A DNA stretch of 64,000 bases, from the NCBI GenBank assembly GCA_945883785.1, contig CAMCYD010000001.1:1-64000 (forward strand), in the 5' to 3' direction. The stretch is from Helicobacter pylori PMSS1 (GTDB taxonomy: Bacteria; Campylobacterota; Campylobacteria; Campylobacterales; Arcobacteraceae). Position numbers and translations under genes: made by a program. The notes beneath the pieces are model-generated. The model made no database searches and had not been told where the DNA came from. It saw nothing but the letters and a program-made list of their open reading frames with translations. Of the stretch, positions 1 to 64,000 are shown piece by piece. Numbering within the stretch: the stretch's first letter is position 1; every line of letters starts with the position of its first letter.

Positions 1-659
1 TCTTTAAATTTCTCTTGGATAGCTGATATGGTAAGAAGCAATTTTCCAAATGGTCCAAATTGGAGAGGATTGTCTTTATTTTCTTTTTCGTGTGCTATAA
101 AAGCTTCAAGTCCATATTGTTTATACACAAGTTCTGATTCTTCACTAAACAAAACGGCATCCCCATCAAAAGCGATTCGTACTTGCTCCCCTAAAGAGTT
201 ATGAACATCTGGAGTGGAAGGGAGTATTTTAGCTGCTGCTATTCCACATTCTATAGCTTTTATCACATCATTATCATTTGCACTCAAAAACAGATCTACT
301 TTAAAAGCTTTGAGGTAGTTTGTTATCTCATTGCCACTTGTCCAACCTGATCTACTTATTGGAAGACTGTGGGATTCTATAGCATTTGTGATTCTAAGAC
401 TTGTTGCTGCATTATTTCGTGAGAGAATTATCACTTCTACTTGTTTATTGGCTTCACTAAAATGATTATTTATCTTTAAAAGATTTTCAATAAGTCTATA
501 ACTTGTCCCTTTAGCAAGAGGTTTTGATTCATTTTCAAGTTGGTACTTGTAGTATTCATCAAGCCCTTTTTCTTCATATATTTCATTTTCCTCTTCAAGG
601 TCAAAAAGTGCTCTTGATGAGACTGCAACTACTAGTTTGTCTTTGAGATTATATGCCAT
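1..659 (-). CDS. 5'-nucleotidase family protein (partial, runs off the left edge)
   Basis: Manual reverse translation from CAT at 657-659: MAYNLKDKLVVAVSSRALFDLEEENEIYEEKGLDEYYKYQ...VEVIILSRNNAATSLRITNAIE...DLFLSANDNDVIKAIECGIAAA; resembles the bacterial cytosolic 5'-nucleotidase family (PF06189-like). Confidence 0.75.
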   Translation of the reverse strand, partial: MAYNLKDKLVVAVSSRALFDLEEENEIYEEKGLDEYYKYQLENESKPLAKGTSYRLIENLLKINNHFSEANKQVEVIILSRNNAATSLRITNAIESHSLPISRSGWTSGNEITNYLKAFKVDLFLSANDNDVIKAIECGIAAAKILPSTPDVHNSLGEQVRIAFDGDAVLFSEESELVYKQYGLEAFIAHEKENKDNPLQFGPFGKLLLTISAIQEKFK

Positions 660-697
660 TGTGGAGTTCCTTTCTTTTTATACATAGTTTTTATGTA

Positions 698-1996
698 TCA
701 ATCTTCTTGAGTATCAATACCGCGTTCTTTGAGTATCGTTTTGGCTTCTTCGTGAGTTGATAATTCTTTCCTATTTTGTAATATCGCATCTGTTCTTGTA
801 GCTTCAGCATCCATTTCATCGAGAGCTTCTTGAGGTAATTCTTTATACTTTGTTACTAAATATTTCTTTTGATTCCTTTTAAAATCCCCTTTTTCTTCAA
901 AAAAATTTGTCAATGAATTTTGAATTTTTACTCTAATTTCATCTAGGCTTTGTTGTTCTATATCACCTGGATTAATAATTTTTATTGTATTTATAGTTGA
1001 CCATTTTGTGGATTTAGAATTATTGTTAAATTTTTGTAATAATATTTTTCTATACTCTTCATTATTTGTTGGGCCAACGATTAATCTTAGTGATACCCCA
1101 TTTTGTGCAGTGTTATAAAATTCATAAATTAAAACTCTTCCTGATTCAGTCCATTGTTTAGTACCTTTATCATTATCTTCTGTAAAGTCAAGATCATAAA
1201 ATCTAATATAATTTTTAGTTGAAGAATCGATGCTTATCTCTTTAAATTTGCTTAATTCATCTTTTAAAATATCACTAATCTTTATTTGAATATCTGGTTT
1301 ATATTCAAATAATATTTCGAGTGCTTTTTTATAATTTTCATTACTCCAAATTTTTTTGCATATATCTGCTATCTCTTTATTTTCCACGATTCCTCTCCTT
1401 TTTAACAAATCCAAATAACTCTCTAACACTAATATTGTTTTATTATCTAAATTAGACTGTTTATTATTCATTACTTCTTCTACACTCTCAGCAATCATAT
1501 TATAATTTCCAATTAACCAAATGTCATCTGATGGATTAGTCCCATCAATTGTTAAATAAATGAAATATTTATTCCAACCAACGTATTTTCCATCTATATA
1601 GTTTTTGTATTTTGTTAATTGTCCAGCGCTTTCGTTGGCATAAATTTTATTTTCTATAGCAATTACAATTTTATTTTGCTCATCTTCAATCAATAAATCA
1701 ATATTTGACTGCTCTCTAAAAATATTTATGTTTTTTTTATTTGATAGATAAACATAGTGTTTTAGAGTAGTGTCTTGATTGTATTCACTTACTTTGACTA
1801 AAAACTTTTCCAAAATTTTATGCTCTAATTCATGATTATTATCGCCAAACATCCAAGCTAAGATATTGGAATGTTTAATCTCCTGTGTTCCCATACCAGT
1901 AATTTCTAAGATATTAAAATCTAAAATACTGTTATTAATCATTTGAAAAGCTTCTTGCACATTATCATCAAAAATAAATTTTTCTAATTCATTCAT
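698..1996 (-). CDS. PD-(D/E)XK nuclease superfamily protein
   Basis: 432 aa; N-terminal KHSNILAWMF and IDLLIEDEQNKIVIAIENKIYANESAGQLTKYKNYI (D...ExK signature of the PDDEXK_4-like family). Confidence 0.75.
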   Translation of the reverse strand: MNELEKFIFDDNVQEAFQMINNSILDFNILEITGMGTQEIKHSNILAWMFGDNNHELEHKILEKFLVKVSEYNQDTTLKHYVYLSNKKNINIFREQSNIDLLIEDEQNKIVIAIENKIYANESAGQLTKYKNYIDGKYVGWNKYFIYLTIDGTNPSDDIWLIGNYNMIAESVEEVMNNKQSNLDNKTILVLESYLDLLKRRGIVENKEIADICKKIWSNENYKKALEILFEYKPDIQIKISDILKDELSKFKEISIDSSTKNYIRFYDLDFTEDNDKGTKQWTESGRVLIYEFYNTAQNGVSLRLIVGPTNNEEYRKILLQKFNNNSKSTKWSTINTIKIINPGDIEQQSLDEIRVKIQNSLTNFFEEKGDFKRNQKKYLVTKYKELPQEALDEMDAEATRTDAILQNRKELSTHEEAKTILKERGIDTQED

Positions 1997-2077
1997 TTAT
2001 AAATCTCCCATGTAGTATAAATCAATTGTATCATTTCATATCTCCCTAATATTTTTTTGTTCTATCTTACATTTACT

Positions 2078-2494
2078 TCAAGCTTTTTGGGCTTTGAAAA
2101 AATCCTCAAGTATCTTTTTATGGTCAAACACCAACTCCTCAAGTGGGATTTTATCCTCCTCAAAAACAAATACTTTTTTAGCATCATCAGCAGCTTTTGG
2201 TTGTCCATTTGCTTTGCAGATATAGACTATACTTACGGTATGAAATCTTTCATCTCTTAGAGGGTCTGAATAAACTCCAAGGAGTGATTCTATTGTGACA
2301 TCCAAGCACACCTCCTCTTTCATCTCCCTCACCAAGGCATCTTCAACTTTTTCACCAATATCTACAAATCCTCCAGGGAGTGCTATCCCAAAAGGTTTAT
2401 TTTTTCTCTCTATAAAAACAATTCCAAGGTATTTATCATTTTCATCATAGAGTTTGATGATTCCATCTGTTGCTAAAAAAGGTGTTTGTATCAT
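2078..2494 (-). CDS. Nudix hydrolase
   Basis: Nudix box GGFVDIGEKVEDALVREMKEEVCLD. Confidence 0.9.
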   Translation of the reverse strand: MIQTPFLATDGIIKLYDENDKYLGIVFIERKNKPFGIALPGGFVDIGEKVEDALVREMKEEVCLDVTIESLLGVYSDPLRDERFHTVSIVYICKANGQPKAADDAKKVFVFEEDKIPLEELVFDHKKILEDFFKAQKA

Positions 2495-2592
2495 ATGTTC
2501 CTCGTTTTATTTTTACGATTATTGTATCTAAGTTTTTAAACACTAGTTATTTTAATTTTCTCTTTTTGATATCGTCCACATATCTTTGAATT

Positions 2593-3411
2593 TCATAGGA
2601 GTATCTCGTTTAACCCATCAACTCCACCAAGTGGCACACTATATCCTTTTCCGCCTCCAAGATTATATTCCCTTGGATTGATTCGTATCAGTGTTGCAAG
2701 TGGATTTTTTCTTGATAGTATCTCCCCTTGATATCTTACTGTTGGTATTGCTCCGCCTGCACCAATCTCTATAATAGCTATTTTTTTAGTACGATTGTTT
2801 TTGAGCCACTTATTGTATTTTGCTTCTTGATAATTAAATCGTTTTGTATTCCAATCCCAGTCACCAAACATCAAAATATTTGGTCGTGCTATTTCATTAC
2901 ATTTTGGACATTGGGGAATATCAATAGCTAAGAACTCTTCTGTATCAATTGGGACATTTGTATCTTTAGCACTCCAAATATCACGTGAGCAATTTTTACT
3001 ACATTGAAGATGGTGGATACTTCCATGTACTTCATAGATTTTTTCTTCATCAAATCCAGCTTTTTGAAACTGTCCATCTACGTTGGAAGTGAAGATGAAA
3101 TAGTTGTTGTTTTTAGAAGACACTAAGTCTAAAAGTAATTGAAATCCAATGTGGGGGATAGTATCACGATAGAGATGTAATCTATGACCATAAAATCCCC
3201 AAGCTAAAAATGGATTGGTATCAAACCATTTGGGATTTGCCATTTGGGAAAAGTTTAATCCTAGTTTTTTTAAAGGTGGATATGCTTTCCAAAATCCCTC
3301 ATCTCCTCTAAAATCAGGTAATCCACTATCTACTCCCATACCAGCACCTGCTGTTATTAGGATAGCATCTGCCTCTTGTATCGTTTGTTTAATTTGGTTC
3401 AAATCATCCAT
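2593..3411 (-). CDS. Sir2-family NAD-dependent protein deacylase
   Basis: GAGMGVDSGLPDFRG, TSNVDGQFQKAGF, EVHGSIHHLQC, CxxxC...CPKC zinc site. Confidence 0.9.
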   Translation of the reverse strand: MDDLNQIKQTIQEADAILITAGAGMGVDSGLPDFRGDEGFWKAYPPLKKLGLNFSQMANPKWFDTNPFLAWGFYGHRLHLYRDTIPHIGFQLLLDLVSSKNNNYFIFTSNVDGQFQKAGFDEEKIYEVHGSIHHLQCSKNCSRDIWSAKDTNVPIDTEEFLAIDIPQCPKCNEIARPNILMFGDWDWNTKRFNYQEAKYNKWLKNNRTKKIAIIEIGAGGAIPTVRYQGEILSRKNPLATLIRINPREYNLGGGKGYSVPLGGVDGLNEILL

Positions 3412-3554
3412 ATCATTTTGCCTTTTTATTTTATGTCATTATGAAAATTGCATACTTGAGAAATTGACAATTTCACATTCGATATCTTTTCTACCGATGA
3501 CTAATTCTTTTAAGATATCTATGATCTGTTTATTTCTTTTTTTCTTTCATTTTT

Positions 3555-4007
3555 TCAATCAAATTCGCTATCTATTATCTCCATTCTTTCATCATGGTGC
3601 TTTTTAGCAAAATCAAATTCTATAATCCAAAGCACTTTATTATTTACTGTTGCATCATCGTATGGATTTCCATATTTTTCGGATAATAATTTATATGCTG
3701 GACTATCTATGTCTGTATCAATTGCAAAACTGCCTAGATATTTCCATTGAAGATAGTTTAAACTTACCAAATCAAATACAGGGCTAATTTGTATATCAGG
3801 CAAATTTGTTTTCATAAACTCCAAAAACTCTTCTTTGGCGATATTGTCTGTGTATTTTGGATTAAGATATTTGTCATAATCTTCTTGCTCTAACTCTTTG
3901 TGAAATGAATGAACATCATTGTAAACGGTATTAAAGACTATAAAAATAGTATCTTTTTTCCGTATTTGGCTAGTGTATTCCTCTATAGTTGGTACAGCTT
4001 GTGGCAT
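3555..4007 (-). CDS. hypothetical protein (150 aa)
   Basis: Intact ORF preceded by a WYL-type operator candidate at 4054-4071. Confidence 0.6.
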   Translation of the reverse strand: MPQAVPTIEEYTSQIRKKDTIFIVFNTVYNDVHSFHKELEQEDYDKYLNPKYTDNIAKEEFLEFMKTNLPDIQISPVFDLVSLNYLQWKYLGSFAIDTDIDSPAYKLLSEKYGNPYDDATVNNKVLWIIEFDFAKKHHDERMEIIDSEFD

Positions 4008-4094
4008 TTTATTATCCTTTTTTATTTGATAAGGAAATTATATTCAACCATATGGACAAAAAAGTGTCTAGATTAAAGAAAAAAGAACTGAAAC

Positions 4095-5054
4095 TTACAA
4101 CTCTTTGTGATACTCCCCAACTCTAGTTTTTACCATATCAGCTAACCAATCTGGGCTTAATACTTTGATATATGGGATATACCAAAAAATAATTGGTAAT
4201 ATCTCCATCTCATTTGAGATTGAAACAACTATCTCTAATGAGCCATCTTTTTCTTCTCCTGTGATTACTTGGCTTTTGAGAGGTTTTCGTATGAAATATT
4301 TTGCGATATCTTTTTCTATTAAGAGATGAACATCAAAGAGTTCTTTGTCAAGGTCAAACCAAATAGAGTTTGCTTTGATGAGTCTATTTTCTATATCACT
4401 ACTGATTGAAAAAGTATTTTCAAGTTGGGTAAGCTCACTTATAGATTTAAGATGGAACTTTTTGAATTTATCTTTATCTTCACTATCAAATGCAAGTAGA
4501 TACCAAAACCCATCGAAAAATGCTAATTTGAGTGGTTTAAGTGTGAAGATGTGTTTTTTGTAAAGGAACGATACCTCTTGTTTGTTTTTGATACTTTTTT
4601 CTAAAGTGATAAAGAGTTCAAGGTTTCCATCATCTAAAGTTTCACTATCCATATTGGTAAAAATTGGTTGTTCTAATTGTTGGGTCATTTTTGCTAAAAG
4701 GGAATGGGCTTTCCCATAAAATGTTTTACCACCACCTTTTGCCATTTCATCAAGGATACCAAGAATTATTTTTTCACTAGGATTGAGAGTATCACTTGCT
4801 TGTTTTTTATCTATCTTCCAAACTCTTCCATTTTTTACCGCTCCATATTCTGCTAAAACTTCATATAAATCTCTTTGAATTGTTTTTGTGCTCACATTTA
4901 GTTCATTAGAAAGTTCAGCAATAGTCAAACCATCACTTGAACGGTTTAAAAGTTCGTAGATTGTATTTATTCTATCCCACTTGGTGTTGTTTTGAGGTTT
5001 TTCAATTTGTTGCATGAAGATATCCCTTGTAATTTTTATAAAGAGATTATACAC
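4095..5054 (-). CDS. HTH + WYL-domain transcriptional regulator
   Basis: N-terminal HTH (LLNRSSDGLTIAELSNELNVSTKTIQRDLYEV) and WYL-type C-terminus (FLYKKHIFTLKPLKLAFFDGFWYLLAFD). Confidence 0.9.
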   Translation of the reverse strand: MYNLFIKITRDIFMQQIEKPQNNTKWDRINTIYELLNRSSDGLTIAELSNELNVSTKTIQRDLYEVLAEYGAVKNGRVWKIDKKQASDTLNPSEKIILGILDEMAKGGGKTFYGKAHSLLAKMTQQLEQPIFTNMDSETLDDGNLELFITLEKSIKNKQEVSFLYKKHIFTLKPLKLAFFDGFWYLLAFDSEDKDKFKKFHLKSISELTQLENTFSISSDIENRLIKANSIWFDLDKELFDVHLLIEKDIAKYFIRKPLKSQVITGEEKDGSLEIVVSISNEMEILPIIFWYIPYIKVLSPDWLADMVKTRVGEYHKEL

Positions 5055-5116
5055 AAAAATAAGACAGATTTGTGTCTAGGTTTGGAATTTATGCTATTTT
5101 ATATTTGGATAGAATT

Positions 5117-5416
5117 TTATTTCTTTTCAACTAGTTCTTTTTGTAAGATCTCTATTTTATGCTTATATGTATGAATAAGTTTTTCATCTGTTTCTTTGGA
5201 AAGTTTTTGTTGTAAATGGTTTAATTCTACAATAATTGCATTTCTCTCTTGTGCTTTGAAATCATTTTTAACTTTTTTAAAAATAACATATGAAAAATAT
5301 GCGATAGCTATCATCAATCCGTAAATTGTCATAGTCAGTTCAAAAGAAACATCATCATTTATTTGTAAATATGAGAATAACAAAAAAATAAATATTAGTG
5401 GAATAATTATAAACAT
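5117..5416 (-). CDS. small membrane protein with coiled-coil tail
   Basis: Two hydrophobic N-terminal segments followed by a charged helix. Confidence 0.5.
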   Translation of the reverse strand: MFIIIPLIFIFLLFSYLQINDDVSFELTMTIYGLMIAIAYFSYVIFKKVKNDFKAQERNAIIVELNHLQQKLSKETDEKLIHTYKHKIEILQKELVEKK

Positions 5417-5638
5417 CTAGATCCTAATGGCATTTTTTTCTTTTTTCTAAAAGGATTGCATTATATTTTAACTATTTGGAAAGATGCGTTAAAAAGTTTT
5501 TTTTTGAAAAGAAATTCTCCCTCCAATTTTTTCTCAAAACTCATAGAAAATACACTCCATCGAGAAGCAGTTTTGAGAATGATTTTTGAGAAGAGATGAA
5601 GTGTGATTTTTAGGCTTGACGGAAACTGGTGAAATTTG

Positions 5639-5664
5639 TTCTTATAAACGACCGTTTATAAGAA
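5639..5664. repeat. perfect 12-bp inverted repeat, 2-nt spacer
   Basis: TTCTTATAAACG-AC-CGTTTATAAGAA read directly. Confidence 0.85.
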
Positions 5665-5699
5665 GAACTATAATAGTGAAAGCGGAAGAGATATGTGGG

Positions 5700-5958
5700 A
5701 AAGAGCTATAGCTGATTAAGCAAATTTTAAAGCGTATACGGGAAAACCCTATTTGTATGATTACACCAGAATTATAACTCTCAACACTTCCACTCAAAAA
5801 AAATTTATTAAAATTAGAAGCGAAGCTAATCCATATGATACATCGTTTGATGATTATAGTATTAAACGATATTTTACCCTCAAAAACCTCACGCGGTGAA
5901 AGTCGCAAGTACAGTTCTTAGGTGAGGATGTCACTGTGAAGTGATGTTCTTACTTGAC
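5700..5958 (+). pseudogene. group II intron 3'-end remnant (RT/maturase C-terminus + degraded domain V/VI)
   Basis: Plus-strand peptide ANFKAYTGKPYLYDYTRIITLNTSTQKKFIKIRSEANPYDTSFDDYSIKRYF resembles the ...HVKIKGxANPYDPxWxxYFExR segment of intron maturases. It is followed by GCGGTGAAAGTCGC-AAGTACAGTTCTT (domain V-like) and a domain VI-like stretch ending TTACTTGAC. In-frame TAA at 5718-5720 upstream. Confidence 0.75.
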
Positions 5959-5959
5959 A

Positions 5960-7003
5960 TTAATTTAATTTATATGAATTTAATTTATGCTCTTTGATTT
6001 GATTTTCTAAAATTTTAATATATGGTGAATGATGAACATCTTCTACATAATATATATCTTTAATATTTACTAAATTTTTACTGTCTACAGGATCATCTAC
6101 AATAAAAGAAATCGAGATATTTGAACTATTAATAATATTAGTAAAGTCTCCGTAAGAAACTGATATGCCCTCAAAGATAATTAATTTCTTTTTTTTCTTA
6201 AAGATTTTAACATCGTTAAATATGTGAATAATATTTTTCAAAATCAATAAATTTTCAACCTTATTAGAAGATTCTATTTTAAAATTATGTATTTTATTTT
6301 CATTATTAAAATCAATGTTAGAAGAAAAATTATCTAGACTAAATAATTGCTGATCAAATTTTTCAATTATTTGCTTTATTTGTAAGATATTTTTCTTTGA
6401 GGTAAACAATATATAAAATGGTTTCATTTTTTTATTAGAATCTGATAAATGTATAAAATTTTCTAATGTTAAACGCATTGTATTTGCTATAATATCTTTT
6501 TGACGGCGATCTTCTTCATTTGTAAACTCTACAATGAGTTGAAATAAATCAATTCTTTTGAATTTTTCTGACAGCATGACTATATTTTTAAGATCTTCTA
6601 TAAGATCTTTTATGAAAAAATCACGATACTTATTATGATGGTACATTTCGTACAATAAATTTTGTACTAATTGTGTCAAGTGCACATTATTTTTTTGAAA
6701 TTTTAAAAGATCCTGTAAAAAAAATTCGGTTGTTATATATACTTTATCTAATAAATCTTTATCAGAATAATCGTAATTAAAAAAATAGAATGGATTTGTT
6801 TCAAAGCTATGACTTTGTGCTCCAACTTTGAATGATAATTTTCTTGTAAAATTTATATATAAAATTGTTTCAAAATTTTTGGTCAATTCAATGTTAATTT
6901 TTTCTAAGATTTCATCTCTTTTCTCAGAATCCTGTCCAAATAAAATAAAATTTGGTTTTTTAGTAATTTGATTTATTAATGCATCTAAAGAAAGTAGTTT
7001 CAT
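5960..7003 (-). CDS. putative degenerate P-loop/conjugative-ATPase-like protein, last gene of six-gene operon
   Basis: 347 aa; NFILFGQDSEKRDEIL (degenerate Walker A-like), TNPFYFF, KKLIIFEGIS (Walker B-like); ATGA overlap with the upstream ORF. Confidence 0.45.
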   Translation of the reverse strand: MKLLSLDALINQITKKPNFILFGQDSEKRDEILEKINIELTKNFETILYINFTRKLSFKVGAQSHSFETNPFYFFNYDYSDKDLLDKVYITTEFFLQDLLKFQKNNVHLTQLVQNLLYEMYHHNKYRDFFIKDLIEDLKNIVMLSEKFKRIDLFQLIVEFTNEEDRRQKDIIANTMRLTLENFIHLSDSNKKMKPFYILFTSKKNILQIKQIIEKFDQQLFSLDNFSSNIDFNNENKIHNFKIESSNKVENLLILKNIIHIFNDVKIFKKKKKLIIFEGISVSYGDFTNIINSSNISISFIVDDPVDSKNLVNIKDIYYVEDVHHSPYIKILENQIKEHKLNSYKLN

Positions 7004-9204
7004 AATTCTCCAATCAAATTACTATGAATATATGTTTGAAATGTTATTAAAGATGTTTCATGCCCCATTTCTACAGCAAAATTCAACATCTCTTCAGTGT
7101 ATTTAACTTTCGAAAATAATCTTTGTTCGAATCGATATGTCGCAAACGAAGCTCTCAATGAATGCATTGTACAATATCTTTTTGTAATATTTTGAATAAT
7201 CTTATTAAGATATACAATTTTATTATATGGCATGATTGATTTTGTCACATTAAGGTTTTCATTATTTTGATTCCATAATTCAACTTCTTTAAATAATGTT
7301 TTTGTACTAATATTTTTACTAGCTTTTAAAAATTCATCGAGCAATTTAGCATGATTTTTATTTTGAATAGCAAAAAAAACTTTCCTTTTAGCATTTTTTG
7401 TTTTTAATCTAGTAACTTTTGAATCTAATTTAATTCCATTCATGTTAACAAAAATTGTATAACCATTTTCAACTGCTTCCCCTGTATAAATATCATATTT
7501 TTCAGGAATTATATCTTGACATAATCTAGTCCTTAACTCACTTTTACGAAGGCCTGTATAAAATAATAGAAGTATAAAAGCCTGATCTTGTAGTATTGCA
7601 TATCTTAGATGCTTTGTATTGGTTTTTTTATCTTTATCAATAGCTTTCCTCTCATATGTTTCTTTGATTTTATGTAAAATTTTATCAATTTCGAACTCAA
7701 AAAGCATCGATTTTGGCATATCTGTAAAAAGTTTTTTTTCTAATATTTTAGATTTATCTAGTTTCGTAATTGTTGCAATAATTCCAGAAACTTTTTTTAT
7801 AGTATTTTCACTTTTTTTATCTCTTCTGAGGATATTCTTTAAAAATATCAATTTACTTTCATCAAATGTTTCTATATCTTCAAAATAACATAAAAAATTA
7901 CTTTTTATCAGACTAAGATAATCTTTAAATGTCTGAAATTCAATTTTAGGTTTGAGGTCATTATTTTCATCTAATTGAGGCCCTATCGTACGTTTTAAAT
8001 AAAAAACAATACCTTTTAATATAATGCCAATTGAAATTTCTTTTTTTTCAAATATAGCATGATCGAATTGTTTTATAACAGATTCTATATACTCTTTTTT
8101 CACATCTTTATTGTCAAACGATAATAAAGATGTCTTTTTTTGATGATGATTAAAATACAACAAAGGTGCAATATGTGTATCATAATCAAATCCACCAACA
8201 TCTAATAATTGATCATAATAATCATCAAATTCATCATCTATATCATGATTTTTTCTATACCTTTTATTGCATGCATTAACTTTTAATAAATGTCTGGGTA
8301 CAGAATTCTTTTGAAGTGCTTCTAATTCAGATAATATAATAGGAACCATTTGTATTAAATTAAATTTTATTGACACTTGAATTGGAGATTTAAATTGATA
8401 AATTTCTTTTGTTATGAAAGCACGTCTAACTAGATTACGATTAACTCGTTCTGATTTAAAAAGTTTTTTAATAATTTCATTTGATTCTTTTAGCAATACA
8501 TGATATCCTTTATTAAACAAACTTTGATTTGAATTCTCCAATTTATAATTCCAAAAATTTCTTATCGTGTTAGTGAATTCCTCATCTATTCTTATTACAT
8601 GATATGGTTGAAATTTTTTGTGAAAGCTTTTATCAAAAATAACTGTATACAATATTTCATTTCTTATAAATGAATCTTGTACATTTAATTTATTTAAATC
8701 ATCTTTACTAAATTTAGTACCATTGAAAACGGTAAGTACTAAAAATATATATGCTTCTACATTATCTATTTGATTTTTATCTACTGTCTTATTAAATTGA
8801 GCAATAGTGTCTTTAATAGATTTAACAAAATCCTCTATTTGATCTATAATCCAAAAGTTATCATCATTTAAAAAATTATGATACTTATTGATTTGTGCAA
8901 TTTTCTTTGAAATTGGAAAGTTTAAAGATGAGTCATCGAAATAATTATTTTCAATTAAATACTTGAAACAATCATATAGAGTTTCATCGGCTACTTTCAG
9001 TTGTACATACATATCAAGTGATACAAATGAAGAGTAAAATTCTACATCTAAAATAAACCGCTTTTGACGAATTTTAATCTTTTCAGATATATCTATAAGT
9101 TGCAAAGCATTGAGTATGGTTGAGTATATTTTTAAATATTTGTTAGGTATCTTTTTAGTTTGAATGAGTAAATACTCAATTGACTCTTCATATGCCAATG
9201 TCAT
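7000..9204 (-). CDS. large tyrosine recombinase (734 aa)
   Basis: C-terminal catalytic motifs FYTGLRKSEL (Arg I), HSLRASFATY (HxxR), MGHETSLITFQTYIH (H...Y). Confidence 0.85.
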   Translation of the reverse strand: MTLAYEESIEYLLIQTKKIPNKYLKIYSTILNALQLIDISEKIKIRQKRFILDVEFYSSFVSLDMYVQLKVADETLYDCFKYLIENNYFDDSSLNFPISKKIAQINKYHNFLNDDNFWIIDQIEDFVKSIKDTIAQFNKTVDKNQIDNVEAYIFLVLTVFNGTKFSKDDLNKLNVQDSFIRNEILYTVIFDKSFHKKFQPYHVIRIDEEFTNTIRNFWNYKLENSNQSLFNKGYHVLLKESNEIIKKLFKSERVNRNLVRRAFITKEIYQFKSPIQVSIKFNLIQMVPIILSELEALQKNSVPRHLLKVNACNKRYRKNHDIDDEFDDYYDQLLDVGGFDYDTHIAPLLYFNHHQKKTSLLSFDNKDVKKEYIESVIKQFDHAIFEKKEISIGIILKGIVFYLKRTIGPQLDENNDLKPKIEFQTFKDYLSLIKSNFLCYFEDIETFDESKLIFLKNILRRDKKSENTIKKVSGIIATITKLDKSKILEKKLFTDMPKSMLFEFEIDKILHKIKETYERKAIDKDKKTNTKHLRYAILQDQAFILLLFYTGLRKSELRTRLCQDIIPEKYDIYTGEAVENGYTIFVNMNGIKLDSKVTRLKTKNAKRKVFFAIQNKNHAKLLDEFLKASKNISTKTLFKEVELWNQNNENLNVTKSIMPYNKIVYLNKIIQNITKRYCTMHSLRASFATYRFEQRLFSKVKYTEEMLNFAVEMGHETSLITFQTYIHSNLIGEL

Positions 9205-11530
9205 GACTTATTTCACTTATAAAATAGATTTTAGAAATATCTTCCAATAAATTTCTAAATAAAATACTATAGCTATTGCTATCAAGCATACTTAATATAC
9301 CTAAAGACTCTGAACCATTAATTGAATGCCCCATAAAAGCTAAAATTTTATCTTTATCTAAACTAGCATCTGAAGCTAAGGTTACAATGGTATGCCTTCC
9401 AACATTTAATGCGATTGATTCAATTTTGTTAAAAATCTCATCATGTTCATTCAAAAAAAAATCATTATAAATCATTCTAATATTAGACAATGTCACATCA
9501 TAAATCTTTTGTTTTTTATCAAGAAACACTATTCTTTTTGCATCTATTTCATACTCTTTTAATACTGCAAAATATTTTTCAATAATTGTAGCAGCTGAAT
9601 TACAAAGTGGTACAACTCTGTGCCCAGTATTTTCATAGTGACCTTTTTCTTGAATATGATAAATTTTATATAGAAGACTTACTTTTGACAAATTAACAGA
9701 CTTTTCAAAATCTCTAGTTCCACAAAGCAATGATAGTGCAAATCTAACATATAAACTGTATAAATTAAATTTCTTTAATTTGTTTTTTTCATTTTTGGCT
9801 GCTTGTTTCATTTGATTAAAGAAATTTGTTAAATCACTCGTATGAATAAGCTTTCTAGAACCAACATATTCTTCTTCAAATTCATCATAATCACTATTCC
9901 GATTTACTTTCGTTCGAGTAAATTTTTTTAAAATTAAATCATTTATTTCCAGCTTATTTAAATAGCTTTTCAAAAAGTGGGAATGTTTAGCTAAGTTTGA
10001 TGAAGTCAGAGTATATTTTATGATTGGTGAATTATTCTGATCAATGTTATTGGTAGCTAATAAACTTTGAGTATTGATACTTTTATCAAATATCTTTTGA
10101 TGCACAAGCATTGTGTTCCATATATGATTAAAATTAATTGTAAAATTTCTATCTATACCCTTTACATATTTCTCAATTACATCCCTAAATCGTTCAAAAG
10201 AAATTTCTTTGTTATAAGTTTTTAAACAATTTAAGAATAATTCAATGCTCATTGGTACCTTATAATTAACAAACTCTTGAGTTTTAATACCAATAGAATC
10301 ATTAAATTGTTCATAATTTGCAAATAATTTTTTATTAAGTTTTCTCTCAATTAATGAGTAATCACTATGTTTTAAAAGTTCTTCAATGTCTTGTGTGCTT
10401 ATTCCTAGAATAATCCCTGTAAGAAAATAGATTTTATAAAAATCTTCATCATCTTGAATTTGATATTTTCTATTAAGCTTTACAGAAATAATAAGTTGAG
10501 ATAGTAAGTTTGAAAGTTGAAAAACGGTTGGGTATCTGTATAGCGAGGGTAACATTAATTTTGATTTTGCAATTGCTGCGCTTTTCGATTTAATCTGTTT
10601 GTGCTGTTGTTTTTTAGTTGTTCTTTCTTTGTTGCTACTTTTTTCACGAAAAAATTCTGCTTGTGATATTTTTTGCTCTGCCTTCTCTTCATCATTGATT
10701 GGTAAATCTTCATCAGGAATGATGTATTGTGAAGTAGAAACACCATGGCTAGATGTTTCTTCTAAATGTTTTGCATTCTCTTTTGTAGTGTCGGTGTATT
10801 TCTTTTGTGTGAAGGATCTTTTTTTAGGGGTATAATTTGCCAGATTCTCAAAAGTTTTTATTTCATCAAAAGAACTTTCTAATAAATTATTGACATTAAC
10901 TTTCAATAAACTTTTAATCCCTATATGATTTTCTTCATTTATTCCAATTGTAAATGAAAATTTTTCTTTATTTTTCGTTTCTATCCCATATATCTTTTTA
11001 TTTGCTAGCAACTCTAAAACATTTAATGGATACCTTGTGTCATTAATGATTTCTTTTATTTTTAATTTTTCAAATGTATGTATAATTTCAATAAAATGTA
11101 CAAAAAAACGGAGAGCATTTGATAAATTTATTTCATATTGATTTTTATCTTTTAAAATTTTAAGTATTGTCAAATGTACGGACAGTATAAATGAACACAC
11201 GATTTTTGATAATTTTGTATCAAAAAGTGGTAAATAAAAATATAATCGAGCAAGTTCGTAATCAGTGAATTCTTTTTTATTTGAAAAGTGAGATGAAGAA
11301 ATTTGTTTTGAAACTTCAACAAATTTATTTTTATCGATTATTTCTGTTAAATCATTTCTAAATTTCTTTTTTTTGTCTTCAAATTGTTCTATACTTTTGT
11401 TATGACCGTGTAAATATTCAATTATTTGCAATTGATCTCTAAGATAGGAATTGTCAAAAACAAATAAAAAATTACTTACTATGTTATGCAGTGCAAAACT
11501 TTGATCGTATAAAAATAGTTTTTTTATCAT
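9188..11530 (-). CDS. second large tyrosine recombinase-like protein (780 aa), variant motifs
   Basis: SLLCGTRDFE (Arg I), NVGRHTIVTLASD (in place of HxxR), LAFMGHSINGSESLGILSMLDSNSY. Confidence 0.7.
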   Translation of the reverse strand: MIKKLFLYDQSFALHNIVSNFLFVFDNSYLRDQLQIIEYLHGHNKSIEQFEDKKKKFRNDLTEIIDKNKFVEVSKQISSSHFSNKKEFTDYELARLYFYLPLFDTKLSKIVCSFILSVHLTILKILKDKNQYEINLSNALRFFVHFIEIIHTFEKLKIKEIINDTRYPLNVLELLANKKIYGIETKNKEKFSFTIGINEENHIGIKSLLKVNVNNLLESSFDEIKTFENLANYTPKKRSFTQKKYTDTTKENAKHLEETSSHGVSTSQYIIPDEDLPINDEEKAEQKISQAEFFREKSSNKERTTKKQQHKQIKSKSAAIAKSKLMLPSLYRYPTVFQLSNLLSQLIISVKLNRKYQIQDDEDFYKIYFLTGIILGISTQDIEELLKHSDYSLIERKLNKKLFANYEQFNDSIGIKTQEFVNYKVPMSIELFLNCLKTYNKEISFERFRDVIEKYVKGIDRNFTINFNHIWNTMLVHQKIFDKSINTQSLLATNNIDQNNSPIIKYTLTSSNLAKHSHFLKSYLNKLEINDLILKKFTRTKVNRNSDYDEFEEEYVGSRKLIHTSDLTNFFNQMKQAAKNEKNKLKKFNLYSLYVRFALSLLCGTRDFEKSVNLSKVSLLYKIYHIQEKGHYENTGHRVVPLCNSAATIIEKYFAVLKEYEIDAKRIVFLDKKQKIYDVTLSNIRMIYNDFFLNEHDEIFNKIESIALNVGRHTIVTLASDASLDKDKILAFMGHSINGSESLGILSMLDSNSYSILFRNLLEDISKIYFISEISHDIGI

Positions 11531-12936
11531 TTAAGATAACTACTTAAATCTAAAATCTCAAAGTCATCACTTGTAATATGTCTTTTAATTACTTTACGAC
11601 CATTTACAAAAACACCGCTGTATTTAGAAACTAAAGCTAATGTATGAAAAATATGTTCATACTCTTTTGAACAAGCATCATGTAAATGTTTAAAATTATT
11701 TAATTCCAGTGTAGAATCATCCAATGCATGAATGTAAAAATCTCCATATTGTTTAAAATCTCCATCGTGAACACATTTAAAATAATATTTTTTATTTTTT
11801 ATATAGACTAATTCTTCATATGACTTGTATTTGTCATTAGTATCATTTTGAATATTTAATGAGATTTGTAATTTATGTAATTGATCACAAATAGGGCATT
11901 TTACATCTAATTGTAATAATCTATTTTTTATCAAAAGATTTGAATATTTATAGAAATCAGCGGTATTCATTAAATATTTCACGGTTGGAATACTCGCTTG
12001 GATATTGTTATCAAAAATGTCAATGTAGTAAATAAAATCTTTATTTATTGGTTTTATATTAGATTTGAACCATTTAATTAATTGATTATTATTTAATTTT
12101 GTAATCATTACATCATTAAATTTGTAGCTAAATGAAGCATAATTTCTAAATATTGTACGATCATGATTACAATCAAAATAAATTTTATCTTCCATAATAT
12201 TAATATAATTGTTTTTCTCACTGACGGAAAACTTTTTTGCACAAATAGGACAATATAAATATTTAACTTCTTTCCACGTAAAATCACCACTAATTGTTTC
12301 TGAAGATAAATACTCTTTTCTGGATTCTTGTAATAAATTAATTCTTGGATTGCTATTTCCATCATTCAAAAAATTCTTTTTATTTCTTGTTTTGTGAAAA
12401 ACTGTTCCATAAAAAGATTTTTGTGTATTTTCATTTAGTAATAAAAATTTTTGATTTTCAAAAATATCTTTAATTATTTTTGAACTTAGTTCTCCGTATT
12501 CGTTAGAATAAAGTAACATAAATGATAAAATTTCTAGTTGACCATGTTTGATTTTCTTTTCTGCTGAGCAAGAAATAAACTCTACCTTTATAGTATCTTC
12601 TTTTGAAATGTATTCATTATAATATAGTATTTTTATTATCATATATTTTGTCAAATCTACGACTTCGTGTATATCTGAAATGACTGGTGATAAAATATTT
12701 GGCAAATTTGATAATGAACCTTGAAAATATTTAGAATTTTCATCAACAAAAATTCTTAATGGCAAATCTAAAATATTTTTGATTTGACCCTTATCAATTG
12801 AATTAAAAATATCTAGGTTTCTATAATTCGTTAAAATTTTCTTCCATGTGGGATCAGCATACAAATATCTATCTATGTAATAAAATAAAATCTCCAAATT
12901 AACTGTAATAACTCGTTTTAAAGGTTTCTTTAACAT
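11527..12936 (-). CDS. protein with duplicated zinc-binding module (469 aa)
   Basis: YLYCPICAKKF...IYFDCNHD and VKCPICDQLH...YYFKCVHD repeats; ATGA overlap with the next ORF. Confidence 0.7.
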   Translation of the reverse strand: MLKKPLKRVITVNLEILFYYIDRYLYADPTWKKILTNYRNLDIFNSIDKGQIKNILDLPLRIFVDENSKYFQGSLSNLPNILSPVISDIHEVVDLTKYMIIKILYYNEYISKEDTIKVEFISCSAEKKIKHGQLEILSFMLLYSNEYGELSSKIIKDIFENQKFLLLNENTQKSFYGTVFHKTRNKKNFLNDGNSNPRINLLQESRKEYLSSETISGDFTWKEVKYLYCPICAKKFSVSEKNNYINIMEDKIYFDCNHDRTIFRNYASFSYKFNDVMITKLNNNQLIKWFKSNIKPINKDFIYYIDIFDNNIQASIPTVKYLMNTADFYKYSNLLIKNRLLQLDVKCPICDQLHKLQISLNIQNDTNDKYKSYEELVYIKNKKYYFKCVHDGDFKQYGDFYIHALDDSTLELNNFKHLHDACSKEYEHIFHTLALVSKYSGVFVNGRKVIKRHITSDDFEILDLSSYLK

Positions 12937-12940
12937 ATGT

Positions 12941-13675
12941 TTATATCAGATTACTTAAATTGGATAGAACATATTTTGATAAGTATTCAAATGATGGTGG
13001 ATTATCGACAAGTGTATAAATTGGTTGATCATAATTTTGATCATATTGTTTTATCTTTTGTTCAAGTGTTAATAAAAACAATTTAATACCTTCCCCTTGA
13101 TATGCCAATTCGTATTGTTGAATTAAATTCAATGTATCATTAATAGTAAAATTATAGTCTTTATTACTATATAGAGAGTATAAATCAAAATAATCCCTTA
13201 TCTTAACACGTTTATAAAACATCAATGATTTAAATTTAAATATTGATTCAACTGACATTATTTTAATATTACCGTAAAAACTATAAGAATCTTGATTAAA
13301 TATATCTTGATTTCCAACATTATGACTGCAATCAAAAAAAGTAATTTTTACATCACTAATTAACCAATCTTGTTGATAGTTATCTATACTATCTCCATCT
13401 CTTTCAAATTCATATTGCTGGCTCTTTGATGCTTCAAGCGGTACAATCTTTTCTTCCCCATAAATTTCTATACAAAATTTGATAAAATTTTCTATTTCAT
13501 TAGTCGGCAATTTTCCATTAATAAAGAAATCTAAATCTTCCGATTCTCTATGTTGAATGCGATATGATAATGCTGTTCCACCAGCTAAACGAAAATCAAA
13601 TTCTGAAAAAATTGAATGATCTTTAATTTGCTCAAGCACATTTTTTAATTGTAACGTCATTGAATTCCTTTTCAA
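12941..13675 (-). CDS. AbiEii/AbiGii-type nucleotidyltransferase
   Basis: FRLAGGTALSYRIQHRESEDLDFFINGKLP is the AbiEii NTase signature. Confidence 0.85.
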   Translation of the reverse strand: MKRNSMTLQLKNVLEQIKDHSIFSEFDFRLAGGTALSYRIQHRESEDLDFFINGKLPTNEIENFIKFCIEIYGEEKIVPLEASKSQQYEFERDGDSIDNYQQDWLISDVKITFFDCSHNVGNQDIFNQDSYSFYGNIKIMSVESIFKFKSLMFYKRVKIRDYFDLYSLYSNKDYNFTINDTLNLIQQYELAYQGEGIKLFLLTLEQKIKQYDQNYDQPIYTLVDNPPSFEYLSKYVLSNLSNLI

Positions 13676-14345
13676 AATAATTAATCATTTTTTTAATGAT
13701 CAGTTTCTTTCTGAATGTTATATTAGAAGCATCAACTTCTTTTTCAACTTCATCATATCCGTTAACTCGACAGAAATAATCTACTACTCTTTGTGATGGA
13801 TTAATAAGAAATTGAATATTTAATTCATCATGATAATTAAACTCTTTATTATACAGTTTAGATTCAAAATAATCGATTTGTCTTAGTGCTTCATATTTAT
13901 TCTTATCATCAATTTTAGAATTATAAACAGTTGTTCTTACTCTATCTATTCCAAAAGATTTACAAAGAATATCAGTATCAATTTGGTCTGCTCTTTCCAT
14001 ATAAACAATAATTATATTTTTGATATTTAACTTTTCCTTATTCTTTGTAGACCAAAATAAATCTTTTGAGAATATTGATTTATCTAGACTAATATAACGT
14101 GTAGTGTCTTTGTATTTTGGAATATATTTATCCTTTTCTTTTTGATAAGACAGAATTAATTCTACCTGTTTTGTGTCTAGTGATTTCAAAAGGATAGCTA
14201 GGTTTTTCCTATTATGATTATCGTTAGACCAATCAAATAAAGTACTATTTGAAATATTGAATATATCATTTATCTCTTTATTTGTCACCTGATACTCCTC
14301 TATATGTATATCTAGTATTTTATCCGAATATAGTATTTTTGTCAA
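13632..14345 (-). CDS. partner of the nucleotidyltransferase, first gene of operon (237 aa, HTH-like N-terminus)
   Basis: NKEINDIFNISNSTLFDWSNDNHNR resembles an HTH; overlaps the NTase start by 44 bp. Confidence 0.55.
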   Translation of the reverse strand: MTKILYSDKILDIHIEEYQVTNKEINDIFNISNSTLFDWSNDNHNRKNLAILLKSLDTKQVELILSYQKEKDKYIPKYKDTTRYISLDKSIFSKDLFWSTKNKEKLNIKNIIIVYMERADQIDTDILCKSFGIDRVRTTVYNSKIDDKNKYEALRQIDYFESKLYNKEFNYHDELNIQFLINPSQRVVDYFCRVNGYDEVEKEVDASNITFRKKLIIKKMINYFEKEFNDVTIKKCA

Positions 14346-14560
14346 ATTTCCGTTAAAAAGTAAAATTCACCTATTTTTAGCTGAGTTATACAATAATGCA
14401 GGGTAAAAAACCATATTTAATAATAATTATTGCCATAATTACATAAATAATAGATATATAATCCAAATGTATTAATAAATATTTTGGGGTTATTTGGCAT
14501 ATTGCGACGACTTTTTCAGATAAGAATATATACAAATATTTACTACAAACTAGAGTGAAA

Positions 14561-14908
14561 TCACTTTTTAGATTCTACTCTATCTTTGCACATAAGTTGA
14601 TTTGCTTTTAATCCATTTTGAATAAAACTATCCAAAACTATATTCATAATTTTTTCTTTGTTCTCTTTATTTTCTTTATTGAGAATGACAATTCTTTCTA
14701 AATATAATTTTTTTGCTTTTTCTAATTTATCTTTTTCTTTTTTTAAAATAGCATTAAACTTTGAATCTATCCTTTCAATTTCTTCTTTTGTCTCTATATT
14801 CATTTCATCAATTTTTAATTTTAAAAGTGTATTTAAAAAGTCTTTAATCTCTTTAGATAGAGTATCTTTTTTATTTATATATTTTTTAATTATTTTATCA
14901 TCAATCAT
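14561..14908 (-). CDS. coiled-coil protein (115 aa)
   Basis: Highly charged Lys/Glu-rich helical composition. Confidence 0.5.
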   Translation of the reverse strand: MIDDKIIKKYINKKDTLSKEIKDFLNTLLKLKIDEMNIETKEEIERIDSKFNAILKKEKDKLEKAKKLYLERIVILNKENKENKEKIMNIVLDSFIQNGLKANQLMCKDRVESKK

Positions 14909-15095
14909 GTCTAACTTCCTATATTATTCTTTTATTCAATTTGTAGTATATAATGATTTTTATTAAAAAATATTATTGTGAATATATTGAAGATTTGAGC
15001 TACTTTTTGAATTGATATTAAACTTAATTATTTAAAATCTCATTTTAGATCTTTTGTTATAACTTGTTTTTTTTCTAAGGTTTTGTTACAGATCA

Positions 15096-15340
15096 TCACA
15101 TTGCCATTTTTACTTTACCATCAGTTTGTAAAATTGCTTTTAATAAACATTTACCTATTTTAATTTCATTATCAATATTAATGTATTGGTATACAAAATT
15201 AAAATTTTTCTTATCTAATTTTTTGCCAATCAAATTACTTTTGACAATTTGTCTACCATTATAATCTGCAGAAATAATATTTTTATATCGTTTCTTACTT
15301 CACCACTCTCTTCTTTTTGGACTTCCGAATCTCAATTAAA
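15096..15340 (-). pseudogene. degraded minus-strand coding remnant
   Basis: FGSPKRREW*SKKRYKNIISADYNGRQIVKSNLIGKKLDKKNFNFVYQYINIDNEIKIGKCLLKAILQTDGKVKMAM*: protein-like but interrupted by a stop and without a start. Confidence 0.35.
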
Positions 15341-15415
15341 TATCAATATTTTATTTTTATTACACTTGTGCTGTGATATTTGAATATATAATTCACATTA
15401 AACCTCAAATTATTT

Positions 15416-16378
15416 TCACTTAAAACTAACGGCTACTTTTCTCATCCTACTTTGGCTCTTCTTATAGTATATTCTTGTTATAGAGGGATCTGAATGACCT
15501 AAAAAATCTTGTGCATCACCCAAATCCACACCATTTTCTCTCATTTGCATAGCACAGGTGTGTCTTAAAATATGGATTCCCCTACTTTTAACATTAGCAC
15601 ATTTGGTGATATCACTAAAATAGTTATATAAACTGTGTCTAGTAAGCTTACCACCTCTAATCTGGTGGAATAGGAGTTCGTTTGACTTTCTTATGATTTT
15701 AAAAAAATCAAGTTCTTTTTTTATATGTGCATAAAGAATTGGAACGATTCTCTCTTTATGCCCTTTTCCTTTAACCGTAATATCCACGATTGCTACTTTT
15801 TGATCGATGTAGGGTTCAGAGATACTTGATGGTTGGAGTGTACAGATCTCTTCTGCCCTTAATCCTCCGTAAAGTCCAAATTTAAAAGCTAGGTTTACTG
15901 TATAGATATACTCTTGTGATTTTAGTTCATCACAAAGATTATTTTTATTATTGGTCATAGAGTATCTTCTATAGAGGTTGGAGAGATACTTTTTGATTTT
16001 TGTTAGAGATTCAACATCAAGTGATTTTATTTCACATTGTTCCCTTTTAAATTGAATTTTATTCCATTTAATCTTGAGTGATAGTTCGTTCTCATCTTCT
16101 ATAAAATTAATAAAAAGTTTGAGTGCTTTTTTATATGCACTGTTTGTCCAATAGGAAAAAATTCTTAGTGAGTTGTTTTTATTTTCAGCAAACTTAATTG
16201 CTTCGCTTATAATTCGATGATTAAGCTCTTCAATTGTAGTCATTCTATTTTTCTCATCGATATAGGCTAAAAAATTATCAATAATATATTGATAGCTATC
16301 AATAGTTTTTGGATCTTTTTGTTGGAGTTCTAATTCAGTGATAAACTGATCTTTGAAATAACTAAAAAACTTATACAT
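15416..16378 (-). CDS. tyrosine recombinase / phage-type integrase (XerC/D/H-like)
   Basis: YGGLRAEEICTLQ, HILRHTCAMQM, DFLGHSDPSITRIYYKKS. Confidence 0.92.
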   Translation of the reverse strand: MYKFFSYFKDQFITELELQQKDPKTIDSYQYIIDNFLAYIDEKNRMTTIEELNHRIISEAIKFAENKNNSLRIFSYWTNSAYKKALKLFINFIEDENELSLKIKWNKIQFKREQCEIKSLDVESLTKIKKYLSNLYRRYSMTNNKNNLCDELKSQEYIYTVNLAFKFGLYGGLRAEEICTLQPSSISEPYIDQKVAIVDITVKGKGHKERIVPILYAHIKKELDFFKIIRKSNELLFHQIRGGKLTRHSLYNYFSDITKCANVKSRGIHILRHTCAMQMRENGVDLGDAQDFLGHSDPSITRIYYKKSQSRMRKVAVSFK

Positions 16379-16433
16379 CTCTCAAACCTCCATTTTATAA
16401 TATTTTGAAGCACTTTTTACTCTGCCGATAAAA

Positions 16434-16456
16434 TTACATACTAGCTTAGTATGTAA
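16434..16456. repeat. perfect 10-bp inverted repeat upstream of the integrase
   Basis: TTACATACTA-GCT-TAGTATGTAA read directly. Confidence 0.85.
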
Positions 16457-16673
16457 TATTGCGCATAAACCTCTTTTTATCTTTTCTTGCACTGTTTTAT
16501 TTGCATTATTCAATTGTATAAGAACTTACCGCATCTGAAATTTCGTTTTTAAAAGTCCTCATTTACAGATTTTCTATTTTAATTCACTTCGCGAAACACC
16601 CTCTTCGAGTAAATAATTTATACTTCAATTAATAAAAACTGTTCACTGAGACTTTCAAAAAAGGATAGAAAAA

Positions 16674-17207
16674 ATGGCAAATCTCAATAGTTCACGAATA
16701 AAAGCAATCCAAGTGCAAATTGCAAAAATTGAAGAGGATATTAAACGATACAATAATGATATAAGTGATATTCAGATGAATATCACTACAAAACAACAAC
16801 AAATTAAAAACTATAAAGAAGAACTCTCCAAACTTCAAACTGCTTCAAAAAATATCATCATCTCTGAACATGCAATAGTAAGATACGTAGAGCGGGTTCT
16901 CAAAATTGATATGGATAAACTTTCTAAAGAAATCATTAGTGATGAGTTTAAAAAAAGTGTAGCAAAACTTGGAAATGGTACTTATACTCATAACAATCAT
17001 TTTATTAAAGTTGTTGATAATGTAATTGTTACAGTTACGTCAAAAGAAGATGCTCCAGTATCAAAACCTTTAAAGCCAAAAAAACAGACAAAAAAGCCCC
17101 ATTTTTCTCAAAAAAATCTAAAAGATAAAAAACCAAAAAAATATGTGGATGAGTTTATGGATGATTATTTTGAAGATGGAGATAGCGATGAATTTGAGAA
17201 TCTTTAA
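16674..17207 (+). CDS. coiled-coil hypothetical protein (177 aa)
   Basis: N-terminal coiled coil followed by IISEHAIVRYVERVLKIDMDKL. Confidence 0.6.
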   Translation: MANLNSSRIKAIQVQIAKIEEDIKRYNNDISDIQMNITTKQQQIKNYKEELSKLQTASKNIIISEHAIVRYVERVLKIDMDKLSKEIISDEFKKSVAKLGNGTYTHNNHFIKVVDNVIVTVTSKEDAPVSKPLKPKKQTKKPHFSQKNLKDKKPKKYVDEFMDDYFEDGDSDEFENL

Positions 17208-17238
17208 GGAGTACTTGAAAGTATAGAAATAAAATATT

Positions 17239-17613
17239 TTATAACCAGTGAAGTACCCCCAAACTATAACAACCCACTCCACAAAAAGCCCCAATAAATG
17301 GGCTATACAACAATACCAATCTTAATATCTTAAAAAGCAACTCCTCTTTGCTCTTTAACTCACCATTGATTTTTCTATTGAACTTTTTAAGATGTGCGCA
17401 TAACAGTAAAGATGCACTAAAAAGAGAAACTATCAGTTTTTCTTGTCCATTAAATTCATAATAAAAGAGATATTCAACTACAATTTCTACCATATAGGAT
17501 AAAAAATAAACTATAGCAAACGATAAACCACTAAAAAATAGGAAAATAGCAACTAAAATTAAAAATGATACTAGAAGAGCCATAATCTCTAAAGATAATC
17601 TTTTTATATCCAA
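17239..17613 (-). CDS. membrane protein
   Basis: Multiple hydrophobic segments. Confidence 0.5.
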   Translation of the reverse strand: MDIKRLSLEIMALLVSFLILVAIFLFFSGLSFAIVYFLSYMVEIVVEYLFYYEFNGQEKLIVSLFSASLLLCAHLKKFNRKINGELKSKEELLFKILRLVLLYSPFIGAFCGVGCYSLGVLHWL

Positions 17614-17682
17614 TGGTTTATTTTCTCTCTAATTTTCTCATTTTTGACATAGTTATCAATTAAGAGTGCAGATATCACATCT

Positions 17683-17973
17683 CTAACAATTCTCATCAAT
17701 CCCTCTTTGTTTTAGTATCTTGCACACTTCCAAATTATCAACATAATTCCAAGCTCTTAGTAGTTCAAAGTAAAAATCTGATTTTACAACTATTGCTTGG
17801 AGTGTGTCATTTTCCACGAGAGCTAGATTGGTTTGTAAAGAGTGAAGTAACTCTTTAGTATTCTCTTTAAAATTTTCCAATTCAACTACATCTTTTCCTT
17901 GAAATGGAAATCCTTCATAAAAATCTCGATTTAAATAGGCTAAATGGGTGTCAAGTTGTTCTGGTGTCATCAA
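17683..17973 (-). CDS. hypothetical protein
   Basis: Intact ORF in a closely spaced minus-strand cluster. Confidence 0.5.
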   Translation of the reverse strand: MMTPEQLDTHLAYLNRDFYEGFPFQGKDVVELENFKENTKELLHSLQTNLALVENDTLQAIVVKSDFYFELLRAWNYVDNLEVCKILKQRGIDENC

Positions 17974-17979
17974 TCTCTC

Positions 17980-18180
17980 CTAAATATAATCAGCGAATGT
18001 TTTTAACATCTTAGAATCTAGCACAAATTTATCGTAGCTAAAAATTATCCCAAGAGTAAGGAGTGATAATCCACCTGCTAACTCTTCATAATTTGTGTAG
18101 TTTATTATCAAATAGATACCAGATGAATAAAAAAATACAAAGAGGATCACTAAACTTTTGAGATTATTTCGTGTCATCAT
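17980..18180 (-). CDS. small membrane protein
   Basis: Hydrophobic 66-aa ORF overlapping the next ORF's start. Confidence 0.5.
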   Translation of the reverse strand: MMTRNNLKSLVILFVFFYSSGIYLIINYTNYEELAGGLSLLTLGIIFSYDKFVLDSKMLKTFADYI

Positions 18181-18395
18181 TTAGTAGCTCCATTTTCCCA
18201 TAAGCTTTTAAATTGTTTCATATCAAGATAGGAGGTAAGTGCTTCATTTATAATCTCTTGTGTAGAGAGATGAAGCTCTTTTTGTAAGCTCTCTAATATT
18301 GTTCTTTGTTCATAGGATAGATTTACTATCACTTTTAGAGGCTTTTCACCTTTTATAATCTTCACAATATCACTTCGTTTTTTAGTATTCCCCAT
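18177..18395 (-). CDS. ribbon-helix-helix-like protein
   Basis: LKVIVNLSYEQRTILESLQKELHLSTQEIINEALTSYLDMKQ. Confidence 0.6.
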   Translation of the reverse strand: MGNTKKRSDIVKIIKGEKPLKVIVNLSYEQRTILESLQKELHLSTQEIINEALTSYLDMKQFKSLWENGATK

Positions 18396-18663
18396 TGCTA
18401 TCCCCTTCTTCTACCTCTTGGTATTGTTGGTATGTTTCATCTAGTGATACTCTAGCATTGTTGTAGAGATAGCCCATAAACCCAACATATGTAAAAGTGA
18501 CAACCCCAATAGGAAAATAAGATAGAAAATCTGGGTACTCTAAAAACATAAACCATAAAGAGAATCCAATAGAAATAAGCAAATAGTAAAATGTACCCCG
18601 TTTCATTTTTGTTTGTATACCAATAATAATTCGTAATCTTTCTAACTTCTCAGCTTGTGTCAT
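18382..18663 (-). CDS. small membrane protein
   Basis: Two TM-like segments; overlaps the RHH ORF. Confidence 0.5.
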   Translation of the reverse strand: MTQAEKLERLRIIIGIQTKMKRGTFYYLLISIGFSLWFMFLEYPDFLSYFPIGVVTFTYVGFMGYLYNNARVSLDETYQQYQEVEEGDSNGEY

Positions 18664-18870
18664 AGTTTCTCCAAAATAGATTTTTATACTTGAAATTTTA
18701 CTTATCTATCACGAATAGGGTTTTTCGTAAGATGATTTATGACTTTTTTATTTTCAAAATCCTCATACTTTAAATAGTTTTTAAATCCAAACGAAAGAGG
18801 GTATTCGAATGGTTGATTTACACTTTCGTAATAAAAATAAAACCAAAAACCAAACCAAAAGGAAAACACA

Positions 18871-19218
18871 ATGTTTCAATTTTTTGATATAAAACTTACA
18901 ATAATCACATCTTTAGTAGTACTAGTTGCACTCATTTCATTAGATAAAAAGAAAGAGAAAAGAAAATACACTTTTTTAACATTTACACTTTTACTCTTCA
19001 CTTATACTTTTACACTGTTTCCTTATGTTCAATATAGATATGCCATTGATAGTATTAGAATCTTTAACAATGGAAAATCTTTAGAGTGCATCTCAAACCA
19101 AAACAATTTTGGAAGTACTGAAAAGTTCCTTGTGAATAACCAAAATTGGACAGTAAAAGAGTATGAGTTTGTAAGAGATGATGGCTTGATGGTTATGGCT
19201 CATAAGTGTGAGGAGTAA
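18871..19218 (+). CDS. membrane-associated hypothetical protein
   Basis: Two N-terminal TM segments plus a soluble tail with two Cys. Confidence 0.5.
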   Translation: MFQFFDIKLTIITSLVVLVALISLDKKKEKRKYTFLTFTLLLFTYTFTLFPYVQYRYAIDSIRIFNNGKSLECISNQNNFGSTEKFLVNNQNWTVKEYEFVRDDGLMVMAHKCEE

Positions 19219-19402
19219 AATAAAAGATAAAGTTTTTACAATGTATCCTTCGTTCAAAAATTACAATGGATACCAAATGATAGATGATGCACTTTTAAAT
19301 GAACTCATAAGCTTTTCAATAATAGCTATTGTAATTATTGCTCTTGCTTTCTTTGGAAACTTTTATGCTAATAAGCTTGATAAAAAGAGTGAGGAATCAT
19401 AA
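19208..19402 (+). CDS. small single-TM protein
   Basis: Hydrophobic segment IIAIVIIALAFFGNFYA. Confidence 0.45.
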   Translation: MRSKIKDKVFTMYPSFKNYNGYQMIDDALLNELISFSIIAIVIIALAFFGNFYANKLDKKSEES

Positions 19403-19405
19403 TCA

Positions 19406-19609
19406 ATGGAAAATATAGACAAAATAGAACTAACTGCTACCAATATGGAAAACCTAGAAGCATATTCAAAAATGCTCCATATCACTCCAAACCAAATTAT
19501 GAATGTTGCACTTGAACAATACTTTAATAATCTTCATAAAAAACAAGGTGATGAGAATCACAATACAAATTTAGATTATGATGAGTTTTGGGAAGGGGTT
19601 GAACTATAA
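19406..19609 (+). CDS. ribbon-helix-helix-like protein
   Basis: KIELTATNMENLEAYSKMLHITPNQIMNVALEQYFNN. Confidence 0.55.
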   Translation: MENIDKIELTATNMENLEAYSKMLHITPNQIMNVALEQYFNNLHKKQGDENHNTNLDYDEFWEGVEL

Positions 19610-19800
19610 ATGGTACAACTAGAACAAATATTAAAATAGATGCCAAAGTTAATATCGTACTAAAAGAGGATCAACGAAGTGGAAAACTCACTTCTGGTAT
19701 CGTAAAAAATATCCTCACAAATTCACCAACTCATCCCCATGGAATAAAAGTCAGACTTGAAAGTGGAGCAGTAGGGAGAGCCCAAGAGGTGCTTGGGTAA
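19606..19800 (+). CDS. ywbE: YwbE family protein, start codon ATA in this sequence (not in the ORF track)
   Basis: Manual translation (I)NGTTRTNIKIDAKVNIVLKEDQRSGKLTSGIVKNILTNSPTHPHGIKVRLESGAVGRAQEVLG*, a clear YwbE-type (DUF2196) sequence without an ATG/GTG/TTG start. Confidence 0.75.
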   Translation: MNGTTRTNIKIDAKVNIVLKEDQRSGKLTSGIVKNILTNSPTHPHGIKVRLESGAVGRAQEVLG

Positions 19801-20036
19801 ATTTCGCTGGTAGGATAATTTCTCAAAATTGGGAATAGTTTCAAGAAATCACAAAAGTTGAGATTTAGTTACCCTACTCCCTTCTCCTTAATTATGGGAT
19901 TTTTATAGAAAAAACAATGGTAACTTTTTTGAGAACTTTTTCTTTAACAGTGGTTAAAACTATCTCTACTTTCCTTTGGCAAACTACACTACAATCCCTA
20001 ATAGCACTAATGGGATAAAAATATAATCTATTTGGG

Positions 20037-20156
20037 TCATACTTTATCCTCGCAATTGTTGTGTGTGCTTTTTTTTGCTTTGAATATCATAATCCCTATA
20101 AATGCAATAAGAAGGGGTGTTACTAAGATAATTGAAGAGATAATTGAAGTTTGCAA
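20037..20156 (-). CDS. 39-aa single-TM microprotein (TTG start), tail CEDKV
   Basis: LQTSIISSIILVTPLLIAFIGIMIFKAKKSTHNNCEDKV* with AAAAGGAG about 9 nt upstream of TTG. Confidence 0.5.
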   Translation of the reverse strand: MQTSIISSIILVTPLLIAFIGIMIFKAKKSTHNNCEDKV

Positions 20157-20199
20157 GTTTGAGTCTCCTTTTGTGACTACTTATAAAATATGATTTTCA

Positions 20200-20334
20200 T
20201 CATACTTTATCCTCACAATTTTCATCGTATCTCTCTTTTTTTGCTGAAAAGATGACGATTATTGCTAAACTAAATAAAATTGGTAATAGCAAAGTGAGGA
20301 TTGCTAAGAGTGTGTCGGTTGTTGTAGGCTCCAT
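20200..20334 (-). CDS. 44-aa single-TM microprotein, tail CEDKV
   Basis: MEPTTTDTLLAILTLLLPILFSLAIIVIFSAKKERYDENCEDKV* with AAAAAGGAGC upstream. Confidence 0.55.
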   Translation of the reverse strand: MEPTTTDTLLAILTLLLPILFSLAIIVIFSAKKERYDENCEDKV

Positions 20335-20363
20335 AATAAGTGCTCCTTTTTAAAATATATTTG

Positions 20364-20615
20364 TTAGTTTTTAGATGGTTCTAAATCATCTTTTATCCCA
20401 TCATATCCAAGTGCAAATGCCAAGATAGAATAGAACAGATACTCTATGATAGAGATATTATTTTCAATTTTATAAAATGGATCATCTAGAAATATCCCAA
20501 GTGTTAAATAGATAAACCCACCAAACAAAAGATTTATTCCACCAAGAAAAAGTATCCAACTAATCACTTTTATAGTTTTTGCAAGGGTATTGATAAATTG
20601 GCAATTATTTTTCAT
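20364..20615 (-). CDS. small membrane protein
   Basis: Two TM-like segments, ORF overlaps the next. Confidence 0.5.
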   Translation of the reverse strand: MKNNCQFINTLAKTIKVISWILFLGGINLLFGGFIYLTLGIFLDDPFYKIENNISIIEYLFYSILAFALGYDGIKDDLEPSKN

Positions 20616-20913
20616 TGTGTATATCTCTCTTTTTACAGGTGCTTAGATTGACAACTGTATCACCATTGGTGATAAGGTTTCCATAATTTGTATCAAAGTG
20701 ATACCCTTTTGGTTTTGAGATTATTTTATTTACTCCAATGTTTGAGCAGATAATCTCTGCATTATTATTAAAAGCATCTATTGTCTCTTGTTGTTCATTG
20801 GAGAGCTGGTATATCATACCTATTAAAATCACTCCAAATATCGTGAACAGTATCCCCTTTAGTAAAAAGGAGATGATATATTGTTTTTTCTTTTTGCAAT
20901 CGTTGTTGTTCAC
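20605..20913 (-). CDS. single-TM protein with extracytoplasmic domain
   Basis: N-terminal TM plus soluble tail; overlaps neighbours. Confidence 0.5.
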   Translation of the reverse strand: MNNNDCKKKKQYIISFLLKGILFTIFGVILIGMIYQLSNEQQETIDAFNNNAEIICSNIGVNKIISKPKGYHFDTNYGNLITNGDTVVNLSTCKKRDIHNEK

Positions 20914-21287
20914 TGGAGTACCTCTTGTGTGGTTGTATCTTTGATTAGTGAAAGAACCATTTTGTAATTCTCTAATCTTGTGTATCCATCTAGTTTTATA
21001 GTTTCTATGGAGAGGTTTAAAAGTGGTTTGATTGCCTCTTGAAATAGCTCTTCACTGTAAAACTTATCAATCTCCTCTTTAGATGAGTGGATAGTGAGAT
21101 TTGGATTATTTGCTATTGCAATATAAACTCTTAGCGACTCTTTTGGTGTTGTTTGGAGTGGTTCCATATAAATATCAAGAACATCGTGTAATGTTCGTTC
21201 TTGTTCCTCTTGAAACTCCTCAACCAAATCAAACAGTTGATAAAGATTGATTAATAATAACTCTTGTGTGTATTCTAGTTTGTTCAT
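20910..21287 (-). CDS. hypothetical protein (125 aa)
   Basis: Intact ORF, ATGA-type overlap. Confidence 0.5.
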   Translation of the reverse strand: MNKLEYTQELLLINLYQLFDLVEEFQEEQERTLHDVLDIYMEPLQTTPKESLRVYIAIANNPNLTIHSSKEEIDKFYSEELFQEAIKPLLNLSIETIKLDGYTRLENYKMVLSLIKDTTTQEVLQ

Positions 21288-21301
21288 GAATGGCTCCTTT
21301 T

Positions 21302-22222
21302 TTAGTGTAAAACTTTTTGATAGATCGATTCAAAATTGATTGGACCAAACATTCTGCTATCAAAACTTGTATTTCTATTATCACCCATCACAAAGTATTG
21401 ATTATCTTGTAGGGTGGTGATATTGGTGTCATACAAATGGGGAAAAAGTTTATGAAATTCTCTATAATCAATGTCCTCTATAAATTGGATTTTTGGATTG
21501 GTTTTTAGGTACGGGTCTTTGATAAAGATTTGGTTGTTTTTTGTGATGGTGGTGTACCCTTTGTAATGTGTTTTAATATACTCATTCCCCTCTTGTGGGT
21601 GGAGATAGAATCTTCCATCTTTTAAGAAAAAACTATCATATGGAGTTGCTACAATTCTTTTTATCATACTTACTTTCCCCTCTTCAAAATCTTTCCCATC
21701 ATTTTTGATAATATATTGAAGATATCGATTAGTTGTATCTTTTGGGATATAAAAGTTGATGATATCTCCCCTTTGTGGAGTGTTCCAAGTGAGGAGGTAT
21801 CTATGTGTTGCATTATTTCTTATCCCATAGGCTTTAGTAAATGTAATATAAGAGGAGTCTGTTTGTAGAGTTCCCTCCATACTATTAGTTATAGGTTTTG
21901 CTGTTGCAAAAAAGATAAAATATATTCCAATTGCTCCCATTATAATATTAAAAAAGAGTATCTCTTTTTTCTGAGGTGGGAAAAGTTTATACAGTACAAA
22001 TGTGAGGATAATGAGGGTAAACCCAATAAGCTCTCCATGATTTTGCACTATTTTTGATAGAAAAAATCCAAGTAAAATAGATGTTGTTGGGGTAAAGAGA
22101 TAGAGTGTATGAAATGATTTTAGGTTCTCTTTTAGGGTGAGTTCCTTTTGGTGGAGAACTGCTAACCATATAAGTGTAAAAATAGTGCCAAGTATCAAAT
22201 CTTTTGTGAGTAAATCTATCAT
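21302..22222 (-). CDS. S26 signal peptidase / TraF-like membrane peptidase
   Basis: NSMEGTLQTDSS (Ser region), KRIVATPYDSF (Lys region), YFVMGDNRNTSFDSRMFGPI. Confidence 0.85.
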   Translation of the reverse strand: MIDLLTKDLILGTIFTLIWLAVLHQKELTLKENLKSFHTLYLFTPTTSILLGFFLSKIVQNHGELIGFTLIILTFVLYKLFPPQKKEILFFNIIMGAIGIYFIFFATAKPITNSMEGTLQTDSSYITFTKAYGIRNNATHRYLLTWNTPQRGDIINFYIPKDTTNRYLQYIIKNDGKDFEEGKVSMIKRIVATPYDSFFLKDGRFYLHPQEGNEYIKTHYKGYTTITKNNQIFIKDPYLKTNPKIQFIEDIDYREFHKLFPHLYDTNITTLQDNQYFVMGDNRNTSFDSRMFGPINFESIYQKVLH

Positions 22223-22228
22223 AAATTT

Positions 22229-22432
22229 TTATCCTTTTTGTAATATCTCAATATTACTAATATTTGTTGGTGTTGCTTCAAATGCAACTCTCCATAAAAT
22301 TCCAAGAAAAACAACAGTTGCTATAATTAACCCTATATTCTTTTTTACCCCTCCCCATGCTACATTCAATATAAGAAGAATGAGTAGAAGAGTGGTGATA
22401 AGATAATATGCAGGATTTATAAACTCTAACAT
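22229..22432 (-). CDS. small two-TM protein
   Basis: Hydrophobic 67-aa ORF next to the signal peptidase. Confidence 0.5.
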   Translation of the reverse strand: MLEFINPAYYLITTLLLILLILNVAWGGVKKNIGLIIATVVFLGILWRVAFEATPTNISNIEILQKG

Positions 22433-22499
22433 TTTATTTCTCTTGTCTTTGTGTTACTGTAACTTCATCTTGCATAGGTGCAACAGTATTTTTCATAGG

Positions 22500-22961
22500 T
22501 TAGTCTCTTTTAAAAGTTTGTGTCACTACACTATGGTGGATTTGGATTGAACGGATAGAACTCATAGGATAAACTACTTGGGAGTTTAGTGTTCTTACCA
22601 TTTCCCCTTTTGCTTGATAGGTTCTATTATGTTTGTTATACAATAACTCCTCTTCTTTAAAATATTGCAATGCTGTTTCATCTTGAAAGATGTTATTTAT
22701 TGTTTTTTTTTCTTTAAACTCATTGATATGAAGTGTAATTGAAGATTTTTTAAGTTCAATGAGTGAGCACACAAATAAGCATTGATCATCACAATCTTTT
22801 GAGACAAATAAATCATTTGGGAATATCTCTATTACCCTTTTATCGTTTTTTGTGAAGGTTACTCTTACTATTTTATTTTCATATGTTGTTGTTTTCAAAG
22901 TGTTTTCCTTATTTTGAGTGTTTATTTTTGTGACTGTAATATTTTTATAATCACAGTGCAA
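22500..22961 (-). CDS. hypothetical protein (153 aa)
   Basis: Intact ORF. Confidence 0.45.
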   Translation of the reverse strand: MHCDYKNITVTKINTQNKENTLKTTTYENKIVRVTFTKNDKRVIEIFPNDLFVSKDCDDQCLFVCSLIELKKSSITLHINEFKEKKTINNIFQDETALQYFKEEELLYNKHNRTYQAKGEMVRTLNSQVVYPMSSIRSIQIHHSVVTQTFKRD

Positions 22962-23015
22962 TTGTAAGAAAGAGGTACGAATAGGGTTTTTCGTAACTCT
23001 TTAAAAAATAGAAGA

Positions 23016-23405
23016 TTACCCCATAAGCCACTTCCATAATCCTCCAAATATTTTTACTATCACATGGATTGGGATAGTAGAAACGGCTGGTTTAATATTG
23101 GTAAAATAGAGTATTGTTCCAAAGAATAACCCTTGAATATAATAGATAAATATATGAGTTTCTCTATTAAAATTACCAAGAAGTGTTTTTGCAACAAATT
23201 GTTCAAGTACCACAAAATAATAAAAACTTGTAGTTCCAAGCCAAGCTAAGATATAAGCAAACCGTGTTGGGTTTGGGTTTATCTCATTTACCATATAAAT
23301 AGCTATATCCCCTACCCATAAAACTGGAATAAGTGCTAATAAAATAGCAATTGCAAAAAATATTGCAGCAAATGCTCCTGCATCTTTATAATCCATTGTA
23401 ATCAT
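23016..23405 (-). CDS. membrane protein (3-4 TM)
   Basis: Hydrophobicity pattern. Confidence 0.5.
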   Translation of the reverse strand: MITMDYKDAGAFAAIFFAIAILLALIPVLWVGDIAIYMVNEINPNPTRFAYILAWLGTTSFYYFVVLEQFVAKTLLGNFNRETHIFIYYIQGLFFGTILYFTNIKPAVSTIPIHVIVKIFGGLWKWLMG

Positions 23406-23483
23406 CTTTATTTTCTCCTTGTAAAATGTACCATTTTGAGAATTTGAATGTTTGGTTTCTTTTTATAAAGTAAAAAGAACCAC

Positions 23484-23846
23484 CTAAAGTGAGGAACAAG
23501 TTCCCCTACCCTCTTTTTTAATCTCTAACTGTTTGAAACAATTTTTTTCAATGTTAAATGGTTTTAATCTTTTATAGATATCGTTTTGGATAGTACGAAG
23601 GGTTACATTGTATTCTTGTACTAGATCATCCATTGTGGGTCTCTCATCGTTATAGAGTTTGAGCATAATATCAACTACCCTAAACATCGCTGGGTCATAA
23701 TCCTTTTTATCTCTTTTTTTTCTAATTGGTTTGCCAACAACAGTAGCTGGTGTTTGTGATACTCCATTAGAACTCTTTGGTGTTACTACTCCACCAGTTG
23801 TTGCTGTTGCTGTTTTTATAGATTTAATTTTTTGAAAATAGGTCAT
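23484..23846 (-). CDS. HTH-containing small protein
   Basis: MLKLYNDERPTMDDLVQEYNVTLRTIQNDIYKRL is an HTH of DeoR/WYL-regulator type. Confidence 0.55.
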   Translation of the reverse strand: MTYFQKIKSIKTATATTGGVVTPKSSNGVSQTPATVVGKPIRKKRDKKDYDPAMFRVVDIMLKLYNDERPTMDDLVQEYNVTLRTIQNDIYKRLKPFNIEKNCFKQLEIKKEGRGTCSSL

Positions 23847-23858
23847 TCTCTCCTCCTT

Positions 23859-24185
23859 CTAAACTAACTGAGTAAACCCAAGTTTTAAAACTGTTTCAAG
23901 GATACTTGGATTGAGTGATGCAAAACTATTATTTGCAAATAGATTAACAATATCAAGCAAGAACCAATCAACACTGATAATAGCTATATGGTAAAAAGTG
24001 ATAAATTTTATTTTTACTATATGAGCTACTTTATAACTAGCAATTGCAAAGAGTAAAAATAAAACTACAAATACCACTTGGTTAGTACATATATTTACAC
24101 AAAGGTAATATCCTAATGTTCCAATTGGGATAATTGGAGAGAGGAGAAAGTCAATTATGTTGGTGGTGGTTTGGGTGGTGGTCAT
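23859..24185 (-). CDS. membrane protein (108 aa)
   Basis: Three TM-like segments. Confidence 0.5.
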   Translation of the reverse strand: MTTTQTTTNIIDFLLSPIIPIGTLGYYLCVNICTNQVVFVVLFLLFAIASYKVAHIVKIKFITFYHIAIISVDWFLLDIVNLFANNSFASLNPSILETVLKLGFTQLV

Positions 24186-24201
24186 ATTTGCTCCTTTTTA
24201 A

Positions 24202-24309
24202 CATTTTATGTGTTTTATTGAAAGTATTTTAACATATTATGTTATTTATGTCAATAGATTTATATCATTTTATGTTAAATAAATAGCTATTTTTGTCATT
24301 TTATGTTAT
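24202..24309. promoter_or_regulatory. four phased copies of CATTTTATGTTAT-like operator between divergent genes
   Basis: Copies start at 24202 (cattttatgtg), 24233 (catattatgttat), 24266 (cattttatgttaa), 24297 (cattttatgttat); spacing 31, 33, 31 bp. Confidence 0.65.
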
Positions 24310-24349
24310 TTTTGTGTATAATAGTGAATACAATAAAGGATTTTATTAA

Positions 24350-24562
24350 ATGACATATGAAGAATTTAAAGCTAAATTAAAAGAAAATAATTTAGATATG
24401 GCTGTATGGGCTGAATATATGGGACTTAGTTATCGTGGTGTCACTAATTGGAAAGCAACTGAAGTACCAGTATGGGTTGATAATTATTTTGAAGTATATG
24501 AAGAAAATAAAAAAGCAAAAGAATTAAAAGTATTGCTCAAAGATTTTTGTGAGAAATTATAA
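24350..24562 (+). CDS. small HTH regulator (70 aa)
   Basis: MTYEEFKAKLKENNLDMAVWAEYMGLSYRGVTNWKATEVPVWV. Confidence 0.65.
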   Translation: MTYEEFKAKLKENNLDMAVWAEYMGLSYRGVTNWKATEVPVWVDNYFEVYEENKKAKELKVLLKDFCEKL

Positions 24563-25187
24563 ATACCGCCCTGCTCCATAATATTTCACTCAAAACTACA
24601 AATAAATGACTTCGTTTTTAACTAGAATGGCTATTTTATAGTCCTTGATTTTAGAGGTGAAGTGACAATTTATGGTATTATTTCCATCTTAAAAACAATC
24701 TACACCCCTTACAAAGGCAATAATTTACAATGTTTGGAAAAACTAAAATTCCAGTTCAAGCTTCTCTTATGATAGGGACAAATAAATCACTTAAAAGTCT
24801 TAACTATTTTCAAGACAAGGGTTTTACTGAATACAAAACTCTTCATCTTATCCCTTAATAGCCTAAGAGCGAAATATTCATTAAATTTTTACTAGTGAAG
24901 AGGTTTTGATTTAGAACCATTTTACGTAAATAAGAATGTGTATGTTGGTGTATCATTATGTAAGAATGAAAAGCAAGTTTTTACTGTTATTGATATTGTA
25001 AAAATACTGTTGATGACACATACTCATAAAAAATGAATTCTAGGAAAAGTATTCAAATGATAAAAGCAAAAAATACAGCTATATTTTTGAATATTTGCAA
25101 CCCATCATAAGTCCTAAAATATAGTATATTATATTACTTTGATGATATATTATATTTCTTTTGCAATATATTATATTCGATTTTTTT

Positions 25188-25455
25188 GACAGCCATTTGA
25201 TACTCTCTTGTTTACATTAAATCTGGGCTAACATTTGCAAGGATTTAATTGATTGACAAAAAATAATCTAGATAAAAACCGAAAAAATAGTGAAAATTAT
25301 GTAATTTTATTGAAATATAGAGTTTTGGCATTAGAAAACGACAGATATGTGACAGCCATTTGATACTTTTTGACAGCCATTTGATACTTTTTGACAGCCA
25401 TTTGATACTTTTATGCGGCCATTTGATACTTTTTGACAGCCATTTGATACTTTTT
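25188..25455. repeat. iteron array, putative plasmid oriV
   Basis: TGACAGCCATTTGATACTTTT direct repeats; g of gacagcc at 25351, 25372, 25393, 25414 (variant tgcggcc) and 25435 (exact 21-bp period), plus an outlying copy at 25188. Confidence 0.85.
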
Positions 25456-25546
25456 TGGGCTTATTTTCGTAATTTTGAAGAGTATTAAGAGTATTAAGAC
25501 TTTAAAGAGTCTTAATATACTAGAAAAATAAAAGCTTTTTGGGCTT

Positions 25547-26416
25547 TTAATTTTCTAGCTGTATAAATTCGGATTTTGTGGGAGGTATGAAGTTGATATT
25601 ATCTGTGATTTGAGTATAAATAAAATTTTCTTTTTCGTTATAATATATACCAAATTCATTTTCAAGCATCTCTTTATTGTCTTTTATTTCTTTTTTTGCA
25701 GTTCTAATAGCTCTTTCGCTTTCGATAGGATAACCTATGCTTCTTAACATTTGTTCGACGGATATATTGCAATATTTGTGCGTCCAAAAAAATCTTATTA
25801 TAGATTTTAGTAAAGCACTATCAATTTTTAAAAGCTTAGGGAGTTCCTCTTTGTAGTCTAAAGTTAAATTTTGCTCTACATATTTTCTATAATCAGCACT
25901 AAATACTATACCCCAAAGCTCATGCTCTTCTGAATATGCAACTTTCTCTATAATATTAAAGCTCACAAAGTTCTTTTTATCTTTTTCTTTAAATTCAATT
26001 CCAGTCGTTTGAACTTCTTGTAACTTCTTTTTTACCCAGCTAAAGTTCTTTTTATTTCCAGTGTTGTAGGTATTTAATACATCAGTAAATTTAAAATAGT
26101 AAGCGACACTACCACCTTCTATAGCTACAGGTTGGCTAGCTACTGTTAAAACACAATCTAATAAATCACGATGAGTTTGAGTTAATATATTTCCTAAAAC
26201 ATTAACTTCACCCCAGCTAGAAACGATATTTCTTCTTTTTCCATTCTTAACAAAAGCTATATTTGTTGCACTATTATGAGAAATTTTTTCAATTGGTGCA
26301 TAAATACCAGTTCTTAATTCATTTACTGTCGCATTAAAATTTTCAAACTTATTAACATCAAAATTAAATACTTGCTGCTGTTGAGCGACCGTCATTTGTT
26401 GTTTTTTCTTTGCCAT
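25547..26416 (-). CDS. plasmid replication initiator (RepB/Rep_3-like)
   Basis: 289 aa; winged-helix initiator-like layout adjacent to iterons. Confidence 0.65.
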   Translation of the reverse strand: MAKKKQQMTVAQQQQVFNFDVNKFENFNATVNELRTGIYAPIEKISHNSATNIAFVKNGKRRNIVSSWGEVNVLGNILTQTHRDLLDCVLTVASQPVAIEGGSVAYYFKFTDVLNTYNTGNKKNFSWVKKKLQEVQTTGIEFKEKDKKNFVSFNIIEKVAYSEEHELWGIVFSADYRKYVEQNLTLDYKEELPKLLKIDSALLKSIIRFFWTHKYCNISVEQMLRSIGYPIESERAIRTAKKEIKDNKEMLENEFGIYYNEKENFIYTQITDNINFIPPTKSEFIQLEN

Positions 26417-26426
26417 CCGTTGTCCT

Positions 26427-27623
26427 TTAAAATTTTGGAAAATCTATTTTACCTGATTCAAATTTCGTTATGCTCACGCCATTTTTTATAGGTTCTTTCC
26501 CGTCAAATAGTTTTAAATCATATTCTTTTTTCCCTGAAAAATGGTTTGTTTTCTCAATCTTGAGGATTCTCAGCCTTGTATCTATCTCTTTTTTCTCTTT
26601 ATCTAAGTATTTATAATCAAGGGTATAGTGGATACGACAAGCATCGATGAATGCTCCAGCACCTCTTGCTGTTCCACCCTCCCCTTTTGAGTGGTGGTGG
26701 ATAAGTATGATAGTCTTATTGTCTTGTTCACACCATTCATTTAAAAGGTTCATAAAGTATCTAGCATCTGCATTACTATTTTCATCTCCACCAAAAAAAG
26801 CTATAAGTGGATCTAACACAATAACATCAAAGCTTTTTAGTTGTTTTTTGAGTTTATAAAAAAGATTATTGATTTGTAATCTTCTATTGTCTGTATTTAC
26901 AAACTGCATCGCCCTATTCTCTTTTCCTGATATCTCTATACCTTTAATTGGGAGATTATGAAGTTTTGATAATGATTTGATTCTTTTTTTAGTTGTTCCT
27001 GCATTATCTTCACTAAACCATCCAAAACATTTTAAATGATGTTTATTTGCAAGTTCAAGCATTAGATAAGCTGTAGTGTAACTTTTACCACTTCCACCTT
27101 TAGCACTAATGATATTTACCTCTTTTTCTTGTATAGGGGCAATTGATTCTAAAAAGAACTTTGGTTCATGTTCCTCTATAGAATCAAATGAAGCAATATG
27201 GAGTATCTCATCAGCTTTTTGATGATTTTCAAATTGTTCAATTGAGAGTTTAATACTATTTAAAAGCTCATCTGAACTTATCTCCTCATCACTTGCTTTT
27301 GCTCGAAGAGAATTGATAAGAGTATCTAATTCCCTCTTCTTAGCAGCTTCTTTAAGCTCTTTAGCATAAGCGATAGCATTACTTATAGCATTGGCACTTA
27401 ATATCTCTATTATTGCCCCCTCTTCTATCTTTCCCCTACTTCTTACAAACTCTTCATCAATTGGTAAGTCCTCTTTATGAAGCATAAGCATAGTTTCATA
27501 CACTTTTTGATGAACTGGTAGATAGAAATCAATAGGCTCAAGTATATCAATTAGCTCATCAATGTTTTGATTGAAGAATATTGTACTAAGAAGTGATTGC
27601 TCGATGGAGATGTTGTATTTCAT
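26427..27623 (-). CDS. RepA-type replicative helicase with DnaB-N-like domain
   Basis: N-term EQSLLSTIFFNQNIDELIDIL; ISAKGGSGKSYTTAYLML Walker A; FDVIVLDPLIAFFGGDENSNADAR; IILIHHHSKGEGGTARGAGAFIDACR. Confidence 0.9.
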   Translation of the reverse strand: MKYNISIEQSLLSTIFFNQNIDELIDILEPIDFYLPVHQKVYETMLMLHKEDLPIDEEFVRSRGKIEEGAIIEILSANAISNAIAYAKELKEAAKKRELDTLINSLRAKASDEEISSDELLNSIKLSIEQFENHQKADEILHIASFDSIEEHEPKFFLESIAPIQEKEVNIISAKGGSGKSYTTAYLMLELANKHHLKCFGWFSEDNAGTTKKRIKSLSKLHNLPIKGIEISGKENRAMQFVNTDNRRLQINNLFYKLKKQLKSFDVIVLDPLIAFFGGDENSNADARYFMNLLNEWCEQDNKTIILIHHHSKGEGGTARGAGAFIDACRIHYTLDYKYLDKEKKEIDTRLRILKIEKTNHFSGKKEYDLKLFDGKEPIKNGVSITKFESGKIDFPKF

Positions 27624-27940
27624 TATTTACTCTTTTGAATTCTGTTCTCTAGTTCTTTTTGTACCGCTGTGACAATAAAGCTATTTTTTGATTCGTGTCT
27701 TGTTGCCAAATTTGCATCAAAATAACTTAACATATCCCATACTTCTTTTGGAAATCTAACAGTAACAGTTCCACCTATCTCCATTTTTTGTTTGTTAGGA
27801 TTTTTTAAGTTTTCAACTATCTTTTGTGTCATTAGTATAGGGTTTTTCGTTTCCCCTGTTGCTTCTTTTAAAAATTGTTCTACATTTTCTACTTGGGGTC
27901 TTTTTGTAAAACCACCCTTTTTTACATCATCCTGTGACAT
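27623..27940 (-). CDS. small RHH-like partition partner protein
   Basis: GGTVTVRFPKEVWDMLSYFDANLATRHESKNSFIVTAVQKEL directly downstream of ParA. Confidence 0.55.
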   Translation of the reverse strand: MSQDDVKKGGFTKRPQVENVEQFLKEATGETKNPILMTQKIVENLKNPNKQKMEIGGTVTVRFPKEVWDMLSYFDANLATRHESKNSFIVTAVQKELENRIQKSK

Positions 27941-27959
27941 TCTTTATCCTTTCAATCAT

Positions 27960-28045
27960 TATTTTAATATATAACCAAACTAAACCATTTTAAACTATAT
28001 AGTTACAAATAAAACTAAACAGTTCAAAACAAAACTACACTAAAC
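27960..28045. repeat. AAACTA/ACTAAAC-rich repeat tract between parA and its partner
   Basis: Recurring ccaaactaaacc, ttaaacta, aaactaaac, aaaactacactaaacta. Confidence 0.5.
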
Positions 28046-28728
28046 TATGCTAATCTTCTATCTATCTCGCTGTATAAATTGTCTAGCTCCACTTTTGCTT
28101 TATTTCCATCTCCTTCAATCTCTATAACAGATAAACCATCAGATACAACTTTTCTAAATGCAATTCTCTCAAAAACCACTGTATCCAATAGATACATTTC
28201 ATCTTCTGGTTTTGCAACATCTTTAATAAAATTAATAAGCTCTCCACCCTCTTTAATCATTGGGTTGGGGCTTATCTTGTTTGGAAGGATAAATGCTTTA
28301 ACTTTTTGATTAAACATTTTCGCATCTCTATAAACATTGAGTATTTTTTCTAACGACCAAGTGTCAAATTGACTTGCAACGGCTGGTATAATTATTGCAT
28401 CAGAAATAAGCATCGCCGTTCTTGCTTCTACAGAATCTCTACCACCTGTGTCAATTATTGTTAAATCATAATTTCCTGATAATTGTTTAATATCGTGCTG
28501 AATGTTTCCAGTTTTAGAAATACAAGTAATTTTGCCTTCAGCATTATTTTTTTGATAACCAAGAGAGTCAGGGCTATTTCTGATTTGAAAAAACATTGAT
28601 ACAGATTGTTGTGGGTCTGCATCAACGACTAATACATCTAATCCTGAATAAGCACATCTAATTGCTAAATTTGAAGCAAGTGTGGATTTTCCAACCCCAC
28701 CTTTCTCGTTTACAAAGCTTAATATCAT
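28045..28728 (-). CDS. parA: ParA-type partition ATPase
   Basis: NEKGGVGKSTLASNLA, VVDADPQQS, LTIIDTGGRDS. Confidence 0.92.
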   Translation of the reverse strand: MILSFVNEKGGVGKSTLASNLAIRCAYSGLDVLVVDADPQQSVSMFFQIRNSPDSLGYQKNNAEGKITCISKTGNIQHDIKQLSGNYDLTIIDTGGRDSVEARTAMLISDAIIIPAVASQFDTWSLEKILNVYRDAKMFNQKVKAFILPNKISPNPMIKEGGELINFIKDVAKPEDEMYLLDTVVFERIAFRKVVSDGLSVIEIEGDGNKAKVELDNLYSEIDRRLA

Positions 28729-28739
28729 TTTATATCCTT

Positions 28740-28930
28740 TTATGTAATTTTCATTTAATTTAAACCAAACAAGTTAAAACCAATTAAACTAGTTCAAAAG
28801 TATATCATTTTAAACTGAATATGTCAATATAGTATAATATAGTTGCTAGTAGTTTCATATAGTGTAGTTTAGTTATATATTGAACTAAATGGTTTTACTA
28901 GGTTTTAAATAGTTCTATTTCAAGTAATTA
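28740..28930. repeat. AAACTA/TAGTTTA-rich tract upstream of parA
   Basis: Recurring aaaccaa, ttaaact, agttta, gaactaaatgg, ttttaaatagtt on both strands. Confidence 0.45.
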
Positions 28931-29166
28931 TTATATATACCATGTTAATAAGTGACGATAAAGCAACATAGGAACTGGAGGTTAATAAGATAGAATATGT
29001 TTTGTTAACACTCAACAAACCCCTATAATTAGGGCTTTCATAAAGCCACAAGAGGAGACTCTTAAGAGAGAGAGAGAATATAAGAGAAGAGGTTTTTTAT
29101 GTATAATTTACGAACAATTAAATTCGCATTAACTTCTTATAATACCCTATAGAGGAGGATTCTAAT

Positions 29167-29397
29167 ATGTTTACCAGTATGACTAGAATAGTAAAAGAAA
29201 GAGTGAGATATTACAATATCTCTTTAGAGAAAAACTTATTTGATGAATATATTGTTACAAAAGAATATGGTTCACTTTTGAATAAAAGACCAACAAATAC
29301 CGTAATAGAGATATTTCTGGATATTTTTGATGCTACAAAGTATTTTGAAAGTGAACAAAAGAGGAAACTCCATAAAGGTTATTGTACAGTCAAATAA
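29167..29397 (+). CDS. hypothetical protein (76 aa)
   Basis: Intact ORF with AGAGGAGG upstream. Confidence 0.45.
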   Translation: MFTSMTRIVKERVRYYNISLEKNLFDEYIVTKEYGSLLNKRPTNTVIEIFLDIFDATKYFESEQKRKLHKGYCTVK

Positions 29398-29463
29398 TAA
29401 TTTATAGTTCTATAGTTGAAATTTGATACAATCTCAAAACTTGAAAAGTAGGGTAGGGATTAT

Positions 29464-29529
29464 ATGTTTAAATTTATTTTTATAGCAGGTACATTTGTAG
29501 TTTTAAGTGGTTGTACAACTAAAAAATGA
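29464..29529 (+). CDS. 21-aa micro-lipoprotein
   Basis: MFKFIFIAGTFVVLSGCTTKK*, lipobox LSGC; stop overlaps the next ATG (ATGA). Confidence 0.6.
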   Translation: MFKFIFIAGTFVVLSGCTTKK

Positions 29530-29741
29530 ATCTATACACCAAACTAGAAAACTACACCAACAAACACCACACTAAACTAAGAATTTATATATCCTCTATA
29601 TTCGCCCTAATACTCCTCTACAATGTAGAAGAGATCTTTCCAGATGAAATCTACACAATTATGCTTGTAGCTTTTGTGATAGCTCCTATAGCTATCTATT
29701 ACATCGTATTAAAAATATTTCCAACCAAGGATTCAGAATGA
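29526..29741 (+). CDS. small two-TM protein
   Basis: Two hydrophobic helices; overlaps both neighbours. Confidence 0.55.
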   Translation: MNLYTKLENYTNKHHTKLRIYISSIFALILLYNVEEIFPDEIYTIMLVAFVIAPIAIYYIVLKIFPTKDSE

Positions 29742-30406
29742 AAAAATTATCACTTCTCGCAATATTTCTATTATTGCCAACATTATTACTCTCAGCACAA
29801 CTATCTGATTATATTGATACAAAGAAGTGTGATCAAGTGATTGATAAACAACTCTATTCAATTTGTTATTCATATAAAAATAAAGGAGCTCTTGGTGGTT
29901 GGGTTAGATTAGATAATCAATCAACAAGTGAAGGGATTAAAAAACGACCTAAGTTTTATAGTGAAAGTAATATTCCTATGCAATATAGAACAAAAACAAA
30001 AGATTACAGTGGATATGGTGAAGATTGGAATAGAGGGCATTTTATAGTTTCAGATGCAGATTTTGATTATGATGAAAAAGCTTTAAATAAAGCATATACA
30101 ATGGCTAATATTATCCCACAAGCTGCACCAGTTAACCAAAAGACTTGGGTTAAAGTAGAAAAATACGGAAGGATGTTAGCAAGTAAACTTGGATATATCA
30201 ACTCTATCTCTATTGCTAAATACGATAACCCAAACCAAAAGATTGGTAATGATATTGTTATTCCTACTGTACTTTATAGAATCTACTACAACAACGATGC
30301 CAAATTTGAGAAATGTTTCAAGTATGAGAATAAGCTAGATGTTGATTGGAAGAATGATGATATAAAAAATCATGAGATAGATTGTAAACAAATAAAATTG
30401 CATTAA
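29738..30406 (+). CDS. secreted DNA/RNA non-specific endonuclease (NUC1/EndA family)
   Basis: Signal peptide MKKLSLLAIFLLLPTLLLSAQ; catalytic NRGHFIVSDADF, NIIPQAAPVNQKTWVKVEKYGR. Confidence 0.88.
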   Translation: MKKLSLLAIFLLLPTLLLSAQLSDYIDTKKCDQVIDKQLYSICYSYKNKGALGGWVRLDNQSTSEGIKKRPKFYSESNIPMQYRTKTKDYSGYGEDWNRGHFIVSDADFDYDEKALNKAYTMANIIPQAAPVNQKTWVKVEKYGRMLASKLGYINSISIAKYDNPNQKIGNDIVIPTVLYRIYYNNDAKFEKCFKYENKLDVDWKNDDIKNHEIDCKQIKLH

Positions 30407-30426
30407 TAACAAGATAAGGGAGTATT

Positions 30427-31101
30427 GTGAATTTTTTTACTGGTTGGATTATCTTTTCAATTTTAGTTGGAGTTTATGCTAACTCAAAAGGAAGATCTGC
30501 TCTAGGATTTACCCTTTTATCTTTATTTATATCTCCATTGTTTGGATTTATTTTAGCTTTGATTGTTGCACCAATTCGAGATACTATAATTACCAATGAG
30601 GAATTGAAAAAGTGTAAATATTGTAAAGAGCTTATTAAAACTGATGCTATTTTTTGTAAACATTGTGGTAAAAAACAATTTGAGGAAACAATTACTGAAG
30701 AAAATCATTATCAAAATAGAGTAAACCCTACTAGAGATATCACAAAAGAGTTTAAATACGATACCCATTTTATTACTATTAACAATAGTGAACCAGCTGA
30801 TTTTTCTTCTATAAAACAAACACTCAATGAACAATATAAACCACTTGGGTATGATTCTATTGCAACTAATAAAGAAAATATTTGGAAAATAAGAAATAGC
30901 ATTAATGAAAAAACTTACATTGAAGTTATCCAAAAAAATCACAAAATGATTACTATTGAAGCTTATAATGTTCCAGCTGAACCAATTATTTTTCCAAAAG
31001 AGAGCAGTAATGTTGATAGGATTATAGAATTAGAAAAATTAGCAGACAAAAATCTTATCACAAAAGAGGAATTGGAGATTCTCAAAAGCCATTTAAAATA
31101 G
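30427..31101 (+). CDS. membrane protein with zinc ribbon and SHOCT-like C-terminus
   Basis: CKYCKELIKTDAIFCKHCGKKQ; C-terminal IIELEKLADKNLITKEELEILKSHL. Confidence 0.65.
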   Translation: MNFFTGWIIFSILVGVYANSKGRSALGFTLLSLFISPLFGFILALIVAPIRDTIITNEELKKCKYCKELIKTDAIFCKHCGKKQFEETITEENHYQNRVNPTRDITKEFKYDTHFITINNSEPADFSSIKQTLNEQYKPLGYDSIATNKENIWKIRNSINEKTYIEVIQKNHKMITIEAYNVPAEPIIFPKESSNVDRIIELEKLADKNLITKEELEILKSHLK

Positions 31102-31130
31102 CAGTATTTCTTGTAAGTATAAATGAAAAC

Positions 31131-31634
31131 TTATTCTAGGACTAATCCGTTTGAGAGGTTCTCTTGTAAGGTTGAAACAATCTCATCAGTTATCATCAGC
31201 TCATACGCTTCACTAAGAATTCCATATTCACTCTCAAGTTGTGCTTTCATATTTGCATTAAAAAAAGTATCTTGTAAAATCTGTGTAGTTTTTTGTTCAA
31301 CATAGCTATTTTTATTTAAAAGCTCTTTATCACCATTTGCGAAATCTTTTAAAGCATGCATTAAAGCTCTTGCTCTTAGATGATAATGAAATCTCTCCTT
31401 GAAATCCTCTTGATGGCTATAGTGAAGGATTAGTTCAAATATATTAGATATCGAATCGTTTGGATTAACCTCCAAATGAAGTTCACTAATTTTTGCATAG
31501 GTTTCATCTATATCTTGGAGTGTCTCAAAAATATAGTTTCCTAATCCTATTTGATAGTAGAGTTCATAATTAGTTAACATCTCAATAAGATTGTCTCTTG
31601 TGAAGTATTGTTTAATAGTCTCTTGTAAATTCAT
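31131..31634 (-). CDS. hypothetical protein (167 aa)
   Basis: Intact ORF. Confidence 0.5.
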   Translation of the reverse strand: MNLQETIKQYFTRDNLIEMLTNYELYYQIGLGNYIFETLQDIDETYAKISELHLEVNPNDSISNIFELILHYSHQEDFKERFHYHLRARALMHALKDFANGDKELLNKNSYVEQKTTQILQDTFFNANMKAQLESEYGILSEAYELMITDEIVSTLQENLSNGLVLE

Positions 31635-31694
31635 AAGTGATTATACAATTTTTATTTTAAACCAAAAAATCCTTATCCTTAATTGTTTCAAATT

Positions 31695-32987
31695 TCACAC
31701 CAAACATTCACTCCCATACTTAACAATATCCACCCCATATTTATCCCTCATTAGTGAGAGTTTTTCATTTAAAGCTTTAAACTTTAAATCTTTTTCAAGT
31801 TCAAGGATTGAGAATGTTTTTATATTGTGCTCATTTGCAAAATTAGAAGAACTTAGAGCAATATAGTGGATCTTATATCCTGGATGGTTATCTAATCTTT
31901 TTATCATCTTTAATGCTAAATCGATAAAAAATCTTTCATTAAAGAGTCTACTTTCACTTAATGATACAGAGTTCTTTAACCCATATTCATATCGTATTTT
32001 AAAATAAAAGGTTGTTGGATTGAGTGAGAGTTTTGCTATAGTATGACTAAGATACCTTGCAAGTATTGTAACCCTTCTATATATTTCCCCTCTATCACTG
32101 ATTGCTTTAAAGTTTCTACTTATCCCAATCCCCCTTCTATCACTATAGGGGATAACTTTTTCATTATCAGTACCACAAATTCTTTTATAGAGATCTCTTC
32201 CTGTTTTTCCATAAGGGGTTAATAGAGTAGGGCGCTCTCGAAGAACGCCAAGAGTTTTTACCCTTTTACTATCAAGCATTTTTCCTAATGCACTTCCAAT
32301 CCCTGGGAAATCATGAACAAAGTAATCTTTTGTGAAATCTAAAACATCTTTCTCTTCTAAAACAAACACCCCATATGGTTTGATTTTATCAGTTAAGAGT
32401 TTGGCTATCCATTTTGATTTGCTAGCAGCTATTGTTATTGGTAAATCAAACTTCTCCATAATCTCATCTCGTAAATTGGTAATAAACTCCAATGTATCTT
32501 CATCTTTTATCCATCCCCCAAGGTCACCAGCCCACTCATCAATTGATAGAACCTCTAATACAGGGATTTTGAGTTCTAAAAAGTTTTTGAGTTTTGAGGA
32601 GAGTTCCACATAAAAAAGATGATCACTTGGTATTACTATTAGATCAGGGCACATCCTAAGAGCATCTCTAAGGGGTGTTCCTGTTTGAATTCCATATTTT
32701 TTTGCTTCATAGCTTTTTGTAATTACAATCCCATGGATAGTCCCATCCTCATCAATAAACTCTTTTTTCCAAGCATTGGTTATATGATCAGCATAATAAT
32801 TTGTTCTAAATTCAAATGCACTATTAAATGCTCCAGCTCCACCAACCATCACACCACTTTTTTTGTTATTACTAAAAATTGTTTTATCACTCCCTTTTAC
32901 AATGACAACATTTTTCCCTTTTAAAAAAGGGTATCTGGTTCGTTCAGCCGAACAAAAAAAGCAGTCTAAATCCAAATGTATCTTCAT
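31695..32987 (-). CDS. Y-family DNA polymerase (UmuC/DinB-like)
   Basis: MKIHLDLDCFFCSAERT, SIDEWAGDLG, HDFPGIGSALGKML. Confidence 0.9.
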   Translation of the reverse strand: MKIHLDLDCFFCSAERTRYPFLKGKNVVIVKGSDKTIFSNNKKSGVMVGGAGAFNSAFEFRTNYYADHITNAWKKEFIDEDGTIHGIVITKSYEAKKYGIQTGTPLRDALRMCPDLIVIPSDHLFYVELSSKLKNFLELKIPVLEVLSIDEWAGDLGGWIKDEDTLEFITNLRDEIMEKFDLPITIAASKSKWIAKLLTDKIKPYGVFVLEEKDVLDFTKDYFVHDFPGIGSALGKMLDSKRVKTLGVLRERPTLLTPYGKTGRDLYKRICGTDNEKVIPYSDRRGIGISRNFKAISDRGEIYRRVTILARYLSHTIAKLSLNPTTFYFKIRYEYGLKNSVSLSESRLFNERFFIDLALKMIKRLDNHPGYKIHYIALSSSNFANEHNIKTFSILELEKDLKFKALNEKLSLMRDKYGVDIVKYGSECLV

Positions 32988-33084
32988 ATCTTTCCCTAAT
33001 ATCTCTAAAATTAAAGGAACTATAACTATAATTTCACAATAGAATAAAAAAGTTAAAGAATATTTAATTAAAATAGGAAACCAA

Positions 33085-33753
33085 ATGGAAATAAAAGAGA
33101 TTATTGAAAAACTAAAAGATATCCTATCGTTAGAACTTCAAACGAAAAAGGTATTTGAAAAAGATGTAGCACAAGCTCTAAATCTTTCAAAAGAATCCCT
33201 CTCAATCCTTAAAAAGAAAAACGGAATCCCCTATGAAGCAATAGCAAAGTTTTGTGCAAAGAGGAAAATATCAATTAATTGGGTTTTATTTGATCAACTT
33301 CCAAAATCTCTTGAAGAGGAAACAAACAAATACACAAAAATAAAACACTTTACCAAAATCAATGCAAGTGCAGGGGGAGGGGGGATAAACTTTGATGAGG
33401 AGTATGAATATCTCTCTATAGATAAAAAACTCCTTGATTCTCTTTATAAATCAAATAATGCCAATCCAAACTCTATTGTTGCTTTAAATGTAATAGGGGA
33501 CTCAATGGAGCCAACCTTACAAGATAAAGAGGTGATTCTAATAGATATAGAGGATAATGAACTAAAAAATGGTGGAATATTTATAGTATTAACCAATAGT
33601 GGATTATTTGTAAAAAGGATAGCTTTGAAAATTGATGGTTCACTTGAACTTATCAGTGATAATAAAAACTACAATAGTGAAATACTCTCAAAAAACGAAC
33701 AAGATAGCATCAATTTTTTAGGTAAAGTGATAGGGAAAGTGGCAGTGGTTTAA
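33085..33753 (+). CDS. CI/LexA-like repressor: HTH + S24 peptidase
   Basis: KDVAQALNLSKESLSILKKKNGIPYEAIAKFC; NVIGDSMEPTLQDKEVILID; GGIFIVLTNSGLFVKRI. Confidence 0.88.
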   Translation: MEIKEIIEKLKDILSLELQTKKVFEKDVAQALNLSKESLSILKKKNGIPYEAIAKFCAKRKISINWVLFDQLPKSLEEETNKYTKIKHFTKINASAGGGGINFDEEYEYLSIDKKLLDSLYKSNNANPNSIVALNVIGDSMEPTLQDKEVILIDIEDNELKNGGIFIVLTNSGLFVKRIALKIDGSLELISDNKNYNSEILSKNEQDSINFLGKVIGKVAVV

Positions 33754-33808
33754 CACCATAACCAAATAAAATCGATTATAATAGATTTTTTAAATGTAAA
33801 TAGGAAAA

Positions 33809-34345
33809 ATGATGATTATTTTACCAACTCAAAACCTCCAAAAGTTTCTTCATATCCCTGGCAAAGGGGTCCCTTTACCTGATATTGCAAATCTTGATGC
33901 TCTTTGGCATGGGAATATATTTCTTCATAAAAAAAGAAAAGTGATTCAACTTACCCATGAGATCTCAAGATATACAATCTTTATCTATGGTATCACCCAA
34001 AAAGATTTACAAAATCTTCCAAAGATTATCAATGAACATCTCCATTACCATATCATCAAAGATAAAATACCACAAAAAGAAGCTAGATACATTTTAGATA
34101 TCTCAGAAAACTTCTCCTATTTTAAAAGAACAGATAAAAAAGTTTTAGGGACAATGAATAACCAAAAGTTTATATTTGAAACCCTTTGCGAAGAAGAACA
34201 AACTATTAATGATAAAGGAATCTCCCATAAAATTAACCATATGATTTTCTCATTCAATGGTGAATACCATACTCCTTCTAAAGTATTCAAAGAGTATTTC
34301 CAAATGACAATCGAACAAATGGAAGATAGTTTTGAGACGATATGA
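33809..34345 (+). CDS. hypothetical protein (178 aa)
   Basis: Intact ORF, ATGA overlap with the next gene. Confidence 0.5.
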   Translation: MMIILPTQNLQKFLHIPGKGVPLPDIANLDALWHGNIFLHKKRKVIQLTHEISRYTIFIYGITQKDLQNLPKIINEHLHYHIIKDKIPQKEARYILDISENFSYFKRTDKKVLGTMNNQKFIFETLCEEEQTINDKGISHKINHMIFSFNGEYHTPSKVFKEYFQMTIEQMEDSFETI

Positions 34346-34779
34346 AAACTAGAAAAATAAAACTCAACCCACTATTTAATCCACCTGTTACAAAAACAGA
34401 TGATATTGAACTCTATCCAAATGGTATATTTGATTTTAATATCACAAAGATTTTAGAAGATATTGAAGATGGTATACTTATACCAGTAATTGAAAAGATT
34501 TCACTTCATGATTGGTTTAGGGAACATTATGAAAGTCGATCACTAGATGAAAGTTTTGTGATGAGAGCAAATATAGAGATACCTGTAATTCAAGCAGAAA
34601 TACGAATTGGAAGATATGAACTCATTGATGGAAATCATAGAGTGGCAAAAGCAAACAGAACCAACACTCCCTCTATTAAATCTTATAAAATACAAGGGGA
34701 GCAATTAGCTAACTATTGCAACACAAAACAGGGCTATGAAGCGTTTGTTCGGTATTGGAATGAAAAACTTAAAGAATAA
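34342..34779 (+). CDS. ParB/sulfiredoxin-like domain protein
   Basis: RYELIDGNHRVAKANRTNTPSIKSYKI. Confidence 0.65.
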   Translation: MKTRKIKLNPLFNPPVTKTDDIELYPNGIFDFNITKILEDIEDGILIPVIEKISLHDWFREHYESRSLDESFVMRANIEIPVIQAEIRIGRYELIDGNHRVAKANRTNTPSIKSYKIQGEQLANYCNTKQGYEAFVRYWNEKLKE

Positions 34780-34811
34780 ACAATTATGAAAATTTAAATT
34801 ATTGAGATAAG

Positions 34812-35003
34812 TTATTTTATTGGTGCTGATTGATATTGGTATGGTATAAAATCGTTTGAAACATCTTTATCTAATACATTCTTTACTAATGTATAACCAA
34901 GTCCTAAAGCCAAAAGTAAACCTATAATTAGATTAACAGTGTATCTTTTTTCTTTTGATTCATTTCCATTATAATCATCCATTTGTGATAGTGATGGTTC
35001 CAT
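34812..35003 (-). CDS. small single-TM protein
   Basis: 63 aa with one TM helix. Confidence 0.45.
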   Translation of the reverse strand: MEPSLSQMDDYNGNESKEKRYTVNLIIGLLLALGLGYTLVKNVLDKDVSNDFIPYQYQSAPIK

Positions 35004-35413
35004 TTGAGTACCCCTTGTATTTTTATTGTTAATGATAAGAATGATAAAATAGAAGTGTTAATTATTTGTTAAGTGAGATAAATTTTAAAATGAAATGTTT
35101 TTGACATTTTTATTTGGTACAATTTTTTTATAATTGAAGATGATTGGGAGATTGTAAATCCTTTCTAGCACAAAATGACCTCGTCTATTTCGCACATAAT
35201 CTAAAATGGATTCAAATCTTTCTCAAATCCCACATATTTAGATCCAATAAAGAAGAGTTTCTCAAAGAGGAGTTTCAATTTGTAAAGTTTTTGGGAAAGT
35301 GGCAGTGGTGTAGATTATACACAACACCACAAGAAAAAAATAGTGTATAATTCGCTAAAAATTCAAACATAAAATAATATAAAATATATTTTTCATAGCC
35401 CATAGGAGATAAT

Positions 35414-35812
35414 TTGTACCAAGCAGCCATCCAAGCAAAAGGATCAATAATTGATAAAAACAATCAAGATAAAGAGATTCTTATAGAAGTATACTATGGA
35501 GTATTTCCTTCAATTGAAGAAGCAACACTCTTTGCAAGACAAAGTAGAATAGGTATCTCTAAACAAAAAAACTCAATCGAAATATGTTGGAATGGAAATG
35601 ATGCAGCTCCATGTAAACTTGACCCTGAAGATATCTACTTCCTCCCTTTTTATGATACTACTGATCCATCTAAAAAAGATGAAACACTGAATATTGAGGA
35701 TTACACCGACGAAGAGTTTTTACATCTTCTTTGGAACTATGATGATTTTGGAGGGGATGAAGGATTGATGTGGCTGAGTGCTAGAGGATATGGGAGTAGG
35801 GCGATTAATTGA
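35414..35812 (+). CDS. hypothetical protein (132 aa), TTG start
   Basis: Intact ORF; RBS-like AGGAGA upstream of TTG. Confidence 0.55.
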   Translation: MYQAAIQAKGSIIDKNNQDKEILIEVYYGVFPSIEEATLFARQSRIGISKQKNSIEICWNGNDAAPCKLDPEDIYFLPFYDTTDPSKKDETLNIEDYTDEEFLHLLWNYDDFGGDEGLMWLSARGYGSRAIN

Positions 35813-35863
35813 TTATAAAAGATACCAAGAAACATCGATAAAATGTTTGCGGTAGAATTAGTT

Positions 35864-37417
35864 TTATTTCTCAATTAAAGTCAATTTTTCATTATTTGTC
35901 ATGTGAGCACTTTTTGTAAGAACACCAACACCTCTAGCTAATAAATACCATGCAAATATTGGACCGAAAATAACCAAATACGAAAGTCTACTTGCTAAAG
36001 AGATACCAATATCTGGAGCTATTTTTTTCAATGCATTTTCATATTGTTCATAACTTATTTTTTTTCTTGCATATGCCATTGTAAACGGCCATATTGCTCC
36101 AATAAGAGAAACAGCCACTCCACCAATAACAACTTGATTGGCGTTAATCGAGGGTTCAATTGAGCTGATTAGCTTGTCTATATTTTCTTCAGTTATATTT
36201 TGAAGTGATTCATTATCAATTCCACTTCCAATTATTCTAGAATCATCACCATATATTTTTGCAATCTCATCTGTAGTCATAATAATTGTATCTGGGTATT
36301 TTTCAAGTGCATGTTCTATAATAGATTTATTTTCTGTTGCCTTCAAAGAAACTTCTATAATTTCACCTGTTTGTGGATTTGAGAAAATAATATCAGAATC
36401 AGGATGACTTTCATCTTCAAATAATTTTGCTTCCCAAATATCGCTATCAGTATTTTCTTTTTGAGCAACCATTAGTTCGAACATTTTTCCTTTTACAGTA
36501 TTTACTACTCCAACTAATGCTTCTTGGTCATATTGTGAGAATTTTTCAGCTATCTCTTGAACAGTTGCATCTGGTGCTAATTGTGCTGACCATCTTAATC
36601 GTATAGCTTCTAAAAATAGATTTCCTAGTGGACCATCTAATTTTTCATATGAACCTTGAATAAGGTAAGCCATTGATGCTGTTGCAAAGATTTCTCCATT
36701 GATTGATTTCGAATCTTGAACAAAATCACCCGTAAACCATTGTTTTAATCTTGTGCCTACTTTTTTAATATTATCAATAGAAAAAACATTTTTAAGTGTT
36801 TGGAATTGATATGATAATAGCTCTTTTGAAGCAGTTGAAATTTCCAATAACATTCTTGCAGGAATTTTAAAACTACCATCTTTTTTTGCCTCTTTAAATC
36901 CAACCCAAAATAAAATTCCTACAAAATTTGTAATAGCTAACTCAGCAAAAATCAACGGGTTAATCCCTGGTATTATTGAAAACATACTAAATCCAAAACT
37001 CAATAAGGTTTTAAATCCATATAGAATTATCCCAGCAGTAGCTGCAAGTATTCCAAAATATTTAAAAATATCACTAGGTTTATCTAATTTAATTCCAATA
37101 TGCTTTGCAATTGCATAAGCCATATATCCCTCTAATGCCATAGATACAAATACACCGACACCCAGTTTCCCAGGTAATCCAGCTAATACAGCATTAATAA
37201 GAGCTACCTGAGTTATGATGAAGTAAATATCCTTATCAAATGTTTTTAAAGGCGTATGGAACAAGTCTTTAAATGGTTCAAAAATAAAGTCATTTAGGGT
37301 TTTATCTTTAAATAATTTTTCAATCTTTTCAAAGTTTTCTTCAAAATATACTTTGGCACCTTCTAAATTTTTGGAGTAAAAAGAAAATTTATCATTGATA
37401 TTTGTTTTATTGTCCAA
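35864..37417 (-). CDS. multi-TM protein with internal PD-(D/E)XK-like segment (517 aa)
   Basis: Several TM helices; GKMFELMVAQ...SDIWEAKLFEDESHPDSDIIFSNPQTGEIIEVSLKATE...IIMTTDEI. Confidence 0.6.
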   Translation of the reverse strand: MDNKTNINDKFSFYSKNLEGAKVYFEENFEKIEKLFKDKTLNDFIFEPFKDLFHTPLKTFDKDIYFIITQVALINAVLAGLPGKLGVGVFVSMALEGYMAYAIAKHIGIKLDKPSDIFKYFGILAATAGIILYGFKTLLSFGFSMFSIIPGINPLIFAELAITNFVGILFWVGFKEAKKDGSFKIPARMLLEISTASKELLSYQFQTLKNVFSIDNIKKVGTRLKQWFTGDFVQDSKSINGEIFATASMAYLIQGSYEKLDGPLGNLFLEAIRLRWSAQLAPDATVQEIAEKFSQYDQEALVGVVNTVKGKMFELMVAQKENTDSDIWEAKLFEDESHPDSDIIFSNPQTGEIIEVSLKATENKSIIEHALEKYPDTIIMTTDEIAKIYGDDSRIIGSGIDNESLQNITEENIDKLISSIEPSINANQVVIGGVAVSLIGAIWPFTMAYARKKISYEQYENALKKIAPDIGISLASRLSYLVIFGPIFAWYLLARGVGVLTKSAHMTNNEKLTLIEK

Positions 37418-37494
37418 GTCATTCCCCTTAATAGAAATTTCTTCTAAATTAATTATCAGTAGTCATATTTTATTTTTTATTAGCCAAGACTAGT

Positions 37495-38184
37495 TTACTT
37501 AATGATTTGAAAAATACTTGTTCCACAAACTATAAGAACAAAAACTAATATAACATACATTATATTAGTTTGCTTTTTATTATCCTCAGTTAATTTGTTT
37601 GACATAGCTGATAATGTTTGTTCTGAATGTGACTTCAATTGGTTTAAATTATGAGTAAGCTCATTTCTAATATCAGTTTGAATAGCAATTTTTAATTTAT
37701 CAAGAGTTGTGTTAATTGTTGAATCTAAATTTCTTTGAAATGATTTATTTTCAATATGGAGATCATCAATATTTTTTATAAACTTTTTATTAAATTCATC
37801 ATTTGATGTCTGAAGTTTTGTGAGATTATTTTCAATCATTTTTCCAACATCATTCCTTAATAAGTCATTATTTTTAAATAATTCATCAAATTTGGATGAT
37901 GTATTGGTATAAAAATCATTATTAGATTGCTGAATATCATTTAACATTTTTTCGATATTTGACCGAATATTAGAGAATACCTCATTATAGCTATTTGTAA
38001 TTTTAATTAATTCATCCCTACTACTATTAATTAAATCAACACTTTGGGCAAGATTACTCGCTGTAGTATTTATAGATAGATCTAATCCTTCTATTCTTTT
38101 TAAAACTGTTGAAAACTCTTTGATATTTTCAAGTTCATTTTCAAGCTCTGTAATAACTTCATTTATTTTAATTAAATCTGACAT
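37495..38184 (-). CDS. coiled-coil protein with C-terminal TM anchor
   Basis: Heptad-rich sequence, C-term TNIMYVILVFVLIVCGTSIFQIIK; 13-bp overlap with the fusion gene. Confidence 0.65.
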   Translation of the reverse strand: MSDLIKINEVITELENELENIKEFSTVLKRIEGLDLSINTTASNLAQSVDLINSSRDELIKITNSYNEVFSNIRSNIEKMLNDIQQSNNDFYTNTSSKFDELFKNNDLLRNDVGKMIENNLTKLQTSNDEFNKKFIKNIDDLHIENKSFQRNLDSTINTTLDKLKIAIQTDIRNELTHNLNQLKSHSEQTLSAMSNKLTEDNKKQTNIMYVILVFVLIVCGTSIFQIIK

Positions 38185-41100
38185 ATTTTCCCCATTGTTT
38201 GATATATTTTTTTAAGTCTAGTTGTGTAGCTATTTATAATTATTGCAGCTGAATAATCGTCTTCTAATGATTTATAAATTTTGTATTTAAATTCACCATC
38301 ATGAAAATGTCCAAGTAAAAACTGAGCCATTTCTCTCTTTGTGTCCATATTTAATGTTTGAATTATAGTAAGTAAATTTGTGATAATGAAATCTGGATCA
38401 AAGTTAGCATCTTCTTTTATTTTTTGTATCGATGATGACATCCTTAAAGAACCATCAGAATTATCAAAGTCACTTAATAACAATCTTGTTAGACCGCTAA
38501 TAAAATCTAAGCCAGGATTGCTCATATAGCTTTCGAGAAATCTGCTTAATTGATCTTTTAGTGCCACAAGTTCAGAGTTGCTTATTAAAACATTTTCTTT
38601 GGAATAAAAAACATCAAACCACTTAGTATAATCATATGGATAATCAGCAATGTGTTGAAGTAAAAAACTAGCTTCATTGAATTTGAAATAATTTTCTAAT
38701 GTCTGTTTGAACTCATCTTTTGAAATTACACTTGAGCTTAGATTTAAACAATTTTCATATACATTCTTTAATGATTGTCGTCTATTATATGCAAAATGAT
38801 CGTACGACCATATTAGTAAAACCAAAATTGATTTTTCAATCTCAGAAAATCGATCTGGATTTTGATATAAAACATAGTAATAGTTACTTTGAATATCTTT
38901 TTGAAAACTATCAAAAGAAAAGTCTTTTTCATATTTATGAATTACATCTAAGAGATTGTTTCTAATTGTTTTCTCACTTAAATCCTCTGCTATTTCAATT
39001 TCGAATATCCCTGAAAAAAAGTTATCAATTGTCCAATCTTTGATAATTCCTAATTGGTTGAGTCTATAAATTGCTTTTTCAACTTTAGCTTTATTACTTA
39101 GTAGCTTTTTACTTTCTACTTTAGTGTTATTGGTCATACAGTAACTATTAAAAAGGTTTCTTATCAATTTAAACTCATTGTTAATTGTGTCTAAACTATT
39201 AGCAAACATAAAAAAGTTAGTATTAATATCACCAGTTGTTTTCTTTTGAAGTAAAGATATCTGATCTAAATTAGTTTTAGGATCCCAAAGTTGATCTAAT
39301 ATTGTTTTATTTTCATCTTTTTCTTTTGAGAACAATACAATACATTTTGCTTTTTTAGTTAAAAACTTTTGTTTATCTCTTCCTGCTCTTCCTGCTTCTT
39401 GATATAATGATTCCATAGAAGCTGGTAATCCATAATGAATTGTGTAATGAATATTTCCTTTATTAACACCCATTCCAAAAGCTTTTGTGGCGGCTAATAA
39501 TGTAAATTCATTTTTTTTAAAACGATCTTGAACATCCCGTTTGAATATATCAAATTCTTTTTCAGGCATTATTGGCATTTTATTAATGGTTGGCACACTA
39601 CCAGAGTAATAAAGTATCTCAGTTTGAAATTTTTGCGTTAAATGTTGAGAAACTTCAAAGCAACCTTTTTTGCCGTTTACTGTTGGTGTAAAAATAATTC
39701 CACACTTACTTTCATTTCCATTGGGTGCAAAAATAGATGATTTCTCATTAAGATTTGTTAAAATCTTTTCTATAGCATTTAGTTTTTGTTGTTGATCGTC
39801 AATGACATTAAATACTAACTCTTTTCTGGTATAGCTGAGTGGAGTTTTAACATTCATTTGTGAAATATTAAATTCATTCTGAATATCTTTTAATACATTC
39901 AGTGATGCTGTTGCTGTCAACCCTATGTATCTAGAGTCTGGAGAATATCGTTTTATTGTATTTGATAAATTGAGATAGGATGTTCTAAAGTCATGCCCCC
40001 ATTCTGAGAGACAATGTACTTCATCAATTACAGAATAAGCAAAATGAAGGTCTTTATTAATTTTGCTTAATTCTAAACGAAAAGTTTTTGTTTGAAATCT
40101 TTCAGGCGAGATAAATATAAAAAGATATTTACCATTCGAGAATTGATTAGCAACTTGTTCTTTTTCAAATGATTCCATATCACTTGTAATATAATTGCTT
40201 CTGTGAAATAAAATTGAATCTAAGTCCGCCTTTTGGTCATACATTAATGATTTAATAGGACATACTACAAAGCTAACGGCAGGCTGTAATAATGCTGATA
40301 ATTGATAACAGATCGATTTTCCACTTCCAGTTGGTAGTAATCCAATTGTATCATTACCACTTAAAGCATTGGCTATAATTGCTAATTGTCCTTCGTTAAA
40401 GTCTAAATTAGGAATTTCTTGTAGAAAAATATTCTCTAAAAAGAATAATAAACTAAAATAATCTGAACCTTCATCTCCAAATTGAAATTTATAGTCTATT
40501 GGCGTAGTTGTTGATATTCTAAAATAATCATATGGTTTAAATTTGAAAAGATCAATGTTAGTGGCATTATCTAGATTAAGGTATTGATACTCATCCAAGT
40601 AGTGATTTCTGACAAATATGATATTTTGATTATGCTGGAATTCATCTGTGTATCGTTTCATAAGACTAAAGTCAATTTTTATGGTGTTGTTTCCACTTGA
40701 ATGTTTTTTGTTTTTATGAATATATTGAATTGAATAGTGTGGTCTAAGGAATGGAACTTTTTGAAGTTTATAAATATGTTGAAACCAGATAAATAGATCC
40801 TCAATAGCCAATTCTATAAATTCTTCTACATCATGTAATTTAACCTCTAAACGCCAATCACTCTCAAACGATAAGATCCCGTTTTCTAATAGTTCAAGAA
40901 GTACTAATTGTATACGAATAATAGAAGTAGCTTTTAAAAAAGTATTATTATAGTCATCATTAAGAGCATATGCAGCCTGGTAATCTTTAAGAGATATAAA
41001 TTGTGGCTCACTTTTTTTTCGTTTTTCCTGAAACTCAATAAAATCATTAATTCTATTTTTAATTTGATTTATTGTGTTGAAAAAAAACTCATTTTCACTC

Positions 41101-42836
41101 TCTAAATCATTCGTTTTAATTCTAAAAACTTCAATACCAAATTTTCTTAAATAATTGTCTCTATTGATATCATCAAGATTATTGTCACCATGCTGTGAAC
41201 CGTCAATTTCAATTACTAACATAGCTTGTTGTAAATAAAAATCAACTTGTTGCTTTGCAAATTCTTTAGATTGAGCTTGAGTTATTTCATAAATTGTAAC
41301 TTCTGGCAAAAGTAAAGATTGAATAAAAGATAATTCTTTTAAATATTTTGGAATAATAATTTCAAAAAACTTTTTCGCAGGATAATATTGTGCCCTATCA
41401 TCTCCCCTAATAATATTCTTCCATTTTGGAGTACTTGCTTCAATAAATGCTATAGAGTTTCTAAAAAAAGGATCTTTTTGTAAACTTCCTAAATTCATCT
41501 GCAAAAATTTAGACATTAAAGTTGGCTTTCCACGTTGAAGGATATTCTTTAAAATAAAAATACCAGGTATATATTTCATGTGTGTTGTTGAAGTATAGAA
41601 TCTATTATCATATAGGTTTTGTACAATAAAATTATGATTAGAATTAGTGTAGTTTGCAGTAAAAAATTTGTTAAAAAATTTGTTTGTATTTTTTTTAGCT
41701 TTTAACATTTGGAATGTTTTTAACAATTTTATATTATGAATTTGCTTGAATGACAAGCTAGAATCAGCATATGAAGTTTTAACTAGAGAGAAGATATAAC
41801 ACTTGACATCAGGATAGTCATGATGAATCGCTCGTATAATTTCATTTGTTGTAGCACCACTTGTAAATACATCATCAATAATTAAAATTGAACTATCTTT
41901 AGTCAAATGTTTAGTAGAAACATCATTATCTAGATAATATTTATGATGAATTTCATTATATCTTTCAATTTGAGTTAATGTAGTGGATTTTTTTGTTTTA
42001 GAATGCTTTTTAAGAAGGTTTGGCAGATAAATTGTTTTTGTAAATTGTGTTATTGAAAAAGCTAATTCATCCAGAGGTGTATTAGTCTCTGTTATTTCCA
42101 TTTCTTCATGCCCAAGGGCTCTTACAACAAAATTAAATTTAGGCAAAAGCTCCACATTTTCGCATACAATTGAAATCCATTCATTAATTACAATAGTTTT
42201 ACGACTTTTAAAATCAAGTAATTTATATTTAATTTCATCCAAATAGTAACCTAAATAAAAGTGATCATCTTCATGCTGAATCAACTTAGCATTGAGTTCG
42301 TTCAAAATAAGAAGTTCAAAAAAGTTATTAGTTGAATCATTTTCAAGGAATTTGATTAAATGAGGTGAATTAAATTTCCCCCAAGGAACACCTACAAAAT
42401 CTATATTTGCATTTACAGCAGTTTTATAATCAAGCTCATCGTCACCAATAAATATAACATCATTTTCTTCTAACGAAAAATATTTTAAGATTTTGGTGAT
42501 ACCTTCTGGGGATGGTTTGTGTAAAGTTACATCATGATAAGCTACTATAAAATCACAATGTATATTAAAGTTCAAAAGAGCATTTTCTAAATACATTTTT
42601 GGAGAATTAGAGAATATTGCTATTAGTATGTTATTTTCGTGAGCAAGATTAATAAGATTAATTGTCGATTGATGTAATGGACAATTTTTTAATTCATTTA
42701 TTGCTGATGACCAATCTTTGTTTTTTCTATATTCTAATAAAGAAGATGTATCGGCAATCGTATTGTCAAAATCTAAAATTAAACATTTAATCAAAAAGAC
42801 CCCTTTGTGTCTTTTTTGGTTGTTGAAGTTTCTCAA
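38172..42836 (-). CDS. multidomain HAD phosphatase - phosphoribosyltransferase - nuclease-like - RecQ helicase fusion (1554 aa)
   Basis: HAD: LILDFDNTIADT, IFSNSP, FIGDDELDYKTA. PRTase: ILIIDDVFTSGATTNEI. DUF559/Vsr-like: LVIEIDGSQHGDNNLDDINRDNYLRKFGIEVFRIK. RecQ: LLPTGSGKSICYQLS, SVIDEVHCLSEWGHDFR, GLTATAS, LYQEAGRAGRDKQ. Confidence 0.9.
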   Translation of the reverse strand: MRNFNNQKRHKGVFLIKCLILDFDNTIADTSSLLEYRKNKDWSSAINELKNCPLHQSTINLINLAHENNILIAIFSNSPKMYLENALLNFNIHCDFIVAYHDVTLHKPSPEGITKILKYFSLEENDVIFIGDDELDYKTAVNANIDFVGVPWGKFNSPHLIKFLENDSTNNFFELLILNELNAKLIQHEDDHFYLGYYLDEIKYKLLDFKSRKTIVINEWISIVCENVELLPKFNFVVRALGHEEMEITETNTPLDELAFSITQFTKTIYLPNLLKKHSKTKKSTTLTQIERYNEIHHKYYLDNDVSTKHLTKDSSILIIDDVFTSGATTNEIIRAIHHDYPDVKCYIFSLVKTSYADSSLSFKQIHNIKLLKTFQMLKAKKNTNKFFNKFFTANYTNSNHNFIVQNLYDNRFYTSTTHMKYIPGIFILKNILQRGKPTLMSKFLQMNLGSLQKDPFFRNSIAFIEASTPKWKNIIRGDDRAQYYPAKKFFEIIIPKYLKELSFIQSLLLPEVTIYEITQAQSKEFAKQQVDFYLQQAMLVIEIDGSQHGDNNLDDINRDNYLRKFGIEVFRIKTNDLESENEFFFNTINQIKNRINDFIEFQEKRKKSEPQFISLKDYQAAYALNDDYNNTFLKATSIIRIQLVLLELLENGILSFESDWRLEVKLHDVEEFIELAIEDLFIWFQHIYKLQKVPFLRPHYSIQYIHKNKKHSSGNNTIKIDFSLMKRYTDEFQHNQNIIFVRNHYLDEYQYLNLDNATNIDLFKFKPYDYFRISTTTPIDYKFQFGDEGSDYFSLLFFLENIFLQEIPNLDFNEGQLAIIANALSGNDTIGLLPTGSGKSICYQLSALLQPAVSFVVCPIKSLMYDQKADLDSILFHRSNYITSDMESFEKEQVANQFSNGKYLFIFISPERFQTKTFRLELSKINKDLHFAYSVIDEVHCLSEWGHDFRTSYLNLSNTIKRYSPDSRYIGLTATASLNVLKDIQNEFNISQMNVKTPLSYTRKELVFNVIDDQQQKLNAIEKILTNLNEKSSIFAPNGNESKCGIIFTPTVNGKKGCFEVSQHLTQKFQTEILYYSGSVPTINKMPIMPEKEFDIFKRDVQDRFKKNEFTLLAATKAFGMGVNKGNIHYTIHYGLPASMESLYQEAGRAGRDKQKFLTKKAKCIVLFSKEKDENKTILDQLWDPKTNLDQISLLQKKTTGDINTNFFMFANSLDTINNEFKLIRNLFNSYCMTNNTKVESKKLLSNKAKVEKAIYRLNQLGIIKDWTIDNFFSGIFEIEIAEDLSEKTIRNNLLDVIHKYEKDFSFDSFQKDIQSNYYYVLYQNPDRFSEIEKSILVLLIWSYDHFAYNRRQSLKNVYENCLNLSSSVISKDEFKQTLENYFKFNEASFLLQHIADYPYDYTKWFDVFYSKENVLISNSELVALKDQLSRFLESYMSNPGLDFISGLTRLLLSDFDNSDGSLRMSSSIQKIKEDANFDPDFIITNLLTIIQTLNMDTKREMAQFLLGHFHDGEFKYKIYKSLEDDYSAAIIINSYTTRLKKIYQTMGKICQI

Positions 42837-43782
42837 TCATTTCGTTTATCATTGTTGTCACAACACTATAAGTTTCTTTTGAATATGGAATCGCTTTTTT
42901 TTCTGATAATAAATTTTCTATTCCCTCAATTTGTTTACAAGGTATATAAGACAATTTGCTAAGATCAGGACAAAATAAAAGTCGTTCTTCTTTCAAGCAA
43001 TTATGAACAGCATGCATAGTACCGCCATTTTTACTTGTTTCAATTGCAAATACTGCTGCTGCTAATCCACTTTGAATACGATCTCTAGAGACAAAATGTC
43101 CTGGAACAATTTTTGTCCCAGGAGGATTTTCGGCTATCCATAAGCCATTATTCTTTAATATATTTTCGGCTAATTGTCTATTCTTAGCAGGCTGTACATT
43201 TTCAACATCTACTAATATAGCTATTGTTTTTCCATTATTTATTAATGTTTGCTCATGAGCTATGCTATCAATACCAAGAGCTAAACCACTAACGATAACA
43301 AATCCTTTAGAACATAAAAAATCTACACTTTTACGAGTGATTTTATCGCCTAATTCAGTATTATCTCTTGTACCTATTACAGCGATATTATTCCAATTGT
43401 TTAAAAGACTAATATTACCTTTACAGTACAAGAATAAAGGAAAGTTATCTGCCAATAACAAAATTTTAGGATAGCTAGGATTCATATAACTGATTAAGAC
43501 AATATTGTTCGAATTGTAGAAATTTATTTTATCTAAAGCAATTTGGTAATACTTGTGAAAATCATTGGAAATAATCGAATCTTCTAGAATGGAATAATAT
43601 TGGGGTCTAATTTTAGTCGCCAAAAGTGAAAGATTTAAATCTAATAATGAATCACAATCATCTTCACTCATTGTGTGTATTATGTCTTTGATTGTTTTTG
43701 GACCTATGCCTTTAAGCATAGTCATTGCAAGAATTTCTGTATCGCAAATCATATGAATAACCCTAACTATAAAATCTTGCAC
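42787..43782 (-). CDS. DprA/Smf-like protein
   Basis: IAVIGTRDNTELGDKITRKSVDFLCSKGFVIVSGLALGIDSIAHEQTL; IAENPPGTKIVPGHFVSRDRIQSGLAAAVFAIETSKNGGTMHAV. Confidence 0.92.
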   Translation of the reverse strand: MQDFIVRVIHMICDTEILAMTMLKGIGPKTIKDIIHTMSEDDCDSLLDLNLSLLATKIRPQYYSILEDSIISNDFHKYYQIALDKINFYNSNNIVLISYMNPSYPKILLLADNFPLFLYCKGNISLLNNWNNIAVIGTRDNTELGDKITRKSVDFLCSKGFVIVSGLALGIDSIAHEQTLINNGKTIAILVDVENVQPAKNRQLAENILKNNGLWIAENPPGTKIVPGHFVSRDRIQSGLAAAVFAIETSKNGGTMHAVHNCLKEERLLFCPDLSKLSYIPCKQIEGIENLLSEKKAIPYSKETYSVVTTMINEMIEKLQQPKKTQRGLFD

Positions 43783-44018
43783 TAATTTAAATAAAGACTT
43801 GGCAGCTATCTAAAGTGAAGAATATTCTAACATAAATAGCTTTTAAAATATTCATCGTATTGAGTATAAAAACTTAATTTTAATAAATTATTTTTGCTAT
43901 CCAAAATGTGTTTGTTGTACTACTTATTTATAAAAGCAGTAAAAACATATTCTAAAGAGCAATTAGGAAGAGATTTGATTGCCTTCCAAAATATGATTGT
44001 ATGATTTTATAAGTCCAA

Positions 44019-46076
44019 ATGAATTTGAAAAAAGATACAATGAAAAGAGGATGGTTTATGGAAAAAATCAAAGATAGTTTAGAAACATTTTTTACAATTT
44101 GGGGAATTCTTTTAATTGTTAATCAAGCTGTTATATTTGGAGGCTGTTTTAATCCATTGTGTATATTTGCTGCATTACCTCATACAGGAGTAATAGCATT
44201 TTACTTAACACTTTTAATCTCTAATGAGGACAATACTTTAAAATATAATGAAGTTGATACACAACCGCAATACGACAAAACAAAAGTTCATGCGGCAAAT
44301 CCTTTCATCAATAACAAAAAGGAGACAGAAAAAAACACTGATTATGTTGCTAATATAGGTCTTATCTTTACAAATAAGTTAATTATTACCCAAGATAAAA
44401 TAACTTGGAAAAATACAACTTTCTTATTGAATGAAATAACCGAGTTATCATGGGGGATACTAGAATATACAGACACAGGTTGGGGAACAACAAAAACAAC
44501 CTACTATATAAATTTTAAAGATAATAATGTTATTGCTAATATTGTAGTCGATAAAAAAAGAATATATGATGAAATAATTTCTAGATTAAATTTAGCCGTA
44601 GGTCAACGTATTACGAATGATTGGATAGAGTTTTTTAATAATGATAAAGTCAAAAGTTACAATAATGCAATTATTCATAATGATGGTGTAATTATTCGAA
44701 AAAAAACTTTTTACCCCCCAGTGAAAAAGATGTTTTATTGGAATGAAATAGTTGCTACTGCCAGAAATGGTAATTTTATCATTGAAGCAATAGAAGACAA
44801 AAAATTTAATGTAGAAATAAGCTTTAGAAATTTTTATAATATTTATTTTCTTAAGAATTTAATTTTAATGGTGAAAGAAAATCAAAATATTACAAAAATA
44901 AGTGATTTGAAGAATATAAATCATAATCGAGATATTCAAAAGTTGAATTATGTACTCAAATCCCTAGAATTAAGTCTCCAAAATGTAATTGAGAAAAGAG
45001 CAGAGTATCTAAATAATATAAAAGAATTCAAAAATACATACAATCTCAATCTTGGAGAACTTATAAGAAGCATTTTTATTTTAAAAAAAGAGATTCTTTA
45101 TCAACAGATTATCAAATTGGAACAATTTGGAGAGCCGTATAAAAGTAATTTTAAAATATTTGAAGAGTTTAAAGGGACTATTAATGAGTTTGAAAGGAAA
45201 GAAGAGTACGTTGAAGATTACAGGATAAAAATGATGTACGAAGAAGCAAAAGTAAATTTTGATGAGTATGAAAATGAATACAAACAATCAAAAGAAAACC
45301 AAAAAGATGTGTTGCAACTAAGCGATGATGAAAAAGTTGAAATTAAAGAACTTTTCAAAAAAGCAATAAGACGGTTCCATCCTGATATAGTTCCTGATGA
45401 GTTTAAAGAAAAAACAACGAAAATTATACAGCAATTTAATGATGCCTATAGTAATAAAAATTTAAAAAAAGTTAAAGAGATAGTCTCAAGTTTAGAAAAT
45501 GACTTTGTTTTTGAATTTGCAAGTAATATTATAGAAGACAAAATTGAACTCCAAGAAAAAATCAATGAGTACAAGCAAAATATAAAAGAAATAGAAGATG
45601 AGATAGCTCGTATTGTTGAGGATGATACTTTTCAAACTATAAGTGAAATTGATGATTGGAATTCCTATTTCGAAGCACGTAATAGGGATCTTGAAAAGGG
45701 AAAAGAGATTCTTGTAGAAGAATTTAAAATTATTTTCGAAGATAAGATCAAAAGGCATATTAAGGATAATCTTAGATCAGATAAATTTGATGGGTTGCTA
45801 ATTGATAGATATAATATTGAAATACTTGAAATTCAAAATAACACTGCCTATCTAAAGACTAAATATACTGGTTTAATTCCAATATATAGTTATGTGAATA
45901 TAGAAGCAGCAATTAAAGATAAAACACATTTTCAATGTATTTTGGAAAATCCTTTTTGTAAAGTTGTACTTTTGGATGACTATTTCGGTATACGAGGATT
46001 TGGGATTAATTCGAATGAATATAAAGAATTAAATACTGGAAATGACATAGAATATCAGAAAATATTACAATTATAA
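44019..46076 (+). CDS. membrane protein with PH-like region and J-domain-like core (real start may be 44058)
   Basis: N-term LETFFTIWGILLIVNQAVIFGGCFNPLC; central VLQLSDDEKVEIKELFKKAIRRFHPDIVPDEFKEKTTKIIQQFNDAYS with HPD motif. Confidence 0.75.
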   Translation: MNLKKDTMKRGWFMEKIKDSLETFFTIWGILLIVNQAVIFGGCFNPLCIFAALPHTGVIAFYLTLLISNEDNTLKYNEVDTQPQYDKTKVHAANPFINNKKETEKNTDYVANIGLIFTNKLIITQDKITWKNTTFLLNEITELSWGILEYTDTGWGTTKTTYYINFKDNNVIANIVVDKKRIYDEIISRLNLAVGQRITNDWIEFFNNDKVKSYNNAIIHNDGVIIRKKTFYPPVKKMFYWNEIVATARNGNFIIEAIEDKKFNVEISFRNFYNIYFLKNLILMVKENQNITKISDLKNINHNRDIQKLNYVLKSLELSLQNVIEKRAEYLNNIKEFKNTYNLNLGELIRSIFILKKEILYQQIIKLEQFGEPYKSNFKIFEEFKGTINEFERKEEYVEDYRIKMMYEEAKVNFDEYENEYKQSKENQKDVLQLSDDEKVEIKELFKKAIRRFHPDIVPDEFKEKTTKIIQQFNDAYSNKNLKKVKEIVSSLENDFVFEFASNIIEDKIELQEKINEYKQNIKEIEDEIARIVEDDTFQTISEIDDWNSYFEARNRDLEKGKEILVEEFKIIFEDKIKRHIKDNLRSDKFDGLLIDRYNIEILEIQNNTAYLKTKYTGLIPIYSYVNIEAAIKDKTHFQCILENPFCKVVLLDDYFGIRGFGINSNEYKELNTGNDIEYQKILQL

Positions 46077-46094
46077 AAGAACTAAGGATTTTTA

Positions 46095-47432
46095 ATGTTT
46101 TTGATTCATTTTAAAAGGTTTATACTTTGGATAATGGCTACCGTTTTAATTGGAATAGTAATTAGTTTAGCTTCAATTTTTAGCAGAGAATTAACATTAA
46201 ATACTGTAAAAATAAATGAGTTTAAAATTTATTATTCATTTTTAAATCAAGAAACAAAGCATAATGAAGTTTTGGTAAAATCCCAATTTGATATTTTATT
46301 ATCTCCTAAAAAGTTTCCATTATTACCAATTGCACTAATAGGAAAAGACACTTGTATTGACAATGTCAATAAATATTATAATGACCGTTTTAATCTTTCA
46401 ATTTGCAATAATTTGTCATACAATCAATTGAAAAGTAATGAAATTGAAGTGCAACAATATTATGATTCGCAAATCATAGTCTATAAGAAGCAGTATTTTT
46501 TATTTAAAGAGTTAGAACACACTAATAGTTTTTTAGTTGCAAGAATTAATGATTATTACGCCAAAAATGATTTTTCTAGATTTTTAATCTTTTTATCCTC
46601 AAAGGAAGGGTTGTCTTGGCTGACATCTTATAATTCGTTTCAAACATTTTTATCAAAAACCCAATTTATCTGGTTTATACTTCTTCCTCTCTCAGTTGTT
46701 TTATATTTAGTCTTAACAATGTATTTTTTAAATAAAACAAAAAAATTTAATGCTTTAAATTTTGAAAAAGAACAACTAGTTCAAAAATGGGGTGAAATAA
46801 ATAACGATATAAAAAACTTATCAAGCGAACAAGATGATTTAGAAACTAAAATTAATGAACAAGGAAAAAATTCAATTGCTTCAGAAGTTTCATTAGAAGA
46901 TTTGCAGAGTAAACTAGATGTAGTTATAGAAAAGAAAAATAATTTAATTAAGAGTTTAAAAGCAATAGAAGAAAAAGAGGAAATTTTATTTCAAAAAATA
47001 AATAATGCTTTGAAAAATATCACAACTCAAGAGAAAGAGAACATTTTAAAAAATATACAAGTGAAGCAATCTCAGATTGATCAATTATGGAAATATACTC
47101 CAACTTGGCAGGAGAGACATTTGATTGAAAATAATGTCTCTTTACGAGATGATTTTACCCCTTTTACAATCAGTCAAGCTTTTATATGTTTTGAGCAAAT
47201 CATTGAAAGTATCGTAGTAAAAATTAATGATGAATATAAAGATAAGAATTTAATAGAACAAATCAATATTATTTTTGAGAATAATCTTTGGCCTGCTCAA
47301 TTTGAACAACAATTGCACTCAATTAGAATAGCTAGAAATAAATGGTTTCATCATGGTAAAGAACCAAGTAAAGAAGTTTTTATTTCATTATTAGATGTCT
47401 TGGATAAAACAAATACTCGTCCATTGTTGTAA
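46095..47432 (+). CDS. membrane-anchored coiled-coil protein with C-terminal HEPN-like (Swt1-type) domain
   Basis: Two TM segments, coiled coil, C-term LHSIRIARNKWFHHGKEPSKEVFISLLDVL (R-x4-H). Confidence 0.65.
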   Translation: MFLIHFKRFILWIMATVLIGIVISLASIFSRELTLNTVKINEFKIYYSFLNQETKHNEVLVKSQFDILLSPKKFPLLPIALIGKDTCIDNVNKYYNDRFNLSICNNLSYNQLKSNEIEVQQYYDSQIIVYKKQYFLFKELEHTNSFLVARINDYYAKNDFSRFLIFLSSKEGLSWLTSYNSFQTFLSKTQFIWFILLPLSVVLYLVLTMYFLNKTKKFNALNFEKEQLVQKWGEINNDIKNLSSEQDDLETKINEQGKNSIASEVSLEDLQSKLDVVIEKKNNLIKSLKAIEEKEEILFQKINNALKNITTQEKENILKNIQVKQSQIDQLWKYTPTWQERHLIENNVSLRDDFTPFTISQAFICFEQIIESIVVKINDEYKDKNLIEQINIIFENNLWPAQFEQQLHSIRIARNKWFHHGKEPSKEVFISLLDVLDKTNTRPLL

Positions 47433-47567
47433 AATTGATCATAGTTTAAATCATACAAAATTAGTTTTGTACAAATAATTTTCCTCGGGTTAATAATTTT
47501 TTTTTCGTCCAAAATATGTCCATCTCTTTTTTTATACTTCTTTATCCCAAAAGGAAAGGAAAAAGAG

Positions 47568-48014
47568 ATGAACAACAGTTTGAAAATTACAGCATTTGCA
47601 CTATGTGGTGCTTTTGTGTTTACAGGGTGTAGCGCAAATGGTCCGCAGTTTACAAAGTTTGATACTCCTAAAGATGATAAATCTTTAGTATATGTGTATA
47701 GAACTTCAGGATTGGGTGGAGCAATCACTCCAAAAATCCATCAAACAGATCTTACTACCAATGAAGATAAAGTTATTGGATATGTAGAGCCGTCTGGATA
47801 TATTAAGGCAGAGATTAAAGATGGTGATTACCAATTTTGGGCAAAAACAGAAGCCAAAAATGAAGTGGACTTGAAAATCGAAAAAAATAAAATTTACTGT
47901 ATTGAAAGCTACATTACAATGGGATTTTTTGTAGGTCATCCACAATTTAAACTCATTCCACTTGATAAGTGTGAAGCAGAAATCAAAACAACAAAATTAA
48001 CAATACAGGAATAA
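47568..48014 (+). CDS. DUF2846-type lipoprotein
   Basis: Lipobox FVFTGCSANG; SLVYVYRTSGLGGAITPKIH...GYIKAEIKDGDYQFWAKT. Confidence 0.8.
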   Translation: MNNSLKITAFALCGAFVFTGCSANGPQFTKFDTPKDDKSLVYVYRTSGLGGAITPKIHQTDLTTNEDKVIGYVEPSGYIKAEIKDGDYQFWAKTEAKNEVDLKIEKNKIYCIESYITMGFFVGHPQFKLIPLDKCEAEIKTTKLTIQE

Positions 48015-48018
48015 AACA

Positions 48019-48639
48019 ATGAAAAAGAACTTAGCAATAATCGGTATGATTGGAATAATGGCATCAAATGCAAATGCAGTTGAGGATAAAAACTTGTATC
48101 TTGGATTTGGACTTTCAAAAGGAAGTGGAACTCAAACAAGAGAGTATGCTAATACATATTACACATATCCTGGTACATACACAACAGACTACGATGCAAG
48201 TGGTAAAACACTCAAATTGGGATATATCTTCGAATCTAAAAATAGATTTGAATTTAGTATTAGCACATTTGATGCAAAAAGAACAGCTGGTAATAGTTTT
48301 GCAATGAATACAAATGATACTCAAAATTCTAAATTTGTAGGATATGATTTGGACTGGTTATTTACATTTAGAAATAAAGAAGCACTTCAACCATATCTAG
48401 GTGTTGGATTTGGAATCTATAAAGATAATGATATAGATGGATACAATACAACTACACATAGTACAGAAACAGTAACAGGTTTGGCACTTAATCTTATGGG
48501 TGGAGCAACTTACCATTTTAATGACACTTTTGAACTTGAAGCAGCTTATAAATCGAAATATATTGGATGGAATTTAGAAAATCCAGATATGAAAGAGAAT
48601 ATTGGAAGTCTTTATTTTGGGGCAAATATAAAATTCTAA
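48019..48639 (+). CDS. outer-membrane beta-barrel protein
   Basis: Signal peptide, alternating beta pattern, terminal IGSLYFGANIKF. Confidence 0.8.
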   Translation: MKKNLAIIGMIGIMASNANAVEDKNLYLGFGLSKGSGTQTREYANTYYTYPGTYTTDYDASGKTLKLGYIFESKNRFEFSISTFDAKRTAGNSFAMNTNDTQNSKFVGYDLDWLFTFRNKEALQPYLGVGFGIYKDNDIDGYNTTTHSTETVTGLALNLMGGATYHFNDTFELEAAYKSKYIGWNLENPDMKENIGSLYFGANIKF

Positions 48640-48651
48640 TACAAGAGGTAA

Positions 48652-49101
48652 ATGATGTACAATAAAATTATTCAAATAGGAAATCTAACAAGAGATATAG
48701 AGATTCAATATCTCAATGGTGGTTCAGCATTAGCTAAAGGTGCAATAGTTACAACTTATAAATTCAAAGCTCAAGATGGGACTCAAAAAGATGAAGTTTG
48801 TTTCTTAGATTTTATGATATTTGGAAAAATAGCTGAAATTGCACATCAATACCTCAAAAAAGGTTCTAAAGTGATGTTTGAAGGTCGTTTAGTATTTGAT
48901 CAATGGACAGGACAAGATGGACAACAAAAATCAAAACATAGTATGCGAGTAGAAACTATGAAGATGTTAGATGGTAAAAATGACCTTCCAAATAATACAA
49001 ATACTCCAACTAGTTCAATTCCAGAACATCAAAAAGAAGTAACCACAGTAATGAAAAAGAAAATACCCATAGAAATTGATTTAGATGAACCACCATTTTA
49101 A
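48652..49101 (+). CDS. ssb: single-stranded DNA-binding protein
   Basis: YNKIIQIGNLTRDIEIQYL...FLDFMIFGKIAEIAHQYLKKGSKVMFEGRL...C-term DLDEPPF. Confidence 0.92.
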   Translation: MMYNKIIQIGNLTRDIEIQYLNGGSALAKGAIVTTYKFKAQDGTQKDEVCFLDFMIFGKIAEIAHQYLKKGSKVMFEGRLVFDQWTGQDGQQKSKHSMRVETMKMLDGKNDLPNNTNTPTSSIPEHQKEVTTVMKKKIPIEIDLDEPPF

Positions 49102-49110
49102 CAATGACAT

Positions 49111-49133
49111 ACATAGACAAAATATGTCTATGT
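49111..49133. promoter_or_regulatory. perfect palindromic operator candidate upstream of WYL regulator
   Basis: ACATAGAC-AAAATAT-GTCTATGT, 8-bp arms. Confidence 0.75.
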
Positions 49134-49175
49134 TATTTGATATAATTACATGATATAAAAATAAGGATAATTAAA

Positions 49176-50150
49176 ATGGCAATGACAACAAATCAAACAG
49201 CAAGAGTATTAGAGCTTTTACGAAGATTCAATAATGGGGAAAAAGTTTGTATTGAAGCACTTCAAAAAGATGAAATGTGGTTTGAAAAAAGTGAAAAAAC
49301 GATTAGAAGAGATTTAGATGTAATTAAAGAATATTTTCCAAATGCTTTTGAACTTATTCGAGGTGCCAAGGGTGAGAGAAGTTGCTATAAAGCACTAACA
49401 AATAACTCTATTGAAAATCTTCTCAATCCAGAAACTCTCTCTTTATTAGTGCAAACATTTAGTATGGCTCAAAGAAGCAATCTGTTTGAGATGTTTCAAA
49501 TCAATAGTGATGATAAAAATATTTTAGAGAAAAAGATTTCTGAAACAAATAAACTTTATAGCTTCAAAAATAAACCATTTGAAACAAAAAAAGATGATTT
49601 TGCGATATTTAAAGCACTCGAATCAGCAATAAAATTTCAAAAATATATCAATATCACTTATATAGTTGGCAATGAGAAAAAAGTATTTGAAGTAAAACCT
49701 TATAAAATTGTATTCATGCAAGAAAATTTCTATTTAGCTTGTGAAATAGAAACAGAAACTTTAGAATTTGCGATGTATAGAATCTCTAAAATAACAACCA
49801 TTGAAGATACAAGCAAGACTTACCAAAGAAATCCACAGATTAGTGATTTTATAGATGATATCCAAACACCATTTGCAAGGTATTCATCAAACTATAAATC
49901 AAAATTGATAGAAGTACTCTTAGAAGTTGATAGCTCTAAAGCATTTTTCTTTAAAGCAAAAGATCATCTCAAATCGCAAAGGATACTAGAAACAAAAGAA
50001 AATGGTAATGTTCTAGTTCAATACAAAGTAACTCAAGAGATGGAAGTGGATCAGCTCATAAAAAGTTGGCTACCAAATATTAGAATCATTGCTCCAATAT
50101 CTCTTAAAGTGAAAATAGAAGGTGAGCTTAGAGCTTATTTAGAAAAATAA
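49176..50150 (+). CDS. HTH + WYL-domain transcriptional regulator
   Basis: TARVLELLRRFNNGEKVCIEALQKDEMWFEKSEKTIRRDLDVIKEYF; ITYIVGNEKKVFEVKPYKIVFMQENFYLACE. Confidence 0.9.
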   Translation: MAMTTNQTARVLELLRRFNNGEKVCIEALQKDEMWFEKSEKTIRRDLDVIKEYFPNAFELIRGAKGERSCYKALTNNSIENLLNPETLSLLVQTFSMAQRSNLFEMFQINSDDKNILEKKISETNKLYSFKNKPFETKKDDFAIFKALESAIKFQKYINITYIVGNEKKVFEVKPYKIVFMQENFYLACEIETETLEFAMYRISKITTIEDTSKTYQRNPQISDFIDDIQTPFARYSSNYKSKLIEVLLEVDSSKAFFFKAKDHLKSQRILETKENGNVLVQYKVTQEMEVDQLIKSWLPNIRIIAPISLKVKIEGELRAYLEK

Positions 50151-50163
50151 AATAGGAACAAAT

Positions 50164-50571
50164 ATGAAAAAACAATGGAATGAAATCATAACAGACTGGG
50201 CGATTGAGAATAACCTTACTTATTTACCAACATCAAAAGAGGAGCTATTAGCCCTTGAAGATTTAGATTTATGCGATTTTAAACTCACTACTCTCCCAAA
50301 AGAGATAGGATTTTTAGAGAATCTTGTCTATTTGAATCTATCTTACAATAATTTCACAACACTCCCAAATGAGATAACAAATCTTAAAAAGCTTGAATTC
50401 TTTTGTGCTGTTAAAAATCCAAATCTAACACTTTCAAAAGAGCAAGAAAAATGGATTGAACCATTTGCTACCTGCATGACTTATTGTAGAGATGATCTTG
50501 ATAAAGCATCAGTTGTTTATCCTTTGGATGTAGAGATAGATATACCATTAGATGATAATGTACCGTATTAA
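50164..50571 (+). CDS. leucine-rich-repeat protein
   Basis: LDLCDFKLTTLPKEIGFLENLVYLNLSYNNFTTLPNEITNLKKLEFF. Confidence 0.85.
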   Translation: MKKQWNEIITDWAIENNLTYLPTSKEELLALEDLDLCDFKLTTLPKEIGFLENLVYLNLSYNNFTTLPNEITNLKKLEFFCAVKNPNLTLSKEQEKWIEPFATCMTYCRDDLDKASVVYPLDVEIDIPLDDNVPY

Positions 50572-50678
50572 AGAAAAAAGTCACATAATCTACATAAGCT
50601 TCTGTAATAATACTGTTAAGCATTGATAGTAACACGAGCAAATGTAAATAATGGAATAATTAAATTATAAGGAAAACA

Positions 50679-51539
50679 ATGAAGAGTTATTTAACATTAT
50701 CAAACAAGTATTTTTTTATTACACTGCTAATTCTTTTAATAGGAATTTTAACAGGTATTAATAATTACTATTTTTATGCACATACTGAAAGAGCTGCTGC
50801 AAGAAATTTATCTCAATTAGAAACACAGATTAATACTTATAAAGGTTATTGTATTGAAAATTCAATTACTTCAGAGCAATGTCGAAAAGGTATGTTGGTA
50901 CTGACAAAAGCTTTTTCTGAGCAAGCTTATTATAACGATACCATTATTGTAAAAGATTATAAGCAAAATATCATATGGGGAAAACCAACTAGAGATTGGG
51001 ACAAGGTAGTAAAGTCTGATATCAAAATTATATTACCTGATAATCTTATTGACGAAAAAATTCAAATTAGTAAAAGCTTAACTTTTAACAATGAAATGCT
51101 TTTGGTTTCTATTGTGAGGAGCATGACATTTTCAATAGCTGAATTTATCGATGATGTTAATTGTAAACATGTTGCACAAGAAGATGGAGTTTTTAATTTG
51201 GTTGATAAAAACAATAAAGGAAATAATGTAATTTATACTATAAATGATAAAGAATTTACATTAAATAAACATCATGACTTTAAGTTTAAAAATGGAGACA
51301 TTGTTAAACAAGAAGACATTATTGCTTCAGGAAATATCTTTGTAGCCTTAGATCAATTTTTAAATATTTATTTCTTTAGATCTAGACCTACAATTGGATT
51401 TATGATTTTTTCATTTTTCATTTTATATGTCTATAGGAGAAGAGAATTAGCAATAAAAGAAGAACAAAACATAGTAGATCAAGAAAATATAGAGACAGTC
51501 GTTCAAAATCCCTATATTGGAATGACCCCAATAAACTAG
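50679..51539 (+). CDS. two-TM hypothetical protein with extracytoplasmic domain
   Basis: N- and C-proximal TM helices. Confidence 0.55.
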   Translation: MKSYLTLSNKYFFITLLILLIGILTGINNYYFYAHTERAAARNLSQLETQINTYKGYCIENSITSEQCRKGMLVLTKAFSEQAYYNDTIIVKDYKQNIIWGKPTRDWDKVVKSDIKIILPDNLIDEKIQISKSLTFNNEMLLVSIVRSMTFSIAEFIDDVNCKHVAQEDGVFNLVDKNNKGNNVIYTINDKEFTLNKHHDFKFKNGDIVKQEDIIASGNIFVALDQFLNIYFFRSRPTIGFMIFSFFILYVYRRRELAIKEEQNIVDQENIETVVQNPYIGMTPIN

Positions 51540-51570
51540 ACATAATTTAATTCAGTGAATTAATTTTACA

Positions 51571-51765
51571 ATGATGTGTATCATTGTAAAATTTATAAAG
51601 GTTAAAAAGTATGAGTTAAGACCATATAAAATACTTTTTATGAATGAGAATTTTTATTTAGTTGGTGAGAATCTAGATGAAAACTATCCTTTTTCAATAT
51701 TGAGACTAAGTAATATAGTATCGGCAACATTTAATGAAAAACAATTTCATCATATCCCAAAATAA
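51571..51765 (+). pseudogene. truncated WYL-domain fragment
   Basis: KYELRPYKILFMNENFYLVGENLDENYPFSILRLSNIVSATF aligns to the WYL part of the 49176 gene; no HTH. Confidence 0.7.
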
Positions 51766-51878
51766 TCGAGTAAATATTGAAAATCATCATTATTTACTCC
51801 ACACTAAAAAAAGATTTCTAACAATCAATCAATAACTACATTGTAACAATTTACTATTATTTGAGAATTTTTATTTCG

Positions 51879-51922
51879 GTCAAAATGTGTCCATCTAATT
51901 TTCTATACTTTCTTTAACAAAA
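51879..51922 (+). promoter_or_regulatory. promoter with shared WYL-type motif
   Basis: GGTCAAAATGTGTCCATCTAATTTTCTATACTTTC, near-copy of the promoter at 47507. Confidence 0.5.
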
Positions 51923-51935
51923 GAAGGAGTCAAAG

Positions 51936-52136
51936 ATGTGCATTGTTAAAATTATATTAGGGGCAGCATTTATAGTAGGTGGCATAATAGCTGAAGTGGC
52001 ATGGTTAGGTATTTGTTTCGGGACAGTTATTCTTGGAGTTGTATTATTAATCTTTGCTCCAACAATTTTATTTGCACCATTTACAATTGGACTGACTGGT
52101 GGACTGGCATTTTTTGCTAGTTGTAATAATAATTAA
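51936..52136 (+). CDS. small membrane protein
   Basis: Two hydrophobic helices. Confidence 0.5.
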   Translation: MCIVKIILGAAFIVGGIIAEVAWLGICFGTVILGVVLLIFAPTILFAPFTIGLTGGLAFFASCNNN

Positions 52137-52147
52137 AGGAATAGCAG

Positions 52148-52351
52148 ATGGCAATAATTGGGTATATATTAGTATTTGTCTTGATAGGTTTTTTTATAGG
52201 GGCAATTGCAAATGATCAAGGGAAAGCAATAACAATAATAGTTGTAATATCAATTTTGTGGGCTTTTGCAGCCGGTCCTTGGGGAATAGCGACATTTATT
52301 GAGTTGATGATTGGATACTATTTATCTAAACCAAAAATAAATACTCTTTAG
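52148..52351 (+). CDS. small membrane protein
   Basis: Hydrophobic 67-aa ORF. Confidence 0.5.
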   Translation: MAIIGYILVFVLIGFFIGAIANDQGKAITIIVVISILWAFAAGPWGIATFIELMIGYYLSKPKINTL

Positions 52352-52359
52352 GAAATATT

Positions 52360-53421
52360 ATGTCAGTGGCAAACAGAACTAATATTCAATTTAAGTCAAT
52401 AGATAACCTTAAATATAAACTATCAAATGATGTTTTTGGACAAGATGAAGCAATCTCAAAAGTAGTCGATAAAGTCCTCATTCATTATACTGGATTGGGT
52501 GATGAAAATAAACCAATTGGTTCATTTATATTTACAGGTCCAACTGGTGTAGGTAAAACAGAATTGGCAAAATCATTAGCAAAGCATCTTAATATGCACC
52601 TTATACGATTTGATATGAGTGAATACACAAGTGAAAATAGTATTAATACGTTTATTGGTGGTTCTGCTGGACTTGTTGGTTATGAGAATGGTGGCTTGTT
52701 GACGAATGCTGTATTAGAAAATCCAAAATGTGTTTTATTGTTTGATGAGATTGAAAAAGCAAATCAAAAAGTATTAAATATTTTTCTGCAAATGTTAGAT
52801 TATGCAACACTTACAAGTACAAAAGGGAAAAAAGTATCTTTTAAACAAGCTATTATTATTTTTACATCAAATATTGGAGCAGTTTCGATTGAAAAGAGAA
52901 CTGTAGGATTCGGGTCCTCAACATATTTAGAAAAAGAAAGCACTTTAAAAGAGCATCTATCTCCAGAACTAAGAGCAAGAATAAATTCCCATATAGATTT
53001 TAATCCAATAAATGAAGAGATGTCAAAATTAATAGTAACGAAATATCTTAATGAAATAGTTTCAAAACTAAGCAAAATGGATATTTATCTTTCATTTTCA
53101 AAAAAAGTTGTAGAACATATTACACAACTCTCAAAAGATGGACTTGGTGCTAGAAATATTCATAATATTATAGAAACAAATATAAAATTGATGATTTCTC
53201 AAAAACTAATCAGTAGCGAAATAGTACAATTTAACAAAGTATTTATCGATATAAGTGATGAACAATTTGTTATTATTCAAGAGAAGATACCAAAGAGTAA
53301 TGACTATCATTTTCTTACAGCACAAGAAGCTTACACTTTTGCGAAGGTTAATATTGGAGCAGTTGTAACAAGGTCACCTAGTGGTGTTGGATTTATCATA
53401 AAAGATTCAATAATAAAATAG
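52360..53421 (+). CDS. stand-alone ClpA/ClpB D2-like AAA+ ATPase
   Basis: FTGPTGVGKTELAKSLAKHLNMHLIRFDMSEY, GYENGGLLTNAVLENPKCVLLFDEIEKA, FTSNIGA, LGARNI sensor region. Confidence 0.88.
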   Translation: MSVANRTNIQFKSIDNLKYKLSNDVFGQDEAISKVVDKVLIHYTGLGDENKPIGSFIFTGPTGVGKTELAKSLAKHLNMHLIRFDMSEYTSENSINTFIGGSAGLVGYENGGLLTNAVLENPKCVLLFDEIEKANQKVLNIFLQMLDYATLTSTKGKKVSFKQAIIIFTSNIGAVSIEKRTVGFGSSTYLEKESTLKEHLSPELRARINSHIDFNPINEEMSKLIVTKYLNEIVSKLSKMDIYLSFSKKVVEHITQLSKDGLGARNIHNIIETNIKLMISQKLISSEIVQFNKVFIDISDEQFVIIQEKIPKSNDYHFLTAQEAYTFAKVNIGAVVTRSPSGVGFIIKDSIIK

Positions 53422-53475
53422 TATAGTTGACGATACATTGAAAATTACATACCAAACAAATACAAGAAGATAAAA

Positions 53476-54486
53476 ATGCAATGGCTTAAAGAAAAAATAA
53501 CACTCGAAAACAACACACAAGTAGATGCTCAATCTCCTATAATAATTTCAGCTAGTAGAAGTACTGATATTCCAGCATTTTATGGAGATTGGTTTAAAAA
53601 CAGATGGGAGGCTGGATATATAAAATGGACAAATCCATTTAACAATCAGCCACTGTATGTATCCTTTAAAAATACTAGATGTGTAGTATTTTGGAGTAAA
53701 AATCCAAAGCCTTTTATGAAACATCTTGATTGGCTTGATACTCATATACCAAACTACTATTTCCAATTTTCACTCAATGATTATGATAAAGAAAAATATG
53801 AAGCAAAAGTCCCATCGGTTGAGAGTCGTATCAAAACTTTTAAAGAGCTTTCAACTAGGTTAGGAAAAAAAAGAGTTGTTTGGAGATATGACCCACTTAT
53901 ACTCACATCTGATATCAATATAGATGAACTTCTAAGAAGAATCAAAAATATCGGTGATGAACTTCACTCCTACACTGAAAAACTTGTCTTTAGTTTTGTG
54001 GATATCAGTATCTATCAAAAAGTGCAATCAAACCTCAAAAAAGAGGAAGTTCCCTATATCGAGTGGACTCCACAGCTTATGGATGAGTTTGCTAGTAAAC
54101 TAAGCAATCTTAATAAATCTTGGGGCTTACAACTAGGAACTTGTAGTGAAAAGATAGACTTAAATAAATACGGCATAGTGCATAATAAGTGTATCGATGA
54201 TAATTTGATGATAGATATATTTAGTGAAGATGAAAAACTTATGGAGTTTTTGGGAGTAGAGATTACCCCACCTGACCTTTTTAGCGATGGCAAAATCACC
54301 AAAACTAAAAAGCTCAAAGACAAAGGGCAAAGGGAAGATTGCGGATGCATTATAAGTAAAGATATCGGAGCTTACAACACTTGTCCACATGAGTGTAATT
54401 ATTGTTATGCAAATGCTTCAAAAGAGGTAGCAAAAAGAAACTATCAAAAATCGCTAGAAAATCCAAAGAGTGAGAGTATTGTTTAG
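53476..54486 (+). CDS. DUF1848 family protein
   Basis: IIISASRSTDIPAFYGDWFKNRWEAGYIKWTNPFN; C-terminal CPHECNYC cluster. Confidence 0.85.
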   Translation: MQWLKEKITLENNTQVDAQSPIIISASRSTDIPAFYGDWFKNRWEAGYIKWTNPFNNQPLYVSFKNTRCVVFWSKNPKPFMKHLDWLDTHIPNYYFQFSLNDYDKEKYEAKVPSVESRIKTFKELSTRLGKKRVVWRYDPLILTSDINIDELLRRIKNIGDELHSYTEKLVFSFVDISIYQKVQSNLKKEEVPYIEWTPQLMDEFASKLSNLNKSWGLQLGTCSEKIDLNKYGIVHNKCIDDNLMIDIFSEDEKLMEFLGVEITPPDLFSDGKITKTKKLKDKGQREDCGCIISKDIGAYNTCPHECNYCYANASKEVAKRNYQKSLENPKSESIV

Positions 54487-54588
54487 AATTGCTGTTGGCT
54501 CACTCAGTCACATGGATGAAATAATGATGTTTAGCTAAAATATGGGTATTTGGTTTGGTAGGATTAGAAAAATATGTAAAGGGAAACG

Positions 54589-56313
54589 ATGGAATTAGTT
54601 TATTTATGGATTAAAGAGTATAAAAATATTAAAAATCAAGGATTTAATTTTGCCCCAAAGTTTGAGTGTGAGTATAAAAATGGAAATTTAACTATTTGTG
54701 ACAAAAAAGCAAAAGATGATAATTGTAAGAGTAAAGATTATATTGAAAACTTTTTTGGAAAGAATATGAATATTACTGCTATCGTTGGCGAAAACGGGAG
54801 TGGAAAGAGTAATATTTTAAAGGCTTTATTTCAAAATGATGATCACTCATCTGCTTATGATGAATTATGGTATATTTTATATAGTGAATTTGACAATAAA
54901 TTAAATATATACTTTATAGATCGCACGGGAATCAAAGAAAAAAGGGATGTAGAAAAAAACTTTACGCACAATATTGAAACATTAAAAAACGAAGCAACTC
55001 TTCAAACTGAATTGAATTTTAGTATGGTATATTTTTCTAACATATTGCACTATTTACCTGTACATAACGACAAGCAAAAGAAAAGCTTTTATAATATTTC
55101 TACATCGTATTTAATTGATAGATATACTAAAAAAATATCAAATGATAAATTTATAGAGTTTAAATATCAGTATAATTATTATAAATCAAAGATTATAGAG
55201 CAAACAATAATTATGCTTAAAGATAGTGAGATAAAGCTAGATTTTTTATTGCCACAAGACTTAAACATAGTCACACTAGATACCTATCCTACAGATAAAA
55301 TTGAAATTATGGAAAAGTTATTAAAAGAAGAAGATAGTATGGATTTTAGACAAAGAGTGAAAAAAAATGTAATATATAATTTTCTTTTTAATTATTTAGA
55401 TCAAGATGAACTTTTTCAAAGAATTACTACTGATGATAAAAAAACAATACAAGAATTTTATGAAGAAATTAAATCAACAATACCACTAGCGGATGAATTA
55501 GACGATTTTTTAAACTTATTAGAAAATCCAAATTTTTTCATGACAAGTGTTAAAATTCAAGATATTGATAAGGAATTTATAAAAAAATTAAAAAAATTTA
55601 ATTCAATACAAGCATTATCTTTAGGAATTTTAGATGTTTTTCATTTGAATTGGAAACCAGAGTTAAGTTCTGGGCAAGAAAATTATCTCTTCCAATTTGC
55701 TAGTTTTTACAATTTATTTAAAAATGGTACAAACTTAAAAAACGATATTGTGATTCTTATCGATGAGGGTGAAACTACAATGCACCCAAATTGGCAAAAA
55801 AAATACATAAACTATTTACATAAATTTTTTAAAAATAATTTTTCTGATAAGCAAATTCATCTAATTGTTAGTTCCCACTCACCATTTATCCTTTCAGACA
55901 TACCAAAAGAAAATGTAATATTTTTAGAAACACATAAAAAAGACGATATTGAAGTAAAAGAAGCTAGTCAACAGGTTGGTGATTGTAAGAATGCAACAAA
56001 AGATATAAACATTAATACTTTTGGAGCAAATATCCACACTCTTCTTTCTAATGGATTTTTTATGGATGATGGACTGATGGGGAAATTTGCAAAAGGTAAA
56101 ATTACAGAAGTGTTGAAGTACTTAAACAAAGAGAAAAAACTAAAAACTATAAAAAAGAAACAAATAAAATCTATCATTGACTCTATTGGTGAGGATTTTT
56201 TGAGAAATAAACTTTTGGATTTGTATTATAAAAAATTTAACATAAAATCTAAAGATGATGAGATAAAAGAATTAAGAGAAGAAATTGAAAGATTAAAGAA
56301 TGATAGAAATTAA
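54589..56313 (+). CDS. AAA ATPase of Septu PtuA/retron-ATPase type
   Basis: ITAIVGENGSGKSNILKALF; LSSGQENYLFQFASFYNLF; ILIDEGETTMHPNWQKKYINYL; LIVSSHSPFILSDIPKENVI. Confidence 0.8.
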   Translation: MELVYLWIKEYKNIKNQGFNFAPKFECEYKNGNLTICDKKAKDDNCKSKDYIENFFGKNMNITAIVGENGSGKSNILKALFQNDDHSSAYDELWYILYSEFDNKLNIYFIDRTGIKEKRDVEKNFTHNIETLKNEATLQTELNFSMVYFSNILHYLPVHNDKQKKSFYNISTSYLIDRYTKKISNDKFIEFKYQYNYYKSKIIEQTIIMLKDSEIKLDFLLPQDLNIVTLDTYPTDKIEIMEKLLKEEDSMDFRQRVKKNVIYNFLFNYLDQDELFQRITTDDKKTIQEFYEEIKSTIPLADELDDFLNLLENPNFFMTSVKIQDIDKEFIKKLKKFNSIQALSLGILDVFHLNWKPELSSGQENYLFQFASFYNLFKNGTNLKNDIVILIDEGETTMHPNWQKKYINYLHKFFKNNFSDKQIHLIVSSHSPFILSDIPKENVIFLETHKKDDIEVKEASQQVGDCKNATKDININTFGANIHTLLSNGFFMDDGLMGKFAKGKITEVLKYLNKEKKLKTIKKKQIKSIIDSIGEDFLRNKLLDLYYKKFNIKSKDDEIKELREEIERLKNDRN

Positions 56314-57325
56314 GCCAAATGATTCATATCAAAAAGAATTTTCTAAGATTTTAGAAAGATGTTTACTTAAAGAATTAGGACAAGCTATTAAAAATAAACA
56401 AGTTCTATCCTCACAAGGAACCAGTATAATTGATAAATTAAGTGATAATGACGTAACTTGTTTAAAATATCTAAAAAAGAATATTAAAAAAATTGTTAAT
56501 GGTAATTTAGAAACTTTACAAAAAATTATTAATGAAGTGAGTAATGAAATTACCAAGAAATATAAAAAAAATGCCTCCAAACCTAAAATTTATCAAGCAG
56601 TTAAATATATTTTCGTTGACAGAGGCTACGAATCAAAAATCTCAACAACTACTGATACAAGTATCGCTTACAAATTAGTTGAGAATTTGGGAATTAAAAC
56701 TTGCCCCTATTGCAATAGAAACTACATCTCATTTGTAAAAACTAAAAAGAAAAAAACTCGACCACAGCTTGACCATTTCTACCCAAAAGCTATTTATCCA
56801 TTTTTAGCTTGTAGTTTTTACAATCTAATTCCAAGTTGTAGTGCTTGTAATCATATGAAAAGTGATGGTGATAGTTATAAAGACGAAAAAGATGGTAATC
56901 TAGTCCATCCTTATAATGTAAAAAATAGCGATTTTTCTTTTTCATATACTTTTGATAATCTTGATATTTTAAAATCTATTGACAAAAAGAATATCAGATT
57001 TGAAGATGAAAAAAAGATTAAAATAACACTGGAGAGAAAATATGAAAAAAATAATGAATATTTTCAGCTTGAAACAATCTACCAAAACCATAGAGATATA
57101 GTTATTGAGCTTATTTTAAAAGAGATAAATTATCCAAAAAGTTACATAGGCGAGCTTAAAAAAAATAGCTTTGGAACTGAAGAAGAAATTTATAGATTTA
57201 TCTTCTCAAACTATTTATCAACTGATGATTTACATAAACGACCTTTAAGTAAGATCACTAGGGATATAGCAGAGGAATTGAAAATATTAGACAAAATTAG
57301 GTTAGCAATAAAGGAAGAAAACTAA
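56300..57325 (+). CDS. HNH endonuclease, PtuB-like
   Basis: KTCPYCNRNYISF...RPQLDHFYPKAIYPFLACSFYNLIPSCSACNHMKSD; overlaps the ATPase gene. Confidence 0.8.
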   Translation: MIEIKPNDSYQKEFSKILERCLLKELGQAIKNKQVLSSQGTSIIDKLSDNDVTCLKYLKKNIKKIVNGNLETLQKIINEVSNEITKKYKKNASKPKIYQAVKYIFVDRGYESKISTTTDTSIAYKLVENLGIKTCPYCNRNYISFVKTKKKKTRPQLDHFYPKAIYPFLACSFYNLIPSCSACNHMKSDGDSYKDEKDGNLVHPYNVKNSDFSFSYTFDNLDILKSIDKKNIRFEDEKKIKITLERKYEKNNEYFQLETIYQNHRDIVIELILKEINYPKSYIGELKKNSFGTEEEIYRFIFSNYLSTDDLHKRPLSKITRDIAEELKILDKIRLAIKEEN

Positions 57326-58750
57326 ATGAACAACAACATAATAACCACAAACCAAAATGCAAAACAAGTACTAGCAAGAACTAAAAGCTTGCTAAATATC
57401 ACACAAAGAATATTGGAAACTAAAAATTCTTTTGAAGCTAGTGAAATGTTTTGCACATATTCTATTTTAATTACAAATCGAAGCTTAGTATCTAAATATC
57501 GCCTTGTATCAAAAGATTCATCAACTGATTTTATTATAAAACAAAGATATTATAAAGGTTTTTATTTAAACAAATATTTTTTTCGTAATGAAAAGGATGT
57601 TTTCATATATGATTCTAATTTTAAACTCATCAAATCGATTAAAAATCAAAGCATTTACTTTATTGATGAAAAAAGTAAAAACATTATAACTAAGTCTAAA
57701 AATAAAACTAAAATTTGGGACTTAATTACATTAAAGTACAAAAAAGCATTTATATCACCAAGATATAAAATTTATTTTAGTAATGAATATATGATATCTA
57801 TTGATGATACTAATAAAGTACATTTATGGGAAGCGAATACGTTGCAATGTTTATATCAACTAGAATTTAAAGAAGGGCCAGGAACGAAAGAGGGAATTCG
57901 TCAAATATATTTAACCAATAAAGATTACATTGTAAGTTCTCAAGACGATTTCACTGTGTTTGTCACTATAGGAAATTTGCTCACTGGAACATTTGTAAAA
58001 ACTTTATTGAATAAAAGCATTAAAAATAAGGGGAGAAATGGTTATGATGAATGTTTACAGTTAATAGGAGTTATACAAGATCGATACGCAATTGTTGATT
58101 TTGATAATATATATGGTGAGTCATTCTATACTTTAGTAGATATTGAAACAGAAGAGAAGATATACTATTATGATTCAAAATATGCTTATGTTGATGATAC
58201 TAAAAATTATATTATTTCTCGCGAACATGAAAATGGACATTTATCAAATAAAATTGCTGTATTTAATATTTTAACGAAGGAGATTTTTTATTTTGAATCT
58301 GCAGACATAACAAATTTTTGGGAAGTAGATTATCGAAATTTTAGAATATCATCTGATGGTAATAAAATAATAACTTTAAATAAAAATATGAATATCTTGA
58401 TAGTTGATTACAGAACAAAAAAAATTAAAACTATTCTTGATAATGAAATTATTATAAACTTTCAAGTCGCTAAAGATAATAAAACAATCCTGGCCATTAA
58501 CGATAAATATGAATTGATTCAAATAGACTATATTCAAGAAAAAGTTATAAAAGTCTATAAAGATTTAACTTTAAATTTAAAGAATATGTATTTGTGTGAT
58601 ATTTCGCCAGAAAAAAAATATATTGTCATTCGAGAAAGCAATCGGTATCGGTATTCATTATGGAATTTGGAGGACAATACATGTGAGGAAACTGATCAAA
58701 GTGAAATTAAATTTATAGTGGGTAGTGATACTTTCATACGTAATATGTGA
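57326..58750 (+). CDS. beta-propeller (WD40-like) protein with N-terminal helical module
   Basis: KTKIWDLITLKYKKAF, NKVHLWEANTLQCLYQLEF, YSLWNLEDNTCEE repeats; starts immediately after the HNH stop. Confidence 0.65.
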   Translation: MNNNIITTNQNAKQVLARTKSLLNITQRILETKNSFEASEMFCTYSILITNRSLVSKYRLVSKDSSTDFIIKQRYYKGFYLNKYFFRNEKDVFIYDSNFKLIKSIKNQSIYFIDEKSKNIITKSKNKTKIWDLITLKYKKAFISPRYKIYFSNEYMISIDDTNKVHLWEANTLQCLYQLEFKEGPGTKEGIRQIYLTNKDYIVSSQDDFTVFVTIGNLLTGTFVKTLLNKSIKNKGRNGYDECLQLIGVIQDRYAIVDFDNIYGESFYTLVDIETEEKIYYYDSKYAYVDDTKNYIISREHENGHLSNKIAVFNILTKEIFYFESADITNFWEVDYRNFRISSDGNKIITLNKNMNILIVDYRTKKIKTILDNEIIINFQVAKDNKTILAINDKYELIQIDYIQEKVIKVYKDLTLNLKNMYLCDISPEKKYIVIRESNRYRYSLWNLEDNTCEETDQSEIKFIVGSDTFIRNM

Positions 58751-58777
58751 CATAATATACACTTCAGGAACAAACTA

Positions 58778-58888
58778 ATGACATTAATACTCAAACGACT
58801 AGAAATAATCAAATCAAGCATAGCAATAGAAGAGCAAGAAATAATCGAGCTTCAAATAGCCAAACTTCAAAATCTAGTCATTGATTAA
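58778..58888 (+). CDS. 36-aa helical micro-ORF
   Basis: MTLILKRLEIIKSSIAIEEQEIIELQIAKLQNLVID*, manual translation. Confidence 0.45.
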   Translation: MTLILKRLEIIKSSIAIEEQEIIELQIAKLQNLVID

Positions 58889-58948
58889 GAATACCAAATT
58901 TAGGACGCGTTCCAATGAATAAAAACCAACCAACAGCAATAGATCAAG

Positions 58949-59452
58949 ATGCAAAACTGGCTCTTACAAAAAATAAAAGGTTTACTAGATATGATATATA
59001 AAATTTCCAAAAATAAAAAAGAAAAAGAAGTAATACAACAAACTCAAGAGATAGTATCCAATCAAAAAGTTTGGATAGACCCAGATACCTCTCTTATGTG
59101 GCAAGTTGATGTAAATGGGGAAGAATATATTAGGGATGAAGCATTTGAGTATGCAAAAAGTTTAAATACTGAAAAATATGGTGGATATGATGATTGGAGA
59201 GTTCCAGATATAGATGAACTATATTCAATTCGTACATTCGAATTAAATAAATGTAGTAATGGAGAGAATTACTTTATAAAAAAGCCATTAGTGGAATCAA
59301 TGAGTAGCTTTACTTCTGATTTTTTTTGGTCTTCTACAGACATAGAAGAAGTGTCAAATGGTGCTTGGAATGTTGAATTCTTAAACGGCTATAACTTTGC
59401 CAACTTTAAGGCATTTAGTTATTATGTCCGTTGTGTTAGAAATGGACGATAA
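58949..59452 (+). CDS. DUF1566 (Lcl C-terminal-like) protein, apparently frameshifted N-terminus (true start likely 58915)
   Basis: VWIDPDTSLMWQVDVNGEEYIRDEAFEYAKSLNTEKYGGYDDWRVPDIDELYSI...YVRCVRNGR. Confidence 0.75.
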   Translation: MQNWLLQKIKGLLDMIYKISKNKKEKEVIQQTQEIVSNQKVWIDPDTSLMWQVDVNGEEYIRDEAFEYAKSLNTEKYGGYDDWRVPDIDELYSIRTFELNKCSNGENYFIKKPLVESMSSFTSDFFWSSTDIEEVSNGAWNVEFLNGYNFANFKAFSYYVRCVRNGR

Positions 59453-59510
59453 CTTTGCCAACTTTATACAGTAAAGAGTTGAAAAAATTTATTTTTAAAA
59501 GGATGATAAA

Positions 59511-62162
59511 GTGGATATTAAATTAGAAGAATTATTGATAAATAGGGTAAAACTATTATTGCAATCACTTCAAAATGGAGATTTTGAGATAAGTCAAATG
59601 CTTGTATCAAAGATTTCGCCACTTGATAATGTTGATAAGGAATTGGATAATATTTTGGAAGATATTATGTATGAAAAATATCAAATAGCGATAGAGAAAT
59701 TGTCAAATTATTGTGAAATAAGAGATGAAATTTTGAATAAACTTGAAGATAATCATAATGATTTGGTTATCTTCAATGACCAAGAACTCTCAAGTCTCAA
59801 GCTTGAGCTCAAATCCCTAGAATCCAAACTCCAAAATCTAATAGAGCAAAAAACAGAGTACCTTAGTGATGTAGAGGAGTTCAACAACGAATACAATCTT
59901 CATCTTGGAGAACTTATAAAAGCGATCCTAAGTCTAAAAAAAGAGATACTCTACAAACAAACCATAAAACAAGTACGACTTAAAGAAAAATACAAAGAAA
60001 ATCTCCAAACATTTAAAGAAACCAAAGAGACTATCGAAGAGCTTAAAACCACTATCGCAGAGCTTGAAGAGGCACTCGAAAATATAGATGAAGATGATGA
60101 GGACTATGAAGAGCTAACAAAAGCCCATAAAGAACTCCAAGAGGAGATAGAAGTACTTGAAAAAGAGCTAGAAAATCAAGAAGAAGAGCTTGAAAAAACA
60201 AAAGAGTTTATCGAAGATGAGACGATAGAAGAGGAGTACGAAGAGGCAAAAGCAAATTTTGATGAGTATGAAAATGAATACAAACAAACCAAAGAGAATC
60301 AAAAAGATGTGATGCAACTAAGTGATGATGAAAAAGCAGAACTCAAAAAACTTTTCAAAAAAGCAGCGAGACTGTGCCACCCTGATATAGTCCCTGATGA
60401 AGAACTAAAGGCACAAGCAACGGAATTGATGCAGCAGCTTAATGATGCCTATAGTAAACAAGATTTGGAACGAATTAAAGAGATACTTTCAAGTCTAGAA
60501 AATGGGACTGTTTTTGAAACTACTAGTGATAAGCTAGAAGATAAAATCAAACTCCAAGAAAAAATCAAAGAGTACAAACAAAATATCAAAGATATAGAAG
60601 ATGAGATAGCTAGGATTATGGAGGATGATACTTATCAAACTATCAGTGGACTTGATGATTGGGATGGCTATTTTGAAGAGCTAAAAAGTGACCTCGAAGC
60701 TCAAAAAGAGGAGCTGGAAGAGGAAGCTATGGGGATTTTGGAAGAGAAAGAGGAGGAAACTTCTGAAATATCCAAAATAGTAGAAGAAGAGATACCTGAA
60801 TGGATACAAAAGATTTGGGATTGGGCGGATGAGAATAATATTTCTAACGATCAACTTTCGAGAAAGAAAGAAAATTTACTTGCAAAAACAAACATTGATT
60901 TTACTGGGATGAAATTAAAAAATATACCAGATGAAATTTGTCATCTTGAAAATATAACAACATTGATATTGTGGGATAATGATTTGGCATATTTGCCACA
61001 AGATATTGTGAAGTTTGTAAATCTGAAAAAGTTAAATTTGAGAGGTAATCCAAATCTTACAATCACAGCTATTCAGAAAGAATGGATTAATAATCTTAGT
61101 AAACAATGTATTGTTTTTATGGATGAAGTTAGATTGTACAGAGATGATTATGATAGTAGCAATGAAGAGTTTAAAAAAAATGAATTAACACAACAAATCA
61201 TAAATATAGTATTAAGAGATTTTAAAAATGAGCATCATATCGATTTAAGCACTAACTATCAAATAATGCTTAGAATAAAAGATGCCGCTAAAAAAGCTGC
61301 TAATAATTTAATTCACAATGAAGAAGCAAATTTTGTATTAAATTATATCACTTACATAAAAAACAAACCTATCAATATAGAAAAAATTTTCAAACAAGAA
61401 AGCTTTGGTCTTATGAATCCAGTGAATGTAAGGATTGTAAAAAATGAAGATAAACCTCTTCATCCCCCAAAACAAAAAGAAAATAAAACAACTTCTGAAA
61501 ATAGTCCTTATTCACAATATATCCAAGCTATCGAAAATCCATCATTTGAAAAGATAAGATGGTACTGTAATAATCTTATGGGTAAAGATGAAGCTGATGG
61601 GATGCAAAAATATTTAGCCGAAAATGGCAGAATGCACAAAGCACTTATCTATAATGCACTGGAGCAATTTATCTTGCAACTCAATGGGAAAAATCTCACT
61701 TTGGTTGAATGGGGATGTGAGCAAGGGATAGCTTCTATGTTAGTGCTTGACTATATCAGAGAAAAACAGCTTGATATTGAAGTGGCTAAAGTGATTTTAA
61801 TAGAAGATGACACAAAAGCACTCAGTCGTGCAATGGCACACAATCAAGTATTTGTAAGTCAATCTGTAGAAATATCTGGATTTGATAGTAAAGATAAGAC
61901 ACTTTCTACAAAACTAAAAAATACAAAAGACTCAAATTTTCTTCATATTTTTGCAAATGACACGATGCCTATGAAGTTCAAAGATGTAGGATTTGAAAAT
62001 ATTCCAAATAGTTATTTTATGTGTATTTCATCTGCAAACAGTGCATTTTTGGAAATGGTACACTCAGAAATATCAGGTTTATCAAATACAAAAACCTTAT
62101 CAAGTAGAGATGGGCAAATTGGAAGATTTAAAAGATTTGAGAGAATATTTAAGACTAATTAG
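59511..62162 (+). CDS. J-domain-core + LRR + methyltransferase-like modular protein (883 aa)
   Basis: MQLSDDEKAELKKLFKKAARLCHPDIVPDEELKAQATELMQQLNDAYS; LRR NITTLILWDNDLAYLPQDIVKFVNLKKLNLRGNPNLT; LTLVEWGCEQGIASMLVLDYIREK. Confidence 0.75.
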   Translation: MDIKLEELLINRVKLLLQSLQNGDFEISQMLVSKISPLDNVDKELDNILEDIMYEKYQIAIEKLSNYCEIRDEILNKLEDNHNDLVIFNDQELSSLKLELKSLESKLQNLIEQKTEYLSDVEEFNNEYNLHLGELIKAILSLKKEILYKQTIKQVRLKEKYKENLQTFKETKETIEELKTTIAELEEALENIDEDDEDYEELTKAHKELQEEIEVLEKELENQEEELEKTKEFIEDETIEEEYEEAKANFDEYENEYKQTKENQKDVMQLSDDEKAELKKLFKKAARLCHPDIVPDEELKAQATELMQQLNDAYSKQDLERIKEILSSLENGTVFETTSDKLEDKIKLQEKIKEYKQNIKDIEDEIARIMEDDTYQTISGLDDWDGYFEELKSDLEAQKEELEEEAMGILEEKEEETSEISKIVEEEIPEWIQKIWDWADENNISNDQLSRKKENLLAKTNIDFTGMKLKNIPDEICHLENITTLILWDNDLAYLPQDIVKFVNLKKLNLRGNPNLTITAIQKEWINNLSKQCIVFMDEVRLYRDDYDSSNEEFKKNELTQQIINIVLRDFKNEHHIDLSTNYQIMLRIKDAAKKAANNLIHNEEANFVLNYITYIKNKPINIEKIFKQESFGLMNPVNVRIVKNEDKPLHPPKQKENKTTSENSPYSQYIQAIENPSFEKIRWYCNNLMGKDEADGMQKYLAENGRMHKALIYNALEQFILQLNGKNLTLVEWGCEQGIASMLVLDYIREKQLDIEVAKVILIEDDTKALSRAMAHNQVFVSQSVEISGFDSKDKTLSTKLKNTKDSNFLHIFANDTMPMKFKDVGFENIPNSYFMCISSANSAFLEMVHSEISGLSNTKTLSSRDGQIGRFKRFERIFKTN

Positions 62163-62199
62163 TTGTCATTTTGACAAACATAATAAATAATGCTACAAT
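62163..62199 (+). promoter_or_regulatory. sigma70-type promoter with overlapping inverted repeat for the AbiEii-type pair
   Basis: TTGACA at 62171-62176, 17-bp spacer, TACAAT at 62194-62199; TTGTCA-TTT-TGACAA at 62163-62177 overlaps the -35. Confidence 0.7.
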
Positions 62200-62224
62200 C
62201 TGAAAACGAAAAAAAGGGTAACTG

Positions 62225-62635
62225 ATGGAAGTCAAACATATTGTATTTGAAAAATTACTTAGCAATAACAACCTAAAAAAAACAGATTTTGCCAACTATT
62301 CTAAGATTCCATATTTCACTGTGGCTGGATGGAAGAAAAGAGATAGTGTTCCCCCTTATGCTATGGTGATTTTGAAAGATATGATTTATAGAAAAAAGCT
62401 TGATATGGAAGCGGAACAAACTCTAAGACGAAGCTATAGTGTCCCTCAAATGAACTTTGCACTTACAGCGAATGAGGAAAATCAACTCAAATCTGTATTT
62501 TGGGGAACTAACTATACGATAGATGATATCGCAAAAGAGATACAACACAACAATCAAAATATCATAAAGAGAGTAGAAGAAAATCTCCCTTTGGATATGC
62601 GGACACAAATCATAGGCAAATTAGCTCATGCATAG
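62225..62635 (+). CDS. HTH antitoxin-like protein
   Basis: NLKKTDFANYSKIPYFTVAGWKKRDSVPPYAM; overlaps the nucleotidyltransferase start. Confidence 0.7.
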   Translation: MEVKHIVFEKLLSNNNLKKTDFANYSKIPYFTVAGWKKRDSVPPYAMVILKDMIYRKKLDMEAEQTLRRSYSVPQMNFALTANEENQLKSVFWGTNYTIDDIAKEIQHNNQNIIKRVEENLPLDMRTQIIGKLAHA

Positions 62636-63473
62636 AGATGATTGGAGCAGTGTTTTTACAAACCAAGATAGGATTTTAGAACAACTCAAGCCACTTGAAA
62701 ATGAGATGTTTCTAGCTGGTGGTACTGGATTGCAAAGGTTTGTGTTGCCTATGCCATATAGGCATTCTGAGGATTTAGATTTCTTTTTTTCAACTTTAAA
62801 AACCAATCAAGAGTTAGAAAATATCAAAAATAAGATAGTGGAACTTATCACAAATCTTGATGGAGCTAAACTTGACCGTGAACCACTATGGAGAAAAGAG
62901 GAAAAATCTTGGAGGATGTTTTTTAGTTTTAGAGACAATGATGAGATTATCAAAATAGAGCTACTCAATTTTACTTGTGATAGATTGAAAGATTTATCAT
63001 TTGTAAGTGAAGAAATTTATAAGACTGAAAATCTATATAATTTACTGTTGTATAAGTTAAAAGCTTTGTGTGATAGAGCAGATACTATAAAAGACCTCTT
63101 TGATATTTATTTTATTTTAAGAGATTTGGGTGAAATAAGTATCGATACACTTATGAACGATATGAATAAAAAGTTTGAAAATGCTATCGGCATAAAATAT
63201 AGTGTCAAAGATATTGTAACTGCATTAAATCATAGATTAAAATGGGATATAGAGGTTGGAGAAAATATCAAACATCTCCAAGGGATGAAACTTGAGATTG
63301 ATTTATTTCAAAAAGAGCTTCAAGAGACATTTGGGAAAAATGACACTTTAGATTTTAATTTTCAATCAAAAATACAAAAAAAAGCATCAGAATATGACAT
63401 GGAACCAAGTGAATATGTTGAGTTGATTGAAGAAAATCAATTTATAGTAGATGAGTGGAAAAAATATGTGTGA
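62628..63473 (+). CDS. AbiEii/AbiGii-type nucleotidyltransferase toxin
   Basis: LENEMFLAGGTGLQRFVLPMPYRHSEDLDFFFSTL. Confidence 0.88.
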   Translation: MHRDDWSSVFTNQDRILEQLKPLENEMFLAGGTGLQRFVLPMPYRHSEDLDFFFSTLKTNQELENIKNKIVELITNLDGAKLDREPLWRKEEKSWRMFFSFRDNDEIIKIELLNFTCDRLKDLSFVSEEIYKTENLYNLLLYKLKALCDRADTIKDLFDIYFILRDLGEISIDTLMNDMNKKFENAIGIKYSVKDIVTALNHRLKWDIEVGENIKHLQGMKLEIDLFQKELQETFGKNDTLDFNFQSKIQKKASEYDMEPSEYVELIEENQFIVDEWKKYV

Positions 63474-63508
63474 GATATGGAGATACACAGAAGCGAAAAT
63501 TTTGTTGC

Positions 63509-63545
63509 GGACAAAATATGGGTATATTGTTTGGTATGATTAGAA
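63509..63545 (+). promoter_or_regulatory. promoter sharing motif with the 54534 promoter
   Basis: GGACAAAATATGGGTATATTGTTTGGTATGATTAGAA vs GCTAAAATATGGGTATTTGGTTTGGTAGGATTAGAA at 54534. Confidence 0.6.
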
Positions 63546-63568
63546 GAATTAAAATATAAGGTCAATAA

Positions 63569-64000
63569 ATGAAATCTACTCAAGAAACATTAAAATTATT
63601 TTTTATTATCTGGGGAGTTGTTTTACTCCTCAATCAAGCAGTTATTTTTGGTGGTTGCTTTAATCCTTATTGTATTGCAGCAGCAATACCTCATACGGTA
63701 ATTATTACATTTTTATTAATAATGTTAATTGTATGGGCGGAAATAAAACAACATGACGAAGGACAACAACTAGAACCTATTTTAAATACTGAAATAGGAT
63801 GGATTTTCAAAGATAAATTAATTATTTCTAAAGATGAAATAATTTGGGAAAATACAACATACTCAATTAATGAAATTTCAAAAATTACATGGTGGGTTAT
63901 TGATTCAGACCTAGGTCAATTTCAATTTGGCAATCTCTATACTATTGTATTTGGCAATGATAAAACAACTTCAACTATAAAAACCAAACGAAAAGCTCTT
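63569..64000 (+). CDS. paralogue of the 44019 protein (partial, runs off the right edge)
   Basis: MKSTQETLKLFFIIWGVVLLLNQAVIFGGCFNPYCIAAAIPHTVIITFLLIM...IGWIFKDKLIISKDEIIWENTTYSINEISKITWW; not in the ORF track. Confidence 0.8.
   Translation, partial: MKSTQETLKLFFIIWGVVLLLNQAVIFGGCFNPYCIAAAIPHTVIITFLLIMLIVWAEIKQHDEGQQLEPILNTEIGWIFKDKLIISKDEIIWENTTYSINEISKITWWVIDSDLGQFQFGNLYTIVFGNDKTTSTIKTKRKAL

Follow-up and report, generated by a model that had tools for sequence, protein, structure and literature searches.

ShosTA contains the nearest characterised relative, ShosT, of the HAD–PRTase at the locus described here. According to a review (PMC12593503, citing Pu et al. 2025), ShosT acts as both a PRTase and a pyrophosphatase; this toxin perturbs the purine pool and causes DNA duplications, filamentation and death. 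ShosA is a DNA-binding protein that counters ShosT as an antitoxin, and T7 Gp0.7 is named as a trigger. ShosTA has also been classed with the phage-SSB-activated systems (PMC10732053), and the Pf phage PfAC02a carries a stand-alone HAD–PRTase and DprA pair that is annotated as ShosTA (PMC11878078). The DprA–PRTase pair of P2-like phages, from the satellite and P2 screens of Rousset et al. 2022, confers protection from T7 and lambda (PMC9122126). In RqlHI, the PRTase carried by a RecQ helicase becomes genotoxic when the DprA-like RqlI does not restrain it; this genotoxicity is not known to serve defence (PMC4670107).

Here we analysed a 64,000-nucleotide stretch of Campylobacterota DNA (the window). 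An initial annotation had proposed a candidate anti-phage operon akin to the DprA–PRTase pairs of phage-satellite defence screens. As a candidate this held up, and the operon proved to be larger than the published versions. The P2-like pair shares DprA and PRTase with it and has no helicase, nuclease or membrane partner.

Results

Operon organization and the four-domain fusion protein

All four minus-strand open reading frames of the locus (42787–43782, 38172–42836, 37495–38184 and 35864–37417) were verified. The open frame of the fusion gene spans 1554 codons, compared with a longest frame of 145 codons in 200 shuffles of the region. The conserved unit comprises three genes, encoding DprA, the fusion protein and a coiled-coil protein whose sequence closes with a single TM helix. 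The features, all on the minus strand, are as follows.

42787–43752, minus strand: dprA-like gene, putative antitoxin of the ShosA type; the mechanical ORF extends to GTG 43782
42800–42806, minus strand: AAAGGGG, a putative Shine-Dalgarno-like sequence read within dprA, ahead of TTG 42794
38172–42794, minus strand: fusion protein gene, 1540 aa, in the order HAD, PRTase, DUF559 nuclease, RecQ helicase, helical C-terminus
42345–42794, minus strand: HAD phosphatase domain, aa 1–150 (Pfam HAD_2, 2.9e-15; homologue conservation)
41760–42263, minus strand: PRTase domain, about aa 178–345 (PADLOC ShosT, 5e-6; PRTase_2, 2.8e-5)
41025–41297, minus strand: DUF559/Vsr-like nuclease domain, about aa 500–590 (Pfam DUF559, 2.6e-9)
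39300–40412, minus strand: RecQ-type SF2 helicase core, about aa 795–1165 (TIGR00614, 6.1e-72)
38172–39299, minus strand: fusion C-terminal region, a winged-helix-like segment followed by an all-helical array (AlphaFold model, mean pLDDT 71)
37495–38184, minus strand: gene 3, 229-aa coiled-coil protein whose only TM helix is C-terminal, overlapping the fusion gene by 13 bp
35864–37417, minus strand: gene 4, 517-aa multi-TM protein with a PDDEXK-like segment (PADLOC PDC-M72B), a neighbour outside the core

Alignment with homologues indicates that dprA probably starts at ATG 43752. The most likely start of the fusion gene is TTG 42794, because its homologues begin at that residue and AAAGGGG lies just upstream, the sequence there reading AAAGGGG-TCTTT-TTG. 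With this start, dprA and the fusion gene overlap by 8 bp. The coupling of DprA to the large protein seen in the initial annotation stands; the length given there, 1554 aa, should probably be shortened to 1540 aa on the evidence of the homologue starts and AAAGGGG. Gene 3 had been correctly described as a coiled-coil TM protein with a 13-bp overlap, and its TM helix is single and C-terminal. Scans for promoters and terminators gave no excess over shuffles.

The HAD, PRTase, DUF559-nuclease and RecQ signatures originally noticed do coexist in one protein, with all motifs intact and with Pfam or homologue support. In the 1540-aa numbering, the HAD domain retains DFDNT (8–12), HKPSPEG (92–98) and GDDELD (117–122). 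The PRTase_2 match scores 24.2 bits, under the Pfam cut-off of 28.8; the PRTase assignment is nevertheless supported by homologues and by an intact PRPP loop, IIDDVFTSGATT, at aa 305–316. DDVxTSGATT is invariant among the four-domain homologues, and DDV and Tx[GA]xT are present in all HAD–PRTases compared. The DUF559 domain contains QVDFY (516–520) and EIDGSQH (529–535) followed by RD, of which VD, EIDG.QH and RD are invariant even when the Rhodothermus relative is included. The helicase core contains LPTGSGKS (820–827), DEVHC (924–928) and QEAGRAGRD (1132–1140), belongs to the RecQ family by TIGR00614 (242.9 vs a cut-off of 219.8) and matches Pfam DEAD (1.8e-20) and Helicase_C (5.8e-15) above their cut-offs. 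A profile of the DUF559–RecQ half matched RecQ1, BLM and RecQ, to 4e-68, and an AlphaFold model (mean pLDDT 71, pTM 0.73) searched with Foldseek gave the RecQ family fold. In two pairs of enterobacterial and Maribrevibacterium copies, dN/dS was 0.06–0.18 in each of the four catalytic segments (HAD, PRTase, DUF559 and RecQ), compared with 0.33–0.50 in the linker that follows the PRTase. The low values for each catalytic domain indicate that every one of them is being kept.

The N-terminal module and DprA resemble ShosTA

Residues 1 to about 375 of the fusion are best read, from homology, as a ShosT-type HAD–PRTase module. The DprA protein matches Pfam DNA_processg_A at 2.8e-49, above the cut-off. 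PADLOC scored it as ShosA at 1.4e-61 vs PsyrA at 2e-25, and its best solved structures are ShosA (8zva/9vzo, 6e-27), followed by canonical DprA (3uqz, 6e-21). The likeness to ShosT is remote in sequence, the PRTase matches ranging from 1e-4 to 1e-7 and the PADLOC hit on this part being a remote one; the HAD–PRTase family profile matches the ShosT chain at 5.9e-6 in two stretches. In Foldseek, the top PDB matches of an AlphaFold model of residues 1–788 were all ShosT (8zvd/8zvb/8zvc); this model is of low confidence (pLDDT 50) and was used solely alongside the sequence evidence.

The window thus shares with ShosTA a HAD–PRTase and a DprA in one operon, a DprA nearest ShosA among solved structures, an N-terminus with ShosT as its top fold match and an intact PRPP loop. 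It differs in that the ShosT part is fused to a DUF559–RecQ protein of more than 1100 aa, dprA lies upstream and a tail-anchored coiled-coil gene follows; this is not the compact two-gene arrangement with a stand-alone ShosT (432 aa). Since the ShosT part is fused and the third gene is conserved, the operon is a derived relative and not a plain ShosTA.

A stand-alone HAD–PRTase of 506 aa with an overlapping dprA occurs in the same bacterial family (locus L091), and in the DprA tree its DprA falls into one group with those linked to the fusion (91/90). DprA is present without the helicase at L091 and L089 and is absent from L026 and L112, which lack the HAD–PRTase. DprA therefore tracks the HAD–PRTase and not the helicase, which fits an antitoxin role.

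The DUF559–RecQ module has a predicted tail-anchored partner

Residues from about 378 to 1540 of the fusion are a DUF559–RecQ module that is also found alone in phages and plasmids. The stand-alone proteins start near fusion residue 378. Among them are L112 (1176 aa), encoded next to a phage integrase, L113 (1153 aa), from a large phage contig, and proteins on Rhodothermus plasmids; the C-terminal region of the fusion is kept in L112 and L113. In the RecQ-core tree, the fusion and stand-alone proteins form one group (100/97; 100/99 with more members) that lies apart from canonical RecQ and RqlH. The trees contain long branches and some weak nodes, and no order is claimed within the group. RecQ-like ORFs of 1600 aa from Campylobacterota were tried as relatives and rejected, as they form a separate clade with a Nostoc protein.

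A neighbouring coiled-coil protein with a sole C-terminal TM helix accompanies 10 of the 11 members of the helicase clade, compared with a background, under a similar criterion, of 21 among 849 ORFs of 150–300 aa in the fetched loci; TM helices of these tail-anchor proteins were called by hydropathy alone. The ten are the window, in which the one hydrophobic helix of gene 3 occupies aa 210–228, the Advenella/Klebsiella type, Rheinheimera (cut by the contig end), Marinobacterium, phage L112, Rhodothermus, Haliscomenobacter, Salinibacter, Thermomicrobium and Thermus, the last with a transposase between the module and the tail-anchor gene. In L112, Rhodothermus, Haliscomenobacter, Salinibacter, Thermomicrobium and, with the intervening transposase, Thermus, the module and tail anchor occur without the toxin module. 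No tail-anchored gene adjoins the helicase of the remaining clade member, L113, and none lies next to the Nostoc protein, which falls outside the clade.

RqlHI/PsyrTA resembles the window in having a RecQ helicase and a PRTase in one chain and a DprA-like partner. There the PRTase is C-terminal, whereas in the window fusion it is N-terminal and HAD and nuclease domains are added. The RqlH clade joins canonical RecQ (95/93; 94/86 in the larger tree) with the window RecQ core outside, and the RqlI DprA clade is separate from the fusion-linked DprAs (100/99). The window operon has neither an RqlH-clade RecQ with a C-terminal PRTase nor an RqlI/PsyrA-type partner. An origin of the fusion from a rearranged RqlH is not supported by these helicase and DprA trees. 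The separate clades instead imply at least two unions of a PRTase with a RecQ, each accompanied by a DprA-like protein, and that RqlHI is convergent.

PADLOC, run on the locus as the initial annotation had suggested, gave the ShosA and ShosT hits for the DprA–PRTase part; its best name for the fusion was DpdF (PDLC02868, 3e-120, spanning DUF559 and RecQ), a label that is not supported. DpdF, a helicase of 7-deazaguanine DNA modification, resembles the fusion in being RecQ-like. Membership of the Dpd system was rejected on both score and context: the NCBIfam model NF041063 scored 137.8 bits against a cut-off of 550, and no other dpd genes were found among the window genes scanned or in the annotations at L021, L022, L026 and L090.

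Distribution and genomic setting

A tblastn search of plasmids identified eight full-length fusion homologues, from Klebsiella, Raoultella and E. coli, covering 98% of the query at about 41% identity. Scanning genomes extended the set to Advenella, Maribrevibacterium, Rheinheimera, Marinobacterium and Vibrio, and the full-length fusions of Advenella, Maribrevibacterium and Marinobacterium share the 40–41% identity seen in the enterobacterial ones; the 62 genome-contig matches were mostly ordinary HAD phosphatases, with five true homologues. At every homologous locus read, dprA precedes the fusion, which is followed by a small coiled-coil protein with a C-terminal TM helix; the Rheinheimera contig stops inside the coiled-coil gene, and the Vibrio fusion gene bears an insert. 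The operon is present in 7 of 5426 complete E. coli genomes (three chromosomal, four on plasmids), one E. coli copy spanning 58621–64744 of NZ_CP067400.1, and the full DUF559 module in 1 of 397 genomes of the phylum, that one being the window's own. Viral contigs searched with the HAD–PRTase–DUF559 alignment yielded no relatives. Several enterobacterial, Advenella and marine copies share 94–99% protein identity in hosts of different orders, which implies recent horizontal transfer.

The initial annotation had counted a lack of clustering in defence islands among the grounds against its defence reading; such clustering was found. The Klebsiella operon has a type I R-M system as one neighbour and, as the other, the anti-phage gene hhe accompanied by DUF262. 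The E. coli chromosomal operon has type I R-M on one side and MZA on the other, in an element with an integrase. In Maribrevibacterium the operon is in an ICE, with traU/traN on one side and ssb-recT-yqaJ on the other, and the Vibrio copy shares these gene surroundings; this traN–ssb site is a hotspot for cargo genes in SXT/R391-type ICEs. The window, too, is a defence island, with PDC-S26, two AbiEii-like proteins, PDC-M62A, PDC-S63 and PDC-M72B identified by PADLOC. The window operon sits on a mobile Campylobacterota DNA island, and the window also encodes a tyrosine integrase, ParA and a DnaB-like protein resembling those of Aliarcobacter butzleri plasmids.

PDC-M72B corresponds to the C-terminal half of gene 4 (2.6e-23), which starts 77 bp downstream of gene 3. 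Gene 4 had been counted as a second membrane partner of the system, a role we reject: it is missing from every full homologous operon examined, and two related genomes (G013 and G050) have homologues of it (60%) that stand alone, the fusion being absent. Its description as a multi-TM protein with a PDDEXK-like segment was right about the several hydrophobic stretches, which accompany a conserved SDIIF...EVSLKA segment. D342 and K359 are retained in the nuclease-like segment, yet two residues before the lysine, where an acidic residue is expected, there is S or Q, making the PD-(D/E)XK reading non-canonical. A distant two-gene form of the family, the PADLOC candidate PDC-M72, is found in Sulfitobacter; in the window its relative adjoins the fusion system and has no part in it. 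Gene 4 is thus a candidate neighbouring defence gene that, judged by its occurrence, appears to travel separately.

Discussion

In light of the literature on ShosTA, DprA–PRTase pairs and RqlHI, we propose with moderate confidence that the three genes form an anti-mobile-element system in which a ShosTA-type toxin–antitoxin is welded to a membrane-tethered helicase–nuclease, probably acting by abortive infection. By homology, the HAD–PRTase would be a ShosT-type toxin, using PRPP and upsetting the purine pool. Its antitoxin, of the ShosA type, would be the DprA-like protein, which would silence the complex in resting cells. The tail-anchored coiled-coil protein is predicted to hold the DUF559 nuclease and RecQ helicase at the inner membrane, and fusing the modules would place the toxin on a DNA-engaging machine. 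The trigger may be occupation of the helicase and DprA by invading DNA, whether phage or plasmid, or by the ssDNA/SSB intermediates that arise as it replicates. The nuclease would then attack the unwound DNA, and the toxin would be freed and stop the cell. SNIPE may follow the same logic of placing a nuclease at the membrane; the likeness is one of analogy only, the protein families being different.

Alternatively, the membrane-held RecQ–DUF559 protein could act much like a restriction system, unwinding and cutting entering DNA with the HAD–PRTase as a regulatory or nucleotide-sensing part, DprA as an ssDNA loader and no suicide. The occurrence of DUF559–RecQ and tail anchor without HAD–PRTase or DprA argues for a self-sufficient helicase–nuclease–membrane unit, the nuclease residues are invariant, and there is a precedent in SNIPE, a nuclease bound to the membrane that cleaves phage DNA as it is injected (PMC13190303). 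This model is somewhat unlikely, however, given that the HAD and the PRTase have kept every catalytic residue, under strong purifying selection, and that an antitoxin better fits a DprA travelling with the HAD–PRTase rather than with the helicase. An RqlHI-like genotoxic toxin–antitoxin or DNA-stress module serving element maintenance, not phage defence, appears distinctly unlikely. It has a precedent in the PRTase-dependent genotoxicity held back by RqlI (PMC4670107), and the operon does sit on plasmids, ICEs and other mobile elements, but the helicase and DprA trees are apart from RqlH and RqlI and defence systems adjoin the operon in several hosts; moreover, DprA–PRTase pairs (PMC9122126) and ShosTA (PMC12593503) are reported to protect against phage.

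It is very improbable that the HAD and PRTase make a nucleoside or nucleotide signal read by the nuclease/helicase or by a membrane protein. PRTase_2 is a family linked to Ter operons, and the weak match to it, together with the HAD+PRTase pair, would suit such a Ter-like system. That match is under the Pfam cut-off, ShosT is closer by both fold and PADLOC, no Ter genes were found among the window proteins scanned and no receptor domain was seen. The nucleotide-like signal originally suggested is not supported, as ShosT, the closest relative to have been characterised, is reported to be a toxin of the purine pool (PMC12593503, citing Pu et al. 2025). We give hardly any credence to a role in DNA uptake or repair in a competent Campylobacterota host. 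The protein families (DprA, ComFC-like PRTase and RecQ) are indeed used in competence and repair, but the genome already has a housekeeping DprA (G000:C80) and RecQ (G000:C22), the distribution of the operon is patchy in the phylum as in E. coli, and its location is on mobile elements.

The suggestion that the system might be undescribed is fair for the fusion plus tail anchor, but the HAD–PRTase/DprA half is known from ShosTA, and another RecQ–PRTase with DprA from RqlHI/PsyrTA. No description of a HAD–PRTase–DUF559–RecQ protein or of its tail-anchored partner was found in the main text of open-licence papers. NCBI's names for the homologues go no further than RecQ family helicase, HAD-IA hydrolase, DprA and hypothetical. 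Several points count against the proposed system: the likeness to ShosT is remote in sequence, the PRTase-bearing RqlH can be genotoxic and is not known to act in defence, DprA and RecQ are ordinary repair proteins too, and L113 lacks the tail-anchored gene.

More tentatively, as a good possibility that falls short of probable, the helicase clade and its tail-anchored partner may constitute an unrecognised, widespread family of membrane-tethered DNA-defence systems in Campylobacterota, Pseudomonadota, a phage, Rhodothermota, Bacteroidota, Thermomicrobiota and Deinococcota, of which the window lineage would have captured a whole ShosTA. If so, invader DNA met at the membrane would directly fire a nucleotide-pool toxin, a design independent of RqlHI, and current tools would be mislabelling members of the clade as DpdF or RecQ. 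Annotation tools have no entry for the tail-anchored partner, a missing piece that accompanies this helicase clade in hosts from at least six bacterial phyla and in a phage.

The three-gene system links two poorly explained facts, the DprA-like antitoxins of PRTase toxins (ShosTA) and the PRTase-bearing RecQ helicases (RqlHI). PRTase/DprA and RecQ have come together twice, with the domain order reversed, which points to a functional value in linking a purine-pool toxin to a motor that unwinds DNA. What ShosA/DprA senses thereby becomes a testable question, and the E. coli copies are tractable for direct assay.

Candidate defence genes and other genes around the operon

The operon's surroundings in the window carry the following genes.

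698-1996, PADLOC candidate PDC-S26 (5e-86)
4095-5054, WYL regulator, beyond the large-protein cluster
5960-14345, minus strand, cluster encoding large proteins of 780, 734, 469 and 347 aa and an AbiEii-like nucleotidyltransferase
31695-33753, UmuC-like polymerase and LexA/CI-type S24 repressor, divergently oriented
33809-34345, PADLOC candidate PDC-S63 (1e-14)
44019-47432, plus strand, gene pair adjoining dprA and divergent from it
54589-56313, PADLOC candidate PDC-M62A (3e-97)
59511-62162, protein of 883 aa that weakly matches DnaJ and HSP70
62628-63473, second AbiEii-like protein of the window

The three PADLOC candidates together with the second AbiEii-like protein mark the window as a defence island. 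The minus-strand cluster and the WYL regulator possibly constitute an unnamed defence system of several genes, and the polymerase/repressor pair is probably the SOS-type switch of the mobile element. Of the pair beside dprA, one gene product is 685 aa long and contains a weak DnaJ-like segment; the other is a TM/coiled-coil protein of 445 aa that matches DUF4145 weakly. PADLOC returned no match for the 883-aa protein.

Related helicases and operon copies

Homologous and comparison loci outside the window include the following.

L023:8001-10900 and L024:6001-11453, plasmid copies of the fusion operon interrupted by insertion sequences
L205:4869-9859, L206:4410-9332, L207:4275-8325 and L208:3789-9307, RecQ-like helicase and tail-anchored coiled-coil pairs
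L092:653-5659, L093:1434-6353 and L209:4242-9248, RecQ-like proteins of about 1600-1670 aa

In both interrupted copies the insertion sequences disrupt the helicase half, leaving dprA and the HAD-PRTase part intact. The helicase/tail-anchor pairs, plasmid-borne in Bacteroidota, Rhodothermota, Thermomicrobiota and Deinococcota, lack both HAD-PRTase and DprA; in the Thermus pair a transposase separates the two genes. The long RecQ-like proteins, common in Campylobacterota and also found in Nostoc, are a separate family forming its own clade. Five genomes related to that of the window carry RqlH/RqlI (PsyrTA) pairs (L197-L201), and thus both PRTase-RecQ designs are present in this taxonomic order.
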